This document shows, in pieces, positions 1-64,000 of a DNA stretch of 64,000 nucleotides (positions are counted from its first letter, which is position 1; each line of letters opens with the position of its first letter). Below the pieces are notes generated by a model, which was given only the letters and a program-made list of their open reading frames with translations, was not told the DNA's origin and did not search any database. This DNA is from a virus. Made by a program: the position numbers and the translations under genes. The stretch spans positions 1 to 64,000 of IMG/VR virus record IMGVR_UViG_3300042878_001565; one strand, written 5' to 3'.

Positions 1-1
1 A

Positions 2-223
2 AAAGAAACATTAGAAGAAGCTGCTGAAAAATACATAGTAGAGGACAACAACAACAGGTACTACAATGATTTTATTGAAGGTGCTAAATACCAAGCAGAA
101 AGAATGTATAGTGAGGAAGAAGTATTGCAATTATTATATAAGAGAGATTTATACTTACTTAATAGAGATGAAACAGTAGAATTAGAATTACCCGAAGAAT
201 GGTTTGAACAATTTAAAAAATAG
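2..223 (+). CDS. Hypothetical protein, C-terminal part (5' end outside window)
   Basis: An open frame runs from the first bases of the window to a TAG stop and gives about 73 residues of a protein whose start lies upstream. It is charged and rich in Glu and Tyr. The stretch FIEGAKYQAERMYSEEEV resembles short uncharacterised phage proteins that share an 'EGAKWQ.ERMYSEEEV' pattern; that resemblance is from memory, not a search. No catalytic motif is visible. The next gene starts one base after the stop, so the two are probably co-transcribed. Confidence 0.7.
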   Translation, partial: KETLEEAAEKYIVEDNNNRYYNDFIEGAKYQAERMYSEEEVLQLLYKRDLYLLNRDETVELELPEEWFEQFKK

Positions 224-224
224 C

Positions 225-554
225 ATGAAACCTGCAAGAACTATCTACATCAAGCATTCAGGTAGTTTAACTGCAAAAGAAGTCTTTGAAATGATTTCAG
301 AAAATACTTCCAGAACTGAAGATTATGAACAATCTAAAAAGAAAGAAATGAAAACAATCACACGTTCAGTAATAACTCTAATGGAAATTCCAAAAGAGTT
401 TCACGATCATCCAGTACTAAAAAGACCTAAAATACATACGTATCTTGAATGTCACATAGATGGATTACCAGATGATGATTTTACAAAATGGTTGGTAAAA
501 ACATACCCAACTATAAAAAGAAAGATCAGTTTCTTAATTCACATAAACTTTTAA
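225..554 (+). CDS. Hypothetical protein, 109 aa
   Basis: I chose the ATG at 225 (MKPARTIYIK) instead of an in-frame TTG at 204, because the ATG lies one base after the previous stop and the TTG would overlap that gene. The protein is basic and probably globular, with an N-terminal beta-like segment and a Lys/Glu helix around residues 30-45. No known domain is recognised. It is tightly linked to the genes on both sides and so belongs to the start of the replication-associated operon. Confidence 0.65.
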   Translation: MKPARTIYIKHSGSLTAKEVFEMISENTSRTEDYEQSKKKEMKTITRSVITLMEIPKEFHDHPVLKRPKIHTYLECHIDGLPDDDFTKWLVKTYPTIKRKISFLIHINF

Positions 555-914
555 GTGATATATATTGAATCAGAATGCGAACCAGAAGGTTCCATTGAAA
601 CAATTGTAGGAGTTTATTTAGAATTATCAGATGATGCAATCGCAGCAATTAGACAGGCATCGGCAGTATTACAAATACACGAGTCGTTTGACCACATTCA
701 ATTGTATATAGAAACAGCCTTTGGTGAAAATAAAAGTAAGTTGGTTACTGAAGAAGGAATACCAACAGAATGGAGATACGATACAGAAGTCATACGTATC
801 TACGGTAATACATTTAACTATAGAGCCCAAGGTAAATGGGATTCACGTGACTTGTATGAAAGCAAAGACTTTGAAATTAAAAACCTTAATAAACAAGAAA
901 AATGGACAGATTAA
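555..914 (+). CDS. Hypothetical protein, 119 aa, GTG start
   Basis: The frame opens with GTG directly after the TAA of the previous gene, and there is no internal ATG to use instead, so GTG is the likely start. The protein is acidic (SECEPEGSIE near the N-terminus, LELSDDAIAAIRQASAVL around residue 25) and ends 13 bases inside the next gene, which suggests translational coupling to the MoxR-type ATPase. I do not recognise the family. A role alongside the ATPase is inference from position only. Confidence 0.6.
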   Translation: MIYIESECEPEGSIETIVGVYLELSDDAIAAIRQASAVLQIHESFDHIQLYIETAFGENKSKLVTEEGIPTEWRYDTEVIRIYGNTFNYRAQGKWDSRDLYESKDFEIKNLNKQEKWTD

Positions 915-2086
915 AATTAAATTCAGACGAGATTAAAGTAACATTGAAACACATTATTGAAAACAATAAAAACTTGCAAGCGCGTGGTAAAAAACCAGTT
1001 GCAATATCTATATGTGGTCCGGCTGGACTTGGTAAAACATCTTCTGTTCAAGAATTAAAAGAAGAATTAGGTATCAAACATTTCGAAAAGATTAATCTTG
1101 GACAAATGGATGAACTTGGTGATTTAGTTGGTATTCCTGTAAAAGAATACTGGATGACTACACCAGAAGGAAAAGGTAAATGGATTGATGAAGCGGTGAT
1201 AACTGAATTCAGAACTCAAGGATACACATTAACCAACAACTCACGCATGGGTTACTCAAAACCATCATGGATTGCAGGTAAAGGTGAAGGTGGTGTATTA
1301 GTTCTTGATGATTACACTCGTGCTCAACCAAGATTCATGCAAGCAATCATGGAAATTATCAATGATCAAGAATATATTTCATGGAAATTACCAAAGAATT
1401 GGACTGTAATCTTAACAGAAAATCCTGATGATGGAACATATAATGTTACTGACATGGATGCTGCTGCACGTTCAAGATTCATTACAATCGATATGAAATT
1501 TGAGGTTGAACCTTGGGCTGCATGGGCTGCAAAAGATGGTATTGATGAGAGATGTATCAACTTTATGTTGATGAATCCAGAGATCATTAAACCAGAAACA
1601 CCAGAGGTAAATCCAAGGGTTCTTGTTAAGTTCTTCGACTCATTGATTTCTATTCCTGATTTCAACGAACAACTACCATTGATTCAAATCATTGGTGAAG
1701 GTTCAGCAGGTCCTGAAGTAACGAGTATGTTCACGTCATTCATCCATAACAAGATGGACAAAATGATTTCTCCTAAAGAGATCTTGGACTTGACAAAACC
1801 GTTCGAAGGTATTGCACACAAAATTAAAGAACTTGTCAAAGAAGGCGTGGATTATCGTGCTGATTTAGGATACGTGTTAACAACGCGTTTGATTAACCAC
1901 ATGTTGATTAATGTTACAGACAAAGAAATCACTACAAAGTTCTTGGAAAGAGTTAAAGACTTAACTACAAGCGATGTACTTGGTGCAGATTTAAAATTTG
2001 TAATTGCAAAAAAAGTAATCAGTTCAAACAACAAATACAATTCATTGTTGATTGACGCTGATATTGTTGACATGATATTAGATTAA
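902..2086 (+). CDS. MoxR-type AAA+ ATPase
   Basis: This 394-aa protein is a P-loop AAA+ ATPase. Walker A is GPAGLGKT at about residues 39-46. Walker B is VLVLDD with the acidic pair at 136-137. Sensor 1 is the Asn in ILTENPDD (about 173), and an arginine-finger-like AAARSRF follows at about 188. The order and spacing match the MoxR family, whose members usually remodel or insert cofactors into partner proteins, often ones with von Willebrand A domains. The next gene, 3 bases downstream, shows no DxSxS metal site, so its partner is unknown. crAss-like phages commonly carry an AAA+ ATPase near their replication genes. Confidence 0.85.
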   Translation: MDRLKLNSDEIKVTLKHIIENNKNLQARGKKPVAISICGPAGLGKTSSVQELKEELGIKHFEKINLGQMDELGDLVGIPVKEYWMTTPEGKGKWIDEAVITEFRTQGYTLTNNSRMGYSKPSWIAGKGEGGVLVLDDYTRAQPRFMQAIMEIINDQEYISWKLPKNWTVILTENPDDGTYNVTDMDAAARSRFITIDMKFEVEPWAAWAAKDGIDERCINFMLMNPEIIKPETPEVNPRVLVKFFDSLISIPDFNEQLPLIQIIGEGSAGPEVTSMFTSFIHNKMDKMISPKEILDLTKPFEGIAHKIKELVKEGVDYRADLGYVLTTRLINHMLINVTDKEITTKFLERVKDLTTSDVLGADLKFVIAKKVISSNNKYNSLLIDADIVDMILD

Positions 2087-2089
2087 AAA

Positions 2090-3091
2090 ATGAAAGTATT
2101 CAATCATGCAATCTTATTACCCCAGGAACTTTATTCTGGGGTTGATAAGATAACAGTATTAAATAATAATGGAATTGGATTCAAAAGTTATTCGTTTATA
2201 GCGATGTACATGGAGAATCAAAGAACAGGTAAATGTGCAAGTAAAGAAATAGATGAAGACGTTAAAGAAGCAATGTTTGATTTAGGAAATCAAGTCATTT
2301 ATGCTACAAAAAATTATGGCTTCAATGATATACCTGCTATATGTACCAAACCATCTTTTGAAAAAAAATTAAGACATCGTATTGTAGGAATAACTGATTT
2401 TTCTCAATATCGATTTATAACAATTGAAAAATTGTTAGATGTATTGTCCAAAGAAGGAACAAAGTTGCGTGACAATCAGGAACAAACTAAAAAAATTAAT
2501 AGGATCTACGAACTATTATCAAGAGAAGTTGATGAATATGGTGATTTAGGATTAGGTGACTATGTTTACATGCCAGCATTTGCAGTTGTATCGACACCAG
2601 AAACATGGGAACATTTGGTCATGAAAATTCCTGGAAAGATTGCAAGTGCAACTTGTTTCATATCAGATGCGGATGTAAACCTAATCCATCCTAAAGAAAT
2701 AATTCATTTCTCAAATCGAAAAGTGCTAGATGAAAAATCATTCTTTACATTAAGAGCATTACTTGAATCAACTGAAACTGAAGGGATGGCGTTAAAATTA
2801 ATTGATGGTTGTAATATTAGTAAATCATTAATGTATGTAGCATTATTAATAAATCATTTAAGGCTTGGTTTAGTTCGCCAAAAGAAAAGTCCGTTACCAA
2901 ATGTATCATTATGGTTTACAATGCACAACATGTTAACAGTAGATCAAATTGTAGAAACAATTAATTCTGAACAAGGTGGGTTAAATAAATTAACCAACGA
3001 TAATATGGAATTTATTGCTGATAACTATTATATCTCATCACAACAACAAAGCAGTCATTTTGAATTTAAACTTAAACCAAAAAAGAAGTAA
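2090..3091 (+). CDS. Hypothetical protein, 333 aa, possible partner of the AAA+ ATPase
   Basis: The ATG follows the ATPase stop by 3 bases, so the two are almost certainly co-translated. The sequence is mixed alpha/beta with a Lys-rich tail (KLKPKKK). It lacks the DxSxS metal site expected if it were the VWA partner usual for MoxR ATPases. No catalytic motif is apparent. By position it may be the substrate or adaptor of the ATPase; this is inference. The stop is 1 base before the next start. Confidence 0.7.
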   Translation: MKVFNHAILLPQELYSGVDKITVLNNNGIGFKSYSFIAMYMENQRTGKCASKEIDEDVKEAMFDLGNQVIYATKNYGFNDIPAICTKPSFEKKLRHRIVGITDFSQYRFITIEKLLDVLSKEGTKLRDNQEQTKKINRIYELLSREVDEYGDLGLGDYVYMPAFAVVSTPETWEHLVMKIPGKIASATCFISDADVNLIHPKEIIHFSNRKVLDEKSFFTLRALLESTETEGMALKLIDGCNISKSLMYVALLINHLRLGLVRQKKSPLPNVSLWFTMHNMLTVDQIVETINSEQGGLNKLTNDNMEFIADNYYISSQQQSSHFEFKLKPKKK

Positions 3092-3092
3092 T

Positions 3093-4130
3093 ATGGAAAG
3101 ACAACTAAATGAAGTTGAACAAGTAAACCAGGCATCATTTTATGAAAACCTGGATGAATTAAAATTAAGTGCTAGTGCAATCAAGTTGTTATTAGACAGC
3201 CCAAAATATTATTTTGAGCGTTACGTTCTTGGAAACAAAGAAGAGAAGCGTGGTAAACACTTTGATGAAGGTTCATTGGTTCACGCCTTTGTATTGGAAC
3301 CAGAACACGTACAAGAAAACTTTGTAAACATGGGTGTTGCTGCACCATCAGATAAAACAAAAGATTGTATTGATTACTTACTCGCTTTAGAAAGAAGTGC
3401 AACTGAACTGGAAGAATATTTTCCTGAAATCGTAGAATTTCTGCAAGAAATTAATCTTCACCAAGCACTTGTTGATGACAAAAAACCTAACAAAGAAGGG
3501 TTTATGTTTACAGGAGATGAGAAAAGAGTAGCAAAAATTGTTACTGATAACACCAGAGAGTATTTTAGATTGATGGTTGAAGCACGTGAAAAAACAATTG
3601 TTGATTCAGCTTCTTGGCAAAAATGTTTGGAAAAAGCAGAAGCAATTAACAGCAACCTACATGCTCGTTTCTTATTGAACGCAACTAAATCAACTGATGA
3701 AATCAGATTTGAATTAGAGTTGTCGGATAAACCAGCAGAATTAAAATACCAAATTAAAGGTGTTCTGGATGTAATCAAAGTTGATCGTGAAACAAAAACG
3801 ATTTACGTAAGTGATGTTAAAACAACCAATGGTACATTGAAAGATTTTGTAACATCTTCAGAAAAATTCAACTACTGGTTGCAAGAAGCTATCTATAATC
3901 GATTAGCACAATCATTAACTGTTGGAGCTGCATTTGATTACAAAGTAGTGTTTCATTTCATTGTTGTTGACAGAAACAATGACGTGTATTGTTTCCCTGT
4001 ATCTGAAGAATCGTCAGCAATGTGGAATGAAAACTTGAAAGAATTAATTAATGTAAAAGTTGATTATCATATTGCAAAACAAGACTTCACTTTACCATAC
4101 GAATTTGCAAACAATTTAATATCTTTGTAG
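3093..4130 (+). CDS. RecE/RecB-like PD-(D/E)XK nuclease
   Basis: The start is set at ATG 3093, one base after the previous stop; an upstream in-frame start at 3015 lies inside the preceding gene. The 345-aa protein has the layout of RecE/exonuclease VIII and related PD-(D/E)XK nucleases. An N-terminal LSASAIKLLLDSPKYYF segment is followed by GSLVHAFVLEPE (the conserved G..VH..LEP motif), then Asp226 in GVLDVIK and, 14 residues on, the catalytic D241-V-K243 in SDVKTT. A conserved YNRLAQ helix follows. Such enzymes resect double-stranded DNA ends for single-strand annealing recombination. crAss-like phages typically encode a PD-(D/E)XK nuclease in this block. Confidence 0.8.
   Translation: MERQLNEVEQVNQASFYENLDELKLSASAIKLLLDSPKYYFERYVLGNKEEKRGKHFDEGSLVHAFVLEPEHVQENFVNMGVAAPSDKTKDCIDYLLALERSATELEEYFPEIVEFLQEINLHQALVDDKKPNKEGFMFTGDEKRVAKIVTDNTREYFRLMVEAREKTIVDSASWQKCLEKAEAINSNLHARFLLNATKSTDEIRFELELSDKPAELKYQIKGVLDVIKVDRETKTIYVSDVKTTNGTLKDFVTSSEKFNYWLQEAIYNRLAQSLTVGAAFDYKVVFHFIVVDRNNDVYCFPVSEESSAMWNENLKELINVKVDYHIAKQDFTLPYEFANNLISL
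4120..4127 (+). promoter_or_regulatory. Candidate Bacteroidota-type -7 element (TATCTTTG)
   Basis: TATCTTTG matches the Bacteroidota -7 consensus TAnnTTTG exactly. It sits about 21 bases before the ATG at 4149, which leaves a short A/T-rich leader. No good TTTG -33 element is seen at the usual 19-21 base spacing. The element overlaps the last codons of the nuclease gene, so chance is possible. Confidence 0.35.
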
Positions 4131-4148
4131 CCAAATAAATAATTAATT

Positions 4149-4529
4149 ATGTCAGAAGTAAACCAACAAAAAAACATGATGATTGTTTCTCAACTACACA
4201 TGGGAGAACCAACATTTAGCTTAATCGCTGTAACTGATAACTGTCCATACGTGGAGTGTGTTTATACACCACAGACAAAGCAGTTAGCAATCATTACTAA
4301 AACGCAAAAGGATACATTCCATTTCTTTCCAAGACTGGATGACAATGGTGATACAGTTCCTGCAAAACGTAGAGTTGATGGTCGTAATCTATACAAAGAA
4401 GAGCGTAAACAGATTAAAACTTTTTACGAATACTATCTTTCAGATGAAAAAGAAATCATTGCTTTCATAAACTTATTTGCAGTAAATGCAGAAGGTTTTA
4501 AAATTGCAAATTTCACAAAGAAAAAATAA
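4149..4529 (+). CDS. Hypothetical protein, 126 aa
   Basis: An ATG lies 18 bases after the nuclease stop and is preceded by A/T-rich sequence. The protein has beta-rich N-terminal two thirds (FSLIAVTDNCPYVECVYTP, QLAIITKTQKDTFHFF) and a basic C-terminus. A Lys/Arg cluster at about residues 78-95 could contact nucleic acid. The family is not recognised. It is the last gene before a clear hairpin terminator, which makes it the end of the first transcription unit. Confidence 0.7.
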   Translation: MSEVNQQKNMMIVSQLHMGEPTFSLIAVTDNCPYVECVYTPQTKQLAIITKTQKDTFHFFPRLDDNGDTVPAKRRVDGRNLYKEERKQIKTFYEYYLSDEKEIIAFINLFAVNAEGFKIANFTKKK

Positions 4530-4545
4530 TAAAATTAACATCTTG

Positions 4546-4581
4546 AAAGTGCGAGGTTCTACTTGAATCTCGCACTTTTTT
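4546..4581 (+). terminator. Rho-independent terminator
   Basis: A perfect 10-bp stem, AAAGTGCGAG / CTCGCACTTT, encloses a 13-base loop and runs straight into a T tract (six T). It sits 16 bases after the stop of the 126-aa gene and 12 bases before the next start, so it separates two operons or acts as an attenuator between them. Confidence 0.85.
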
Positions 4582-4593
4582 ATTAACACGCGT

Positions 4594-5022
4594 ATGAGTT
4601 CAGTAGTTAACATAGTGAATTTATGGTATAACGACAATAGATCAGACAAGGTTTATAATGTCAAACTCGAATTATCAGATCCAAACGAACAAAAATGGAT
4701 AGTTGATTTCGAATATGGTAGAAGAGGAAATCATCTTGTTGAAGGCACTAAAACACCAACGCCAACAACATATCAAAAAGCAAAACAAATTTATGATAAA
4801 CTTATTCAATCCAAGGTAAACAAAGGATATGAGTATATTCAAAATCAAGAACAACTTCAAGCAAAAGTTTCATCGATGTTATTAAATCTACTTGATGTAT
4901 TTTACAAAAAAGATTGGATTAGCAACAATGAACTGCAAAAGTTACAAGGAATGTTACGCTCTCAAGATTGGGAGAGTCAACGATTAGCAGAGAAATTAAT
5001 TAATACTAAAATTATAAAATAA
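4594..5022 (+). CDS. WGR-domain protein, 142 aa
   Basis: Residues about 5-75 resemble a WGR domain. They contain a Trp-led strand (LWYNDNRSDKVYNVKLEL), the core DFEYGRRGNHLVEGTKTP that corresponds to the W-G-R-x-G signature (here YGRRG), then a helix (YQKAKQIYDKLIQSKVNKGY) typical of the domain end. WGR domains occur in PARPs, in MolR-like proteins and as stand-alone proteins, and are associated with DNA binding. The C-terminal half is helical. The gene follows a terminator immediately and overlaps the next ATG by 1 base. The function in this phage is unknown. Confidence 0.7.
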   Translation: MSSVVNIVNLWYNDNRSDKVYNVKLELSDPNEQKWIVDFEYGRRGNHLVEGTKTPTPTTYQKAKQIYDKLIQSKVNKGYEYIQNQEQLQAKVSSMLLNLLDVFYKKDWISNNELQKLQGMLRSQDWESQRLAEKLINTKIIK

Positions 5023-5585
5023 TGGGAGCAAGCAATTATACAAATTACGCACGTGCTAAAAACATGAATGAAGCATACAAACAATGTGTTGAAAATGCAG
5101 ATGATGAGTATGGTCACCAAGAAGGTTATTCAGGTGAGATAAATTGTTCAAATGGATTTGCTGATAAAACAAATGCATGGAAAGCAAGCAAATTAAAACT
5201 TGAAGATTACATCAACAAAAATGAAGATGCTGATGGAAAAGGTGGTGATGCCTGGGGTATTTGTTACAAAGAACCTGTAGGAAATGCAAACAAAGTTAAG
5301 TCTGTTGTTGAGCATGCTGTATTTAAAGGAACTCGCAAATGGGAATTGTTATACATACCATCAACGCCAAGCGATTCATGGGTTGGAAAAGGATCTGACA
5401 ATAAAGCAGAAGCTGTAAAAAGAGCCAGAACTTACACTGAAGAAACAGGCGAAACAACTGTTGTTAGAATAGAAAGAAGGCTTGCTAAAGATTCAGGAAG
5501 TAGTCAAGTAGCAAGAATAAATTATAAATCAAGTCCAAAAGAAGACAGAGGAAGTTATGTGTTTTTCGGATTAGCACCATGTTAA
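5022..5585 (+). CDS. Hypothetical protein, 187 aa
   Basis: The ATG overlaps the TAA of the WGR gene, which indicates coupled translation. The N-terminus contains EYGHQEGYSGEI, a pattern (YGH..GYSG.I) seen in small phage and plasmid accessory proteins of unknown role. The middle is rich in Lys, Asp and Gly (NKNEDADGKGGDAWG), and the C-terminal half has an Arg/Lys-rich stretch. No enzyme motif was found. It is followed by the DNA polymerase 2 bases later. Confidence 0.65.
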   Translation: MGASNYTNYARAKNMNEAYKQCVENADDEYGHQEGYSGEINCSNGFADKTNAWKASKLKLEDYINKNEDADGKGGDAWGICYKEPVGNANKVKSVVEHAVFKGTRKWELLYIPSTPSDSWVGKGSDNKAEAVKRARTYTEETGETTVVRIERRLAKDSGSSQVARINYKSSPKEDRGSYVFFGLAPC

Positions 5586-5586
5586 A

Positions 5587-7671
5587 ATGACATTAGCCAA
5601 AGGATACGTATATGATTATGAAACAACAGTTAATTGTTTTCTTGCAGTGTTTATCAACGTGCAGAATCCAAATGACATAGTTTCATTTGAAGTTAGTCAG
5701 TATGAAGATCAGATGCCTGAATACATGGGCTTCTTGCAATCATGCATAAAAAATAAAACATTGCTCGTATCTTACAATGGATTAAAATTTGACAGTCAAA
5801 TTTCAAGATATATACTAACAGAAGGATACAGCAACCGGTTACCCGGTTTTGCTGGTTCTTCGTTGGCTATTTATCAAATAGCACAGGAAGTCATTCGTCG
5901 TAGTAACATACATGAATTTCCAATGTTCCATCCAAAAGATAATCCGTTTAGAGAATGTGACATCCTTGCTATTAACAACTATGATAACCCTGCAAAAAGG
6001 TCATCGTTAAAATGGTTGCAATATAGTATGGATTGGTACAACGTAGAAGACATGGCCAAAAGTCATACAGAAATGCACGATCAAAAAGACATATTGTTAT
6101 TGAAAGCGTATTGTATAAATGACTGCTTATCTACCAGAGAATTGTTTATCAAAAACAAATCAGAGATTCTTTTACGTGGAAACTTATCGAAACACTTTAA
6201 GTTAGACCTACACAATGCGTCTGAACCAAAGTTAGCAAAGAAGATTTTCCTGAAACTGTTAGCTGAAAGAATGGGTGTGCCTGAATACGACCTTAATAAA
6301 AAGAGAACGTATAGAAAGAAGTTAGCTTTGAAAGAAGTCATCTTACCATACATTGCTTTTGAAACACCTGTATTTAAAGAAACATTGCGAAAATTTAAGT
6401 CATTAGTTCTGGATGGTGAAAATCTAAAAGGTTCATTCAATCATGACGTTATCTATCGTGGTATGCCAATTACATTTGCATTAGGTGGAATTCATGGTGC
6501 AAAGAAAGGTATATACAAATCAGATAAAGACTTTATTATAAAGTCCTTTGACGTTACATCGTACTACCCTAACCTTGCTATTAGAAACAAGTGGGCTCCA
6601 GCGCATATTCCAAAAGAATTGTTCTGTGAAATCTATGAAGGATTCTTTGAAGACAGGAAATTGTACAGCAAAAAAGATCCATTGAACTATGTGTATAAAA
6701 TTTTGTTGAATGCAACGTATGGTTTATCGAATGAAGAAAACTCATTCCTAAAGGATTCCATGTTCACTATGCGTATTACAGTAAATGGTCAGCTACTACT
6801 TATCCTATTAATGGAAAAGATATGCGAAACTATTCCTGGAGCACGTCCTGTAATGATTAATACAGATGGTGCAGAGATTATCATTCCAAGAGAATATGAA
6901 GGCTTGTACACACAGCTATGCGAAGAATGGGAAGAACTAACAATGCTTAATCTTGAGTATGAAAACTATCAAAAATTAATTACACCTGACATTAATAACT
7001 ACATCGGTATTTATGAAGGTAAGGAAATTGATGAAGCCACTGCTTTAGAAAGGATTCAAGAGATTCCAAAACCATTAATTAAAAGAACGCGTGATGGAAA
7101 GTTTAAATACTTTGGTGTAAAATGCAAAGGTAGATTTGAGGTTGATAAACCACTGCACAAAAATAAAAGTTACAGAATTAACCGATTGGCATTCTATAAT
7201 TATTTTGTACATGGTACACAACCAGAAGTTACAATTGCACAAAACAAGAGTATATATGATTACTGTGCAGGTGTTAGAGCAAAAGGTGAATGGAAATTTG
7301 TAGCAACTTGTTTAGAAGATGGTTCCATATTGGACAACAAACTTCCAAAAACACTTCGATATTATGTATCCACACAAGGATGCAAACTTCGAAAGTTAAA
7401 AGAAGAATGGGGTGTTCCAGTTAAACCTACAACAGAAGATTTATTTTCAGAACAAACGGTATGGTCAAATACACCTATACTGTTACAAGTAAAATCCATC
7501 AAGCTGGAAGCAGATAAATGCATGGAACAATTAGTAAACAGAGTAGATCCAAAAAAACAATTTGAAGACTATGATGTTGACTATAAATTCTATATCAAAA
7601 AAATAAGAAAAGAGATCAAAAATATTGATCCGGAGTATTCACAAGCAATGCAAGATTTTTATGCAGAATAG
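5587..7671 (+). CDS. Family B DNA polymerase with 3'-5' exonuclease
   Basis: The 694-aa replicative polymerase has all landmark motifs. The exonuclease has Exo I D10-Y-E12, Exo II YNGLKFD (Asp69) and Exo III Y175-C-I-N-D179. The polymerase has motif A SFDVTSYYPN (Asp322), motif B K371-I-L-L-N-A-T-Y-G and motif C NTDG (Asp427). Motif C reads NTDG instead of the canonical DTDS, so the first Asp is Asn425, but the catalytic Asp pair (322, 427) is kept. It is compact compared with typical family B enzymes of 750-900 aa. crAss-like phages use either family A or family B polymerases, and this one belongs to the family B carriers. The last 11 bases overlap the next gene's start. Confidence 0.92.
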   Translation: MTLAKGYVYDYETTVNCFLAVFINVQNPNDIVSFEVSQYEDQMPEYMGFLQSCIKNKTLLVSYNGLKFDSQISRYILTEGYSNRLPGFAGSSLAIYQIAQEVIRRSNIHEFPMFHPKDNPFRECDILAINNYDNPAKRSSLKWLQYSMDWYNVEDMAKSHTEMHDQKDILLLKAYCINDCLSTRELFIKNKSEILLRGNLSKHFKLDLHNASEPKLAKKIFLKLLAERMGVPEYDLNKKRTYRKKLALKEVILPYIAFETPVFKETLRKFKSLVLDGENLKGSFNHDVIYRGMPITFALGGIHGAKKGIYKSDKDFIIKSFDVTSYYPNLAIRNKWAPAHIPKELFCEIYEGFFEDRKLYSKKDPLNYVYKILLNATYGLSNEENSFLKDSMFTMRITVNGQLLLILLMEKICETIPGARPVMINTDGAEIIIPREYEGLYTQLCEEWEELTMLNLEYENYQKLITPDINNYIGIYEGKEIDEATALERIQEIPKPLIKRTRDGKFKYFGVKCKGRFEVDKPLHKNKSYRINRLAFYNYFVHGTQPEVTIAQNKSIYDYCAGVRAKGEWKFVATCLEDGSILDNKLPKTLRYYVSTQGCKLRKLKEEWGVPVKPTTEDLFSEQTVWSNTPILLQVKSIKLEADKCMEQLVNRVDPKKQFEDYDVDYKFYIKKIRKEIKNIDPEYSQAMQDFYAE

Positions 7672-9328
7672 AACAAAAACAGAAGAATTTTTAAGAGCAA
7701 TTAAATTGCCAGAAGAAACAAAGACGTATGCTGTAATCGGACATGGTTACATAATCGATAAGGTTAGAGAAATGCTTGCGTTAAAAGGGTTCGTTGTAAC
7801 AGAAGAACTATATAAAGGTGAGAACAAAGGACAGGAAGCAATGGCTTTCATGCAACTGGAAAATTCAAAAGATCCAGACATGGGAATGACATTCAACTGG
7901 ACCAATTCCTACAACAAAAAATTGAAATTCTCATGTGCTATTGGTGGATTTATCTACGACAGCAAAGTACCGTTTGTATCATCTGATTCTAAATCAAGAT
8001 ACAATCGACTACACAAAGGAACTGCATTAAGTGAAACAACTGAAGTGATTGAACAAATGATTGAACAAGCTGAAGAACATTTCGATAAGATTATTGAAAT
8101 GAAAGAAAAATTTGCAAGCATAGACGTGTCAAGAAAAGACTACGCTAAACTTATGGGTTTACTTTATTTTGATAAACAGGCAATCAGTTCAGAGCAAATA
8201 AACATTGTAAAACGTGAATACGATAAACCTTCGTTTAAATGTAATCATCCAGGAACATTGTGGAGTTTGTACAAAACAATTATGTTTGCTATTGTAGATC
8301 AATCGCCAAACCAATGGTATCAACAGCAAATTAAAATCAACAACTACGTTCAAATCTTGTACAATATTGCACATGAAGACAATCGTGATGGAGATAACTT
8401 TGTAGCTGAAGATGAACCAGAAATGCAAGTATCGTTAACAATGACGGATGAGCAAATTGAAATGATTGAATCTGAATATGCTTATCCATTGGAAACAGTA
8501 GGCGTAAGAGAATTTCCATTGGAAGATGGTCAATACGGAAAACCTTTTGATGAAGAAAATCCATTAGTTGAAGGTGAGGTAACTTTAGAAATAATTCCTG
8601 TAGAAGAAAAGTCTGAAGAACTCCAAGAAATTGATGAAGTTCTTATTGAAAAAGCTCAACCAGCTGTATCATTCTTTGATTCAATTGACAAAAAAGATAC
8701 ACCTACAGATTTTCCTCCAATTGGTTGTGAAGCAACATGTGATAACTGTGGTTCAGAAGATGTAATCTTTAATGCATCTGCTCAAATGATTTGTGATAAT
8801 TGTGGTCACGAAGAAGATACAGGATTAGCTATTAATGACGAAGAAATCATTGAAGAAGAACCAGAACAAGTTTTTGAAGAAGAAGTAGATGAATTGAACG
8901 ATATGTTCTTAAATGAAGATACATCAGATTCATTCGTAGAAGTTGACGAAATAGTTCTTCCTACAGCAAAACCTATTGAAGATGAATTTTCAATGGAAGA
9001 AGAAGAACCATGGCAAACAACTGAAACTCCTGAACAAATGAATGCATTGCGTAATGCAATGATTGCAGATGAAGAAGATTCAGTTATGCCTGAACCAGCA
9101 AAAGAACTACACATAGAAGATTTGTTTGATTTAGAAGAAGATTTCAATTTTGATGAAGAACCTGAACCTGTAGTTATACCTGTAGCAAAAACAGTTAAGA
9201 ACCCTAAAATTGGAGAGTTCATTGAGCGTTTCTATAAAGGTGATCCTAATCAAGGTAACTTACAAATTACTGAAACAGAACAGTACACCATCGTTGAATT
9301 AGATTCACACGAAACTTTTGTACTATAA
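7661..9328 (+). CDS. Acidic zinc-ribbon protein, 555 aa, replication-associated
   Basis: I chose ATG 7661 (MQNRTKTEEF), which overlaps the polymerase stop; an upstream start 36 bases earlier would lie deeper in the polymerase gene. Residues 1-250 form a globular domain with GMTFNWTNSYNKKLKFSCAIGG and a later GTLWSLYKTIMFAI segment, weakly reminiscent of DUF932-type plasmid proteins. At about residues 355-390 there is a four-cysteine zinc ribbon (CDNCG ... CDNCGHEE). The C-terminal 170 residues are very rich in Glu and Asp. An acidic tail next to a polymerase and a helicase could recruit replication partners, but that is inference. Confidence 0.75.
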   Translation: MQNRTKTEEFLRAIKLPEETKTYAVIGHGYIIDKVREMLALKGFVVTEELYKGENKGQEAMAFMQLENSKDPDMGMTFNWTNSYNKKLKFSCAIGGFIYDSKVPFVSSDSKSRYNRLHKGTALSETTEVIEQMIEQAEEHFDKIIEMKEKFASIDVSRKDYAKLMGLLYFDKQAISSEQINIVKREYDKPSFKCNHPGTLWSLYKTIMFAIVDQSPNQWYQQQIKINNYVQILYNIAHEDNRDGDNFVAEDEPEMQVSLTMTDEQIEMIESEYAYPLETVGVREFPLEDGQYGKPFDEENPLVEGEVTLEIIPVEEKSEELQEIDEVLIEKAQPAVSFFDSIDKKDTPTDFPPIGCEATCDNCGSEDVIFNASAQMICDNCGHEEDTGLAINDEEIIEEEPEQVFEEEVDELNDMFLNEDTSDSFVEVDEIVLPTAKPIEDEFSMEEEEPWQTTETPEQMNALRNAMIADEEDSVMPEPAKELHIEDLFDLEEDFNFDEEPEPVVIPVAKTVKNPKIGEFIERFYKGDPNQGNLQITETEQYTIVELDSHETFVL

Positions 9329-9337
9329 TTATTTACC

Positions 9338-9368
9338 AGCCGCATCTTAATTGGTGCGGCTTTATCTT
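9338..9368 (+). terminator. Probable rho-independent terminator
   Basis: A 7-bp GC-rich stem AGCCGCA / TGCGGCT with a 10-base loop is followed by TTATCTT. It lies 9 bases after the stop of the zinc-ribbon gene and just before the helicase ATG. The T tract is interrupted, so termination may be partial, allowing some read-through into the helicase gene. Confidence 0.65.
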
Positions 9369-9374
9369 AAATCT

Positions 9375-10700
9375 ATGAGCAATACAATTTTTGACACACG
9401 TCGTGTGCAAATAGAATACACCCCTGGTCAAAGAACAGCTCTTGAAAAAGTAGAAGAGTTTCTTCGTGGTAGTGACAATTTCTTTTTACTTGCAGGTTAT
9501 TCAGGATGTGGTAAAACAACCATTGCTGAAAATATTGCAACGTATGCAAAAGCAGACCTAATGGCTCCAACAAATGCAGCAGTAAACAGGTTAAAAGAAA
9601 AAATTAATACAGGAAGTTCATTCACCCAATTCTCTACAATACACAGAGTGTTGTTTTCACCTGGAGAAAAGAAGGGAAAGTTTTTTGAAAAAGGTGGATT
9701 AAGGCCTAATAAAACTTATATCATTGATGAATGCTCCATGATTGACAAGTACGTTCTTGAAGTAATTATGAAGCGTGCTAAAGAAGGTCGTTGTAAAATC
9801 ATATTCATGGGAGATAGCTTTCAGCTAGAACCAGTAGGAGAAAACCCTTTCATCTTTGATTGGGAAAATTCTTATCCTGAAGACTTTTTAGTAGAGAATA
9901 AGTATGAACTTACCGAAGTTAAAAGATATGATGGGAATTTGCTTAAAATCGCAACAGAAATGCGTACAAGTAAAGAACCAGCATTCGATGCAATCGATAA
10001 CAATGACTTAATCATAGCAGATAAGTTTACAACATCATTGATTAAAGACATCAAAAGTGCATCAAGCTACGTTGTATTGACATCCACTAATGCTAAACGT
10101 GTAACCTATAACAGAAAAATTCGTTCTGCTCGTTTCAAACTTAATGGAAATGATTTAAACTATGCTATGAACAATGACAAATTAGTTAGTGTAAGCAATA
10201 GTGCATTGTTTTCCAATGGGGAAATATATGTGTTAGAGAACGCAAAACTAATGCACGAGTTTACTATCACTGTTGAACATAAACGCGAAGAAGATGGTTA
10301 CAAAACATATCGTGCTTTAATTTACACAGAAGGAGAGCGTACTACGTTATTGATACCAGAGTTAGAAGAACCATCGTTACAAGGACCAACCATCATCAAA
10401 TCATTTGATAGAGGTCACAGCACACTTCCATTACATCTGTACAAATTATTAATAAGTGAATGGAAAGATAAGTTTGGTAATAAGAAAAAGATGTTGCAGA
10501 AAAACATTATCGTTTCCACTTATGGTTATGCAATCAGTTGTCATAAAGCACAAGGACAAGAATGGGATAATGTTTACATCGATGCTGAATGGTTAATGCC
10601 TGTATGGGATTATGCTAAATGGTTCTACACAGCAATCACTAGAGCTAAATGTAAAGTTGAAGTTACAACTAATAAATACTTAAAAATAAATGAGTTATAA
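9375..10700 (+). CDS. SF1 DNA helicase, RecD/Dda-like
   Basis: The start is set at ATG 9375 (MSNTIFDTRR); an in-frame TTG at 9351 lies within the terminator hairpin. The 441-aa protein has the superfamily 1 motif set. Walker A is GYSGCGKT (41-48), motif Ia is MAPTNAA, Walker B is IIDECS (Asp118-Glu119), motif III is MGDSFQLEP, motif V is YAISCHKAQGQEWDNV and motif VI is YTAITRAK. The size and the TIH...DE order match the RecD2/Dda type, a 5'-3' helicase used at replication forks. It follows a terminator and leads the operon of small genes; its stop overlaps the next start. Confidence 0.9.
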   Translation: MSNTIFDTRRVQIEYTPGQRTALEKVEEFLRGSDNFFLLAGYSGCGKTTIAENIATYAKADLMAPTNAAVNRLKEKINTGSSFTQFSTIHRVLFSPGEKKGKFFEKGGLRPNKTYIIDECSMIDKYVLEVIMKRAKEGRCKIIFMGDSFQLEPVGENPFIFDWENSYPEDFLVENKYELTEVKRYDGNLLKIATEMRTSKEPAFDAIDNNDLIIADKFTTSLIKDIKSASSYVVLTSTNAKRVTYNRKIRSARFKLNGNDLNYAMNNDKLVSVSNSALFSNGEIYVLENAKLMHEFTITVEHKREEDGYKTYRALIYTEGERTTLLIPELEEPSLQGPTIIKSFDRGHSTLPLHLYKLLISEWKDKFGNKKKMLQKNIIVSTYGYAISCHKAQGQEWDNVYIDAEWLMPVWDYAKWFYTAITRAKCKVEVTTNKYLKINEL

Positions 10701-10953
10701 CTTATCAATTCCAGTAACTAAAGTTCAGGTTGAACCAAGTGGTTACAAAGAAATGACTGTTGATATTACAGTCGAAAATTATGCAGTAGTTCTTGACCAA
10801 ATTGAAAACAATGTGATTCTAAAATACATTGAACATCAAGATGGATTTAATACAGAATGGTGCATGGAACGAATAACAATTGAAGAATGCATTGAATACT
10901 TTGGTGTATTAACAATGCGCGACCAAGTAGTAAAAACTTTAATACACGAGTAA
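10690..10953 (+). CDS. Hypothetical protein, 87 aa
   Basis: The ATG lies 11 bases inside the end of the helicase gene. It encodes a small acidic protein with predicted beta strands (VTKVQVEPSG, EMTVDITVENYAVVL) and a helix ending in a conserved-looking IEECIEYFG. No family is recognised. The stop shares a base with the next ATG, so it is translationally coupled on both sides. Confidence 0.65.
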   Translation: MSYNLSIPVTKVQVEPSGYKEMTVDITVENYAVVLDQIENNVILKYIEHQDGFNTEWCMERITIEECIEYFGVLTMRDQVVKTLIHE

Positions 10954-11231
10954 TGGCATATTTTTTAGATTTTAAAATAACAACCTGGAAGCGAGTTCGA
11001 ATTCCAGATGAAAAATTAGAAGAAGTAATTCAAAAATTAAAAGAAGGTGATTGCGATGCACCTTATGATATAGCGGATGAAATTGATGATTGTTATATTG
11101 ATTATTGCGATATTGATTTAGAAAGCGAAGAACCAATGACAGTTGAAGAAAATGGCGGTGCTTCCACACAGGAAATATATAACACCGATGGAGAAATAAT
11201 TTATAGAAACGGAACAGCAGATGACGAATGA
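10953..11231 (+). CDS. Acidic hypothetical protein, 92 aa
   Basis: A very acidic small protein (many Asp and Glu, few basic residues beyond the N-terminus), with an opening AYFLDFKITTWKRVRIP strand pair and a helix EEVIQKLKEGDCDAPYDIADEI. Such acidic small phage proteins sometimes mimic DNA, but no homologue is recognised and this is speculation. It overlaps its neighbours by 1 and 11 bases. Confidence 0.65.
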   Translation: MAYFLDFKITTWKRVRIPDEKLEEVIQKLKEGDCDAPYDIADEIDDCYIDYCDIDLESEEPMTVEENGGASTQEIYNTDGEIIYRNGTADDE

Positions 11232-11544
11232 AGATGAACCCTTAATGAAATTAGGTGCTCCCACACAAGCTGAAAAGTTATTGTGGGAGCGATATTCCAA
11301 TCAAAACCTTTTAAGTCAAATCAAAGAAGTAAGAGCGGAATTAGAAAAAGTACATAAAGAATATGCTGAATACAAAAGTACAGTGTTAAAAAACAATATT
11401 GCGCAGATGTTAAACAAACTTAATCGAATGAAAGATGAAAAGGCTTTTACTGTAGAAAAGATTAGGAAGTTACAGCAAGACAATGAAAAACTTTTGTTAA
11501 GATGCATAAAGTATCAAATCGAACTGCGACCAATAAATGAGTAG
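11221..11544 (+). CDS. Coiled-coil hypothetical protein, 107 aa
   Basis: The first ATG at 11221 overlaps the previous stop by 11 bases; an alternative in-frame ATG at 11245 also fits. Residues about 30-95 form one long charged helix with heptad-like Leu/Ile spacing (LSQIKEVRAELEKVHKEY, QMLNKLNRMKDEK, IRKLQQDNEKLLLR), so a dimeric coiled coil is likely. Function is unknown. It resembles the next gene in being a small helical protein. Confidence 0.65.
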   Translation: MTNEDEPLMKLGAPTQAEKLLWERYSNQNLLSQIKEVRAELEKVHKEYAEYKSTVLKNNIAQMLNKLNRMKDEKAFTVEKIRKLQQDNEKLLLRCIKYQIELRPINE

Positions 11545-11752
11545 TTGGACTGGTTTTAGTGAAGAAACAAAAGCAATCAAAGAAGTAAATCTGGAGATTG
11601 AAAGATTCCAGAAAAAGATGGACGCATTTAAATTAAGAATGGCAAAGGAACTTCTTGAAAAACGTCCATCATATACAATAAAAGAACGCGGTGCAATCAA
11701 ACGTGCAGCATTAGATTTAAGAGAGTCCTTATTATTAATAACAAAATTATGA
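11537..11752 (+). CDS. Small helical hypothetical protein, 71 aa
   Basis: The ATG overlaps the previous stop by 8 bases, and the stop overlaps the next ATG (ATGA). It encodes an almost wholly helical, basic, charged peptide (EVNLEIERFQKKMDAFKLRM; IKRAALDLRESLLLITK). No family is recognised. The overlaps on both sides support it as a real gene. Confidence 0.6.
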   Translation: MSSWTGFSEETKAIKEVNLEIERFQKKMDAFKLRMAKELLEKRPSYTIKERGAIKRAALDLRESLLLITKL

Positions 11753-11970
11753 GCAAGTATAAAATTGACAGAGCAAATAGCAGAGATGACTATGATAACA
11801 TGTGTTTCCAACCATCTGATGGTGCATTATATGACAAAGAAATAGCATTAAGTGTTCTTGAGAATAGATGTGGTGGAAGTATGCAAAATGCAAAAACTGG
11901 AGCAGGATTTATGGTAAGTTATAACCGAAATGAAAATGATTGGTTACGTAAAAAATTAAAAATCAAGTGA
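11749..11970 (+). CDS. Hypothetical protein, 73 aa
   Basis: The start overlaps the previous stop as ATGA and the stop TGA overlaps the next ATG as TGATG. The sequence is hydrophilic, with two cysteines (Cys19, Cys40) and a basic end (WLRKKLKIK). Nothing recognisable. It is supported mainly by its exact overlaps on both sides. Confidence 0.6.
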   Translation: MSKYKIDRANSRDDYDNMCFQPSDGALYDKEIALSVLENRCGGSMQNAKTGAGFMVSYNRNENDWLRKKLKIK

Positions 11971-12425
11971 TGGAAAGAAGATTTACAGTTTGGATAGGTG
12001 GCCTTGAAGCAAATGACAACTACCTAACCAAAAAAGAAGCAGAAAGTTTAGCAGCTAATTGTGTAGCTACAGGTTATGATGATGTAGTAATTGAAGAAAT
12101 GAAAGGTTCTATTACAGCATCTGATTTTATTGCATGGTATTTTTCAGATGAAGATGATGTATTGAATATTGGCAGAGAAGTTATTAATGCAATAAGAACA
12201 ACAGGTTCTAACACAATAACAGTAAAAAGTTTATTTGATTCCTGTGGGTACATACCAGAAGATAAATGTACAATATTTGTAAATGTTGATGATGATTATG
12301 AGTTTGATCCAATTGATTTAATATTCATTGATGATTTGACTGAACAAAAAGAATGTCACAAATGTCACCATGAGTACACTGGCGATATAAGTTTTTGTCC
12401 TAAATGTTTAACCTGCGTATCATAA
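11970..12425 (+). CDS. Zinc-ribbon hypothetical protein, 151 aa
   Basis: The ATG at 11970 forms TGATG with the preceding stop and is preferred to a GTG one codon earlier. The N-terminal 110 residues are mixed alpha/beta and acidic (DFIAWYFSDEDDVLNIGREV). The C-terminus holds a zinc ribbon, C-H-K-C ... C-P-K-C, at about residues 128-148 (ECHKCHHEYTGDISFCPKC), so a metal-bound knuckle is likely. Together with the zinc ribbon of the 555-aa protein, this suggests nucleic-acid or protein contacts. The specific role is unknown. Confidence 0.7.
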   Translation: MERRFTVWIGGLEANDNYLTKKEAESLAANCVATGYDDVVIEEMKGSITASDFIAWYFSDEDDVLNIGREVINAIRTTGSNTITVKSLFDSCGYIPEDKCTIFVNVDDDYEFDPIDLIFIDDLTEQKECHKCHHEYTGDISFCPKCLTCVS

Positions 12426-12437
12426 AATTTAAAAATC

Positions 12438-12662
12438 ATGGCTAAAATAGATTATAACAAACACATCTGGGAAGGATGGACTGTAGCAGATTTCATCAAA
12501 GAATTATCACCGACTTTTAATTGTATAATGCGCGGAAATGGTTGGACCAAACCTTTTATATGCAAAGAAGATCTTAAAAAATGGTGTAAGGAAAACCAAC
12601 CATATTACAAAAAACATATTCCTGGTGTGTACAATCACTTTCTTAAACTATCAAACTTATGA
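12438..12662 (+). CDS. Hypothetical phage protein, 74 aa
   Basis: An ATG lies 12 bases after the previous stop. The composition is striking for Trp and Lys: IWEGWTVADFIKEL near the N-terminus and a KKWCKENQPYYKKHIP stretch in the C-terminal half. It resembles a short family I associate with other Bacteroidota phages, with no known function. It may bind nucleic acid given the basic, aromatic C-terminal half; that is inference. Confidence 0.65.
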   Translation: MAKIDYNKHIWEGWTVADFIKELSPTFNCIMRGNGWTKPFICKEDLKKWCKENQPYYKKHIPGVYNHFLKLSNL

Positions 12663-12913
12663 TTTACATTGTATATGAATGCGATAAACATCGCACACAT
12701 ACATCGACTTGTGTGAAAGAAATTTTCACAAGCAAGCAACAAGCACTTTCATTTTACAATAAAGGTGTAAAGTTATTCAAGATGCAGGGAGAATCCGAAT
12801 GGTTCCTCAACTTGGCTACACATTCACCAAGAATAAATTTAAGTTTGGATAATGATGTGTTGCATGACATGGTGTTAATTAAATCAAACGAAGATGGCTT
12901 TGTCAGCAGATGA
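12659..12913 (+). CDS. Hypothetical protein, 84 aa
   Basis: The start overlaps the previous stop by 4 bases (ATGA). The protein begins with a hydrophobic strand (MIYIVYECDKH), followed by a helix (FTSKQQALSFYNKGVKLF) and a second half with scattered hydrophobics. The N-terminal pattern (YIVYE ... F..K..A..F) is like small alpha/beta phage proteins of unknown function. The last 20 bases overlap the next gene. Confidence 0.6.
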   Translation: MIYIVYECDKHRTHTSTCVKEIFTSKQQALSFYNKGVKLFKMQGESEWFLNLATHSPRINLSLDNDVLHDMVLIKSNEDGFVSR

Positions 12914-13424
12914 TATATCAAGAGATGATACAATTAGATTGGTAAGGATTGCGATTAAATGCGCAGATCTTTTACCAGATTTCGATATAGTAAATGACCT
13001 TTACTTAGATGGAAAATCGAAATATGTAAAACACGAAATCAAAGAACCGTTTGAAAGGCTTGGAGCAAAATTAGATTCATTTAGTTCAGCTTTTTTAAAA
13101 CCATTTGTAGAAGCGGATTCGCAAACACAAATGGAACTACAACAAATGTTCCGCGATTTTACAAACAGAGTATGGTTTGTAAACGAAGAAATGACCGCAT
13201 TGGCTATGATGTATGCAAAGGCAAAAAGTATTTCAGCAGACATTGCCGAAATGGAATTTAACGACATCCCTTTGTCCTACATCAAAACATTATGTGATGA
13301 CTTCGCCAAAAAAACTGAAACCAAATACAAAGGTGTATTTGGAATGACCGACAAAGATGGTTTAGGATTACCCCACATCATTGAAGGACTTAATAACTTG
13401 GGTAAAAAAATAATGCACAGCTAA
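12894..13424 (+). CDS. Helical hypothetical protein, 176 aa
   Basis: The ATG lies 20 bases inside the end of the preceding gene. The product is mostly helical and contains two aromatic/hydrophobic helices (FRDFTNRVWFVNEEMTALAM; YAKAKSISADIAEMEF). There is no catalytic motif and no membrane segment. It immediately precedes the MazG-like pyrophosphohydrolase, sharing one base, and so might act with it; that is positional inference only. Confidence 0.65.
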   Translation: MALSADDISRDDTIRLVRIAIKCADLLPDFDIVNDLYLDGKSKYVKHEIKEPFERLGAKLDSFSSAFLKPFVEADSQTQMELQQMFRDFTNRVWFVNEEMTALAMMYAKAKSISADIAEMEFNDIPLSYIKTLCDDFAKKTETKYKGVFGMTDKDGLGLPHIIEGLNNLGKKIMHS

Positions 13425-13804
13425 TGGAAAAACAATTAGAACAAGTAAAAGAATTTCATGAAAAATTCTTGCAAGACATGAACAGTACTCCTGAACTTCT
13501 TTCTATAGAAGAGTCTAGGTTACGTTACGCTCTGATGAAAGAAGAGAACCAAGAATATCTGGATGCTGCAAAAGACGAAGATATTATTGAAGTGCTTGAT
13601 GCATGCGCAGACCAATTGTATATTTTATGTGGAACCATTTTAAAACATGGATTACAGGATATGATTGTTCCTGCATTTAATTTAGTTCATGCAAACAATA
13701 TGGCAAAGCTAGGTCCAGATGGTAAACCAATCTTTAGAGAAGATGGTAAAATAATCAAACCTGAAGGATTTGAAAAAGTAGAACTTAAAACATTGTTCAA
13801 ATGA
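13424..13804 (+). CDS. MazG/PRA-PH-type nucleotide pyrophosphohydrolase
   Basis: The 126-aa all-alpha protein has the signature of the MazG superfamily. EFHEKF near the N-terminus is followed by LRYALMKEENQEYLDAA (the metal-binding ExxE, here EENQE at about residues 44-48), then a second acidic motif EVLDACADQLYILCG (E..D..AD). The C-terminal VHANNMAKLGPDGKPIFREDGKI segment is typical of phage members related to HisE. Such enzymes hydrolyse nucleoside triphosphates to monophosphates and pyrophosphate, adjusting dNTP or alarmone pools during phage replication. The substrate cannot be told from sequence. Confidence 0.8.
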   Translation: MEKQLEQVKEFHEKFLQDMNSTPELLSIEESRLRYALMKEENQEYLDAAKDEDIIEVLDACADQLYILCGTILKHGLQDMIVPAFNLVHANNMAKLGPDGKPIFREDGKIIKPEGFEKVELKTLFK

Positions 13805-13950
13805 GTGCTGGCATAACATATAACGGAAAGGTTGTCTATATCAGGGCAACCTTTGAACACAGCACTATGGTGCTTGTAAGTTACAAGAAAAAAGGATCAC
13901 AGTTTAAAGTACAAACAACTGAATTAATAGGATACACAGAAAAAAAATAA
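13801..13950 (+). CDS. Small hypothetical protein, 49 aa
   Basis: The ATG overlaps the previous stop as ATGA and the frame runs to TAA at 13948-13950. The product starts MSAGITYNGKVVYIRATFEH and ends ELIGYTEKK; it is basic and beta-like. The tight overlap, the 6-base gap to the next start and the reading of the same strand support a real gene. The family is unknown. Confidence 0.6.
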   Translation: MSAGITYNGKVVYIRATFEHSTMVLVSYKKKGSQFKVQTTELIGYTEKK

Positions 13951-13956
13951 AACGAT

Positions 13957-14505
13957 ATGTTTAATCTTGAAGATGAATTAAAAAAAGAAACACAAAAAAG
14001 TTATATGTTTCTTTGGCCTTTGTTGAACTTACCAACAAATATAAAACCTATCAACACGTATTTAGGTTTTAAAGATGCAAACACAGACAAGCCTTTGATA
14101 ATTGGAATGTTCCACAAAGATTTGTTTAATTACAAACAACAGAAAAGAATTCTAGTGCAAAATAAAAATTACCAAGTCTATTTTATAGATGAAGGTTTTG
14201 AATATTTTGTTTTTGAATTAAAAGACTATAAACATGATTACGCGTTAATCATTAATGGAATGTATTCTGATGTCAGTCAACGTACTAAAAATAGAATCAT
14301 TGGTTCTTCTGTACATAAAATGACTGGACTAGCATTATATCCAGATGATATACGAAATGAAATCGCAGATCTTTTTAATGTAAAAGAAGGACCAAAAGAA
14401 ATTCTTGGTCCTCCTAATTTTGAAACTGAACTTATATCAGCGTCTGAACGCATGATTAAATTATTCAAAGGATGCTTTATTAAAACTTGCGAAATTCTTG
14501 TTTAA
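13957..14505 (+). CDS. Hypothetical protein, 182 aa, last gene of the + block
   Basis: The ATG lies 6 bases after the 49-aa gene. The protein is alpha/beta with aromatic-rich strands (YMFLWPLLNLP; VYFIDEGFEYFVFELKDY). I do not recognise it. Its 3' end overlaps the 3' end of the convergent 2024-aa gene by 26 bases (14480-14505), so there is no room for a terminator between the two convergent transcription blocks. Confidence 0.7.
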   Translation: MFNLEDELKKETQKSYMFLWPLLNLPTNIKPINTYLGFKDANTDKPLIIGMFHKDLFNYKQQKRILVQNKNYQVYFIDEGFEYFVFELKDYKHDYALIINGMYSDVSQRTKNRIIGSSVHKMTGLALYPDDIRNEIADLFNVKEGPKEILGPPNFETELISASERMIKLFKGCFIKTCEILV

Positions 14506-17500
14506 GTCCGTATGCCGCGTCTATCATTTTGCCATCAAACCCTTCGTATTTTAAATATAAATTAAAAAGTTTACTACGACCTGATTGTTGCCAACGTAAT
14601 GGACCGGCATCTTTTTCATAAACTTCACCTTCTAAAGCAATGTCAAATCCGTTAAGTATATCACTTAATGGATTTGCTGTTGAAAAAACACCTTTCATCA
14701 TAGACATATTAACACCTTGGTTCATCATAGGCATTGGATAAAAAGCACTTGTTTCTTTTCTTACACCAACAATTGTTCGTAAAAGTTGTATTTTAAAAAA
14801 ATTAGTAGCATCAAACTCACGCCCACTTGCATCGGTATATTGTTCATCTACAATAGGACCTGTAATATCTGTAATAAATTTAGGTGCTTGCGGAACACTT
14901 GTTGATGCAGCCATCCATTTAAACATCCCTTCTTTTTCTTCATCAAAAAGAAAAGCTTTAGATTCATCATCATCATCGTTGTTGAGTTTAAATCTCATGT
15001 TTTTTTGAACAAGATACAATGCAATTTCAATTGAAATACCAATAGCAATCTTTAGAAGCCCTGTATAGTTTTCATACGATAAATGCTTACCTCTTGTTCT
15101 AATAAGTTCTCCAACGGACTCTAACAGTGCAACATAAGAACCTAATTCTCTTGTACCAGATGCAACATTATTTCTTGGTGTAAATCGAACGCCTACTGCT
15201 ACTTTTTTTCCTAAAATTTCTTTATGTTTAAATTTAACTTTACCGTATGTAATTCTATCTCTTAATAAGTTTGGAAAAAATTTAATTAAAAATAATCCCA
15301 TTTTTCCCATAAGATTCCTATAAATATCAGGAGCATTCAAATCATTTGCTGCACCAATAGTTTTGGTTAAAGTATTTTGATGAAGATCTATTAACTGATT
15401 TAATTTAGAACCAAGTATGATTTTGTTATCATCCGAATAAGAAATAGAATATTCAACTGGAACATTTGGCATTGTTACAACACGCCCTTGAGCATCTAAC
15501 TGTATTGCTTTAAACAAAGTAGTTTGTTTACCATTTAATTCAAACTTATTATGATTTAAAATTGCAAAAAATTGATGCAACGGAACCATGTCACCAAGAT
15601 ATTTTCTTATAGCATATCGTTGATTACCTTTAAAAATAGACTGCATAAATGTTGTACCTCCGTTATGACCTGCACGTTTTTTAGCAAAGTCTGGAATAGC
15701 ATCCATAACTGTTATCAATTGTATAATTGGATCTTTTTGTTTTTTAGTCCATGATTCTGATACAATTTTATTAGAAGCAGCCATAGCCATTCTTTTTGTA
15801 ACACGTAAATCATTTGGATTTAAAACTTTACCTTCTGCCGATGTTGCCGCTAACATAATTTCACCACTGGCGTAGTTTTTTACACCACTATACACATTAT
15901 AACTAAAGAATCGTTTACTTAATGCTTTACTTGTAAATTGCGTAATTCGCAATGCATAAGTACCATATCTACCATCAAAACCATCAGGCATTACAACTTG
16001 AACACCATCAATATGTTTATCAATCATTTTATTAATATTCTTCAATCGACCACTTTCAGCAGCTGAAAGTGTAGGTTTAGCCATATTTAATGTTTCAAAT
16101 GATTGTTTTAATTTAATAAGATCTGGATCAGCACCAAGATTTTTAATTGTATCCTGTAACATTTGTACAACAGGGTTAATATCACGAGCAACTTTATATG
16201 TTTCAACTGAATGCAACCATCTACCCATAATAGAAACAATATTTCTACTTTGTTCAGCTAAAGGCATTTCATAATTACCAGTAATCGGTCTGGTCATTGT
16301 GTTTGCTAATGCATTTGAATCATATCCTACAGAAGCTTTACGATATTGATCACTATCAAAATCATCAGTATTGCTTTTACTAAAAGCTCTTATTATACCT
16401 AGACGCTTTCTTTCAAAAAATCCTTTTGTAGTAACATTTTCTATAGTTCCATGAATTTTTTCTTTAGGAAAAGCAAGTCCGTTTGTTTGTGATGAATCTA
16501 ATCCAATTTGATTATCCAAGTATGTATTTTTTAAGTACATCAATGCATCAAATAATTCTGGTTTAGAACGTAACATTTCTTGATATTCATCATTAATAAA
16601 GTTAGTTCCTATTGCACCTTCATTAACAGTCTTTGGTAACCATTGTCCTTTTGAATCTTTATTTGCAAGAATCAATTGACCATTTTGAAGTTCATCTCTT
16701 TCAATTTCAGGTGTAACATAATCGCTTTTTACAATCTTTGATTTATATGCTTTATTTGGAACACGTGGTTCACCATTTACTTCCAATGTACCATTAGGAA
16801 ATAAATCATGATTCATAATTTTAGTGTTGTAATACTTATCTACATCGTAAGGTCCTGAAAAATTCCATACTGTAGATTTTGTCCATATACTAACAACACC
16901 TTTTGGAACTTGATACCCAATTGCTGGATCTAATGCATAAACAACTTTTTCATCAGCAAAATGATTTGCTTCAAACCATGTTTTAAATTCAGGTGATAAC
17001 TCTTTTAATTCATCGATTAAATCTAAATCAGATAACAATATATCAACCATGTCTTCTGATAAAACAGGATTGTTATACAAGTCACTATGCTTATATGTTT
17101 TTTTTACAGCATTGTAAACAGCATCATAAACATCAGAATTTTTATACATGAAATCAAACCACATATTTTTATAATCTTCTGTGCTTCTTGAATATGACAT
17201 TTCACGTAAATCATTGTCAATTTGATCAACTTCAAGTAAGTCTTCATCATTAACCTCAAGTCCTTGAAGTTTAGTGCGTAGAATTAATTTAAAAGCTTCC
17301 AGTCTTAATTTTTCATGAGGTTTAAGATTTTTTCTATTACTTAACCTAACATAATCTAAATACTGATGCTTACTTAAACCACTTTTAGTAATAAACAATT
17401 TTTTACCATCTTGAATTTGTTTATTCAAGTCAGTTATTTTTTGTTGTTCCTCTAATGATAAACGTGTACCTTCATAAATACCTGATTCATTTACAGTTGG

Positions 17501-20500
17501 TTTAACTATATTTGAAACTTCTTCAAACAATATAGTTGAATCAATAATACCTTTAAGGGCTGCAATTTTAGTATTTGTTTGATCAAGTTTTTCTAATAGT
17601 TCTTTACGTCTATCCAATTTTGCTTTTCGTAATTCATAATAATTAGAATTAACTTCAACCTGTGTATTTTGACTCAACCAAGTATTCATTTCATACTCGT
17701 ACTCTAAACTTCCTTTTGTATATTTAGTCAAAATTTGTGCTTCAAACGCAGCAAATACACCTTCAAATTTACCTGGAACTTCTTCATAGTCATGAAAATC
17801 TTTTGTCAACTTATCATAGTTGGTTAACAATTCAGCTATTTGTAAATCATCGCCTGTTTTTAATTGACCTGTTCTATCAAATTTATTTTTAAGTTGTTTT
17901 AAATCAAACCAAAGTCGTGAAGATTCTGTTTGATAATCACCATCAGTAATATTTTCTGAATAATCTCTATTCAAAGCATTCATTTCTGTGTAAATATCGT
18001 CAATCAATCTACGTGCTTTTCTTCCTATAGGTGTACGCATTAAATAATCGTGCTGGTAATATTCAGCAGTATTATCACGATGCATATAATCAGATTCAAA
18101 TTGAGCTTTTGCATCAATAGCATCTAACCATAAATCATAATTGCTACCATCAGGAATTGCAACATAATTACTACGTGCAAGATCAATAGCAACATCTAAT
18201 TCTTTTATTTTAACACGATGGTTTCGAAAATTACTCATAAAAGCATACTCTTCTTTTATTTCTAACTTTCCATCTGCACCTTCAACAGCGTATGTATCTA
18301 CATGACTAATTGCTTTTCCAAGACCAGCTTCTCCAAAAATATTATTACCAAACGATGTACCTTTTAACGCATCATTTAAACCATCTAACAGAGTTGCTTC
18401 TTTTGCATTTACATTACCTGCAATTGTATTAAAATGTTGATTAATATATTTAGCAAAACCACTTGTTATAATATCATCAGACGTAATAAAACCATACATA
18501 GCATTGCTTAAACCTTTAGCATCGCCTAAAAAGTTAGCACTTGTAAGTTTAACTTTATCTTTTGTAATTCTTTCACCTTTAGCTATATTAAGTCGAAGAA
18601 CCATGTGTCTTCGTTGTTCATCATAAGTTAAAGGTTCTTTGTTTTTAACACGAGCATCTAATATATTAAATTCATATTCTTCAGCAAGAGTTACACCGTA
18701 GTAATCAGCATATACCAATTCGTATTCAGCCCATAATCCTTTGTCTTGTAGTTTTTGTAACTTATCTAAATAAGCTTCTTCAATAGGTTTGTGAACTTCT
18801 ACAAGATGATCATGAAAAGCATCAATAGATAATTCTGTAACCTTACTACTTACACGTTGCTGTAATTGTTCTATTTTAGTTTTAATTTTTGAAAACTTTT
18901 CATATACAGGGTTATCTTTTTTAACATGATAATTAAAATAACCGGTTTTAGAATCATCTAATTTGTTAAAATAATCATTCCAGTTATTAGCATAAAGCCA
19001 CATTGAATACAATGTTTCAATATCTTCTTTTGAATCCAAAGTTACATTGTCCATTGTATCAAACTTTTCAGAAAGTTTGTCAAAAAGAATTCCTGTATTT
19101 ACAACTACCGATATAAATTGTTTTAATTTATTATGGAATTGTTCCATGTCTTGAGTAACATCAGCTTCATCTTTAATTTTAACTAAAGACTTAACAGGCT
19201 TTCTTTTATTGAACGTAGTTAATTCTTCTACATCTTTTCTTAACTGCTGTATAATTCCTTGATTATATTCATCGGAAATTTCACCAGCAATCCATTTAAA
19301 GACATCGTTTTCTTTTGTTAAATTACCAACTTGTTTTTTTAGAACTTCGTAAAATTCATTTATAGTCTGTTCTGTTTCTTCAACAGAAACAGCAGCCATA
19401 ATTTTTACTTCATCCTCATACATCTTACCAAACATTGCAACATCATCCATGTCAATGAAATCTCTATCTAAAAGAAATTCTTCACCTGCATTGATCATAT
19501 CAGCAATATCTGCTATCGTAGTGTTCGGATTAAGTTTTGAAATGTTAATTTTTTTACCAAACAACTTTCTTAAAAATTGTTTAATTTGAAAAAACAATTC
19601 TTTAAAAAACCCATCTTTTTGTAGATCAGCTTGGTTAGCGTGCGCATATTGTAATGCATACACTAATGCTTCTTCTTTATACTCATCTGATTCTTTTTCA
19701 AATTCAGATGAGTACATTGTATCCAGGTGTTTTTCAATTTCAGAAAATTCTGGCGATGCTTTTAATTTATCATATAGTTCATTAAATAAATCTCGATTTG
19801 AATTAAAGATTGATTTAATAATTGGATGACCAAACTCATGAACAACTGTACTAGCATTAAAGCGTTCTTGTATTAAAAAGATTTTTCCATTTTTGAAATA
19901 ACCCGTAGTTGTTTTTTGGTTTGGATATTCTTTATCAAAATCTTCTTCAGATATAATTTCAAAATCAACACCTAATTGGTTTGATAATTTTGAAAGTATC
20001 AACATTGCTTTTTGATTGTTGGTTATTTTAACCAAGTCCTTCACTTTAGAAACAGCTCGTGACATTTCAAAAGGTTCTGCTTCTGCATAGTAATCTTCTT
20101 CTATCGTTTCAAGATTGTCGTAATCACGCGTTGTAAGCTTTTGAAAAACTACCTCTGGACTTCTGACTTCACCATGTTGTTCTAATACATCACGTAAAGC
20201 TTCTTCACGACCTACAACCGCAGCAACTTCGTTAAACTTCTGCAAGTCTTCTTCTGATAAATCCAATTTGTTTTCGTCATACGTTTCAAGAACTTTATTC
20301 GAAACAACATCGCCTGTGTTTGGAGATGATTGCCAAGAACGAGTATTACCCAAAACGGTATTGCCACCATCTTGGGTACCTCTATCAACATTTAATTGAG
20401 ATGTTTCTAAACCTAAATCTTTTGCAGTTGGATACTCATCCGTACTGTTTTCTTCCATCCATATCCCAATTTTTGCTGCAAGGATTGAAGGATTAATGTT

Positions 20501-20554
20501 AACTTCTTCTTGAAGCTTTATAAAATCCGGATGTGATTTATTTATACAACTCAT
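14480..20554 (-). CDS. Giant virion protein with zincin-like domain, 2024 aa
   Basis: This is the third and last of the giant late genes; its ATG immediately follows the stop of the 3988-aa gene. HEFGH at residues 239-243 is a zinc-metalloprotease (zincin) motif, with a candidate third ligand in YKEEALVYALQ about 55 residues later, followed by an amphipathic segment (FFQIKQFLRKLFG). Residues about 320-1000 are long charged helices. A hydrophobic segment near 1826-1848 (LLKIAIGISIEIALYLV) could contact a membrane. By comparison with crAss-like phages, the giant proteins next to the RNA polymerase are virion cargo ejected into the host. Membrane passage or processing by the zincin is inference. 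Confidence 0.8.
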   Translation of the reverse strand: MSCINKSHPDFIKLQEEVNINPSILAAKIGIWMEENSTDEYPTAKDLGLETSQLNVDRGTQDGGNTVLGNTRSWQSSPNTGDVVSNKVLETYDENKLDLSEEDLQKFNEVAAVVGREEALRDVLEQHGEVRSPEVVFQKLTTRDYDNLETIEEDYYAEAEPFEMSRAVSKVKDLVKITNNQKAMLILSKLSNQLGVDFEIISEEDFDKEYPNQKTTTGYFKNGKIFLIQERFNASTVVHEFGHPIIKSIFNSNRDLFNELYDKLKASPEFSEIEKHLDTMYSSEFEKESDEYKEEALVYALQYAHANQADLQKDGFFKELFFQIKQFLRKLFGKKINISKLNPNTTIADIADMINAGEEFLLDRDFIDMDDVAMFGKMYEDEVKIMAAVSVEETEQTINEFYEVLKKQVGNLTKENDVFKWIAGEISDEYNQGIIQQLRKDVEELTTFNKRKPVKSLVKIKDEADVTQDMEQFHNKLKQFISVVVNTGILFDKLSEKFDTMDNVTLDSKEDIETLYSMWLYANNWNDYFNKLDDSKTGYFNYHVKKDNPVYEKFSKIKTKIEQLQQRVSSKVTELSIDAFHDHLVEVHKPIEEAYLDKLQKLQDKGLWAEYELVYADYYGVTLAEEYEFNILDARVKNKEPLTYDEQRRHMVLRLNIAKGERITKDKVKLTSANFLGDAKGLSNAMYGFITSDDIITSGFAKYINQHFNTIAGNVNAKEATLLDGLNDALKGTSFGNNIFGEAGLGKAISHVDTYAVEGADGKLEIKEEYAFMSNFRNHRVKIKELDVAIDLARSNYVAIPDGSNYDLWLDAIDAKAQFESDYMHRDNTAEYYQHDYLMRTPIGRKARRLIDDIYTEMNALNRDYSENITDGDYQTESSRLWFDLKQLKNKFDRTGQLKTGDDLQIAELLTNYDKLTKDFHDYEEVPGKFEGVFAAFEAQILTKYTKGSLEYEYEMNTWLSQNTQVEVNSNYYELRKAKLDRRKELLEKLDQTNTKIAALKGIIDSTILFEEVSNIVKPTVNESGIYEGTRLSLEEQQKITDLNKQIQDGKKLFITKSGLSKHQYLDYVRLSNRKNLKPHEKLRLEAFKLILRTKLQGLEVNDEDLLEVDQIDNDLREMSYSRSTEDYKNMWFDFMYKNSDVYDAVYNAVKKTYKHSDLYNNPVLSEDMVDILLSDLDLIDELKELSPEFKTWFEANHFADEKVVYALDPAIGYQVPKGVVSIWTKSTVWNFSGPYDVDKYYNTKIMNHDLFPNGTLEVNGEPRVPNKAYKSKIVKSDYVTPEIERDELQNGQLILANKDSKGQWLPKTVNEGAIGTNFINDEYQEMLRSKPELFDALMYLKNTYLDNQIGLDSSQTNGLAFPKEKIHGTIENVTTKGFFERKRLGIIRAFSKSNTDDFDSDQYRKASVGYDSNALANTMTRPITGNYEMPLAEQSRNIVSIMGRWLHSVETYKVARDINPVVQMLQDTIKNLGADPDLIKLKQSFETLNMAKPTLSAAESGRLKNINKMIDKHIDGVQVVMPDGFDGRYGTYALRITQFTSKALSKRFFSYNVYSGVKNYASGEIMLAATSAEGKVLNPNDLRVTKRMAMAASNKIVSESWTKKQKDPIIQLITVMDAIPDFAKKRAGHNGGTTFMQSIFKGNQRYAIRKYLGDMVPLHQFFAILNHNKFELNGKQTTLFKAIQLDAQGRVVTMPNVPVEYSISYSDDNKIILGSKLNQLIDLHQNTLTKTIGAANDLNAPDIYRNLMGKMGLFLIKFFPNLLRDRITYGKVKFKHKEILGKKVAVGVRFTPRNNVASGTRELGSYVALLESVGELIRTRGKHLSYENYTGLLKIAIGISIEIALYLVQKNMRFKLNNDDDDESKAFLFDEEKEGMFKWMAASTSVPQAPKFITDITGPIVDEQYTDASGREFDATNFFKIQLLRTIVGVRKETSAFYPMPMMNQGVNMSMMKGVFSTANPLSDILNGFDIALEGEVYEKDAGPLRWQQSGRSKLFNLYLKYEGFDGKMIDAAYGLKQEFRKF

Positions 20555-23500
20555 TTAACATTCTTTTATATCGTTAATTACTCGTTTCATTTCTTTCAAA
20601 GGTAATACTTTAAATTCTTCTAATGGAATGTTAGTGTTTAAATCAATGAATTCTTCAACTAATTTTTGAGCATTATCAGTTAAAGTTTTTGGTTTATCTG
20701 CTTTAACACCATTGATTCTTTCATCTAAAATAGATGCATGATTAAATGCTTCATTTTGAGAATTACTGTAACCAAGAACTGTTTTTGTTTCTTTAGCTTT
20801 CAATCTATCTATTGTGCTATTAATCCAGTCACGTCTTTCTTTTGCATACTCAAGACTAATTACGTTATCAAATTTATCTTTAAATACATCTTGACCATCC
20901 AACCATTCTTCATACGCCATTGAAGCTACATCAACACTTTTCATTTTAATTTGACCTTCTACATTAGAACCAGTAAAAGGATTGCCAAAATGTTTATTTT
21001 CACTTAAACCTTTAAATCCAAATTGCGCAGATGCAGCTTGTGCTTTTGACACACGCATTGTATATAAAATATCACCTTTGTTGTGGGCTTCTCTTAAATC
21101 TGCCATTTTCATAATTTTTAAAGTAGGCGATAAAATTTTTGGTTCATAAACTTTTTGAGTATTTACTTGTGTTATACTTTCAACATATTTTTTAGCAAAT
21201 GGTATTTCAACCTGCATTAAGTATTGTTCAATAAAAGAATCTGTAACAGAAGATCCAATATTAATAGCAGCTCTTTCAAAATCAGATAGTGCAATTGAAA
21301 ATCCATTTTTGTATGTAGGATTTTCAGCAAAATATTTTTTTGATTCTGCATCTACCATTTTAAATCCTTTTTCAGAAATATCTTTTTCAGACATTCCTTT
21401 AAATAAATTAAGGCCTGTTATGTGATAAATGTAGTTGTCAATTCCAATCTTACGTCCAGATTTAACACCAAGAGTAACATCGTACATTGGAGAACTAATA
21501 CCATCTAAACTTTTTACAACCTCATAGTATTTTCCTAAAGGAGAATAACGAACAACTTTTGTATATCCTTTTTCTTCAAGAAACTTTAAAGCCATTTCAT
21601 CAATACCATTTGCAGAACCTACATTAAATGTTTTAACACCAGCTTCAATTGCTTTTGTAATTTTAGGTTCGTAATTTTTTTTGAAATCAGCGGTAACTAT
21701 ATCAGTATATCCTTTCAAATCAGTTAATCCTTCGTATGCACTTTTAAACAATCCTGCACCAAAAATCCAAACGCTATCGGTGCTTTTATATTTATTATCA
21801 AAAGCTTTTTTGTTTGTTTGATTGATAACATCAATGTAGTTTCTTGTAGAAGAACGTGCAACATAATTAGGATTTGATTCAGAAGGAGTAGCAATTGCTT
21901 TAGTAGAATTGTTTGCCATTGACTCATCTTTAACCCAATGATTATCTTTTCTATTTTTAGATTCAGCAATTGACAATCCACCAGCCACAGCATTAATTGC
22001 TTTTGCAACTAATACAGGATGATCACCGTAGTTATTAAACCCAAAGTATTCTAACAATAATTTATTCCAACTTGAAACCGCTATATTTTTATTTGGTACA
22101 TCTAAAATTTGCATTGGCATTGCTAGTTTTTCACCAGACAATGCTATAATTTTTTCTTTTATTTTTGTAGCAGTATCTTTTTCATCAAATATTTCAGACA
22201 TATCAAACGGAGTCATCTCTGATGGATCAACCGCTAAAATGTTTTCAACTAATGTAATGTTATTATATGTTTGAACTGAATTCAAATACTCTTGTTCAAT
22301 TGACAATGACATTGTTTCTGGCTGTACATAATTATAACCTCTATTACGAAGTTTATAAACACTAACAGCCATATTGTTGAATGCATTGTAAAACTTACCA
22401 ACTACTCCACCAACTGCTTTAGCAATCTTTTTTTCTTTTTCATTTTTCTTTGCAATCTCATTTAACGATTGTGTTAAACCTGCTGATGAGAATGTTGAGT
22501 CGATAACATTTTTTACATTGTTAGTAGTAATAAGTTTTCCTAAATAATATTTAGCTGCAGTATTCATACCTGATTGCATAAATATCATGTGCTCAAATGC
22601 ATTTTTAGAAAAGAATTCTTTTACTGCTGGATCAGGAAAATTCTGAAGCTTGGTAAGATTTTCCAAATAAACTTTAGTCAAAATTGGATCTGCTTTTTCA
22701 GCCAAATAAAAATTTGATTTTCTTGTACCTTCGCTTTTATTTTCAGTGTCAAACTTCATATCTTGAATTAATGAAAATTCACTAAAAGCATCTGCATGTT
22801 TTGCTTTCATTGCTTTAAAAATACCAACTAACCCAACTTCTTTGTCGAATAACATCCCTGGTGTTTTTGTTCTATACAATGCTTCAAGTTTTAACAAGTC
22901 ATCCATCGGTAACTCATTTCCAAACTTTTCTTTTTTGTATGAATAGTAATAAAAGTTTTCACGAATTTGAGCATCAATTGCATCTAACTTATCTTGAATA
23001 GGTTTCATTTTAGCATCAACTGCATCAAGTTCTTTTTCTGTTGCACCTTCTAACTCTAAATTTTTTCTTTCAATTTCAATTTCTGACAAATCAGTTAATG
23101 CATCAAATCGACCATACTCATCTTGAATTTCGTCTTTAAGTAATTCTAATTCAACTTTGTATTTAACATACTCTACTGGTGAATTAATTGAATCAAATAA
23201 ATGCGATACATGACCATCTTGCAAAATCTCATTTTTAACTGCACCAAGGTTGTAATAAACTTTACCATTTGATCGATCAATCTTGTATGCAGTTGTTAAT
23301 TTATTTGCAGGATTAACACTAGAAGCTGGTTGAGCAATTTGATCTTCTAATCTTTTAAGTTCTTGTTGTAAGAATTTAAATGTTAGTGGAGCTCTTGTAG
23401 GTAATTCAGCTAAACCAACACCCATTTGAGGAATTATAAGTTTATTATATTTTCCTGTATTCCATTCTGCAATTGCTTTGTTTATATCTGCAGTAATAAT

Positions 23501-26500
23501 TTTTTTGTTTTTTTCTAGTTCAGCATCTGATTTATATGCTTCTTCATTACTTGCTGGTAATTTTTTAGTAGATATACCAATAGCATTTGATTCACCACGC
23601 ATTTCTTTTGCTTGACCGCCTAATCCTTTTCTTATATCATTATCTCCAAATAAATATAAAGTTGTAGGATTTGCTTTTAACTCACTTCTTACAATAATTT
23701 TATTTGTTTTTTCAACACTAGCAGATTGTGCAGTAGGTTTTACAGTAGATTCAACTTCTTTAACTAAATCAAACGTAGCATTGCTTTCTCCAACTCTACT
23801 AGCACTTGTATATGTGTCTGTTCTATATACTGAATTTTGGTACAAGAACCACATTAAATCGTTTTTAAAGGCGTTACGTAATACAATTGGAAGTATTCCT
23901 TTTTTATTACCGCCATTCAATGACAAGGCTAATCTATTAACAACAGGATTGTTTTTAATTTTGAAAAAATTCTTAAACATATTAATAACCAAATTGGTAT
24001 TGTTGTAAATACCAATTGGAGATGTTTCAAATTTAGTCCACCATTCTGCTGGTATAGCAGTATGACCACTTTTTAATTTCATGACATCTGCAATATTTTT
24101 TTCAGCATCTGTTATATTGCTAATCTTTGTCGTATCGTATTTAGAAACTTGTGAAAACTTTGTTACATCTGCAGACAATTCTTCTAGTGCAACATATTGT
24201 GCAAAGATTTCAATGTCATCTTTGTTCACTGTAGAAGAACCTATTCGTCCTTCAAGAAAGTTAGTTTCAAAAATAGAATTATTGGACGCTACATTGTTGA
24301 TACCAAAAAAGGAATGCTTTGCGTATCCAGCATCAAACAATTCTTTTTCATACTCTTTCTTTAAAATATCTAAAGCTTCTTCTCTAATTGCATCTGGTGA
24401 TAAAGATTTACCGATTGGATTATTTTCATTTAATTTTGAATACGTTCCTGATAATTCTTTTTTAATGGTATTATATCTAATCGTTAACGGATTAGAAGAA
24501 ATATAAATTGCATCATTAATTGGAACACCTGCCATAACCATAAACAAAAGGTTCGGAGTATTCTCTTTATTACCTTGGATGTTAAATACCCATGCATTTT
24601 TACCAACATCGACATAACCATTAATCAACTGTGAAATAATATCCGCTGTTAATTTTCCATCTTTAGCATAACGAGAACCAACTGATATTCTACCATCAAT
24701 TTCATTATGGTTTAATTTTAATGTGTATGCTTTAAAATTATTAATTCTTTCTAAAGCTTTTGCTTTTAAAGCACCGTTAGATTTTGGATCATTGTAAATT
24801 CTTATGTCATCATTAAATTTCTCCAAGTCTTCTCTTTTAGCTGTGTTTAATCTTGAATCAAACGTACTAAACATTGCAAAGAATGTAGATACAACAGCAG
24901 CAATACCCAAAGACTCCATACCAACAGAGTTCTCTTGATGTTTTTGCAAGTTATACATGTAATCCATTACTGTTGTACGTGATATTGAATCAGATTTATC
25001 AGCATGTATTTTTTCAAGTTTGTTGTATTTACCAGCAGTAATTTTTGTTTCCAAAGCGTTCGCTATTGGTAATACATCTCTTGTTGTATTCGGTGTAACC
25101 AAATCAACAAAATTATCTTTAGCTAAAATCTTTCTATTAAACAAATTAACCAGTTTATTCTCAAGTCCTTTTACAGAATGGCCAACTTTCTTACGTTCTA
25201 ATTCAGCACCAATTTCTTTTTGAGCTGCAATCTTTTCTTTAAGCGATGCTTTTTGTTTTTTGAAATTATCAAATTTCGCACTTAATTCTGTAGAAAGGGT
25301 TCCAACATATTGCAAAAATATTCCATCACGCAGTGTATTGATTGAATCTATTTGTGCATTTATTTTAGATATTTCTGTTTCAATAAGTTCTTTATATTCA
25401 TTTGCTGCAGCTTTACCTAGTTTAGTTCCAAGGTACGTTCCAGTTGATTTTAATTCTTTTAATTGATCGTTGTATTTTTTACGCTCTGGATACAATAAAT
25501 CTAATGCAGGTTGATACAACTCTGCTTTTTCAAATGCAACCGTTTGATCTTTAAATAATTTTTCAGACTCATCGTAAACTGCAGATAACTCTTTTTCTAA
25601 AGGTGTAATGTTTGATTCATAAAAGTCAGTGTACTCTGCAGCGTAACGATCATAAGCACCAGTATCTCTACCGTAGTAGTTATTCAATTCAGGTTTGCTG
25701 TTGATAATAGAAATACTTGGATACAAGAAGAACATTTTATCAATATCGTAATCCGCTCCTGATTTAGCCACAATCTCTGATGGTAAAATTACTTTTGCAC
25801 CAGAATATTCAGGTAAAAATTCAGCAACCGTAACCGAGTCTAAAGCATTAGGACCTTGTGTTGGGATACGAGTTCCAGGAAAGTTTAACATTGCTTTATG
25901 TTTTGCATTCCATTCAGGATCTTTAATCGATTCATTCAATCTTTTTAAAGATGCATCGTAATCCATAACGCCTTTTTTATCTAAAACACGAATAGGCTTT
26001 TTATCTGGATGATCTGCATATAATAATTTTTTGAAATCCCCCTGCAATGAAATTTTAACTTCCATTGCAAACGTCAATGAACCATCTTCATCACGACTTT
26101 CATAAAACTTTAATCCATTAGTTCCATTAGCGTCTGCTTCCATGTCTGAACTTTCATACATAGCACCAGACACTTGAACCAAAGCTTCACCATTAACTTT
26201 TATTTTACGAAGAGATGAATCAATTAAGGTAACCACAATTTCTTCGATCTTCTGACTGTTTAATGAATATGATAAATCCTCAACCAATCTACCAGAAGCA
26301 TCAGTTAAAAAAGCAACTTCATGTGGTAGATAATCATTCTTAATCATTTCACGTTTAATGTAATCTGCTAGTTTTGTACTATCTCCTTCATACGTTCCTG
26401 TAGTAGGATTGTATTGGTAATCAATATTCTCAAGCAAATCTTCTCTTACGTGATCTCTATACGTTGTTAATATGTCAGTGTACTCTTTATACCATCCATA

Positions 26501-29500
26501 ATTTTTAGATGCAGCAAGGCGTTCTTTTTCAGTTTTAATAGACTTCCATTTAGCAATTCTATCTGCATCACCTTTTAAATAATCCATTGGCACACCATTA
26601 TCAGCAATACCATGAAGAATCATTTTTTTCATTTGTGTTGGTAACACTACTTTTCCTTTATATCCTTCATCAATAAACACCTGATTTTTCAAATGTTTAA
26701 CTGAAATTATATTCGGAACAAATTTTAAATCAGCATCTACAGAACGATCTTTTTTATAAAACGTATCTGGTTTTTTAACAATTACTTTTTTACCATCAGC
26801 ATTAGTTTCTACAGCTACGCGTGACAATGTAGAAAGTTTGGAACCTGATTGCATAGTAGCATAATCAATTCCTTGTTCCATCATTGACTTGTGTAATCCT
26901 TCAAGTTTAGTTCCTTTAATTTCATTTGGAATCAATGGAGCTAATGAATACTTATGAAAAGCAGTAAGCCCTAAATTCATTGATTTAAACTTATCTGTTG
27001 TACTTAACGGTCCGTAGTATTGAAACTTTTTTACTGGAAACGTAGAACTCATATCAGTTTGCTCAATAGTTTCACCTTTAATAATTTTCTGATAAAGTTT
27101 TTCTTGACCTGCTGACCATTCACCACATGAAATATTTAACAGCCTGTATGTATCAAAAGTTATCCAACCTTGACCATCGGCTTCTTCCATGTTACTGTAT
27201 GTTTCTGCAGTTTCTTTACCAAGTTTTTTTTCAAGCTCTTCTAAATATGATGATGGTACTTTAGACTCATCTAAAATTGCAGTTTTTAAATCACCAGTAT
27301 ATTGATAATCACGCTCAATACCCAATTGTTTAGCGTAACCAAAATTATTAAATTGTGCATTATTGTTTACAAAATTTTTGAATGATTCATCTGATGCAAA
27401 TATTTTTCCAGTAGAAATCATACCGGCATTACGTTTGTGGAAATCACCACCCTCAATGTTGTATAACGCCAAATCACCTAAAAACAATGATGTGTAATTA
27501 GTATTTTGGATAAAGTTATTTACAATGTGTGCTCTAAAAATTCTAAGTTTTGTATCAGAAATTGATTCATTTTCTACAGCGGTACTTTTATATTTCTCAA
27601 TTAATTCATCTGGAAATACTGTATCTGATTTTAATTTATTTAATGTTTCAGCTTTTTTACTAAAGTATGACTTCAAATTAGATTCAATGTTCTTCTTTAA
27701 TCCAGGACTTAATTGTTTTCTGATGCTGAATGATTGCAGGTCGTCTATAGAAAGAGAACGAGCTAACTTCAACAAATCATTTTTGGTATCGACATCTAAA
27801 ATATCATCAAACAAAAAGAAGTTTTTACCACGTTCAAAATACTTAAAGTCAATTGCAAAGTTTTCAGGATCAATTAAAATCTCCTGTTCTAATTTTTCCA
27901 ATCGAACCATTCGAATTAACTCTGCTTCTAAATGACCAATCATTTCATTACTTAAAATAGAACCAGCGTATCCATCTGTAAAAATAGTATCAATGTCTTG
28001 TGCATTTACAATCAATTCTTTGGTTTTACCACCAACAATTGAATTGTTTCTCATTTGATTTGCAAGAACTGTTAATGAAGAAGATTTTGCTTCTGTTCTT
28101 GGTATCTCTTGAACACCATCTAATGTCAACAATACATCGGATAAAAATTTTGTTTTTTCATCAGAACCAATTGATGATATACCTTTATCTTCAGATGTCA
28201 TGTCTATCAATCTACCATCTTCGTCAACACGTTTTACAGTGTGTATTAATTTGGAACCAGATAAATTCTCAACTGAAATTCTAATGCCAGGGTTTCTTTT
28301 ACCACGTACCGTTGGATTAAAGTGATCTAATTGAAACATATCAACAAACCATTTAGAACCAGCAACAGAAGGATTTTCTAAATAATTAAATTTAGACATC
28401 CCTTGCATTGCAATTAATTCATCATAATGATTTGCTTTATTTAAAGCCTGCACCTCAACTGTAAGTGATGAGTTTAATACTTTTTCACTTGCCTTCTCAC
28501 CATACGCTGTCATCGACATAAACGATGTGCTATCGCTTGAATACATTGAGTGTAATTTGATTAAACTATTTATGAATCCAGCTTTTCCAATTTCGTCAAT
28601 TCTCACACCATCTTCATAGTAATAAAAATCTTTTGCTAAATCAGATAAACTTCTAATCCCTGTACCATTAATTGCATCTTGTTTTTTTATAAGAAAATCA
28701 ACAAAATATGGGTAATCACTAGCTTTAATTTTTAAATCATCAGAACCTTCTTTTAGTATTTGTTTAACAATTGGATCATCTGAAATATTAATTCCAAATA
28801 ATTTTAAAAACTCTACTGGTTCTGCGTATGCTCTTAATTTTGGCGTTGATGAAAACTGTGCTTTAGTTGCTTTTGGTAATTTAAGATACGCACTTTTTGA
28901 AATAGAAATTCCACCATTAACAGACTCATGCACTTCTTTTAAAAACTTTGAATGATTTTTATTTTCAAAAAAAGATTTAAGGTTTAATGTATATGGTGAA
29001 AATTTATTTTCGCCTTGTTCTATACGTTCACCAATAATTTCTAATAACGATGTGAAATTATCATTCCAATCATTTTTAATAAATGTTTCCGATGCTGCTG
29101 TTCTACCTGAATGCGAAGTAGTACGACTTTCTACAAAGTTTTCATCCTTTTCTTCATTTGTATATGTAACCGTTTTTTCAATAATTTGTTCTCGTAATAA
29201 TACATCCGCTTTATTAAGAGATTGCCAAAATGCTAACCATTGATTCTGTTCTTCAAAAGTTGAAGAAGGTGAACCAGGATTACCAAGTTTTGAAACAAGT
29301 TCTTTAATTTGAAAATCATCAATACTAGCTGCAAGTAATTTTTGATACATGTCGTCACGATCTAATGTATTAGTTAACAACTTTGCAGTTTTAGCAAGCA
29401 TTGTTTTAAATGGTGCAAGTTTTGCAAAACCTAGAGCATTAACTTCTAATGTACCTTTACCATTTTTAGAATAAGAACTGATGGTACTTAAAAGTTGTTT

Positions 29501-32500
29501 AGTTTGATCATCAACTAATTCTGAAATTGAAAATTCAGCACCAGTTCTTTCAAAAATAACACGTTCGTCATCTTCATATTTTTCTTTTTCGGTATTGACA
29601 TAACTGTACTCATTAATAAACAAAGATGCCATGTCACCATACGATTCTTGTTTGGTTAAAATTGTATCAATGTTTTCTAAATTTCCAAAGTTAGCAATGG
29701 CTTTATTTAAAGTATCAATAGCAAATTTTGCTGAAAGATTATTTGGTTCATCTTCTAATGTTAATTTGTGAATTGCAACCTTTTGTTGTAATCTTTTTTT
29801 AACAAAATCTAAACCCATTTGTGTTAAAACAGGATTATTTTGAATTCTAAAAATACCATACCCATTGTATTTATCAGCATAAGATTTTTTAAAATCAGCA
29901 ACGATTGCTTGAGCTTCTTCATATTCTAATTTATTCGTAATAGGATTAATTGAAGCTAAATGAGTCATAGCAAATATACCATTTTGCGAATTCTCATCTG
30001 AATTATCCATTGCATTTACACCTTCAGTAACAAATTCGGTAAACAATGCCTGCATTGAGTCCATTACTAAATGAGTTTCTTCTAATGAAAAATTAAGTTC
30101 TTTTTGTAATTCAGCTGATTGATATACAGCATGTGAATCTCTACTACTAAATTTAGAAACATCAATGTTACCTTCATACAAGTTATTAAACATTGCATTC
30201 GTTACACCTTGAACACGATTCAATGCTATTGCATCAGATAGACGCATATTACCAAATAACCCTTTTAAAAGATTAGATATTTTTTCAAAGAATTGTGATA
30301 CTCTTGTTGAAAGTTTATTTGAATACTTTCCTTTTGACATAGCAAACTTACGGAACTCTTCAGCTAAATATTCTTCAAGTTCTAATTCATTTGCATTTGC
30401 AAAAGCAAGTCTTTTTTCAACGCCTTTAACTGTTACATCAAAGTATCCAGGTTTGTTTTTTAATTCAGCATACATGTTATTTCTTTCTACCGCAGTAAGT
30501 ATTCCCATACTATATGCGTGAAATGATTCGTGATATAAATCTGTTTTGCTAGAACCCAAATACATATTAATTGAATTACCCACAAACTCTGCTAAAAAGT
30601 TTGGACCAAATTCATGAATTTCGTCTGAAAAATTTACCTTCAGTACACGCAATAATGGATTAGTTTTCATCCATGCATCTGCCCGCAATTCTTGTGCTTC
30701 AGAAACAGATTCTCTATTTTGAGATGCAAGTGATTGAAATAAACTTTTTCCTTTATAGTTTTCTTTTACCGTATCAAGAACATCTATGTTAGTCACAACG
30801 TCTTCAACTTGTTCAGTAAATGAAACGTATGGATCAGATGCTTTAAACTCTCCTTGATTGTTTAATTCATACATTGTACTACCAAGATCAATTACGTTAT
30901 CTAAAATTGTTGTAAGCTTTGTTTTAACAACGCCATCTTCAATACCAGTTATAACATGTAATTGAGAATCTATGTTTGATTTTGGTTTTAATCCAAAATT
31001 TATTGCAGGTGATTTAGAAATATAAAGCTGACCATTGTTGTAATACAACTGTTGTTCATCAGTTGTTTCTTCTAATGAATTAAAAATCTTTACATCTGTC
31101 ATATCACCTTTTGGTACAAAAGGAACACCTGTCCTATTGTAAACAAAATTTCGCAATGCTTCTTTAATGTCAGAAAAATTTTCTTCTTTTATTTCAAATA
31201 AAACATTTTGAATATAAACGTGTGGTAATTTTTTCTTACCGTTTTCTGGTAAAAGAAATTCTGTAAATACTTTATCTTTTGAACGCTGTATTAAACTTGA
31301 TATAAGAATATTTCTATCTACTGTGGACCATGCAGCATCTTCTTGATTTTCTTTTGTAGTTGCTACTTTTGGTTTAGTATTTACAATTAATTCATACAAA
31401 GCTTCAAACTGTTCATCAGATATAGAACTTAACAATTTACTAAAAACGCTTGTTGGCTTATTTGAACCCTCTGCTTTTAATTCTATCCAATATCTTTTAT
31501 CGCGTTGATTTACCGAAAAATTTAATTTAGCCAAGTTTGCTATGGCCTTTAATGGATTTCTTTTATTGATGTTATATTTCATGACACCATGATCACTATT
31601 CTTGTAATCAATATCTAAAAGAATTGTTTTTCCATCTTCTATCCTTTGTGCAATTCTTGCAATTGATTTTAAATAGTTATCAATTTTAGTTTGAACAATA
31701 CGAGTGGCTTCTTCTATAGAAACACCATTATTTTCTGCATAGATTGCAGGCAACAATTCAGTCTGTCTTTTAAAGTGATGCGGTTCTGTTTTAATTTTCA
31801 TTACAGGAGAACTTCCTGTTTCAGAAACATTACCAGCTTCATTGAATTTTACAATGTTTCCTTTTGCGTCAGTAAACAATAGAACTACGTCATTATCTTT
31901 TATACGAGCGTATTCAGAAACAACATCTGTTTTTGATAAAACATCTTGGCTTTTAAAAGCTCTTAATTTTAGATCAGATGTTGGTGAATTTAAAATAGAT
32001 AATTGAACACTCTGTCTGAATTTAGAGTTTCTTTTTTCTTCAACCGTAGAAGGAATTTCAGATAAATCTAAATTAAGATTGTATGTTTTGTTAAACTCTG
32101 AAGACATTGCATCAAATCCCTCTTGCATGTTAACAACTGGAGGAAGTTGACTAACCCCTCCAACCATTTTACCTATTTGATTAACAATATTTGGAAACTC
32201 TCCGTTTTCATTAACACTTGCATTAATTATTTCATCACGTAAAGCTTTAATGTCAGAAAATAAACTTTCATTTTTTTTCGTCATTGGTGCATTTAAGTGT
32301 GCATATAACATTTCAGGCGCAATAGTTAAATGCTGTAACACAATCTCTCTGGTCTTTTCTTTTGAAAAACCTAACTGTGGTTCAAAATCAGACAACGCTT
32401 TGTTAAAAAGCATTGTCATCATTTGTTTTGCAGTAACATTTCCGTCGTAAAAACTTGGAATCTCTTTCTTAAAATAAGCAGCAAAAAGATTAATTGAATT

Positions 32501-32521
32501 CGGAGTAATACAAATATTCAT
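20555..32521 (-). CDS. Giant virion RNA polymerase polyprotein, 3988 aa
   Basis: A single 12-kb frame. In order, a zincin-like HESFH lies at residues 664-668, with LEEYLAEEFRKFA about 60 residues on and an amphipathic FFEKISNLLKGLFG behind it. The RNA polymerase core is marked by RIPTQGPNALDS, FLPEYSGAKVILPSEIV and KSGADYDIDKMFF; the metal-binding D2257-Y-D2259-I-D2261 fits the DxDxD loop of crAss-like virion RNA polymerases (phi14:2 gp66 type, related to eukaryotic RNAi polymerases). At about 2930-3050 a macro-like/DUF7831-type domain has FGDNDIRKGLGGQAKEMRGE. At about 3590-3660 a SLOG domain has VGSANGIDEMA. At about 3820-3920 there is a DUF4326-like domain (HFGNPFTG). The known family is packaged in the tail and transcribes early genes. 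It is much longer than gp66. Confidence 0.88.
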   Translation of the reverse strand: MNICITPNSINLFAAYFKKEIPSFYDGNVTAKQMMTMLFNKALSDFEPQLGFSKEKTREIVLQHLTIAPEMLYAHLNAPMTKKNESLFSDIKALRDEIINASVNENGEFPNIVNQIGKMVGGVSQLPPVVNMQEGFDAMSSEFNKTYNLNLDLSEIPSTVEEKRNSKFRQSVQLSILNSPTSDLKLRAFKSQDVLSKTDVVSEYARIKDNDVVLLFTDAKGNIVKFNEAGNVSETGSSPVMKIKTEPHHFKRQTELLPAIYAENNGVSIEEATRIVQTKIDNYLKSIARIAQRIEDGKTILLDIDYKNSDHGVMKYNINKRNPLKAIANLAKLNFSVNQRDKRYWIELKAEGSNKPTSVFSKLLSSISDEQFEALYELIVNTKPKVATTKENQEDAAWSTVDRNILISSLIQRSKDKVFTEFLLPENGKKKLPHVYIQNVLFEIKEENFSDIKEALRNFVYNRTGVPFVPKGDMTDVKIFNSLEETTDEQQLYYNNGQLYISKSPAINFGLKPKSNIDSQLHVITGIEDGVVKTKLTTILDNVIDLGSTMYELNNQGEFKASDPYVSFTEQVEDVVTNIDVLDTVKENYKGKSLFQSLASQNRESVSEAQELRADAWMKTNPLLRVLKVNFSDEIHEFGPNFLAEFVGNSINMYLGSSKTDLYHESFHAYSMGILTAVERNNMYAELKNKPGYFDVTVKGVEKRLAFANANELELEEYLAEEFRKFAMSKGKYSNKLSTRVSQFFEKISNLLKGLFGNMRLSDAIALNRVQGVTNAMFNNLYEGNIDVSKFSSRDSHAVYQSAELQKELNFSLEETHLVMDSMQALFTEFVTEGVNAMDNSDENSQNGIFAMTHLASINPITNKLEYEEAQAIVADFKKSYADKYNGYGIFRIQNNPVLTQMGLDFVKKRLQQKVAIHKLTLEDEPNNLSAKFAIDTLNKAIANFGNLENIDTILTKQESYGDMASLFINEYSYVNTEKEKYEDDERVIFERTGAEFSISELVDDQTKQLLSTISSYSKNGKGTLEVNALGFAKLAPFKTMLAKTAKLLTNTLDRDDMYQKLLAASIDDFQIKELVSKLGNPGSPSSTFEEQNQWLAFWQSLNKADVLLREQIIEKTVTYTNEEKDENFVESRTTSHSGRTAASETFIKNDWNDNFTSLLEIIGERIEQGENKFSPYTLNLKSFFENKNHSKFLKEVHESVNGGISISKSAYLKLPKATKAQFSSTPKLRAYAEPVEFLKLFGINISDDPIVKQILKEGSDDLKIKASDYPYFVDFLIKKQDAINGTGIRSLSDLAKDFYYYEDGVRIDEIGKAGFINSLIKLHSMYSSDSTSFMSMTAYGEKASEKVLNSSLTVEVQALNKANHYDELIAMQGMSKFNYLENPSVAGSKWFVDMFQLDHFNPTVRGKRNPGIRISVENLSGSKLIHTVKRVDEDGRLIDMTSEDKGISSIGSDEKTKFLSDVLLTLDGVQEIPRTEAKSSSLTVLANQMRNNSIVGGKTKELIVNAQDIDTIFTDGYAGSILSNEMIGHLEAELIRMVRLEKLEQEILIDPENFAIDFKYFERGKNFFLFDDILDVDTKNDLLKLARSLSIDDLQSFSIRKQLSPGLKKNIESNLKSYFSKKAETLNKLKSDTVFPDELIEKYKSTAVENESISDTKLRIFRAHIVNNFIQNTNYTSLFLGDLALYNIEGGDFHKRNAGMISTGKIFASDESFKNFVNNNAQFNNFGYAKQLGIERDYQYTGDLKTAILDESKVPSSYLEELEKKLGKETAETYSNMEEADGQGWITFDTYRLLNISCGEWSAGQEKLYQKIIKGETIEQTDMSSTFPVKKFQYYGPLSTTDKFKSMNLGLTAFHKYSLAPLIPNEIKGTKLEGLHKSMMEQGIDYATMQSGSKLSTLSRVAVETNADGKKVIVKKPDTFYKKDRSVDADLKFVPNIISVKHLKNQVFIDEGYKGKVVLPTQMKKMILHGIADNGVPMDYLKGDADRIAKWKSIKTEKERLAASKNYGWYKEYTDILTTYRDHVREDLLENIDYQYNPTTGTYEGDSTKLADYIKREMIKNDYLPHEVAFLTDASGRLVEDLSYSLNSQKIEEIVVTLIDSSLRKIKVNGEALVQVSGAMYESSDMEADANGTNGLKFYESRDEDGSLTFAMEVKISLQGDFKKLLYADHPDKKPIRVLDKKGVMDYDASLKRLNESIKDPEWNAKHKAMLNFPGTRIPTQGPNALDSVTVAEFLPEYSGAKVILPSEIVAKSGADYDIDKMFFLYPSISIINSKPELNNYYGRDTGAYDRYAAEYTDFYESNITPLEKELSAVYDESEKLFKDQTVAFEKAELYQPALDLLYPERKKYNDQLKELKSTGTYLGTKLGKAAANEYKELIETEISKINAQIDSINTLRDGIFLQYVGTLSTELSAKFDNFKKQKASLKEKIAAQKEIGAELERKKVGHSVKGLENKLVNLFNRKILAKDNFVDLVTPNTTRDVLPIANALETKITAGKYNKLEKIHADKSDSISRTTVMDYMYNLQKHQENSVGMESLGIAAVVSTFFAMFSTFDSRLNTAKREDLEKFNDDIRIYNDPKSNGALKAKALERINNFKAYTLKLNHNEIDGRISVGSRYAKDGKLTADIISQLINGYVDVGKNAWVFNIQGNKENTPNLLFMVMAGVPINDAIYISSNPLTIRYNTIKKELSGTYSKLNENNPIGKSLSPDAIREEALDILKKEYEKELFDAGYAKHSFFGINNVASNNSIFETNFLEGRIGSSTVNKDDIEIFAQYVALEELSADVTKFSQVSKYDTTKISNITDAEKNIADVMKLKSGHTAIPAEWWTKFETSPIGIYNNTNLVINMFKNFFKIKNNPVVNRLALSLNGGNKKGILPIVLRNAFKNDLMWFLYQNSVYRTDTYTSASRVGESNATFDLVKEVESTVKPTAQSASVEKTNKIIVRSELKANPTTLYLFGDNDIRKGLGGQAKEMRGESNAIGISTKKLPASNEEAYKSDAELEKNKKIITADINKAIAEWNTGKYNKLIIPQMGVGLAELPTRAPLTFKFLQQELKRLEDQIAQPASSVNPANKLTTAYKIDRSNGKVYYNLGAVKNEILQDGHVSHLFDSINSPVEYVKYKVELELLKDEIQDEYGRFDALTDLSEIEIERKNLELEGATEKELDAVDAKMKPIQDKLDAIDAQIRENFYYYSYKKEKFGNELPMDDLLKLEALYRTKTPGMLFDKEVGLVGIFKAMKAKHADAFSEFSLIQDMKFDTENKSEGTRKSNFYLAEKADPILTKVYLENLTKLQNFPDPAVKEFFSKNAFEHMIFMQSGMNTAAKYYLGKLITTNNVKNVIDSTFSSAGLTQSLNEIAKKNEKEKKIAKAVGGVVGKFYNAFNNMAVSVYKLRNRGYNYVQPETMSLSIEQEYLNSVQTYNNITLVENILAVDPSEMTPFDMSEIFDEKDTATKIKEKIIALSGEKLAMPMQILDVPNKNIAVSSWNKLLLEYFGFNNYGDHPVLVAKAINAVAGGLSIAESKNRKDNHWVKDESMANNSTKAIATPSESNPNYVARSSTRNYIDVINQTNKKAFDNKYKSTDSVWIFGAGLFKSAYEGLTDLKGYTDIVTADFKKNYEPKITKAIEAGVKTFNVGSANGIDEMALKFLEEKGYTKVVRYSPLGKYYEVVKSLDGISSPMYDVTLGVKSGRKIGIDNYIYHITGLNLFKGMSEKDISEKGFKMVDAESKKYFAENPTYKNGFSIALSDFERAAINIGSSVTDSFIEQYLMQVEIPFAKKYVESITQVNTQKVYEPKILSPTLKIMKMADLREAHNKGDILYTMRVSKAQAASAQFGFKGLSENKHFGNPFTGSNVEGQIKMKSVDVASMAYEEWLDGQDVFKDKFDNVISLEYAKERRDWINSTIDRLKAKETKTVLGYSNSQNEAFNHASILDERINGVKADKPKTLTDNAQKLVEEFIDLNTNIPLEEFKVLPLKEMKRVINDIKEC

Positions 32522-32522
32522 A

Positions 32523-35500
32523 TTATTTACATTGAGTTTTTAAAGTTTCAATAATGGAATCTTCCACAAAAAGATCAGCCGCTACTGATGTGTCAAAGTT
32601 ACTAAAAACATTTTGAAGCGCATCTTTAATAATCTTGCCTTTTTTACTAGAAGGTTTTGTTTCAAAAGTATCCTTTTTTACAGGAACCTCTTCCGCAACC
32701 ACATCCTTTATATTACTCAAAAAATTCAACATATCCAAGTTTTCAAGGTTCGAAGTTTCAACATTAAAAACTGAAACCGTATCTTTTGTGGAAGACATTA
32801 TTTTATAACGTGTACCATCTTTCATTAAAACATCCTCTTTCGAGTGCTCGTTTTTATAAAATCCTTGTGCTAATTTTTCTTTAATTATATTTTCAACAAC
32901 TTTAGATTGCTTATCAGAAAATAAAGAACCTTGTTGCATTTCATATTGATAAACACCAACAGCATAAGCTAACGATATAGCAGTAGGTCCATTTTTTATT
33001 TTTTTAACAAACTCTTGATGCAGAGGATGTGTTTCATATGCTTTTTGTGGTGCTTCTTTTACATTTTCTTTAATGAAAGCATTAACTAAAACATTTAATT
33101 CCTGTTCAGCTTTATCCTGTTCTGTTTTTTCTTCAAGTCCTTCTGTGAATAAATCACGTTTAGGATCTTTCTTTGGAGCTTCTATAAACTTTGTAAGAGG
33201 TTCATCTGCTATGTCTTTTAACATTTCGTTATACAACTTCACATGACGATCAATCGTTTCATCTGAAACATCAGCACGATCTTCACCTTTACTAATTTGA
33301 GCTTTAATTCTTTTTTTAGCAAGCTCGCCATCTAAAGGCATAAGTTTATATTCCAAACTTAATTCTGGAAATTGTTTTTTAATAGCGTTTGTAAAATCAC
33401 GTCTTCTTTCTTTTTGAAGATTAGTTGTATCAATAACAACTTTTTTGCCATTTTTAATTGCAGCAATAGTTCTCTTTTTAACCTCTTCATAAATTTCAGT
33501 GTCTTTACTTTTATCATTCATATCGCCTGTAAATTCTACACGCATAGCGTCAGGAGAAATTACAACATACTCATCTGCAGGTAAAGATTTAATCCATGTG
33601 CTTTTACCAGAACCTGATGTTCCAATTGGTAAAACAACTTTTAAATTAGCATCAAGTTTTTTAACGTCTTCTTTTTCATATAAACCTTCAAATGCAGCAC
33701 GATCATAAATTATACGTTCTGTTTCAGATAAGTCTTCTAATGCACCAGTGTAACTACCAGTTTCAATTGTAAACAATTTAGAGTTATAGTATTCTTCCAA
33801 ATATTTAAACTCATCCTCAATCATTTTTTGACCTTCTTCTGTAGAAAAGAAGTCAATTTCTTCTGGTGTTCTTGGTTCCTCTTCTGTTGACAATACATCT
33901 TTCTCTTCAGTAACAAGTTTGTTTTCAATAATCTTGTTTTCTTTTTTGACTGATGGTAACGCTACAGTTCCTTTCAGTTGTGCTTTTGTACCATGCTCAA
34001 TCGAATAGATTGTACCAATTGGCTTATAACCTTTCTTATTGATTATACGAATACGATATGGATTCTTAACCTCAAGCAGTTTTTTGTTTATTTCTGTAGC
34101 AATTACAGGAACCAACATTCCTTTTCGTTCCAGTTTGAAAAACAAATCAACCAGTTCTTTTGTAGCCAATACTTCGTTTTCACTGAATTTTATATTATCG
34201 CTAATACGTTTCTTTTCAGCAGTAACCTCACGTTTAAAATCACGTACTGATTTTGCAAATGTTTCAGCTTCTTGTTTGAAAATCTTTGGATGGTAAATAC
34301 TAATGAATCGACCAAGGGCTTTTCCAATTTTAACGGATACTGTTTTAAGTTTTCCTTTTGCATCTTCTTCCTGGAACTCTAATGTACCTGTAGTTAATGC
34401 ATCCAAGTTTGTTGATGTACTTGTAGCTCTTTTCTTTTTACGATCTTTTTTACGTTGGAACTCTTCTTCAGCGTCCAACAATTCCATAAATTCAGCTTCG
34501 TAACGTGCTTGTGCTTCAGCATCAAGTTTATCTTGTGCTTCCAATTCCACTAGCATTTTCTTTTCAAAAATGAAATGAATTATTCCAGGAACATCTAACG
34601 CGCGTTCTTTAAAAGCTTTAATCAAATCACTACGTTCAGCATCTGTAAGAATTGATGTATCGATTGTTAATCCAGATTTAGTTAACAAATGATCCATTAA
34701 CTCATCATCAGACAATACTTCTTTTACAGGTTTATCTTTACGTTCTTTACGTTCAGATTCTACACGCGCAGCATTATCTTTTTGAGATTGAGTTATAGCT
34801 TTTGCATTTTGATTGTATTCTACAATAGCATCAATAAAGTCTTTGTGACCATCTTTGATGTATCGATTGATTACATTCATTTCAGACTCTGTTATATTAC
34901 CATGCGATTTACCGAATACATTTGCCATAGCGTATTGCAACGTCAATGGAAATTGTTGGTATGGTACGTTTTGATCATATATCAATGAACCATCTGCATT
35001 GTAATTAAAGTCATCTTCACTATATTCGATTGGTTCTAAAGAAGAATCTACAAGAGTATCTGTTACAACATTTGTAGTAGGAGAAACACTAACAGGTAAT
35101 GCATCTAATTCTTGTTGTAATTGCTTTCTTTCAATAAGCAGTTTAGTACGTTCGGAGTTAAGCGATGTAATCTCACGACTCTTTGTTATAGTACCACTAG
35201 ACAACTTACCTGCTATGTTATTAACCATAGCATCAATATTTCTAATTCGGTTCTGCAAATCAGTTCTTTCTTCGGTAGTATCATTTACTACTTCAAAAGG
35301 TGTTTCAGTTTCTTCCGTTTCAGTTTCTTCAGTTTCTTCAGTTTCCGTAGTAGGTGTAATGAAATCAGAAATAATCTCAACCGCATCAGGTTTAATGTTA
35401 GCATCGGACCAAAATTCAAATTGAGTTCGGTCTTTTACTATCATCGTTGCCAACTCATCAACCGTTGTTAAAAAATCAAGTTCATCAACAAAAGCCACTT

Positions 35501-38500
35501 GTTGGTTACCCATCAACTTTTTAAACATTCTTTGAAAGAACTCTTTAAGTTTTTGTAAGAAATTACGATTAAGTTTTTGATTTATAACTCTACCAGCAGC
35601 AATATCAAATGCTCTTGCAACTAACTCATGGTGATATTGTCTTGTTCCAAGTTCTTGTTCTGTACCATATACTTGAATTACATATTCACGAACAGAATCA
35701 TCACTAATTGCATTTGCTACTAACTGACCATATAAATCTACATTATTTCTTTCAGCATCAACAAGGAATGGATGCAAGAACATTTCATGCAACATAGTTG
35801 TTTCATTCACATTATCAGCAACAATATATGCAGTATTAGTGCTTTCATCATAGAACCCAGCAGTATTTGCATCATCTAACTGAAAGAATATGTTTGAAAC
35901 AGCTTCTATACCATCCTGTAAGTTATCTGCATTTCTTGTCAACCAATCAATAACAGGACCTAGTTGACCAGCTTCATACGCAGTCAAGTCTTTTAAGTTC
36001 TCAATCAATTCAGAAATAGATTCAGACTTATTGTACACGTCACGTAACAACTGACTTAATGCAGGTGAGTCAAATGATTTTCTTAATTCAATTACTTTAT
36101 CGTTAATACCGTATCCACGAACAGCTTCAAATAAAATGTCAGCAAATTTTTGATGCATTGGATTTTTAAGACTATCCACTATCTTTTTAGCAACGTCTGT
36201 TGACGTAACAATCGATACATTGGTTCCAAATTGCTTATTCAGCTTTCTGGCCATCTTTTCAAGATCCTTTAATCTCTTTACTTCAGTTTTAGATTTAGCG
36301 TTAGTAGAGGTACTTAATTTACGTTCTTTTTTAGGTTTAGTTTTTTCATCTTCAATCTGTACATCTATAGCTCCTGGTATATCCAGTGCTTGAGATGCTA
36401 TATTAATACCACGATCAAGCATTGTTCCATTAAGCGCAGACTCTTTGCTCAATGATGTTTTAACCATAATCATCATATTTGTCCATAGAGAACGACGAGA
36501 AGAACTAACTTCATCCTTAACTTGAGATAGTGTAGCCTGTAATGATTTATTGTTTAATACTTCTATTATAAACTCTTCAACATTATTGAACATTGATAGT
36601 CCTTCTACATTCGCTGTAGGAACAGTTTTCAAGAACAACGCTTTGGTTTGTTCCATCATACGTGTAGCAGTAGCTTTTAATGTAGCATTGTCTTCAATGT
36701 TTCCAGCAATTTTTTCTTGAACTATTGCAGAAATAACTAAATTTTCAAACGATACCTGCGCATCTTTAAATTCAGAAGAAGCATATCGAATATCAATGTA
36801 AACAACATCTCCTACTTTCATTACAGGTGCTTCTGCATTATCAGTAAAAATAAGTTTTGCTTTTGTAGTGCTAACTGCTTTTAATAATTCACGTTCAGTG
36901 TTTGATAAGTCTTTGTTAGAAATTAATTTATTTAAAAATACATCTCCTTCTTTTTCATTCAAATCAATCATCTGATTTAAAGTAAGACCGTACTGTTTAA
37001 GAATGTCTTTTGATTTACGAGTGTCTGCTTTAGAACGTGAGTTTTTTCTAGCCAATCCATCTTTACCACCAGTAATAACTTTACCAGTTAAGTTTTTATA
37101 GAACCCTTCAACAACACCCTGCGCATATTTTAGTTGTGCGTCAGTAGCTTCTTTTTGAGTCGCGATGTCATAAAATTTAGAAGGCATAATTCCTTTTTTC
37201 ACAAGGTCATCCAGTTCAGTTAAACTGAAATAAATACCTTTTTCCGACAACATCTGCATCATCTTGCTTGACTCTTTTCGAACTTGGAATGCTTCTAAAG
37301 AGTTACTGATGTGTTGCGTCTTGTTATCAAGAATATGATTAAGAACTTTTTCCTGTTCTGCAATAAAGTTTCCAGCATACGTTGGATCAGATAAAGTGTT
37401 TGCAAGTTTTTTAAATGCTTTACCTTCTTTTGTTAGATTAACATGGTCATATACTGAATCAAATGTACGATTAGCAAGTGCACGTTGTTCTTCTTTTGAT
37501 AAACCACTTGTTTGATCAAATGACGCTAATACGTCAACGTATGCATCAAACATATCACTATGATCACTTTCATTAAATTCACCTACTTCTGCTTTTTCAA
37601 CTTTATCAATAGATTCTTTATATTTTTTTAATGCTGCAAGTTTAACAACAGCTTTATCATACTCACGTTTAGCTGTACCTTTTAAATCTAATCCTTTGCT
37701 TCCTTCTACTTGTGTTTCTAACACTTCAATATTTTGATTCAATGAACTAGAGTCTAATAATGAATCACGTTCAATTGTAGAAAGATTTAATGACTTGCTT
37801 AATTTTTCATCCATTGCTTTATTTCTATCAGCAATAGATTGAATATTTACATTCGAAACAAGCATTTCTTTTTTAAGATTTTCAAATGCATGGTATCTAA
37901 CTACATTAGCTCTATAGTCCTTATCTGATGGACGAAGATCACTAACCGTAATTGGATTAATCATTTCATTTTGAATCTTGTCATATTGATCCTTATGTTC
38001 ATTTACACGATCTGCTTTCTGTACAAGTTTAGCTCTAAATTCTGAAGCATTCTGTTCAGTAATATCAGTTCTATTAAAAGCTTGATTTAATTCTTGAGCT
38101 GTTCCATCTTTAGCCATGCTTTTCAAATGCTTTACAAAATCATCTTGCAAATCATTATCAAACATAGTTTGTAATTGAAGACCAAAGGCTTCTTGTTTTA
38201 AATCCTCAAGGTCTTTTGTATTACCATTTTGAACAGCTTCCAGTATTTTATCTTGAATAGCTTTTTGTGCAAAGATTGGTTTTTTAATTTCCTGTAGGAA
38301 GGCGTGTTCATTTTTGATAAAAGCATTTAATAATTCAGCTTTAGCTTGAATTTGTTTAAACTGCGAGTCTTTATCTTTTTTATACTGATCGCGATTAAAT
38401 GCAGCATTGTATAATGTTTTGTTACCACCACCTTGAGTAAAATCAAACATTAAACTTTGTACTGTATTAACTGGGCCCATAAAACCACCTATCAAAGCAC

Positions 38501-40049
38501 CACCCAAAAATGTTTCCAATCCTGCAGGTTTTCCTTGATTATCAGCGTTCATTACCCATTTTCCATTTACTTTAACTTTACCATGAAACAAAGAATTGTA
38601 TGAACGATCAAAGTCTTCTGATAAAACATCCCATTGAGAACCGCGTAACTGACGTTCTTGCTCTGTCTTACCATAATAATACTTACTTGTATTTGAAATT
38701 AAGTCTTGACCAAGTTCTTGCGAACCTTCAGATACACCACTTAATGCAAATTGGCCCCAGTATTCAGCAGCACCACGTCCACCACGACCACCAAAAGCAA
38801 CAAGTTTTCCACCAATGTATCCTGGTTGACGAGCAACAACATTAAATCCAGCCTTTCCAATTTTATTTAATTTAAAAGCTCTGCTTAAAGCTTTTTCGCT
38901 TGTAAACATATTATCAAGACCTAAAGCATTTGTTGCATAAATTAAACCAAAGTTTGCGCTGTATGTAGATGAATAAACATTATTTCCACGAGAAGTAATA
39001 TCATTTAATGCATCTTTAGAAAGACTTTGTTCCGGATTAGCCTTATGCCATTGTTTCATTTCATCGTTAACAAATTCTTGACGAGCCATGTTAGCTTCAA
39101 GTTTTGCTTCACCATGCGACATTGTAAATTTACGAGCATCTCTAACAATAGCACCAACACCAACAGATAAACGTGCAAGACCATTAAGATCTTTTAATTT
39201 ATCAGCAGTTCTTAAAAAGTCAATTGTGTTAGCTGCAGGGTTTAATGCATGAAATGCACCTTTACCTAATTTACTCCAAAATCCACGAGCAGTATTTAAA
39301 TCAGTAAGATGATCAAAAGTTCTAAAATATTTATTTGATTGCGATGATGCTCTCCAAGCTTTACTTATACCATTAAAACCACGCTCTAAATTTTTAGAAG
39401 TTCTAGCCAGCGCAGCTGTTCCGCCAAGACCACCACTTAAAAATGTACCAATGGCTAACAATCCTTCTTCTGCAGCAATACCACCAATAATACCAGCAGT
39501 ATATCCAGCAGATAACATAGCATTACTAGCACTTCCTAATTTACCTTCACGTGTAGAAGAATAGGTTTTCATAATGTCACCAAAATCTTCGTAATTATCA
39601 CTAGCTGAAAGGGAACCTTCTAAAAAAGTATCTTGTGCACCAATACCAGCAAGTTTTAAAAACCCTGTTCCAGCACGACCAATATCATCCCATCCATCTG
39701 TAGCAGCATTAAAAGCAGTGTTATTATCTTCATATGGATTAAAACCAACTTTACCAAATACATCAGAACCAAAAGACTTTAATCTTTTTAAATCTGTTTG
39801 TGTGTATGAAAAGTTTTGAGATTTTCCAAAAGACTCATTTCGTTTAGGATTTTTTTGTGCAACCAGACTAGAAGCCTGGTTAAATAATTCTTGATTTTTT
39901 TTACGAGAATCAATGCCTTTCTGAATAAGCTCAAGTTTTTTTGCATCTTCACCTGATAGTTTTTGTACAGGTTTATTATCAACATATTGAACATCTTTTG
40001 CAGATGCTTGATCTACACCGCTGCTTTTACCAGTAACTACCTTTGCCAT
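32523..40049 (-). CDS. Giant virion protein with zincin-like and P-loop kinase domains, 2508 aa
   Basis: It is the first of the three giant genes, with its stop 1 base before the RNA polymerase start. A Gly/Ala-rich hydrophobic region at about 175-215 (TAGIIGGIAAEEGLLAIG) may contact membrane. LHEMFLHPF at 1420-1428 aligns with the zincin motif of the two companion proteins but has one extra residue (HExxxH), so it may be inactive; YHHELVARAF and FLQKLKEFFQRMFKKL follow. An acidic Thr/Glu repeat lies at about 1568-1583. At about 2137-2290 a polynucleotide-kinase-like P-loop domain shows GTSGSGKST (Walker A, 2143-2151), SPDAMR and NGKKVVIDTTN. The protein is likely ejected cargo. RNA or DNA end repair by the kinase is inference. 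Confidence 0.82.
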   Translation of the reverse strand: MAKVVTGKSSGVDQASAKDVQYVDNKPVQKLSGEDAKKLELIQKGIDSRKKNQELFNQASSLVAQKNPKRNESFGKSQNFSYTQTDLKRLKSFGSDVFGKVGFNPYEDNNTAFNAATDGWDDIGRAGTGFLKLAGIGAQDTFLEGSLSASDNYEDFGDIMKTYSSTREGKLGSASNAMLSAGYTAGIIGGIAAEEGLLAIGTFLSGGLGGTAALARTSKNLERGFNGISKAWRASSQSNKYFRTFDHLTDLNTARGFWSKLGKGAFHALNPAANTIDFLRTADKLKDLNGLARLSVGVGAIVRDARKFTMSHGEAKLEANMARQEFVNDEMKQWHKANPEQSLSKDALNDITSRGNNVYSSTYSANFGLIYATNALGLDNMFTSEKALSRAFKLNKIGKAGFNVVARQPGYIGGKLVAFGGRGGRGAAEYWGQFALSGVSEGSQELGQDLISNTSKYYYGKTEQERQLRGSQWDVLSEDFDRSYNSLFHGKVKVNGKWVMNADNQGKPAGLETFLGGALIGGFMGPVNTVQSLMFDFTQGGGNKTLYNAAFNRDQYKKDKDSQFKQIQAKAELLNAFIKNEHAFLQEIKKPIFAQKAIQDKILEAVQNGNTKDLEDLKQEAFGLQLQTMFDNDLQDDFVKHLKSMAKDGTAQELNQAFNRTDITEQNASEFRAKLVQKADRVNEHKDQYDKIQNEMINPITVSDLRPSDKDYRANVVRYHAFENLKKEMLVSNVNIQSIADRNKAMDEKLSKSLNLSTIERDSLLDSSSLNQNIEVLETQVEGSKGLDLKGTAKREYDKAVVKLAALKKYKESIDKVEKAEVGEFNESDHSDMFDAYVDVLASFDQTSGLSKEEQRALANRTFDSVYDHVNLTKEGKAFKKLANTLSDPTYAGNFIAEQEKVLNHILDNKTQHISNSLEAFQVRKESSKMMQMLSEKGIYFSLTELDDLVKKGIMPSKFYDIATQKEATDAQLKYAQGVVEGFYKNLTGKVITGGKDGLARKNSRSKADTRKSKDILKQYGLTLNQMIDLNEKEGDVFLNKLISNKDLSNTERELLKAVSTTKAKLIFTDNAEAPVMKVGDVVYIDIRYASSEFKDAQVSFENLVISAIVQEKIAGNIEDNATLKATATRMMEQTKALFLKTVPTANVEGLSMFNNVEEFIIEVLNNKSLQATLSQVKDEVSSSRRSLWTNMMIMVKTSLSKESALNGTMLDRGINIASQALDIPGAIDVQIEDEKTKPKKERKLSTSTNAKSKTEVKRLKDLEKMARKLNKQFGTNVSIVTSTDVAKKIVDSLKNPMHQKFADILFEAVRGYGINDKVIELRKSFDSPALSQLLRDVYNKSESISELIENLKDLTAYEAGQLGPVIDWLTRNADNLQDGIEAVSNIFFQLDDANTAGFYDESTNTAYIVADNVNETTMLHEMFLHPFLVDAERNNVDLYGQLVANAISDDSVREYVIQVYGTEQELGTRQYHHELVARAFDIAAGRVINQKLNRNFLQKLKEFFQRMFKKLMGNQQVAFVDELDFLTTVDELATMIVKDRTQFEFWSDANIKPDAVEIISDFITPTTETEETEETETEETETPFEVVNDTTEERTDLQNRIRNIDAMVNNIAGKLSSGTITKSREITSLNSERTKLLIERKQLQQELDALPVSVSPTTNVVTDTLVDSSLEPIEYSEDDFNYNADGSLIYDQNVPYQQFPLTLQYAMANVFGKSHGNITESEMNVINRYIKDGHKDFIDAIVEYNQNAKAITQSQKDNAARVESERKERKDKPVKEVLSDDELMDHLLTKSGLTIDTSILTDAERSDLIKAFKERALDVPGIIHFIFEKKMLVELEAQDKLDAEAQARYEAEFMELLDAEEEFQRKKDRKKKRATSTSTNLDALTTGTLEFQEEDAKGKLKTVSVKIGKALGRFISIYHPKIFKQEAETFAKSVRDFKREVTAEKKRISDNIKFSENEVLATKELVDLFFKLERKGMLVPVIATEINKKLLEVKNPYRIRIINKKGYKPIGTIYSIEHGTKAQLKGTVALPSVKKENKIIENKLVTEEKDVLSTEEEPRTPEEIDFFSTEEGQKMIEDEFKYLEEYYNSKLFTIETGSYTGALEDLSETERIIYDRAAFEGLYEKEDVKKLDANLKVVLPIGTSGSGKSTWIKSLPADEYVVISPDAMRVEFTGDMNDKSKDTEIYEEVKKRTIAAIKNGKKVVIDTTNLQKERRRDFTNAIKKQFPELSLEYKLMPLDGELAKKRIKAQISKGEDRADVSDETIDRHVKLYNEMLKDIADEPLTKFIEAPKKDPKRDLFTEGLEEKTEQDKAEQELNVLVNAFIKENVKEAPQKAYETHPLHQEFVKKIKNGPTAISLAYAVGVYQYEMQQGSLFSDKQSKVVENIIKEKLAQGFYKNEHSKEDVLMKDGTRYKIMSSTKDTVSVFNVETSNLENLDMLNFLSNIKDVVAEEVPVKKDTFETKPSSKKGKIIKDALQNVFSNFDTSVAADLFVEDSIIETLKTQCK
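35303..35347 (-). repeat. In-frame Thr/Glu codon repeat
   Basis: Tandem copies of a short unit (GAAGAAACT / GAAACT on the coding strand) encode an alternating TETEETEETE segment within the 2508-aa giant protein, about 140 residues after its zincin-like motif. It is low-complexity, acidic and probably a flexible linker. Length variation between relatives would be expected. Confidence 0.75.
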
Positions 40050-40052
40050 ATC

Positions 40053-42416
40053 TTATTTTTCTTCTTGTTTTTGTAACTCCTTGTATTGTTTCAAAGCTTC
40101 ATAAAAATGTAACTCTGCATCATCCCATTTTGTTGAAGATGCAGGACCTATGTTAAATTCCATATCTTCAAATGAACCAGGCATGATTAACGAAGGTATT
40201 GAAGTTTTACCAACTAACATACCTTCTTTATTAACTATTTTTGATTGTTTAAAATCACGTGTATTCAATAAAGGTTTTTCACCAGTGTAATTGTATGTAA
40301 AATCAGAAGTTGATTCTTGAGATGCAGTATAATGAGGATCTTTAATTTTTTGCAATTGATCGTTTGGAATAAACATTGCCATTTTTTTACCTGTATCTTC
40401 ATCTCTAAAAACATAAGAACTGAACTGACGATTACCACCAGGGTGTGCATAAAATTCAGCTGTTACATTTTCACCAGCAGTTTTAAGAAATGAATGTAGT
40501 TTTTTTATAGTTTCATCATTTTCTTGAAACTCATTTTTAAATGAATTTAATTTTTTGTCAATATTTTGATCAGTAATATAAACGCCACCTTGGATATTGA
40601 AAATACTATTTTCAACAGATTGATTATTAACCATTGATAAAACATTTTGAATGGTTTTAAATTTTTCCATGTTGCCTGTTGAGTTTTTATTAGAAAAATC
40701 TAATCCTCTTAATGCCACAACTTGAGATGTGTTGTTACCAAAACCACCAATTTTATTTCCATTTTTATCTTCAGATAAAACCATCAATGAATTTTTATAT
40801 CGTTCAGAAGGATCAACCTCATTAAACTTTTTAACAAAAATTTTATTTAATCTGTCGTATGCTTCATCATATTTTTTTCCATGTCTATTGTCATCTTGAG
40901 TTATTTTCAAACCTACAGGCGACCAATCCGTTTTGCCTTGATACGTATATTTACCATCTTTAAACGTCATTTCATCAAAGTTAATTTTAGCACCTTTGTA
41001 TGCTTTTTTCATTGACTCTCTATTCACAGTTTGTTCAAAATCAGCACGAGTTCTAACTCTACCATCTTTTGTTAAAAATGAATTAACAAGTGTATTTTGA
41101 TCAACAAAATCAGATAAAGTAACATCTAAATTTTCACCATACATTTTTTCTTTTGCTTGGTTTCTTGATGCAGAATCTACTTTAGACCAATTATTGAATA
41201 ATAAACCTGTACGAACCATTCCCTGGCGACCTTTTAAAATTTCATCTTTTTGTCTATCGACACCGCCTTGATTAAAAGAAGCAGCAACTGAATCAGAATT
41301 ACCATAAAAGTCATCGTGGTTTAAAGAATCATGATGTTTTTCAAACAAATATTTAGTTCCATAAAAACCTAAACTGCTTGCAAGTTTTGTAACAGCGTCG
41401 CCTTGTTTTGCCAGATATGCATATTTAGCTTTTGGATCTTTAATTCCATTTGCTTCTCTTAATATTCCTAACGCAACACCGCGATCTTTATTTTTAGAAT
41501 CTCCTGTAACAGTACCATATTTAGATACATGTGTCAATAAATCTGTAGTATATGCAAATGATTTTTGTGCATTATCTATATCATCCTCATCTAAATCTTT
41601 ACCACCTGCAGCATACTTATTTAATATTTTTGATGAGTTGGCTGTCCAAGCACCCATAACTGGCGTAGAATACTTTAAATACGTTTGCTGTATAGCTTTT
41701 TCATGATTGACAATAGTTTTGTATCCTAAATCAAAATTAGTATCAAGCGTAGAACTCATTGCAGGAGCACCTGTTTTTTTATTCCATACACCAGATGGAC
41801 CATCATGTTCACGATCATAATCTTTTTGAGCCATGAATTTATTGTCTTCCGGACGTATAACATACTTTGAATCATTTTTAAAATTCTCTGGAGCCAATGT
41901 AGTTTTAAAATCTTGAAACGCGTTATATGCATTAGTGTATGTTGATGCCATATCACTACCACCATTCTTTAATGCTTTTAGAAATGCAGTATTATGCTTC
42001 TCTAAAGTCTTATACTTATCAACAAAATCTTCAGAATATGATTTGTTTTTTTGTTTTAAGTTTGCTAAAACATTTGGAATTCCTACATCTATTTGTTTTA
42101 AAAAAGGATTATTTTTATTAGGATTAGTTATCTGTTCTGTAATAGCTCTAGCAACAGCATCTCCTTGAGCTTTTTTAGAGTTTTCAGCATATACTTTAGA
42201 AAATTGACCTTCATACATAGAAGCTATAAAACCCATATCAACATCTTTAATACCAAGTTGTTTAACAATTGGTGCATAATCAGTTTCAAATTTTTTAGGT
42301 GGTACAACTGCTTTAAAATTTTTAAGAGGATCTTTTAAATCAATAGGTGTTTTAGGAACTGAAACAGGTTTATCTGGTTCAGTGCTCGCTTTAAAATTTT
42401 TAAGAGGATCGTTCAT
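40053..42416 (-). CDS. Virion cargo-type protein, 787 aa
   Basis: It lies 3 bases upstream of the 2508-aa gene in the same transcript. The N-terminus carries two copies of the octapeptide DPLKNFKA at residues 3-10 and 27-34, separated by a Pro/Lys-rich linker; such repeats look like docking or packaging tags, though this is inference. The rest is helical and soluble, with no enzyme motif. Its place between the tail genes and the RNA polymerase matches the tail 'cargo' proteins of crAss-like virions, which line or fill the tail barrel and are ejected. Confidence 0.65.
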   Translation of the reverse strand: MNDPLKNFKASTEPDKPVSVPKTPIDLKDPLKNFKAVVPPKKFETDYAPIVKQLGIKDVDMGFIASMYEGQFSKVYAENSKKAQGDAVARAITEQITNPNKNNPFLKQIDVGIPNVLANLKQKNKSYSEDFVDKYKTLEKHNTAFLKALKNGGSDMASTYTNAYNAFQDFKTTLAPENFKNDSKYVIRPEDNKFMAQKDYDREHDGPSGVWNKKTGAPAMSSTLDTNFDLGYKTIVNHEKAIQQTYLKYSTPVMGAWTANSSKILNKYAAGGKDLDEDDIDNAQKSFAYTTDLLTHVSKYGTVTGDSKNKDRGVALGILREANGIKDPKAKYAYLAKQGDAVTKLASSLGFYGTKYLFEKHHDSLNHDDFYGNSDSVAASFNQGGVDRQKDEILKGRQGMVRTGLLFNNWSKVDSASRNQAKEKMYGENLDVTLSDFVDQNTLVNSFLTKDGRVRTRADFEQTVNRESMKKAYKGAKINFDEMTFKDGKYTYQGKTDWSPVGLKITQDDNRHGKKYDEAYDRLNKIFVKKFNEVDPSERYKNSLMVLSEDKNGNKIGGFGNNTSQVVALRGLDFSNKNSTGNMEKFKTIQNVLSMVNNQSVENSIFNIQGGVYITDQNIDKKLNSFKNEFQENDETIKKLHSFLKTAGENVTAEFYAHPGGNRQFSSYVFRDEDTGKKMAMFIPNDQLQKIKDPHYTASQESTSDFTYNYTGEKPLLNTRDFKQSKIVNKEGMLVGKTSIPSLIMPGSFEDMEFNIGPASSTKWDDAELHFYEALKQYKELQKQEEK

Positions 42417-42425
42417 AATATTAAT

Positions 42426-44213
42426 TTATTTTTTTGTCAATTTTTTATAATAATTTGAAGCATGTGTTGCATAAGGAATATTAGCATAATCTGGTTGAGC
42501 ACGAACATATTCAGCAAAAGCATCTACATCTTTATCTTCATGTTTAATATTTGCATTTTCTAATCTTTTTTTAAGAAAAGTTTTAGTTTGTTCTTGGTCA
42601 TAATATGTATTTCCTGCTAATTCAGATGGACTAACAACATCAGGATAAATATAAGGATCTTGTTGTTCTTTTAACAAGCCATTATATTTCATTTTTTCTT
42701 TTTTAAGTGTAGACTCATATGCAGCTATACCTGACTTAACATTTTCATTAGTAGATTTACCAGCTTTATAGTCAGCAAGCATTTTACCAATTTCTACATC
42801 ATCTATTGGTCCAGCACCATTTGCTATAATTGCATTAGAAATAAAACCTATTTTTTTTGTATCAGCTCCATTTTCCATTAAAGCAATAGCTTCTCGTTGT
42901 TCATTTAACTCGTCAGATTTATCTTTTGGTGCTTTTGCAGTAGCTTCAGCTGCATCATTTTTCATTTTTTGAATTTCTTTATCAGCAGCAATACGTTTAT
43001 TTTCTATTGTAAGTTTTTGTGAAAACTCAATTTCATTTAATTTATAAGCATCTACTTCTTTTTTTGTACTATAATCAGAATACGCTAATATTTTTGCAGA
43101 ATCTTGAATCTCATCCATCATGAAAGATGCACCAGCTTGTTGATCTAATAAGTTACCAGCTGAAATAATACTCATGTTATTATTACGATTAGCAGATACT
43201 TTATTTACATACTCTAAATAATCATTTGCTTCTTTACTACTTTGTTGTAAAGCTAAAATTTCTCTATACTCATTGTACTTTTGAGAACCTTCTTTGATTT
43301 TACCTTCATTGATTTGTTTTTCATAAGTGATCACTTTAGAATCAAGTATATCTTTATCAATTTTTAATGTTGATGCAGCTCTATCAATCTTATCAGTATA
43401 AACTTTGTGCTGGCTATTCATATAACCAACCATAGCGTCATTCTCATCTTTGTATTCACCATTATTAATCTTACCTCTCATCCAACCTTTTCTTTCAACA
43501 AATGCTTTTGTAGCATACATCTCTGTAAATTTTGGATCATCTGCTAATGCTTTTGTAAACAATGCAGTTAAAGGATTAATTAATTGTGTGCCATTAGTAG
43601 TTGTAACCATGTATCTACCATCTTCTGATAGTTTGTCTGTGGACATTTTAAGACCAGATGCTTTAAAATACGTTAATGCTTTATCAAATACTTTATTGTA
43701 TGGAACATAAGTTACATCACCATAACTCATAGCTTCAGTTGAATTTAATCCTTTAAACTCTTCCATTCTATAGTTTAATGCATCTACACCTTCTTGCCAG
43801 AATTGACCACCACATTTTTCAGGATCAATGCAATTTTTAAATGATTCGGCTTTGCCTATTTCATTATTGTAGTTTTTAGTCCAAACCATATCCTTAACAA
43901 TATTTTTGTTAGTGTATATTGATTGGAAAACATTTGCTGCTGCTTGTACGTTTGTATCCAATGAGAAATCAAGACCTCCCATTTTTTTAATATCATGATT
44001 GATTACTTTAAAAAATTCATCACGAGCAGCAACATTTTCAGCTCTGCTCATGTCTGAATTAAGTATGGAACCATATAAATCATTAATTTTTTTATGACCT
44101 GCAACATACGCAGACTCTTTTGTTTGCAACATTTGTTGATCAAACGCCAAGTTGCTTTGCGTTGGATGTGTCTGTGTTACATAATCTGTTACTCCATTTA
44201 AAAAAGTTGCCAT
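42426..44213 (-). CDS. Virion cargo-type protein, 595 aa
   Basis: A Lys/Asn/Ala-rich, largely helical protein with long charged helices (YKLNEIEFSQKLTIENKRIA; KEIQKMKNDAAEATAKAPK). No cleavage or membrane signal is evident. The upstream 37 bases contain TACCTTTA, one mismatch from the Bacteroidota -7 element, so weak independent expression is possible. By position it is one of the proteins between the muzzle-like protein and the RNA polymerase, as expected for virion cargo. Its function is not known. Confidence 0.65.
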   Translation of the reverse strand: MATFLNGVTDYVTQTHPTQSNLAFDQQMLQTKESAYVAGHKKINDLYGSILNSDMSRAENVAARDEFFKVINHDIKKMGGLDFSLDTNVQAAANVFQSIYTNKNIVKDMVWTKNYNNEIGKAESFKNCIDPEKCGGQFWQEGVDALNYRMEEFKGLNSTEAMSYGDVTYVPYNKVFDKALTYFKASGLKMSTDKLSEDGRYMVTTTNGTQLINPLTALFTKALADDPKFTEMYATKAFVERKGWMRGKINNGEYKDENDAMVGYMNSQHKVYTDKIDRAASTLKIDKDILDSKVITYEKQINEGKIKEGSQKYNEYREILALQQSSKEANDYLEYVNKVSANRNNNMSIISAGNLLDQQAGASFMMDEIQDSAKILAYSDYSTKKEVDAYKLNEIEFSQKLTIENKRIAADKEIQKMKNDAAEATAKAPKDKSDELNEQREAIALMENGADTKKIGFISNAIIANGAGPIDDVEIGKMLADYKAGKSTNENVKSGIAAYESTLKKEKMKYNGLLKEQQDPYIYPDVVSPSELAGNTYYDQEQTKTFLKKRLENANIKHEDKDVDAFAEYVRAQPDYANIPYATHASNYYKKLTKK

Positions 44214-44250
44214 CTTGTAATTTTTATAAAGGTATTAATTAAATGTAAAT

Positions 44251-46428
44251 TTAAGAGTGTTTAGTTGTAACTTCATCTGGTTTTAATATGTCATCTTCCT
44301 TAAATTTCCAGTCACCACTCATCTGTCCTTTCAAAATAGCCAACACTGTTTTTTCATCAGTACCTGCAGGTAATTTAGATTTTAAATCACTGTATTTTTG
44401 AGCAACATCTTCCGAACTTGTTTCTCTACCATCTAATGGTTTAGCATTTGCTAAATAGATTTTACCTGTAAGAGGATCAATTTTTTCGTAGTTACTATTA
44501 ACATTTAAGTTATAACGATTACTTCTTTCAGTATAAGCATTGTTTATTGCTGCAGTAATTGCATCATCTGCTTTTTCATGTGAATTAACAAAGTTTTGTA
44601 CACGTGTTGCATGTTGAGCCCAAAGATTGGTAGCTTCTTGCGACTCTTGTGCATGTTTAGCATTTGCCAACTGTGTATTTGATTGATTAACTTGATTATA
44701 TAAACCAATGTTTTTCGTAGAGTTATCATCAATTGCACCAGCCGCTTTAGCATAAACTTGAGCGTTAATACTATTTATTGCAGCTTGTGTCGATGCTTGA
44801 CTTCCAAAAGCACCAGCAGTTCTTATTGCACCAGCCGCTAAAGTATTTGCTTCTGCAATCTTACGTTCAGGACTATCAAATTGTGGTTCTAATAAATTAA
44901 ACTGTGATGCTTTTTGCCATTCAGGAATATTAATAATATGGCGTTTAGCAGCAAAAGTACGATTCATTGTATTTATATCCTGTATTCTAAATCCATCTGG
45001 ATTAATAGATGGTGGAATTGGATCTAAATTTTTGATTGTACCTTTTTTATAAACATCTTCTGGTGCAGGTTTTATTGTAATAGGTGCTTGAGGGTTACCT
45101 TTAAACCCTGCAGTTTGTCCTGTAGTAGTATCAGTATAAATACCATCAGCTTTTGATAACGGATACGCTTTATTATTAAAAGTACTTTCATCAGCAATTC
45201 CTAATTTAGGAGCTTCAAATGGAGATAATACTGTTTGTAAATCTTTACTATATGAATTTTGATTTAATGCTAATTGATGGAATGCAATATAAGATGCTTG
45301 CTCTTGAGCAGTTTTATCTGAACCAGGTATTTCTAAATCTTTTTCTAAACCTTTACCTTTTAAAAAGTCATTTGTATATTTTGATGTATTTTTATCAGAC
45401 GAAGCTTGACCAATTTGTGTATAATCAATTCCATGAGCTCTTAATGCAAGATTTCTTTTTTGCATATCAAGGAAGTTATCCATAACTTCTTTTTCAGTAC
45501 CTGCAGCTGACCATTTTTTATCTTTAATTGCCTTACCGTAATCTCTACCATGTATAGTCGAATTAGTCCAAGCATTATTGTATTCAGTAAATAATGCTTT
45601 TTTAAATTCAGGGTTATCCCGAAGACTTTCAAGGTATTGCCATTGTGCAGCAATTTGTTTATTACCATTAAAGTATTTTTTTAAATCTTCGTCTTTACCT
45701 TTCCATTCAGGAACAACACCTCCACCATCAACGTATTTTTTTATACCGCCTAATGATAAGAATTGTGAATCACCACCAAGTGCTGCTTGATTCAATGGAC
45801 CGCCAAACGCAGCTTGTATTGCATCTGTTGCTTGTTCAGCTTGTTCTGCATCAACTGAAAATAATTCTTCTGGTGTAACATGCGTTTTATCAAACCAAGG
45901 ATTGAATATATCGGTCATTCCATCTTTAAAGTTCTTTTTAGATTCTTGCCATAACGCTAAACTTGAAAGATTAAACGCTGCATTTTTCATTGTCAATGTA
46001 GCACTATCTTTTGCAATTTTATCTTGGTATTCATCTTTAAGAATTGCTTTTGCTGTTGCTAATGCATCTAACCATTTTTTAGAAACTTCCGCAGGTGTCT
46101 TTTCACCTTTACCAGTTTCACCAAAGTATTTTAATAACTCTGGATCTTTGATAATCATTTTACGATTATTAGAAAAAATAAAAGAAGAGCTTTCACCTTC
46201 TTCTCCAGCAGAAGGTGGATCCATTGGAGTTCCGCCTTTAGCATGAGTTTTACCACCAATAGCTTTTAGTTCAACAAGATTATCCACATTACGATTGTAA
46301 TTAGTCCAAATTGTTTCACCTTTTTCTGCTTCAATGGTAGCCTTTTTTTTATCAATCGGCTTTACCGTCTTATTTAGGTTCCCATCAGCTTGTCTGTTAG
46401 GAAGTCCTACCACTTTGTATTGAGCCAT
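44251..46428 (-). CDS. Virion protein with GG-H-GG-P motif, 725 aa
   Basis: I set the start at ATG 46428 (MAQYKVVGLP), one base after the previous stop, instead of an in-frame ATG 18 bases earlier inside the preceding gene. Residues 30-100 contain EAEKGETIWTN, GGKTHAKGGTPMDPP and SSFIFSNNRKMIIKDP. I associate this set (GExxxTn, GGxxHxxGGxP, sFIFSn) with virion proteins of crAss-like and other Bacteroidota phages. The remainder is helical, with Ala/Gln/Asn-rich segments near residues 540-640. It is likely a tail or cargo component. No enzymatic motif. Confidence 0.7.
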   Translation of the reverse strand: MAQYKVVGLPNRQADGNLNKTVKPIDKKKATIEAEKGETIWTNYNRNVDNLVELKAIGGKTHAKGGTPMDPPSAGEEGESSSFIFSNNRKMIIKDPELLKYFGETGKGEKTPAEVSKKWLDALATAKAILKDEYQDKIAKDSATLTMKNAAFNLSSLALWQESKKNFKDGMTDIFNPWFDKTHVTPEELFSVDAEQAEQATDAIQAAFGGPLNQAALGGDSQFLSLGGIKKYVDGGGVVPEWKGKDEDLKKYFNGNKQIAAQWQYLESLRDNPEFKKALFTEYNNAWTNSTIHGRDYGKAIKDKKWSAAGTEKEVMDNFLDMQKRNLALRAHGIDYTQIGQASSDKNTSKYTNDFLKGKGLEKDLEIPGSDKTAQEQASYIAFHQLALNQNSYSKDLQTVLSPFEAPKLGIADESTFNNKAYPLSKADGIYTDTTTGQTAGFKGNPQAPITIKPAPEDVYKKGTIKNLDPIPPSINPDGFRIQDINTMNRTFAAKRHIINIPEWQKASQFNLLEPQFDSPERKIAEANTLAAGAIRTAGAFGSQASTQAAINSINAQVYAKAAGAIDDNSTKNIGLYNQVNQSNTQLANAKHAQESQEATNLWAQHATRVQNFVNSHEKADDAITAAINNAYTERSNRYNLNVNSNYEKIDPLTGKIYLANAKPLDGRETSSEDVAQKYSDLKSKLPAGTDEKTVLAILKGQMSGDWKFKEDDILKPDEVTTKHS

Positions 46429-46429
46429 A

Positions 46430-49400
46430 TTATCTATTTCTTTCAAGTTTAATTCCAGCTGCTTCTAAAGCGGCCACGTCTGCATCAGTTAAATCATAAG
46501 CACCACCAAGGTCATATACTTTTCCACCATGTGAAAACGTCATAGGTCCACCCATAGCTGATTTAATAACTTCACTATTCCATCCGTTAAATTGCGGTGT
46601 ATCAATTGCACCATAAGTATTACCCATGTTGTTAACTTGGTCACCTCTATTAATACCACCTTCGTTTTCACCCCATTGATTAAAATTACCTTGGTCATTC
46701 ATACCAGTACGAGTAGTATTCATTGCTGAATTCATTGCCATATTTTTACCAGGTGTATTATTATGCATTTGATCAGTCCAATTACCAAATTTTTCCATAC
46801 CTGCACTTGCAGCTTCATATCCATCAGCCCAACTTACTTTTAATTTACTTTTACCAGTAACTTTTCCTTTACCAGATTTAGCTGCTTGATTTGGATCAAT
46901 AGTTATATTGTCATTTTTTTGCATGCTTGCAGGAAGAGTAGGATCAATTTTATTTCCAGCAACATCTGTAGTTGGTGTACCAGTACCCCAAACCATACTG
47001 TTTGGATTAGTTGCTAATCCTTCTACAGGAATCATACCTGTTCCATCAACCGCTTTAGGAAGGAAATCATAATTATTTTTATACGTCATACCACCCAAAG
47101 CCATTTTTAAAACTTGAAGCGCATTATGTATATCATTATCAGAAGGACCACCAAATGCATATTCTTTATACTTGCCTTCATAAGGATCGTAATAAACATC
47201 CTTTCCCTCTGCATTAAATAAACCATCTGTGTTTTTTTCAGTAGGTGTTCCTTTTACTATTGATTGCTCCTTTTGCATTTTAGTTTTAGCAACATTTAAA
47301 GCATCAGATTCTCTTTTGCTTTTTGCATCTACTTGGGGTAAAAGAAATTTATCCCAATATTCATTTGCTGCTTTTTTCTCGGTCGGTGAATTTGTTGGCA
47401 TTGCACCCCACGCAGAACTGTGCTTACTGTATTCAGCATCGTTATATTCAATAGATCCTGGATCCACATTTGATGCAGTAACTGCACTTTGCGCAGTAGT
47501 TGTAGAACCAACATTGTTTGCTACAGGCTTTATAACAGCAGCAGGATCTGCAGTGTTTGTTGCTACTTGAGTTTTAGCAGTTAAACTTGGAAAAACTGTT
47601 GCAGGATTAGTAGAACTTGCAGGAACTGCTTCCTTTCCAATATATGGATTTGCTGCATCTAATGCTCTCTGTCTTTCTTCTTCCGCTTTTGTTGCATCTA
47701 ATTCTTTTTGATATTCATTTGCATTTTCAGTTGGTGAATCATGAAAAGCTCTATACACACGCCCTCTTTGATTATATACTTCATCTGCTTTAGTTAATGT
47801 AGCTGTACGATCTTCTCCTGCTTTTTTTGTAGCGGCAACCGTTGCAGCATCTGTTGCAGTTTTAATTTTAGCATTAGCATCAAACTGTGAAAAGCGTTGA
47901 TAATCATTTGCTAATCCAGCATTAGGATTAGCGGTAGTAATTTGATCAATACGTGTTGACTCATCAAAGTTTTTACCTATATAATCTGCTAATAATTTAT
48001 CACCAGTTTCTGTACCAATGCTACCATTTAAATTAGCATTTTTACCAAAAGTTTTAAGTTTATAATCATTAATTCCTTTAGTAAAAGCATCATCCCAAAC
48101 TCCTGTTTCAGGTACACCCATAGTTGCTTGAAGGGCTTTAATATCATCTGCAGGCAATGGTTTATCTTTTGTATAAATAGTTCCATTGTTCCATGAACCT
48201 GTATTTACTTTTCTATCAACTTTTACATCAGCAAATTTACCAGTTGCCGGATCGTATGTTTTATCAGCTTTGTATTGTGCATACAAATCATCCTCTTTTT
48301 TAGCTTGTTCGGCACTAGCCCAACCTTTAGGATCATATTTACTTACACTTAATTGATTACCCATAGCATCAAACCTCAATGTTTGATCACCTACCTTTTT
48401 TTCAGTTATTCCCGGTGCAGCTGGTATTGAACCTGGTGCGTTTCCAGTATTACCTGCAGTACTCCAATCTAAATCAAATGCTACCTTTTGCCTACCAAAA
48501 ATACCTTTTTTTGCTTCTGCATGAGTAACTTTAAATTTAGCATTAGGATCATTTGTTAACCCACTTGAATCCCATTTCATATCACCATTATCCCATCCTG
48601 AATTACTCATAAATCGTCCAAAAGGAGATGCTTGTAATTTAGCAAGGTTTTGTTGTTCAGGTGTATTGTTAAAATATTTAGGTTGATTTGCACCAGCAGT
48701 AGCTGCAGCATCTGCTACAAACTTACCACCAATCATTTTACCAGATGCGCCCTCTGCTATTGTAGGTTCAGCATTTGGAACAAATTTATTACCAGCCCAT
48801 GTACCAGCAGTTCCATCTGCAATTGGTGCAGACCATTTAGAAGCTAAATCATCTACGTTTAAATGTTTTGTTGCATCTTTTTCAGCAGCATTATGTTTAT
48901 ACATTGCAACTTGATATTCAGCAGATGTTTTATAATCATTTGGATTTGGTCCACCCCCTGCAAATTTTGGTGCAGATTTTTTTAATGATGGAAACTCATT
49001 TTCAAAATCATTAAGTAATGCATTCTTTTTAACACTTTTTACAAAAGCAGCTTGTCTATCTTGAATGTAACTATTAGATGTAGAATCAACTTCAGGCATA
49101 CCGCCACCTAATGCTTTTTGTATTAAAGCACGAGCGTTACCACCAAAACGAGCTACTGGTGCTTGTTGTTGACCGCTTAATTGTTGTAAAACATAAGTTC
49201 CAACTTGTTCATCAATTTCACCGCTTTTGATTGCAGCCATTAATTCTTGTTGAACTTGTTCTGCACTAGCTCCTTTTTGCATCATATCCTGAACTTGTGC
49301 AGTCACTTGATCCGCTTGCGCTTGCAAATCTGGAGCACCCCCTTGAGCCATACCTGGCATTGGTGGAGCACCTTGTTGCTGTTGCTGTTGCATCATAGCC

Positions 49401-49720
49401 ATTTCTTCAGGAGATGGCTGACCGCCTTGAGGTGCGCCTTCCATTTGCTCTTCTCCTTGCCCTTGTGGTTGTTGACCACCTTGCATAGCTTGTTGAATAA
49501 CAGCTTGTGCTTCTTCAGGTGGCATACCAAGTTGTGCAAATACTTCCATGATTGCTTCTGGCGGCATTTGTTCTTGTAACAATTTTTGTGCTACATCAAT
49601 AGGTTGCGCACCTTGTTGCATCATTTGCTGAACCATTTGCATCACTTGTTGCATTTGTGCACCTTGCCCTTGTTGACCTTCTTGAGGATTTGCTTGAGGA
49701 TTTGCTTCTGGATTTTCCAT
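46430..49720 (-). CDS. Gln-rich virion protein with peptidoglycan-binding-like segment, 1096 aa
   Basis: Residues 1-190 are low-complexity and rich in Gln, Met, Gly and Pro (runs such as MMQQQQQQGAPP), with repeated short helices (EEAQAVIQQAMQ, EQVQQELMAAIKSGE). Around 525-565 the segment IKALQATMGVPETGVWDDAF resembles a peptidoglycan-binding domain (ALQ..LG...TGVWD..T). The middle and end are Lys/Asp/Ala-rich and probably flexible; Gly-rich A-x-GG-x motifs (FAGGGPNPN, KMALGGMTY) recur. It lies just downstream of a terminator after the muzzle-like gene. A role in cell-wall penetration during ejection is inference. Confidence 0.68.
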   Translation of the reverse strand: MENPEANPQANPQEGQQGQGAQMQQVMQMVQQMMQQGAQPIDVAQKLLQEQMPPEAIMEVFAQLGMPPEEAQAVIQQAMQGGQQPQGQGEEQMEGAPQGGQPSPEEMAMMQQQQQQGAPPMPGMAQGGAPDLQAQADQVTAQVQDMMQKGASAEQVQQELMAAIKSGEIDEQVGTYVLQQLSGQQQAPVARFGGNARALIQKALGGGMPEVDSTSNSYIQDRQAAFVKSVKKNALLNDFENEFPSLKKSAPKFAGGGPNPNDYKTSAEYQVAMYKHNAAEKDATKHLNVDDLASKWSAPIADGTAGTWAGNKFVPNAEPTIAEGASGKMIGGKFVADAAATAGANQPKYFNNTPEQQNLAKLQASPFGRFMSNSGWDNGDMKWDSSGLTNDPNAKFKVTHAEAKKGIFGRQKVAFDLDWSTAGNTGNAPGSIPAAPGITEKKVGDQTLRFDAMGNQLSVSKYDPKGWASAEQAKKEDDLYAQYKADKTYDPATGKFADVKVDRKVNTGSWNNGTIYTKDKPLPADDIKALQATMGVPETGVWDDAFTKGINDYKLKTFGKNANLNGSIGTETGDKLLADYIGKNFDESTRIDQITTANPNAGLANDYQRFSQFDANAKIKTATDAATVAATKKAGEDRTATLTKADEVYNQRGRVYRAFHDSPTENANEYQKELDATKAEEERQRALDAANPYIGKEAVPASSTNPATVFPSLTAKTQVATNTADPAAVIKPVANNVGSTTTAQSAVTASNVDPGSIEYNDAEYSKHSSAWGAMPTNSPTEKKAANEYWDKFLLPQVDAKSKRESDALNVAKTKMQKEQSIVKGTPTEKNTDGLFNAEGKDVYYDPYEGKYKEYAFGGPSDNDIHNALQVLKMALGGMTYKNNYDFLPKAVDGTGMIPVEGLATNPNSMVWGTGTPTTDVAGNKIDPTLPASMQKNDNITIDPNQAAKSGKGKVTGKSKLKVSWADGYEAASAGMEKFGNWTDQMHNNTPGKNMAMNSAMNTTRTGMNDQGNFNQWGENEGGINRGDQVNNMGNTYGAIDTPQFNGWNSEVIKSAMGGPMTFSHGGKVYDLGGAYDLTDADVAALEAAGIKLERNR

Positions 49721-49754
49721 GTTTATAAACTTATATTTTAATATACAAAAAATA

Positions 49755-49785
49755 ATTAAGAAAAGGTAACTATAAAAAAGTTACC
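49755..49785 (-). terminator. Probable rho-independent terminator after the 1666-aa gene
   Basis: On the - strand GGTAAC and GTTACC form a 6-bp stem with a 9-base T/A loop, followed by TTTTCTTAATT and then a T6 run. The stop codon of the 1666-aa gene lies inside the 5' arm. The stem is short, so termination may be partial. The following TATTTTTTG is one base longer than the Bacteroidota -7 element. Confidence 0.5.
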
Positions 49786-52700
49786 TCTCCGATACTAATA
49801 AATTACCTAACGCTAAACTAACTAGCATTTCAACGTTACCGCTTTTAATTTTACGCAATATAACTTTGTTTTCAAAGTGTCTGAATTTTTTTCTTTGCAG
49901 TTCATTTTTTTGATAATCTAAATTATTAATGTTTAGACTGCGAATATAACCATTCTCTTCTGTTTTCCATATAGTTTCATGTACACCAGAAAATTCACCA
50001 CGATCTTTAGTTATATCCCAGAACTGATTAAAACGACATTTCTGTTCTTCTTTTGAATAAAGAATATCAATATAATTCAAATGAACTTTTGGAAAGTTAA
50101 CAATGTCAGTTAAACTGTTTTTTGGATTCAATTTTAGTTTTAATAATCCTGAACATTGTTCCGAGTTATAAATTATAGCTTCATCAAAACCATGATCTAA
50201 TACATGATGGCGATCAAAACAATTATTGTCATAAATGTATGACTCTAAATAGAATTCAACATTACGTAAAGTAGATACAGCAAACTTACTATTCATTTGA
50301 AACTCTACTTCAAACGGATAGTCAACACCATAAAAATTACAATAACTTTGACAAGTTTGATTGTGTTTCCAAATACTACCTTTCTTTGTTGTTAAAAATG
50401 AATTTCTACCTGTAAATGATAAATCTGGATGCCAGTCATGATACGAAATAAATTCAGCTGATTTTGGATCAAATGAAAGTGTCCACGAACATTCTTTAAA
50501 GTACATTGGATCTTGAACAGTTGTTGGGTATTTACCATTCACTAAAAAATTTCCTTTACCTACATATACAAGTGTCGTTCCTGTAGGAAGGTCTTTCCTT
50601 AAATGATAATCTTTTTTACAGAAGTACAAAAGCATATATTCATTATCATAAACTGTTTGACATCCAATTCCTGCAACAGGATTATCGCTTATATCATAAG
50701 AAGGAAAATCTTCTAATAATTTATATGGTAAATATGTATTTAACCAAAACTTATTATTTTTTAATGAAATTTCTTTTAAACCTCCAGCGTATGAAAATAT
50801 TTTTCCTTGATTTAAATTAATCCAGTATAAACCAAATGGTGTATTAATTACAGATAATCTACTTTGACATGAACCATACTCCATTGATTTATCAGCATTA
50901 ACAATATTTTGAACATCGCGTGCAAGCAATGAACCATCTCCAATAGTTAATTCGTCACCATTAGAAGTTTGTAATGTATTAACACCAGGCAATCTTCCAG
51001 GAGCTGTATTATTAAATAAAATTAATGCACCTGTTTGATCAATAGCTTTTATTGCAACTATTTCACTTTTAAAATCTTTATTATTTAATGGAAGAAATAC
51101 ACTCCAGTTATCAGCTTTGTATTCTGTTAACTGCGGCAATGACCACAATAATCTACGCGGCCTATACGTATAACATGATGAATACAATAATGGATCATAA
51201 TCATTTAATTGAATAGTGTTCCATGAAAATTTAGTAAAAGGTAAATATGAAACAGCAAGACTTCTATCCATTTTATAATAATTGTCTGTTTTAATTATGT
51301 TCATATCAAACATAGTTTTTAAATCAGAAACAATTGGATAATGTTTTTGAACAACTAAATCACCATAATCTCTATAATCTAAATTATATTCAGATTCACA
51401 GTAAAAATCTTTTACACCTGAATTAAATAAATAAATGTATGCATTTTTAACTACCAACCAACCACGAGGACCGGGTACTCTATCAAAACAATGTTTATCA
51501 GATGGTGTTACAATACCCTGCCAAAATGAACTAATAGAACCATTATCAACTGCAGTATAAATTGCATTCGGCAAACTTTGAATAAACTCACCAAAATCAA
51601 ATGGTTCAGTATCCATCCAGAAAGCTGTACTCTCAAACATCTGATAATCCTTATAGTTAAATTCAGCACCATCTGGTTCACCATTTAACCATCTTTGAAA
51701 ATAAAAGAATGTATTTTTTTCAGAATATCTTCCGATGTATGTGTCACCACCAAAAATTGTTTCTGTAGATGTATTAAAAATAGTAACCCCTGAAACATTT
51801 TTTATATACGCATTTGTGTAATTACTTTGAGTTGGTAATTGTTTAATTCCAAACAGTTGACTATACTGATTTCTTAATCTTGTTTTAATAGCAGTATAGT
51901 GTGATGATGCTCTACGTGCATAAGTATTAAATACACCTTTTGCAGGAAGATCTGATGCTTTTTTTCCACGCGATGTATCAGAAATAGTTGGATTATCTAT
52001 TAATTGATTAGTATTTAAAACAACCATCTCTTGACGGTTTAAATGATTTATGACGTGGGTTGTTAAAAAATCATGGACACCATCATTAAGGTATCTAATA
52101 GTACCAATATCCTTTCTTCTGTTAGTTGCTTTAGGACTAGCAAAGTTTTCATAACCACACACTGCTTGAAACTGTAATGCATGTTGTCTATATTTATTTA
52201 AAGCTTTTATCATTGTTAATAATGCATCCGAACCTTCTCCTACATAATGTGTAAACATTTGAATTGCTGAAACAGCACGAAGTAAACCAGGAGAACGATT
52301 TTGATCTTTATAATGTATTTCAGATGTTCCTGAATTTACGTTAGAACCAGGTATAGCACCAGCAACTCTACCTAGTGTATTTTGTAATTTATTTTTCATA
52401 TAGTTGGTAGATGCAAGCCCCCAAGATTGACCAGTTATACCATCAATAAACGAAGTCATATTTTCAGTTGATTGCAATAAACCTTCTGCAGCTAAAGGTG
52501 CAACTTTAGCAAGTATCGCAGCAATTTTACCAAAAGCATTGGTAGAACCAACACCTAATGTAATAGTTTCTTGATCAAAATATTTGTTACCTGTCCAAAC
52601 AAGATCTTTTGTACCATTAATTTTACTAATAGCAAATCCAATACCATAAATTATTCCAATACCAAAAGAAAGGTCTGTTACAAATTTATGTTTTGGATGA

Positions 52701-54781
52701 TTACGAGGTTCTACAAAAGAACCATTAGAAACACCCCATTGTTCACCATAAATTTTTAATTCATCATCAACCAAAAATGGTTTTGAAAACATTGTATCCG
52801 GTGAATGAAATGTAAATTTATCTTTTACATATCGATCATTCGGAACATAGTTTACAATATTTCCTTCTGCACCAAAAACAATATTCTCATACGATGTGTT
52901 AACAGGATTACCTGAACCATCTTTTCCTATAGAAATAAAAGGATCTGCAGTCAAATCATTAAATGGATAGTTAGCATATAATCCAGTACGTGAAGAACCA
53001 TTTAAAACTTTTGGTATATCATACTCAAACATATTATTAATAAGTCCTTTGTACAATACAGTTTTATTTCCATTACGACTTCCACGTAAAATTTCATAAC
53101 CAACAATGTTTTTAATTGTAACACCGTTGTTATCTACAGGTGGTCTAACATTTTTAAATGCAACACCCATTACACGAATGGTTCTTGTACCACTTTTATA
53201 ATGATTAGTTAAATCATTAAATCCAATTCCAATTGTATTTTCTGGAAATTTATGATGTCTAATTGGTTTACCACATAAATCAAAATTAGAATTTCCAACA
53301 TCAGACCATAGATGTGATGAAGAATTCCATCTTGATGGATGTTTATCATCATAAAATTCAGATGACTCATGGTAACCCATTCTACCTTCAGCAACTAAAG
53401 TACCACCATCATCTGTTGGCACACCTAAAAAAGCTGTAACCCATGCAGTATTATAAACTTCAAATACTTTTGGACTATAACCAGATTCAATAATATTTGG
53501 TGTAGCTGGACATACCGCATTTTCTAATATAGAACTACCTGCAGATGAAGAATCTGATGGTAATATATAATTACTTGGAGCACGTCCGGGAATATGATAC
53601 GAGCTTGTTTTATCACCTGTATTATAAATCCATCGAATAAAGAAAGGATAATTCTCATCTCTCATGTATCCTACATTGGTTCCGCCATTCTTATAATAAG
53701 TATCAGGATACTCTACTAATTGCCAAAATGATTCTATTTGATTTGCTAACGGTTGATAATTAAAATCAAATTTTTCTGTAGGACCAACACGCATTAAATA
53801 ATTACCATTTTCATAAATAGCATCAGATTTATCAGGAACAGCTGTAACTAGAAAAAGTTCTTTTTCATCTGGAATATCCGGTAACTCTGGTGATAAAAAA
53901 TCTATAGTAATAAAAGTTTGGTTTGTGCTATATTGACCAAGAATTTTTGATATTGTTTTATCAGCAATAGTAAATGTAACTACAACTTCATATTGTTCAA
54001 AAGTTGTATCAAGATCTGATAAAGTTAATTCTAATGCACTATTTACATTTTCATGTGTAAATACTGAAACTACATTAGACATTACAGTATAATCTGTTTT
54101 TTTTAAACCATTAACTAAATAGTAAATCTGAAAATGGTAACTACCGTTTTTAATACTTCCAGAACTCGGTCCTTTTTTTATTTTTAATTTTGGCGTTTGA
54201 ATAAATGATTCTAATCTAATCTCATTGCAATCCAAAATCTTGCGTCCTAAAGTATCTAGTTTATCAACACATGTAATACAACCACCAGGTAAAGAACCAT
54301 TGCTGTCAGTACATACCTGCACCCATGGAATATTTTGAATATCCATAGTTCTATCGGCATTTAAACCATCAGCCCAATATGCTTTAAATGAACAATCAAA
54401 AGTAGGTCTTACAACACCTTTTATTAAATGAGTTTGTTTAAATGCAAGACATGCATTATTTACTAATCTTGTATATGTACATGTACCCTCTACAAACCTT
54501 CCAATTTCTGATTGAAAGTTGTTTGTAGAAAATATTAACCATTCATCATTCACAATATGTAATGCACTAATAATAGTATATGGAGCTTCATCACATATTA
54601 TATTAGAAAACTCATTACTTAATTTTCCTAAATCTCCTTTATGTGAATTATTAATTGCGTTACGTGCATAAGTCCATGCATTTTCTGGCAGATGAAAATC
54701 ATTTACATCTGATACAAATCCAGCTTCAAAAGTTTGAGATTCCTGACTAGACTGGTTTGATTTTTTTTGTTTCTTTGCCAT
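49781..54781 (-). CDS. Tail-stabilisation (muzzle-like) protein, 1666 aa
   Basis: A large, beta-rich protein with many aromatic and Asn residues. It begins with a Lys/Gln/Ser tail (AKKQKKSNQSSQESQ) followed by GFVSDVNDFHLPENAWTYARN, a pattern I associate with crAss-like tail-stabilisation proteins (P22 gp10-like, the 'muzzle' of the tail). Its size and its place directly after two ring/connector genes agree with that. Residues about 740-830 contain a Gly/Ala-rich helix pair (FGIGIIYGIGFAISK; IAAILAKVAPLAAEG). It is expected to close the tail end. Assignment is by context and a short N-terminal match only. Confidence 0.75.
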   Translation of the reverse strand: MAKKQKKSNQSSQESQTFEAGFVSDVNDFHLPENAWTYARNAINNSHKGDLGKLSNEFSNIICDEAPYTIISALHIVNDEWLIFSTNNFQSEIGRFVEGTCTYTRLVNNACLAFKQTHLIKGVVRPTFDCSFKAYWADGLNADRTMDIQNIPWVQVCTDSNGSLPGGCITCVDKLDTLGRKILDCNEIRLESFIQTPKLKIKKGPSSGSIKNGSYHFQIYYLVNGLKKTDYTVMSNVVSVFTHENVNSALELTLSDLDTTFEQYEVVVTFTIADKTISKILGQYSTNQTFITIDFLSPELPDIPDEKELFLVTAVPDKSDAIYENGNYLMRVGPTEKFDFNYQPLANQIESFWQLVEYPDTYYKNGGTNVGYMRDENYPFFIRWIYNTGDKTSSYHIPGRAPSNYILPSDSSSAGSSILENAVCPATPNIIESGYSPKVFEVYNTAWVTAFLGVPTDDGGTLVAEGRMGYHESSEFYDDKHPSRWNSSSHLWSDVGNSNFDLCGKPIRHHKFPENTIGIGFNDLTNHYKSGTRTIRVMGVAFKNVRPPVDNNGVTIKNIVGYEILRGSRNGNKTVLYKGLINNMFEYDIPKVLNGSSRTGLYANYPFNDLTADPFISIGKDGSGNPVNTSYENIVFGAEGNIVNYVPNDRYVKDKFTFHSPDTMFSKPFLVDDELKIYGEQWGVSNGSFVEPRNHPKHKFVTDLSFGIGIIYGIGFAISKINGTKDLVWTGNKYFDQETITLGVGSTNAFGKIAAILAKVAPLAAEGLLQSTENMTSFIDGITGQSWGLASTNYMKNKLQNTLGRVAGAIPGSNVNSGTSEIHYKDQNRSPGLLRAVSAIQMFTHYVGEGSDALLTMIKALNKYRQHALQFQAVCGYENFASPKATNRRKDIGTIRYLNDGVHDFLTTHVINHLNRQEMVVLNTNQLIDNPTISDTSRGKKASDLPAKGVFNTYARRASSHYTAIKTRLRNQYSQLFGIKQLPTQSNYTNAYIKNVSGVTIFNTSTETIFGGDTYIGRYSEKNTFFYFQRWLNGEPDGAEFNYKDYQMFESTAFWMDTEPFDFGEFIQSLPNAIYTAVDNGSISSFWQGIVTPSDKHCFDRVPGPRGWLVVKNAYIYLFNSGVKDFYCESEYNLDYRDYGDLVVQKHYPIVSDLKTMFDMNIIKTDNYYKMDRSLAVSYLPFTKFSWNTIQLNDYDPLLYSSCYTYRPRRLLWSLPQLTEYKADNWSVFLPLNNKDFKSEIVAIKAIDQTGALILFNNTAPGRLPGVNTLQTSNGDELTIGDGSLLARDVQNIVNADKSMEYGSCQSRLSVINTPFGLYWINLNQGKIFSYAGGLKEISLKNNKFWLNTYLPYKLLEDFPSYDISDNPVAGIGCQTVYDNEYMLLYFCKKDYHLRKDLPTGTTLVYVGKGNFLVNGKYPTTVQDPMYFKECSWTLSFDPKSAEFISYHDWHPDLSFTGRNSFLTTKKGSIWKHNQTCQSYCNFYGVDYPFEVEFQMNSKFAVSTLRNVEFYLESYIYDNNCFDRHHVLDHGFDEAIIYNSEQCSGLLKLKLNPKNSLTDIVNFPKVHLNYIDILYSKEEQKCRFNQFWDITKDRGEFSGVHETIWKTEENGYIRSLNINNLDYQKNELQRKKFRHFENKVILRKIKSGNVEMLVSLALGNLLVSER

Positions 54782-54783
54782 CT

Positions 54784-55725
54784 TTAGTATCTTTTAAACA
54801 TGTTCCAGTAATTATGATATTGAGCTTTACGATTGGTTTCCCATATTTTTCTCAATTCCCCAAAGTCTGGTGTATTCACTAATGTATTTGCATTGTTACG
54901 AGCGGCTTTTAATCTTTGTTCAACAATTTGAAATTGCATTTGTGTAACAGCTTCACCATTCATAACAGCATTTTCAAGTACACGTTGTTTGATTGCATAC
55001 TCGTAATACTCGTTTAGCATATCATGATCAGGAACTAATAAGTTTCCTTCATCATCTTCAAGTAATCCTTGATAGTTTAAATACAATTTTCCTGTAGGAA
55101 AGGAAGTGTATATAAATCCATTTTTAATATATGCTGTATTTGAGGACATCCATTTTTGATTTGGACAATCTAAATCAATTACATTTCCATTATCAACAAT
55201 TTTTATTGAATGAAATTCAGTCCATGTTCTTGTTTCATATTTCAGTTTTTGAACCAACATCATTGATTGGCCTGTACAACTTAATGTTACAGAACAAGAA
55301 GTATTGCAACCACATGTTTGTGGAACTTGTCCACATGAATTACATAAATTTGCTTGAGGATTAACAACTGGTTCAGCACAAATATGAACTTCACCTGGGG
55401 GTGGTGTATATAATCCACCTACCGGCATATATTCAGTATGTGTTCCTTGAATTACAGGTTCTGTTACTTTATGCTGACTAACGATTAATGCAAAGTTTAA
55501 TACATTAAAATTGTTTGGAAGTTTTGCTTTTCCTTTTTCAATTTCAAGTACTGTTTCATGTGTTTTAAAAACCCTTAATCCAAGGTCATAATTAACACGC
55601 TTTGCAATTTTAATAAATTCTTGAGGATTGATTAAACCGTCTAAATCAAAATTTCTAAAATCAGTTTGAATCTCTGCCAATAACTGGTCGTAAGTTCTAT
55701 ACTTTAACTCTGTGTGTGCTGCCAT
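54784..55725 (-). CDS. Tail ring/connector protein with cysteine cluster, 313 aa
   Basis: The N-terminus (YDQLLAEIQTDFRNFDLDGL, INPQEFIKIAKRVNYDLGLR) is helical and like adaptor/ring proteins placed before the muzzle-like protein in crAss-like phages. Residues about 115-150 hold a dense cysteine cluster (NLCNSCGQVPQTCGCNTSC) that could bind metal or form disulphides, which is unusual for a ring protein. The C-terminus is helical (MLNEYYEYAIKQRVLENAVM). The stop is 2 bases before the muzzle-like gene, so expression is coupled. Confidence 0.7.
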   Translation of the reverse strand: MAAHTELKYRTYDQLLAEIQTDFRNFDLDGLINPQEFIKIAKRVNYDLGLRVFKTHETVLEIEKGKAKLPNNFNVLNFALIVSQHKVTEPVIQGTHTEYMPVGGLYTPPPGEVHICAEPVVNPQANLCNSCGQVPQTCGCNTSCSVTLSCTGQSMMLVQKLKYETRTWTEFHSIKIVDNGNVIDLDCPNQKWMSSNTAYIKNGFIYTSFPTGKLYLNYQGLLEDDEGNLLVPDHDMLNEYYEYAIKQRVLENAVMNGEAVTQMQFQIVEQRLKAARNNANTLVNTPDFGELRKIWETNRKAQYHNYWNMFKRY

Positions 55726-55726
55726 T

Positions 55727-56392
55727 TTATCTGATTATATTTTGTTTATCATCTGATTGATCTATTGGAATTTTTGCCAACGTCATTAACTCTTGTGTAC
55801 TCATTTGTTCCATTTCTGCAAATAAATAATCTGGAAGATTAAATGCTTTTTCCTGCATAATTGAACAATCATCTTTACCACAATATCCATCTAAAGAATC
55901 TTCCCACATTGCTTCAACCATTACAGCTTCCCATTCAATATCTGGAAAATACAAATAACCATTGTTAAACCAAAAATAGTTAGTCTTGTTATATTTAAAA
56001 TTAGTTGAACGAACCATAGCAACATAAACAGTTGATGAAACTTGTTGAAACGTATCGCTAAAATCAATTGGGCTTACGTTTCTAAATATAGGACCATTGC
56101 TTCCACTAAATACTTTAGGTAATTTTTCTTTTGTTCTTCGAATTGTACAACCGGTTTTAATACCAGCGCAGTTTGCTTCAATTTTATCAACTTCAATTAG
56201 TTCAACAAAAGGAAGTGTTTCAAACAAGGAATCATAAACCATAAGTTTACGTTCATTATCCTGTCTTCGAATTAATGCTTTAGAATACTTTAAAAGTATA
56301 TTGTATATCAAACGATCTGTAAGAAATGCATCTTCATTTACCGCTTTAAATACATTTCTTATTCTGGACGTTGCTTCTTGTATTGTTGTCAT
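55727..56392 (-). CDS. Tail ring/connector protein, 221 aa
   Basis: It starts with helices (TIQEATSRIRNVFKAVNEDAFLTDRLIYNILLKYSKALI), has a beta-rich middle and ends with FNLPDYLFAEMEQMSTQEL followed by a Pro-Asp stretch. The overall pattern (N-terminal helices, a beta domain and an 'iPdYLf..i' ending) is like neck/ring proteins of Bacteroidota phages. It is 1 base from the next gene. The exact ring position cannot be told. Confidence 0.65.
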   Translation of the reverse strand: MTTIQEATSRIRNVFKAVNEDAFLTDRLIYNILLKYSKALIRRQDNERKLMVYDSLFETLPFVELIEVDKIEANCAGIKTGCTIRRTKEKLPKVFSGSNGPIFRNVSPIDFSDTFQQVSSTVYVAMVRSTNFKYNKTNYFWFNNGYLYFPDIEWEAVMVEAMWEDSLDGYCGKDDCSIMQEKAFNLPDYLFAEMEQMSTQELMTLAKIPIDQSDDKQNIIR

Positions 56393-56401
56393 AATACTTA
56401 T

Positions 56402-56881
56402 TTAAAAATTGTAACTCAATGTTAAACACCGTTGCCAATGTTTTCTGAAATACTTACTTGCTGTTCTTTTAAATTCAAGCACCGGAGTAAATGAAAATAA
56501 GTTATTATTCTTTATTACATTTCGAACTGAACCAGTGGAATAAACAATTCTCATGTAGTGTCCATCTGTTTCCCAATTCTTATGATATACTGTTATCCCA
56601 ACTTCTTTAGAACGCTTGTAATCTACTAATTTCTTTTTTGGTTTACCTGCATTATTAATACAGATCATACCTATGTTTTCTGGAAGCACTACACCATAAG
56701 TATTATTCATAGTTTCTGCTACCATATTTTTATTAAATGTTCTTGCAATGTTTATCAAATCATGCATGGTAATGTTTGCATATTCCGGATGTAATTTTTT
56801 AAATTCCTTCAATTCTGCATACTCAATTACTTTTCCTTTCTGTTCTGTTACCCTTGCTTTCTTTAAATCTGGTATTTGCAT
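56402..56881 (-). CDS. Conserved late protein, 159 aa
   Basis: It is the first gene after two tandem terminators and a good promoter, leading the tail module. ITMHDLINIARTFNKNMVAETM followed by YGVVLPENIGMICI resembles, weakly, the helix pair and first strand of HU/IHF-type DNA-binding proteins, which have been annotated at this place in crAss-like phages. The following KKKLVDYKRSKEVG and NWETDGHYMRIVYS are typical of a short late-protein family in Bacteroidota phages. It is basic overall. Either DNA binding or a structural role is possible. Confidence 0.65.
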   Translation of the reverse strand: MQIPDLKKARVTEQKGKVIEYAELKEFKKLHPEYANITMHDLINIARTFNKNMVAETMNNTYGVVLPENIGMICINNAGKPKKKLVDYKRSKEVGITVYHKNWETDGHYMRIVYSTGSVRNVIKNNNLFSFTPVLEFKRTASKYFRKHWQRCLTLSYNF

Positions 56882-56906
56882 AACTTATAATATAAGAATT
56901 TTAAGT

Positions 56907-56936
56907 CAAAAATACAAATTAAAATGCAAAAAGAAA
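56907..56936 (-). promoter_or_regulatory. Bacteroidota-type promoter for the tail module
   Basis: On the - strand TATTTTTG (56914 down to 56907) matches TAnnTTTG exactly, and TTTC (56936-56933) lies 18 bases upstream, one mismatch from the TTTG -33 element. A start about 7 bases on would give a leader near 20 bases before the ATG at 56881. The -33 element overlaps the end of the terminator stem. Confidence 0.5.
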
Positions 56937-56956
56937 CCCTCTATTCCTAGAGGGTT
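56926..56956 (-). terminator. Rho-independent terminator (second of a tandem pair)
   Basis: A perfect 9-bp stem AACCCTCTA / TAGAGGGTT with a GGAA tetraloop (a stable GNRA type) is followed by TCTTTTTGC on the - strand. It ends transcription from the fibre genes upstream and lies just before the tail-module promoter. Confidence 0.85.
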
Positions 56957-56971
56957 CAAAATACAAAGAGT

Positions 56972-57002
56972 AAAAATTGGCCCCAGATTATCCCAGGACC
57001 AA
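56972..57002 (-). terminator. Rho-independent terminator (first of a tandem pair)
   Basis: On the - strand TTGGTCCT pairs with GGGGCCAA (two G-T wobbles) around a 10-base loop and runs into TTTTT. It lies about 40 bases after the stop of the 594-aa fibre gene. Together with the second hairpin 16 bases on, it gives a strong operon boundary. Confidence 0.75.
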
Positions 57003-57042
57003 TTCTAGTCAGCCACATAAACCAACCTCTCTGTGACAGCGT

Positions 57043-58827
57043 TTAATATTTTATAATATATCTCATTGTAATACTTTTTTGTCTGTTATCTCCTGATGAT
57101 GTACCTGTTGCAGTACCAGTAACTGGTCCAGCACCAGTTCCTGAAATAGTACCGCTAGCAGGAGTAGGAGAACCAGTGCCACCAGAAGGTGCAGTATTAC
57201 CAGCAAAATATTCTTTTTCGTGAATGTGAGTTGTTGGAGTAATAAATAAATCAAATTCTCCTGGATTATCAACATCTTCATAATCAGGATTATCTACCCA
57301 ATCTTTATCCATTGATGTATAACTACCTTCACCTACACCATCACTTCTAAAAATATTATGCTTGTGAGAACCAGAAGCAATAATATTTGCAGTAGATCCA
57401 TCAGTTGATGCTAAAGAGTGAACGTGACTTGGAAGATTGGCAACACCAACATTTACAGATGCTGTACCTGTTAAAGTAACAGCAGCAGTACCAGTAATAG
57501 TTCCGGTAATAGTTCCAACAATAGCATTATCTCCAACTTCAGTTCCAGTATTTGCAGCTGTTCCACCATAAGGAATTTTATCAATTAAATTTGGAACCGA
57601 AAATGTATTTATGGGCACTGGATTTAAATCGTATTCAGTACCAATTACATCCCATAAATCACCATAAGTAATTTTAGAAACTACTTGACCATCGCATAGC
57701 AACCATCCTATTGGAATAGCAACACCTATGCCACCAGCCCATGGAATAACACCACCTACAGGAAATAAACCTGCACCTGCAGCTTGAGCTGTTGAATTAC
57801 CACCACCTGTATTTGGTATAGCATCTTGTCCTGGAACATTATATGATACACTAACTTCTATACCAGCAGCCGGAATGCTTCCATTTCCATGTATTAAAGT
57901 TACAACATATATATGGGTATTACCTGAAACTCCAAATCCATCAACTTTATAAATACCAAAGTTTGCAGAATTTTGAGCATCAACTAATTGTATAATACTA
58001 TTTTTTACAATTCCTACCACCCATTGTATCCCACCATTTATAGCACCTATAGTACCACCATATCCATTTATTGTAGTATGACTAAGTGCTATTTGTGTAA
58101 CGCCAGCATAAGTTGTTGCAGCACTAACACCAACCGTACCGGCAACCGCACCGTCACCTTTCTTATAGAGAACTGAATTAGCACCCATGTTTCCTTGAAT
58201 ACCCAATGAGCCAGCTGCACCAGCTAAACCAGGACTTCCCGGATCTCCTTTAGGAAGAGTAAAGTTTAATGCATACGGATTGGTTCCAGTAATTGCTACT
58301 GCAGGTGTTGTTCCTTGTGTGACAACACCAATAGTTATTGTAGGAGCAGGTCCAATTTGACCTGGTGCACCATTTTGTCCGGGATTTCCTGGTTGACCTT
58401 GTTGACCAGGATTTCCTTGAGGGCCAGCTGGACCTGGAGTTCCACTTCCAACACCAGCTGGACCTGGAGGGCCTGAAGGTCCTTGAAAACCACGAGGTCC
58501 TCTTAATCCTGTTGCTCCACCAGCTCCTGCACCACCACCGGCTCCAGTACCACCATTAGCTCCACCTGCTCCATTAGCACCGTTTCCACCAGCTCCGCCA
58601 TTAGCACCGTTTCCACCAACACCGCCATTATTACCATTAGTTCCGTTTCCACCAAAACCGTTTCCACCAAAACCATTATTTCCATTTGAGCCATTGCTTC
58701 CATTTGAACCACCGCCAAAACCGCTGTTTCCATTTCCACCAAGACTATTGCTTCCGTTTGAATTATTTAAAGAACCGTTGTTTTGACAAGATCCTTTACA
58801 AGTTTTAACTTTACATTTTATACACAT
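57043..58827 (-). CDS. Collagen-like tail fibre protein with tail-collar domain, 594 aa
   Basis: The N-terminus has a short cysteine knot-like CIKCKVKTCKGSC, followed by a Gly/Asn-rich repeat region (about 18-100; GGNGANGG-type units) and true Gly-X-Y collagen-like repeats (about 105-160 and near 190-215). Residues about 370-425 carry the phage tail-collar domain (GWLLCDGQVVSKITYGDLWDVIG ... FSVPNLIDKIPYGG), the domain at the tip of many tail fibres. The C-terminal segment is Thr/Gly/His-rich (VANLPSHVHSL), typical of collar-type fibres. It is likely a trimeric fibre tip for receptor contact. Confidence 0.82.
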   Translation of the reverse strand: MCIKCKVKTCKGSCQNNGSLNNSNGSNSLGGNGNSGFGGGSNGSNGSNGNNGFGGNGFGGNGTNGNNGGVGGNGANGGAGGNGANGAGGANGGTGAGGGAGAGGATGLRGPRGFQGPSGPPGPAGVGSGTPGPAGPQGNPGQQGQPGNPGQNGAPGQIGPAPTITIGVVTQGTTPAVAITGTNPYALNFTLPKGDPGSPGLAGAAGSLGIQGNMGANSVLYKKGDGAVAGTVGVSAATTYAGVTQIALSHTTINGYGGTIGAINGGIQWVVGIVKNSIIQLVDAQNSANFGIYKVDGFGVSGNTHIYVVTLIHGNGSIPAAGIEVSVSYNVPGQDAIPNTGGGNSTAQAAGAGLFPVGGVIPWAGGIGVAIPIGWLLCDGQVVSKITYGDLWDVIGTEYDLNPVPINTFSVPNLIDKIPYGGTAANTGTEVGDNAIVGTITGTITGTAAVTLTGTASVNVGVANLPSHVHSLASTDGSTANIIASGSHKHNIFRSDGVGEGSYTSMDKDWVDNPDYEDVDNPGEFDLFITPTTHIHEKEYFAGNTAPSGGTGSPTPASGTISGTGAGPVTGTATGTSSGDNRQKSITMRYIIKY

Positions 58828-58837
58828 GATTTTTTAT

Positions 58838-60607
58838 TTATGGACATGATAAATTTATACCTAAATCATTTAAAGCAGAAACAATTTCATTTTTATAATA
58901 AACAGCTGTACTTCCAGCAACAGTATCTAATCGATATTTATATATGTTTGCTGCAAACTCTGCTGATAAATTATAAGGATTTGTATAAGCACCTTCATCT
59001 ATAAATGTTGCTTGAACCAATGACCTAAAACCTTGAAAACTATTTGGTCCTGTATTTATTCTAAACATACAACCTCTGATATCATAGTTTTGAGTTGCCG
59101 CATTTGCTAAATTAGTTTTAACTTGAACAATATCTGCATCATATCTTTTTGAAGCATCATTACCCCATTCACCTCTTCTTACCGTATTATCCCATGTTGG
59201 ACTACCTGCATTTCCATACCAGTATGGAGTATTTTCATCTGAAAAAACTAAGTTAATTACAAGATTGGTACTTGGATCAAGTGTTCTACTAATATTTCTA
59301 TCAGCTCCTAAACATAAAGCAAATGCTTCAAAAGTAGAAGCTCCAGTTACTTGAGTATTATTCATACTTAACACTTTAACTTTTTCATTATAAAGTGCTA
59401 CATCATTATTATAAAGTTGAATTAAACAAGCTTGCAAAATAGTACTTTGCATTGTTTCTAAAGGACTAAGAGTACTACCCATTGAACCTGAATCATCAAA
59501 CCAAATATTAATTTCGGTTGATTCATCAATTTGAGGTGTTGGTGGTACAATTGGAACACCGCCATTTTCAAGACAATCTACATCTATTCTACAAACTGGT
59601 ACACCAGCACATACATCTAATACTCCTACTGGACACGAATATTCACTTGATAATGTTCCACTAGGTGCGGTTGCTATACCAATTAAATTTTTTGATGAAA
59701 AATATATGTATGGATTAATATCAGCTTCAACATTTGTAGCTTTTAACAAAGTTGATTGAAAAGTAGCTAATGGTATATCATATATTTCAGCAAGAATAGC
59801 TGCTTGTGACTTTACAGGTCCGTTAAAGTTTTTACCAGTAAGTCTTATTACGTGATTACCTGATGGCAATGTAATAGGAAAAGCAAATAAGTTAAAAAAA
59901 CAACGATCTCCTTGATTAGAAGTAGTTCCATCAAATATTGTTGTGTATGGACCAACTCCACCAATTGTATTTAATGCTACTTCTAATTTTACATAGTTGT
60001 CACCAGAAATAGCACATATATATTCTTTAGATGTTGCTATATTAAAACATACATTAAATGAAAATTCTTCACCTGGATCAACTAGTGTAGTATCATCTCT
60101 ATTCCAAACACCAGCATTATTTAAACGACCAAGTGGTATATTAGAAGCACCTATATCTCTACCCCACAAATCACTTTCAGTTGTACTTAATATAGGAACT
60201 GTTGTCGAAGCACTATCTTTAATAACACTACCAACATAAGTTAAAGGTAGTGAAAATATAGGTGCAGTTAAATCACCTAAAGATTTAAATAAAAGTACAC
60301 CTAGTTTATTATAAGCTGCATTTCGACTAGCTTTTTTAATAACTTGTGGTGTACCTGGAAAAACAGGTGTTTGAAGTGCTTGACACTTACCTGTTGTTGG
60401 ATCAGGAATACTAAATTCAGGACAAGTACATATACAGGTTATTGGTTTCCACGTAGGAAAACCAGCTGTCATTGTACCATCATGATAATTAATATTTCTT
60501 GCGTTTGGATCAAGTATTTGCCATCCAAGTTGTTGATCTAAAAAATATATATCATGGAAACATGGATCTAACCAATCCGTTCCATCAAAAACTTTATAAT
60601 TTCCCAT
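58838..60607 (-). CDS. Fibre-region protein with von Willebrand A domain, 589 aa
   Basis: Residues about 360-560 form a von Willebrand factor A-like domain. NIWFDDSGSMGST has the metal-ion-dependent adhesion site D371-D-S-G-S375 (DxSxS), with GASTFEAFALCLG and VFSDENTPYW giving the further positions expected for a MIDAS. The N-terminal part is beta-rich with Cys pairs (CICTCPEF), and FNGPVKSQAAILAEIYDIP resembles carbohydrate-binding or jelly-roll modules. VWA domains bind protein or matrix ligands, so a receptor-contacting baseplate or fibre role is likely. It lies between two collagen-like genes in the fibre operon. Confidence 0.72.
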   Translation of the reverse strand: MGNYKVFDGTDWLDPCFHDIYFLDQQLGWQILDPNARNINYHDGTMTAGFPTWKPITCICTCPEFSIPDPTTGKCQALQTPVFPGTPQVIKKASRNAAYNKLGVLLFKSLGDLTAPIFSLPLTYVGSVIKDSASTTVPILSTTESDLWGRDIGASNIPLGRLNNAGVWNRDDTTLVDPGEEFSFNVCFNIATSKEYICAISGDNYVKLEVALNTIGGVGPYTTIFDGTTSNQGDRCFFNLFAFPITLPSGNHVIRLTGKNFNGPVKSQAAILAEIYDIPLATFQSTLLKATNVEADINPYIYFSSKNLIGIATAPSGTLSSEYSCPVGVLDVCAGVPVCRIDVDCLENGGVPIVPPTPQIDESTEINIWFDDSGSMGSTLSPLETMQSTILQACLIQLYNNDVALYNEKVKVLSMNNTQVTGASTFEAFALCLGADRNISRTLDPSTNLVINLVFSDENTPYWYGNAGSPTWDNTVRRGEWGNDASKRYDADIVQVKTNLANAATQNYDIRGCMFRINTGPNSFQGFRSLVQATFIDEGAYTNPYNLSAEFAANIYKYRLDTVAGSTAVYYKNEIVSALNDLGINLSCP

Positions 60608-60609
60608 AT

Positions 60610-61266
60610 TTATTGTTTAATCCAAATATCTCCAGCACGTAGTTTATTTGCAACATACGTTCCACCTACAGCTGTTGTGTCGATAAAGTTAGTAGTAAAA
60701 CCTGGAATAGCCGCATAAACATTTTGAAAAGTTACATTTGTTGGTTCACCATTAGGACCGCCACCAGGAAAACCACTTGCTGGGCTAACAAATACTGCTA
60801 CACCTCTACCATCGAATCCATTACAACCATTTTCAATAACAAACGATTGACTTACTGCATTATCAGTTCCATTGTGCAAATCAATTTGAGCACCACCTCT
60901 ACATCCAATATTTTGTGAAGCAACAACAGAAACATAGTTTCCATCTTTACCTTTATCACCTGGCAAACCTTGATCACCTTTAAGTCCAGGTGCACCTTGT
61001 AATCCATCAGTACCATTAACACCAGAAGCACCACTTGGTCCTAAAGGTCCTGACGTTCCATCTTTTCCTGGAGGTCCTGATGGTCCTAATTGTCCAGGAT
61101 CACCTTTATCACCTTTATCTCCACCAGAACCAGAAGGTCCTTGAGGTCCAGCTAAACCTTGTTCTCCTTTCTCTCCTTTCTCCCCTGCATCACCTTTAAA
61201 ACCGCGTGGTCCACGTACTCCTTTAGGAACAGGTGAACATAAACTATTTTTTTCGCAATCTCCCAT
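60610..61266 (-). CDS. Short collagen-like fibre protein, 218 aa
   Basis: An N-terminal cap (MGDCEKNSLCSPVPKG) is followed by about 90 residues of Gly-X-Y repeats rich in Lys, Asp and Pro (GPRGFKGDAGEKGEKG; PGLKGDQGLPGDKGKDG), then a globular C-terminal domain of about 110 residues ending in AGDIWIKQ. Phage collagen-like stretches form stiff trimeric shafts. The stop is 2 bases before the VWA gene start, so the two may be assembled together. A candidate promoter lies just before its ATG. Confidence 0.78.
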   Translation of the reverse strand: MGDCEKNSLCSPVPKGVRGPRGFKGDAGEKGEKGEQGLAGPQGPSGSGGDKGDKGDPGQLGPSGPPGKDGTSGPLGPSGASGVNGTDGLQGAPGLKGDQGLPGDKGKDGNYVSVVASQNIGCRGGAQIDLHNGTDNAVSQSFVIENGCNGFDGRGVAVFVSPASGFPGGGPNGEPTNVTFQNVYAAIPGFTTNFIDTTAVGGTYVANKLRAGDIWIKQ

Positions 61267-61280
61267 GATTAATTTTTTTT

Positions 61281-61288
61281 CAAAGTTA
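61281..61288 (-). promoter_or_regulatory. Candidate Bacteroidota-type -7 element (TAACTTTG)
   Basis: On the - strand TAACTTTG matches TAnnTTTG and lies 14 bases before the ATG of the 218-aa gene, overlapping the stop of the 197-aa gene. No clear TTTG -33 element is seen at the standard spacing. The very short leader and the A8 run after it leave doubt. Confidence 0.35.
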
Positions 61289-61879
61289 ATAATGTATTTT
61301 AATATTTGGTCTATTTGATGTCAATGTACCTACACCTGTAACCGGTGCAGTAGCACTTGCTTTTGTTATAACAGAACTTATAATAGTAGATCCATCATTA
61401 CCACCAGAATCTCCTTGATATGTACCCCAGTTATTTTCCCAAACCAGCATAAGATTTTTTACGCCATCATAAACAAAAGGAGTATCAAGTGTAAATTGAT
61501 ACCATACATTATTATTTGATATTCCAAATGTAAAAGCAGCTTTAGCAGTAACTAATCCAGTAAGAGTTAATCCTGCAAATGACATGTCCGGACTTGCACT
61601 AAAAACAGCTTGATCAACCATTGCTAGTTTAAGCACTTGATTAGGAAAAGATCTAGGTGTTGCATAACTTCTAAAATACAAACTTATGGCTGTAATAGTT
61701 TTAGCACCACCTAATTCAGCAGCTTTCCAAATAACAGCGGTCTTACCATACTGATCTGAACCATTTAATATCAAATTATAAACACGTGTGGAACCTGTAC
61801 CAATTTGTAAAACCCCACCAGTAATTGGAGGGGTTACACCAACATCTCTGTGTCTTAATGTTCCTATATGATTTTGCAT
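61286..61879 (-). CDS. Beta-sandwich fibre-associated protein, 197 aa
   Basis: A beta-rich protein without a collagen repeat. Its second half has FTLDTPFVYDGVKNLMLVWE, a pattern (F.L.tPF.YdG..NLm) that I know from beta-sandwich modules common in secreted or surface proteins of Bacteroidota. This suggests exchange of an adhesin-like module with a Bacteroidota host. The N-terminus reads MQNHIGTLRHRDVG, without a signal peptide. It sits between collagen-like fibre genes, so a receptor-binding or decorating role is plausible. Confidence 0.68.
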   Translation of the reverse strand: MQNHIGTLRHRDVGVTPPITGGVLQIGTGSTRVYNLILNGSDQYGKTAVIWKAAELGGAKTITAISLYFRSYATPRSFPNQVLKLAMVDQAVFSASPDMSFAGLTLTGLVTAKAAFTFGISNNNVWYQFTLDTPFVYDGVKNLMLVWENNWGTYQGDSGGNDGSTIISSVITKASATAPVTGVGTLTSNRPNIKIHY

Positions 61880-61881
61880 AA

Positions 61882-63633
61882 TTATACTTTTAAATCACCA
61901 CCTAAAAACCAAACTCCGGCTGAATTAAGTGTCATTGTTGCAAATGAATATTGTACTCTTAATCTTTTTTCACCACCAGTTGAATTAAGTATTTCCGGTT
62001 GTGCTGGTGATACTCCACTTGTTCCACCAACAAAACTTACTTCACCTGTACCTTGTCTAATAATTGTACATGTAAATCCAACAGGGGGCAATGCATTAAG
62101 AAAGCTTGATGTTTTTGTACTAATTATTACAGCACTAGAGGAATTAACATAAATAATACTATTGTTATGCCATGGTCTTAATATAAAACTACCAGTTACA
62201 GTAAATATTTCTGGAATTGAATCACAAACCCAACCATAAGTATATGAATAAACTCCAGTAAATGAATCATAAAAAGTTGTTCTTAAACTATATGTATAAA
62301 CAGCATTTTTTTCTGTATTATAAACTTGATAACCAACAGGAACAGTTAATGCAAGCATCTCTGCTTGTGTTTTACTTGGTATAATGTATTGATTACTTAA
62401 CTGTACACCAGGAGTTGACCATATTCCAGCTGCTTTAGGTCCATACATAATGTATGTAGTTGTGTCTAAATAGAAATCACCATTAACACCTAAAATATTA
62501 CTTGGAACAGTTGTTCCATTTAAAACAGTTTTTCCAGCAGGACCAGTTGTTCCAACAGCACCGCGATCACCAGCAATACATAAATTAAAAGTGTCAGTAA
62601 TTGTTCCTGTACCTACTACATAATCAACACTTATAACTACAGTAGATGTTGGATTGGCAATAAGATTATTTACAATCCCTTCCATCCAAAAAGAATTCTC
62701 TAACCAAATTTTTACGCGAGTTCCTATTTTCCATCCAAGATTATTAATAGCCGGAGATAATGTAAATGTTTTTAAACCAGTACTAAAAGTTAAAGGACCG
62801 TTCCAAACTACACATGTTACAGCATTTTGTCCAGCTGCTCCTGTCGAACCAGTTGGTCCAATTGGACCAGTTGCTCCAATACTTCCAGTTGCGCCAGCAC
62901 TACCTGTTAACCCAGTAGGTCCAGCAGGTCCTGTTGGGCCGGCAGGTCCTGTTGATCCAGTTGGACCTGTAATACCTGCAGGTCCAGTAGGTCCAGTTGC
63001 ACCACCTGTACTTAATAAAGCCCATTCTGCTCCATTAGCTGTTGGAGTAACTCCAGTTACAGGTCCATTATAAACCCAATAAGAAGCTCCATTATACAAA
63101 ACAGTATCATCTGTAACATAAGTTGTAGCTGCATTGTAAGTTCCTTTCCAAGTTAATCCACCAGGAGAAACTCCAGGGTTACCTTGAATACCAGTAGCAC
63201 CAGTTGGGCCAGTAGCTCCGGTTGGACCTGTGGGGCCAGATGGCCCTGTAGGTCCTTGTGAACCATTAGTTCCGTTTGTACCATTAGTACCATTAGAACC
63301 ACGCATTGATGTAGCTGAACCCCAAACGCCTGCGGCTTTAGGTCCATATAAATCTAATGTAACAGTGTTAATGTAAAAATCTCCATCAACGCCTAATGCA
63401 TTTGATGGTACAACCGCACCATTTAAAGTTGATTTTCCATCTTCACCTGGATCACCTTTAACACCATTAATACCATTTACAGGAACACCAAAGATTTCTT
63501 CCCATGCTGAATTTCTCCATACATAATATTTATCATCAACATCTACATAATATGCAACATGCGGCAAAGTTCCTAATGCTGGTCTATTAATAGCCAACGG
63601 AACAACAATAATTTGAAAACTTGAATTTGACAT
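61882..63633 (-). CDS. Collagen-like fibre protein with duplicated module, 583 aa
   Basis: Residues about 64-105 and 366-408 are two copies of the same module ([19 protein letters not shown] ... [11 protein letters not shown] and [19 protein letters not shown] ... [11 protein letters not shown]). This module, ending GDFYxDT...YGPK, is common in collagen-like phage and bacterial surface proteins. Gly-X-Y repeats ([30 protein letters not shown] types) lie at about 105-150 and 215-280. Between them is [25 protein letters not shown], a carbohydrate-binding CBM5/12-like pattern. The C-terminal 170 residues are beta-rich. Overall it is a long fibre with alternating shafts and knobs. Confidence 0.78.
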
Positions 63634-63643
63634 ATCTTAATAA

Positions 63644-64000
63644 TTAATCTGTTATATTAGCAATTTGTTCAGAATCTACAGAATCATAATATGATAACCT
63701 TAATCCATTGGCACTGTTCATAAACAGTTTTTTATTATAATTTGCATAAACGTGTAATGCAGGTGTAAAATCTGTAGTTGCTACATCAATTTCTATCGAT
63801 GTATTTTTAAATGTATTTACAGTAATATTACCATCAAATAATAAACCTGTTACATTAAGCATTGAATTAATTTTATTAAATCTAAATAATCCAGTAAATG
63901 ATACATTTGTACAAGTACCTGTAAATAAATTTGAAGTAAATTCACCAGAAAATGATGTATTATATACATGATCTAAAAAAGTTCCGTTTTCAGAATCATT
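63644..64000 (-). CDS. Beta-repeat tail protein, C-terminal part (5' end outside window)
   Basis: The frame ends at 63644 and is open to the window edge; an ATG at 63862 is internal, because codons upstream of it stay open to base 64000. The visible ~118 residues show short repeated strands of the type F.G.F/L (NTSFSGEFTSNLF, TGTCTNVSFTGLFRF, NVTGLLFDGNITV), which suggests a right-handed beta-helix or stacked beta structure as in tail spikes. The protein precedes the collagen-like fibre gene by 10 bases on the same transcript. Confidence 0.65.
   Translation of the reverse strand, partial: NDSENGTFLDHVYNTSFSGEFTSNLFTGTCTNVSFTGLFRFNKINSMLNVTGLLFDGNITVNTFKNTSIEIDVATTDFTPALHVYANYNKKLFMNSANGLRLSYYDSVDSEQIANITD

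Follow-up and report, generated by a model that had tools for sequence, protein, structure and literature searches.

The polymerase gene and its neighbours

The window is the whole stretch of DNA analysed here, 64,000 nucleotides long (IMG/VR virus record IMGVR_UViG_3300042878_001565, positions 1 to 64,000). It encodes a giant RNA polymerase between two other giant proteins, and the relevant features are as follows:

14480..20554, minus strand: downstream cargo-type protein, 2024 aa, sole cysteine at residue 3
20555..32521, minus strand: crAss-like virion RNA polymerase with an extended C-terminal tail, 3988 aa (ORF and homology)
20558..20560, minus strand: C-terminal cysteine of the polymerase, residue 3988
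20690..21139, minus strand: FGNPF segment, DUF4326-like, residues about 3795-3944, membership putative
21494..21907, minus strand: SLOG-like segment with the VGSANGID motif, residues about 3539-3676, SLOG identity putative
23306..23756, minus strand: segment missing in the closest relative (gene nucleotides 8766-9216), the DUF7831 cassette with linkers (pairwise alignment)
23363..23704, minus strand: DUF7831 (PF25176) domain, probably macro-like, residues 2940-3053 (Pfam and predicted model)
25736..25753, minus strand: catalytic DYDIDK motif of the polymerase, residues 2257-2262 (motif search and core alignment)
32510..32512, minus strand: N-terminal cysteine of the polymerase, residue 4
32523..40049, minus strand: upstream cargo-type protein, 2508 aa, sole cysteine at residue 2507

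The 3988-aa ORF is homologous to g066 of phi14:2 (E = 6e-20, query residues 1591-2276), and the catalytic DxDID motif is found in 12 of 12 aligned polymerase cores. The virion-type RNA polymerase proposed in the sequence-only reading is thus backed by homology. Packing of the crAss-like RNA polymerase into the virion and its ejection have been reported in relatives (PMC10172136, PMC7886860), and by analogy the polymerase of this phage should likewise travel in the virion and enter the cell by ejection. The three peptide motifs named in that reading do exist, each once in the six-frame translation and all inside this ORF: FGDNDIRKGLGGQAKEMRGE starts at nucleotide 23650 (residue 2958), VGSANGIDEMA at 21622 (residue 3634), and HFGNPFTG at 20992 (residue 3844). 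The 3.5-kb region has no DNA match among 50,697 phage records, and neither a 2402-aa piece nor the two domain profiles found a convincing relative when solved structures were searched by sequence.

Cysteine is nearly absent from the three giant cargo proteins, yet one flanks each junction on both sides (54/55 and 70/70). At the downstream free end of the three-protein set, cysteine occurs in 0 of 32. The single exception at the junctions, L163, is due to its split polymerase gene.

Polymerase C-termini without a cysteine number nine, of which eight are fused to the downstream protein: a homologue of that protein lies in the same ORF in 8/8 long-tailed polymerases without the C-terminal cysteine, compared with 0/8 controls. 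Upstream fusion of polymerases without the N-terminal cysteine is only partly shown. Several of the other queries find a match in L197, L201, and L020, but few or none do so in the remaining polymerases of this kind, and the L163 query, the front part of the split gene, matches controls too. These observations suggest that the three proteins form a train linked end to end. A nucleotide-level start or stop signal behind the terminal cysteines is unlikely, as their positions vary and crAss001 gp47 lies on the opposite strand. No report of the terminal cysteines was found in the open-licence literature. The cysteine rule offers a directly testable model for the lining up and threading of giant proteins through the tail of crassviruses.

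Tail segments and their assignment

Residues 2940-3053 match PF25176 with E = 1.9e-33 and 115.2 bits, against a curated cut-off of 27. This Pfam assignment supports the DUF7831 call made from the sequence; the claim that the polymerase tail carries modules outside transcription is supported too. Over 53 DUF7831 sequences, this phage's copy included, 11 alignment columns are invariant, and the invariant residues include GDN and GGQA. The copies on polymerases are cysteine-free (0 in 1275 residues, 10 sequences), and the other 43 sequences of the same alignment hold 21 cysteines in 5055 residues. The A1S_2505-type domain in the tail of L005 is homologous to DUF7831 (profile Prob 92%, 0/100 shuffles as high).

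DUF7831 had also been called macro-like. Among the best 12 structural matches of its predicted model (pLDDT 91.9), with Z 7.4 to 6.8, 11 are macrodomains, DarG of Thermus aquaticus among them; the remaining one is the Bacteroides protein 2fg1, whose function is unknown. The top match has an rmsd of 3.5 over 119 residues, and its Z of 7.4, below 8, is a value also attainable by models that lack a clear match. Matches 13-20 are a mix of designed hydrolases (Z 6.2-5.7), macrodomains, and FtsY (Z 5.4). Foldseek of the model against the PDB found no significant match (best E 0.024), and Pfam Macro (PF01661) matched 0 of 8 records at E 10. The prediction argues with moderate strength for a macro-like fold in this cassette.

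The SLOG assignment fared less well. The segment recurs in 12 of 112 other polymerase tails (one cut at a contig end; near-identical tails counted), and its profile found no match in reversed tails. However, YAcAr (PF10686) and the DprA-like phrog_768 each match 0 of 13 records, and profile comparison with true YAcAr domains gives Prob 1.3% over 12 columns, with 1/100 shuffles as high. Residues 1-140 of the model are predicted as alpha/beta, in blocks of mean pLDDT 70-97 (whole model 66.5). Its best structural Z, 5.2, is to folds of the Rossmann type, methyltransferases among them, with no SLOG entry recognised among the 50 structural matches listed. Phrog_768 was rejected as an equivalent of the segment: it matches 3 of 64 tails, but the SLOG-like tails checked lack a phrog_768 match. 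The motif and the alpha/beta prediction are weak evidence that the module resembles SLOG.

Membership of DUF4326 was likewise not established for the FGNPF segment, which recurs in 6 of 112 other polymerase tails (near-identical tails counted). PF14216 has no match in this phage's record and is above its curated cut-off in 0 of 7 records; one match (record G006, E 0.0166) was dropped, as it is located elsewhere than the tail segment. Profile comparison with true DUF4326 members gives modest support (Prob 18% over 66 columns, 0/149 shuffles as high), and DUF4326 proteins are two of the 50 BFVD matches listed (E 0.32 and 0.97). The module may resemble DUF4326, again on weak evidence.

The three segments had been described as an array over the last ~1000 residues. 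All three are present, but they do not form a single array across the last ~1060 residues: ~460 residues (about 3075-3535) separate DUF7831 from the SLOG-like piece. This spacer is part of the polymerase tail proper, and at least its part from about residue 3190 onward is common to L004, L005, and L054. Searched alone with Pfam, NCBIfam, and PHROGs, the SLOG-like, FGNPF, and middle pieces gave nothing above cut-off. Counted as for polyvalent proteins, conflict-type domains firmly identified in this polypeptide amount to one, and the tails of L046, L005, and L042 hold several.

Exchange of tail modules among relatives

The closest relative, 95% identical (cores 95.5%), aligns at gene positions 1-8765 and 9217-11967; the stretch in between, exactly the DUF7831 segment, is missing from it. 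In a DUF7831 scan of viral contigs, the best 11 of 160 matches (80 kept) all lie in other crAss-like polymerase ORFs. The catalytic motif is present in 10 of these 11; the motif expression has no match in L036 and L062, and L062 nonetheless aligns to the core and was assigned by core homology. These matches reach 91% DNA identity, though the measured polymerase cores are only 22-52% identical. For example, the L053 copy is 91.4% identical in DNA over 406 b, with a core 30-39% identical. The dS is 0.21 between the DUF7831 copies of this phage and L053 and 0.18 between this core and that of the close relative, with a dN/dS of 0.28.

Other relatives show the same exchange. The tails of L053 (DUF7831 and AlkB-type) and L180 (PNK) have swapped modules, with cores 95.7% identical, and tail exchanges are also seen in the close pairs L054/L133, L197/L199, L181/L182, and L184/L174. 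The modules exchanged in the C-terminal region of close pairs are PNK, AlkB-type, and protease-like. Thus, sequence comparison has shown the C-terminal tail to be a cassette region, in which self-contained domains and their linkers are gained, lost, and exchanged at several insertion points. An array inert in all relatives had been named as the contrary case; the variation of the tail modules among relatives argues against it. This evolutionary mobility, as read from the alignments, is the new result of the analysis.

After removal of 15 near-identical tails, 98 were left, and the tail alignment took in 64 of them. Over these 64, Pfam (E 0.001) identified DUF7831 in 12 (this one included), AlkB-type domains in 4, NADAR in 1, and ART-PolyVal in 1. 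NADAR is present in the tail of L046, and ART-PolyVal is found just below cut-off in the L020 tail and in a fused ORF; together with the A1S_2505-type domain of L005, these give other tails an NAD/ADP-ribose theme as well. The 2OG-FeII_Oxy_2 domain is above cut-off in L004 and L005 and just below in L053. PNK modules occur on the tails of L007 and L042 (Pfam) and L180 (own profile). Seven own tail profiles had no match in the short tails of L028, L030, and L031 (about 760-780 residues past the motif). An iterated DUF7831 profile, which may drift, matched 55 of 113 tails. With the 53-sequence profile, 11 tails bearing a GLGGQA-type motif score E 1e-45 or better, a count uninformative on frequency since 10 of them were fetched by the DUF7831 search, and about 18 other tails are weakly matched, mostly near their C-termini.

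Possible roles of the tail

Counter-defence appears to be the likeliest role of the tail. The delivery of a nucleotide-sensing or counter-defence module, proposed in the sequence-only reading, is an inference. Carried in the virion, as in relatives, the polymerase would enter the cell with its tail. Once inside, the modules would bind or degrade molecules or adducts of the ADP-ribose type that host defences make, and their action would protect the first steps of infection. Because close relatives lack or exchange parts of the tail, the polymerase may have a second function, the carriage of early counter-weapons. Phage Macro, NADAR, SLOG, and DUF4326 domains have been proposed to counter soluble ADP-ribose derivatives (PMC9503650). 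We give an even chance to an exchangeable tail on an ejected polymerase whose modules act on ADP-ribose-type products of host defence. The helicase, PNK, AlkB-type, and protease-like tail modules are not ADP-ribose related, so the region may serve several ends. If the proposal is true, exchangeable weapons against NAD- and ADP-ribose-based immunity come in with the first viral enzyme, before viral genes are read, and a comparison of close relatives would let the tail region be read as a natural inventory of counter-defence domains.

Alternatively, the modules could act on the polymerase or its product. For example, a host ADP-ribose signal could gate early transcription, or NAD-capped or ADP-ribosylated RNA could be processed on exit from the enzyme. 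Every one of the closest DUF7831 copies lies in cis with a polymerase, some SLOG fusions have been proposed as sensors (PMC9503650), and PNK modules of RNA-repair type also sit on polymerase tails. However, the same PNK family is present on the neighbouring 2508-aa protein (AAA_33 domain, residues 2138-2270), so location on the polymerase is not essential. Modules also differ between polymerases with 95% identical cores, and DUF7831 exists too as small stand-alone phage proteins. Control coupled to transcription is rather unlikely.

Similarly improbable is a repair kit that mends damage to phage DNA or RNA on entry, comprising the AlkB-type demethylase, PNK, NADAR, and DUF7831 acting on ADP-ribosylated bases or ADP-ribose 1''-phosphate. 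It would account for the 2OG-FeII_Oxy_2 domains and for PNK and NADAR on polymerase tails, and NADARs reverse guanine ADP-ribosylation (PMC11125620), but the SLOG-like modules are left unexplained. Least probable are inert domains that tune packing, ejection, or stability and keep degenerate macro-like folds for their shape: a divergent DUF7831-like domain, apparently without the glycine-rich motif in the copies inspected, ends many relatives' tails, so a structural role may hold for part of the family, but the copy studied here shares the GLGGQA-type motif that stand-alone phage proteins conserve, is under purifying selection (dN/dS 0.22-0.37 against L052-L054), and belongs to a cassette gained or lost between cores 95.5% identical.

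Counter-defence could extend to a wider scheme, which is put forward tentatively and is doubtful as a whole. In crAss-like phages, the C-terminal region of the polymerase would be a dedicated, horizontally traded counter-defence magazine. The polymerase would also be ejected as the central link of a chain of three proteins, coupled at their ends via terminal cysteines: disulfides would assemble this train in the virion and come undone in the reducing cytoplasm.

No report of a polymerase fusion of this kind was found in the open-licence literature. The RNA polymerase subunits of phi14:2 (g066) and crAss001 share the DxDxD motif and detectable sequence similarity with the present enzyme, and both phages have a block of giant proteins with cysteines at protein ends, as here. 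However, g066 has 2180 aa compared with 3988 aa, and the long accessory tail is a feature of the latter. The stand-alone DUF7831 (phrog_2072) phage proteins belong to the same family, at about 37-50% identity (60 of 92 phage records listed). They are small proteins, whereas here DUF7831 is a cassette inside a polymerase, and the nearest relatives of this copy are those on polymerases. N4-like virion RNA polymerases are also ejected and have conflict-type fusion partners, among them metallopeptidase, ART, lysozyme, and PBECR, but they are of the unrelated single-subunit type and carry other domains (PMC5512222). The recent cassette exchange seen here is not described for them in the available part of that source. 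The SLOG, Macro, NADAR, and DUF4326 fusions of phages and giant viruses form the same proposed ADP-ribose-processing set (PMC9503650). The accessible text of that paper has 0 occurrences of the term crass, and the only RNA polymerase it mentions is the host's; its modules are typically stand-alone proteins.

The polymerase and its tail domains

Each of the three motifs named in the sequence-only reading (a macro-like/DUF7831-type peptide at residue 2958, VGSANGIDEMA at residue 3634, and HFGNPFTG at residue 3844) occurs once in six frames, inside the same 3988-aa ORF, as proposed. The virus record is 91,179 bases long. Other genes of the phage include tail-fibre genes and those for a DNA polymerase and a Dda-like helicase. 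In a homology search, Cellulophaga phage phi14:2 g066 is matched over residues 1591-2276 (E=6e-20), and there are weaker matches to other crAss-like polymerases. All 12 of the 12 cores aligned have the catalytic DxDID motif, which reads DYDIDK here (residue 2257). Homology places the protein among the crAss-like virion RNA polymerases. HExxH zincin-like motifs were also read by eye, HESFH in this protein (P0001, 20555-32521) and HEFGH in the 2024-aa downstream protein (14480-20554). The part C-terminal to DYDIDK is referred to as the tail.

Features of the polymerase (all minus strand)
20555-32521: polymerase ORF, 3988 aa
Residues 2940-3053: DUF7831 (PF25176), Pfam, E=1.9e-33, 115.2 bits, cut-off 27
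Residues about 3539-3676: SLOG-like segment, by motif and recurrence
Residues about 3795-3944: FGNPF segment, by motif and recurrence

The proposed DUF7831-type domain is borne out by the PF25176 profile, which makes the assignment certain at the family level. An AlphaFold2 model built with 53 sequences (pLDDT 91.9) has no significant Foldseek match in the PDB (best E 0.024). In a second look with VIA-align, macrodomains, including DarG, occupy 11 of the first 12 rows (Z 7.4 to 6.8), the remaining row being 2fg1, a function-unassigned protein. Later rows hold designed hydrolases (Z 6.2 to 5.7), macrodomains (5.8 to 5.2), and FtsY (5.4). At the sequence level, the domain gives no hit to PF01661 (Macro). 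A macro-like fold is moderately supported by the model. Profile comparison identifies the A1S_2505-type domain found on other tails as a homologue of DUF7831 (Prob 92%, E 6e-7; score reached by 0 of 100 shuffles). A divergent DUF7831-like domain ends many polymerase tails (C-termini in L138, L145, L159, L174, L186, and L202; the handles L002-L208 denote viral loci). The glycine-rich motif is absent in the copies looked at, which may be macro-like domains that have degenerated or play a structural part.

The SLOG-like segment is found again in 12 of the 112 other tails, is predicted to be alpha/beta by a structure model, and has its best structural scores against Rossmann-type folds (Z 5.2); reversed tails do not match its profile. 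However, neither of two SLOG family models matches it, and comparing its profile with that of true YAcAr domains gives no significant similarity (Prob 1.3%, 12 columns; 1 of 100 shuffles equally high). Six of the 112 other tails also carry the FGNPF segment. PF14216 (DUF4326) does not match it, but against six true DUF4326 domains its profile aligns over 66 columns, GNPF on GNPF and the HA helix on the CH helix, and scores higher than all 149 usable shuffles. The names SLOG and DUF4326 stand here as resemblances, not as memberships. A further recurrent piece (e.g., VAFVSVNG...ATKE...AGGTVI) in the tails of L004, L007, L181, and L186 may be a second SLOG-like module.

Module exchange among polymerase tails

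The closest relative found, IMGVR_UViG_3300033984_000268, has a polymerase core 95.5% identical to that of the window. The alignment covers gene positions 1-8765 and 9217-11967; the stretch between, a net 150 residues comprising DUF7831 and linkers, is absent from the relative. In a pattern-based scan of viral contigs (best 80 of 160 relatives kept), the best 11 DUF7831 relatives (9 without near-identical tails) all lie within crAss-like polymerase ORFs. Their DUF7831 domains are 55-88% identical to the window copy (9 of 11 aligned), whereas their polymerase cores are only 22-52% identical (8 of 11 aligned), exceeding 39% in L054 alone. In L054, the module lies near the C-terminus, behind SLOG-like and GNPF pieces. 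Cassette DNA is 91.4% identical to that of L053 over 406 bases, with no match outside the cassette. The sequence comparison indicates transfer of the module between distant polymerases, in one direction or the other. Because dS is 0.21 for the cassette against L053 and 0.18 for the polymerase core against the close relative, the transfer is about as recent as the split from that relative. Cassette dN/dS against L053 is 0.28, indicative of purifying selection. DUF7831 relatives also occur on bacterial-genome contigs (L212-L221), several from Hymenobacter.

Pairs of relatives with cores 70-100% identical display further exchanges. L053 carries DUF7831 and an AlkB-type domain at the place of PNK in L180 (cores 95.7% identical), L197 and L199 differ by an AlkB-type domain versus an unnamed piece, and L184 and L174 by a piece of 134 residues in which L174 shows HEVKH, another HExxH zincin-like motif. 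More exchanges or insertions are found in L054/L133, L176/L186, and L181/L182. Exchange points vary (about 666, 840, 944, and 1443 residues past the catalytic motif).

Modules in relatives (Pfam or NCBIfam scan)
AlkB-type oxygenase: tails of L004 and L005; L053 just below cut-off
NADAR with sub-threshold DUF7831: tail of L046
cpYpsA: tails of L006 and L027
ASCH, just above cut-off: tail of L006
A1S_2505-type: tail of L005
PNK: tails of L007 and L042
Helicase: tail of L056
DUF7831: long ORF of L021
ART-PolyVal, just below cut-off: long ORF of L020

A joint Pfam scan at E 0.001 covered 64 of 98 non-redundant tails, the window's and 63 others fetched by the polymerase core alone. DUF7831 was found in 12 (window copy included), AlkB-type domains in 4, NADAR and ART-PolyVal in 1 each, and helicase families in up to 4. 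The short tails of L028, L030, and L031 match none of the seven profiles that we used. Together, these comparisons show the tail, at the sequence level, as a cassette region with modular gain, loss, and transfer.

PNK modules occur on the tails of L007, L042, and L180 and on the 2508-aa upstream neighbour (32523..40049, minus), so modules may move among members of the cargo chain:
33240-33638, minus strand: PNK-type AAA_33 domain

QLSLF or QLNLF peptides, which we take to resemble the bacterial sliding-clamp-binding motif, are present in the tails of L004, L005, L006, L033, and L055.

Terminal cysteines of the giant proteins

Together, the window's three giant proteins (14480-40049, minus) have 8520 residues and five cysteines. 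Four flank two junctions (2507/2508; 4 and 3988/3988; 3/2024, residue/length), and the fifth is polymerase residue 1799.
Near 20546-20560 and 32510-32531, minus strand: junctions with a cysteine on each side

The three phi14:2 proteins contain four cysteines, all junctional (1797/1797; 3 and 2179/2180; 3/1421). In crAss001, gp47, on the opposite strand, has its sole cysteine at 2339/2341, gp50 has cysteines 5, 1334, and 2404 of 2412, and gp49 has cysteine 5. The terminal-cysteine comparison covers viral loci L002-L208 and also L209-L211. Among the non-redundant viral loci, polymerases with a separate upstream ORF of at least 800 aa have a cysteine in the first 8 residues in 54/55 cases, and the upstream protein has one in its last 10 residues in 54/55; the exception is L163, a split polymerase gene. 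Where the locus has no upstream ORF of that size, 7 of 19 further complete N-termini have the cysteine, and for the remaining 12 the evidence of fusion to the upstream protein is partial. Complete polymerase C-termini carry a cysteine in the last 8 residues in 86/95 (0.57 expected). Downstream proteins of at least 1000 aa behind these have an N-terminal cysteine in 70/70, and their complete C-termini a terminal one in 0/32. Where the polymerase C-terminus lacks cysteine, the downstream protein is in the same ORF in 8/9 (controls 0/8), L137 being the one not accounted for by fusion. Polymerases with both terminal cysteines have exactly two in 47/56 (mean ~3200 residues), and 4/6 with neither have none. 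The cassettes follow this low-cysteine rule of the polymerases that carry them: DUF7831 has 0 cysteines in 1275 residues of polymerase copies versus 21 in 5055 of the others aligned.

The simplest reading is that the terminal cysteines form an end-to-end link standing in for gene fusion, perhaps a disulfide made in the virion. The giant proteins would then possibly be ejected as a train whose members are covalently joined end to end. Alternatively, the cysteines could bind metal or serve as a packaging tag. Structural disulfides are reported in the tail and at the portal vertex of crAss001 virions; the main text of that paper does not use the word cysteine, and its passages on disulfides do not mention junction cysteines.

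Proposed working of the tail

In relatives, the polymerase subunits are described as virion cargo, and ejection in a partly unfolded state is proposed for them (PMC10172136); the tail would therefore enter the cell with the polymerase. The likeliest reading is that DUF7831, with its macro-like fold, and both of the other modules would there handle ADP-ribose-type ligands and in this way blunt NAD-based defences. Counter-defence by such phage domains has been proposed in general (PMC9503650). The view of the polymerase as fused to a macro-like, SLOG, and DUF4326 array acting in counter-defence holds in part. The cassette behaviour of the tail is the best-supported element of the present reading, and the SLOG label and the function of the tail are the weakest. 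According to the account in PMC5512222, the N4-like virion polymerase likewise carries conflict domains on an ejected polymerase. Given this precedent, the tail would be a variant of a known arrangement, not a new principle.
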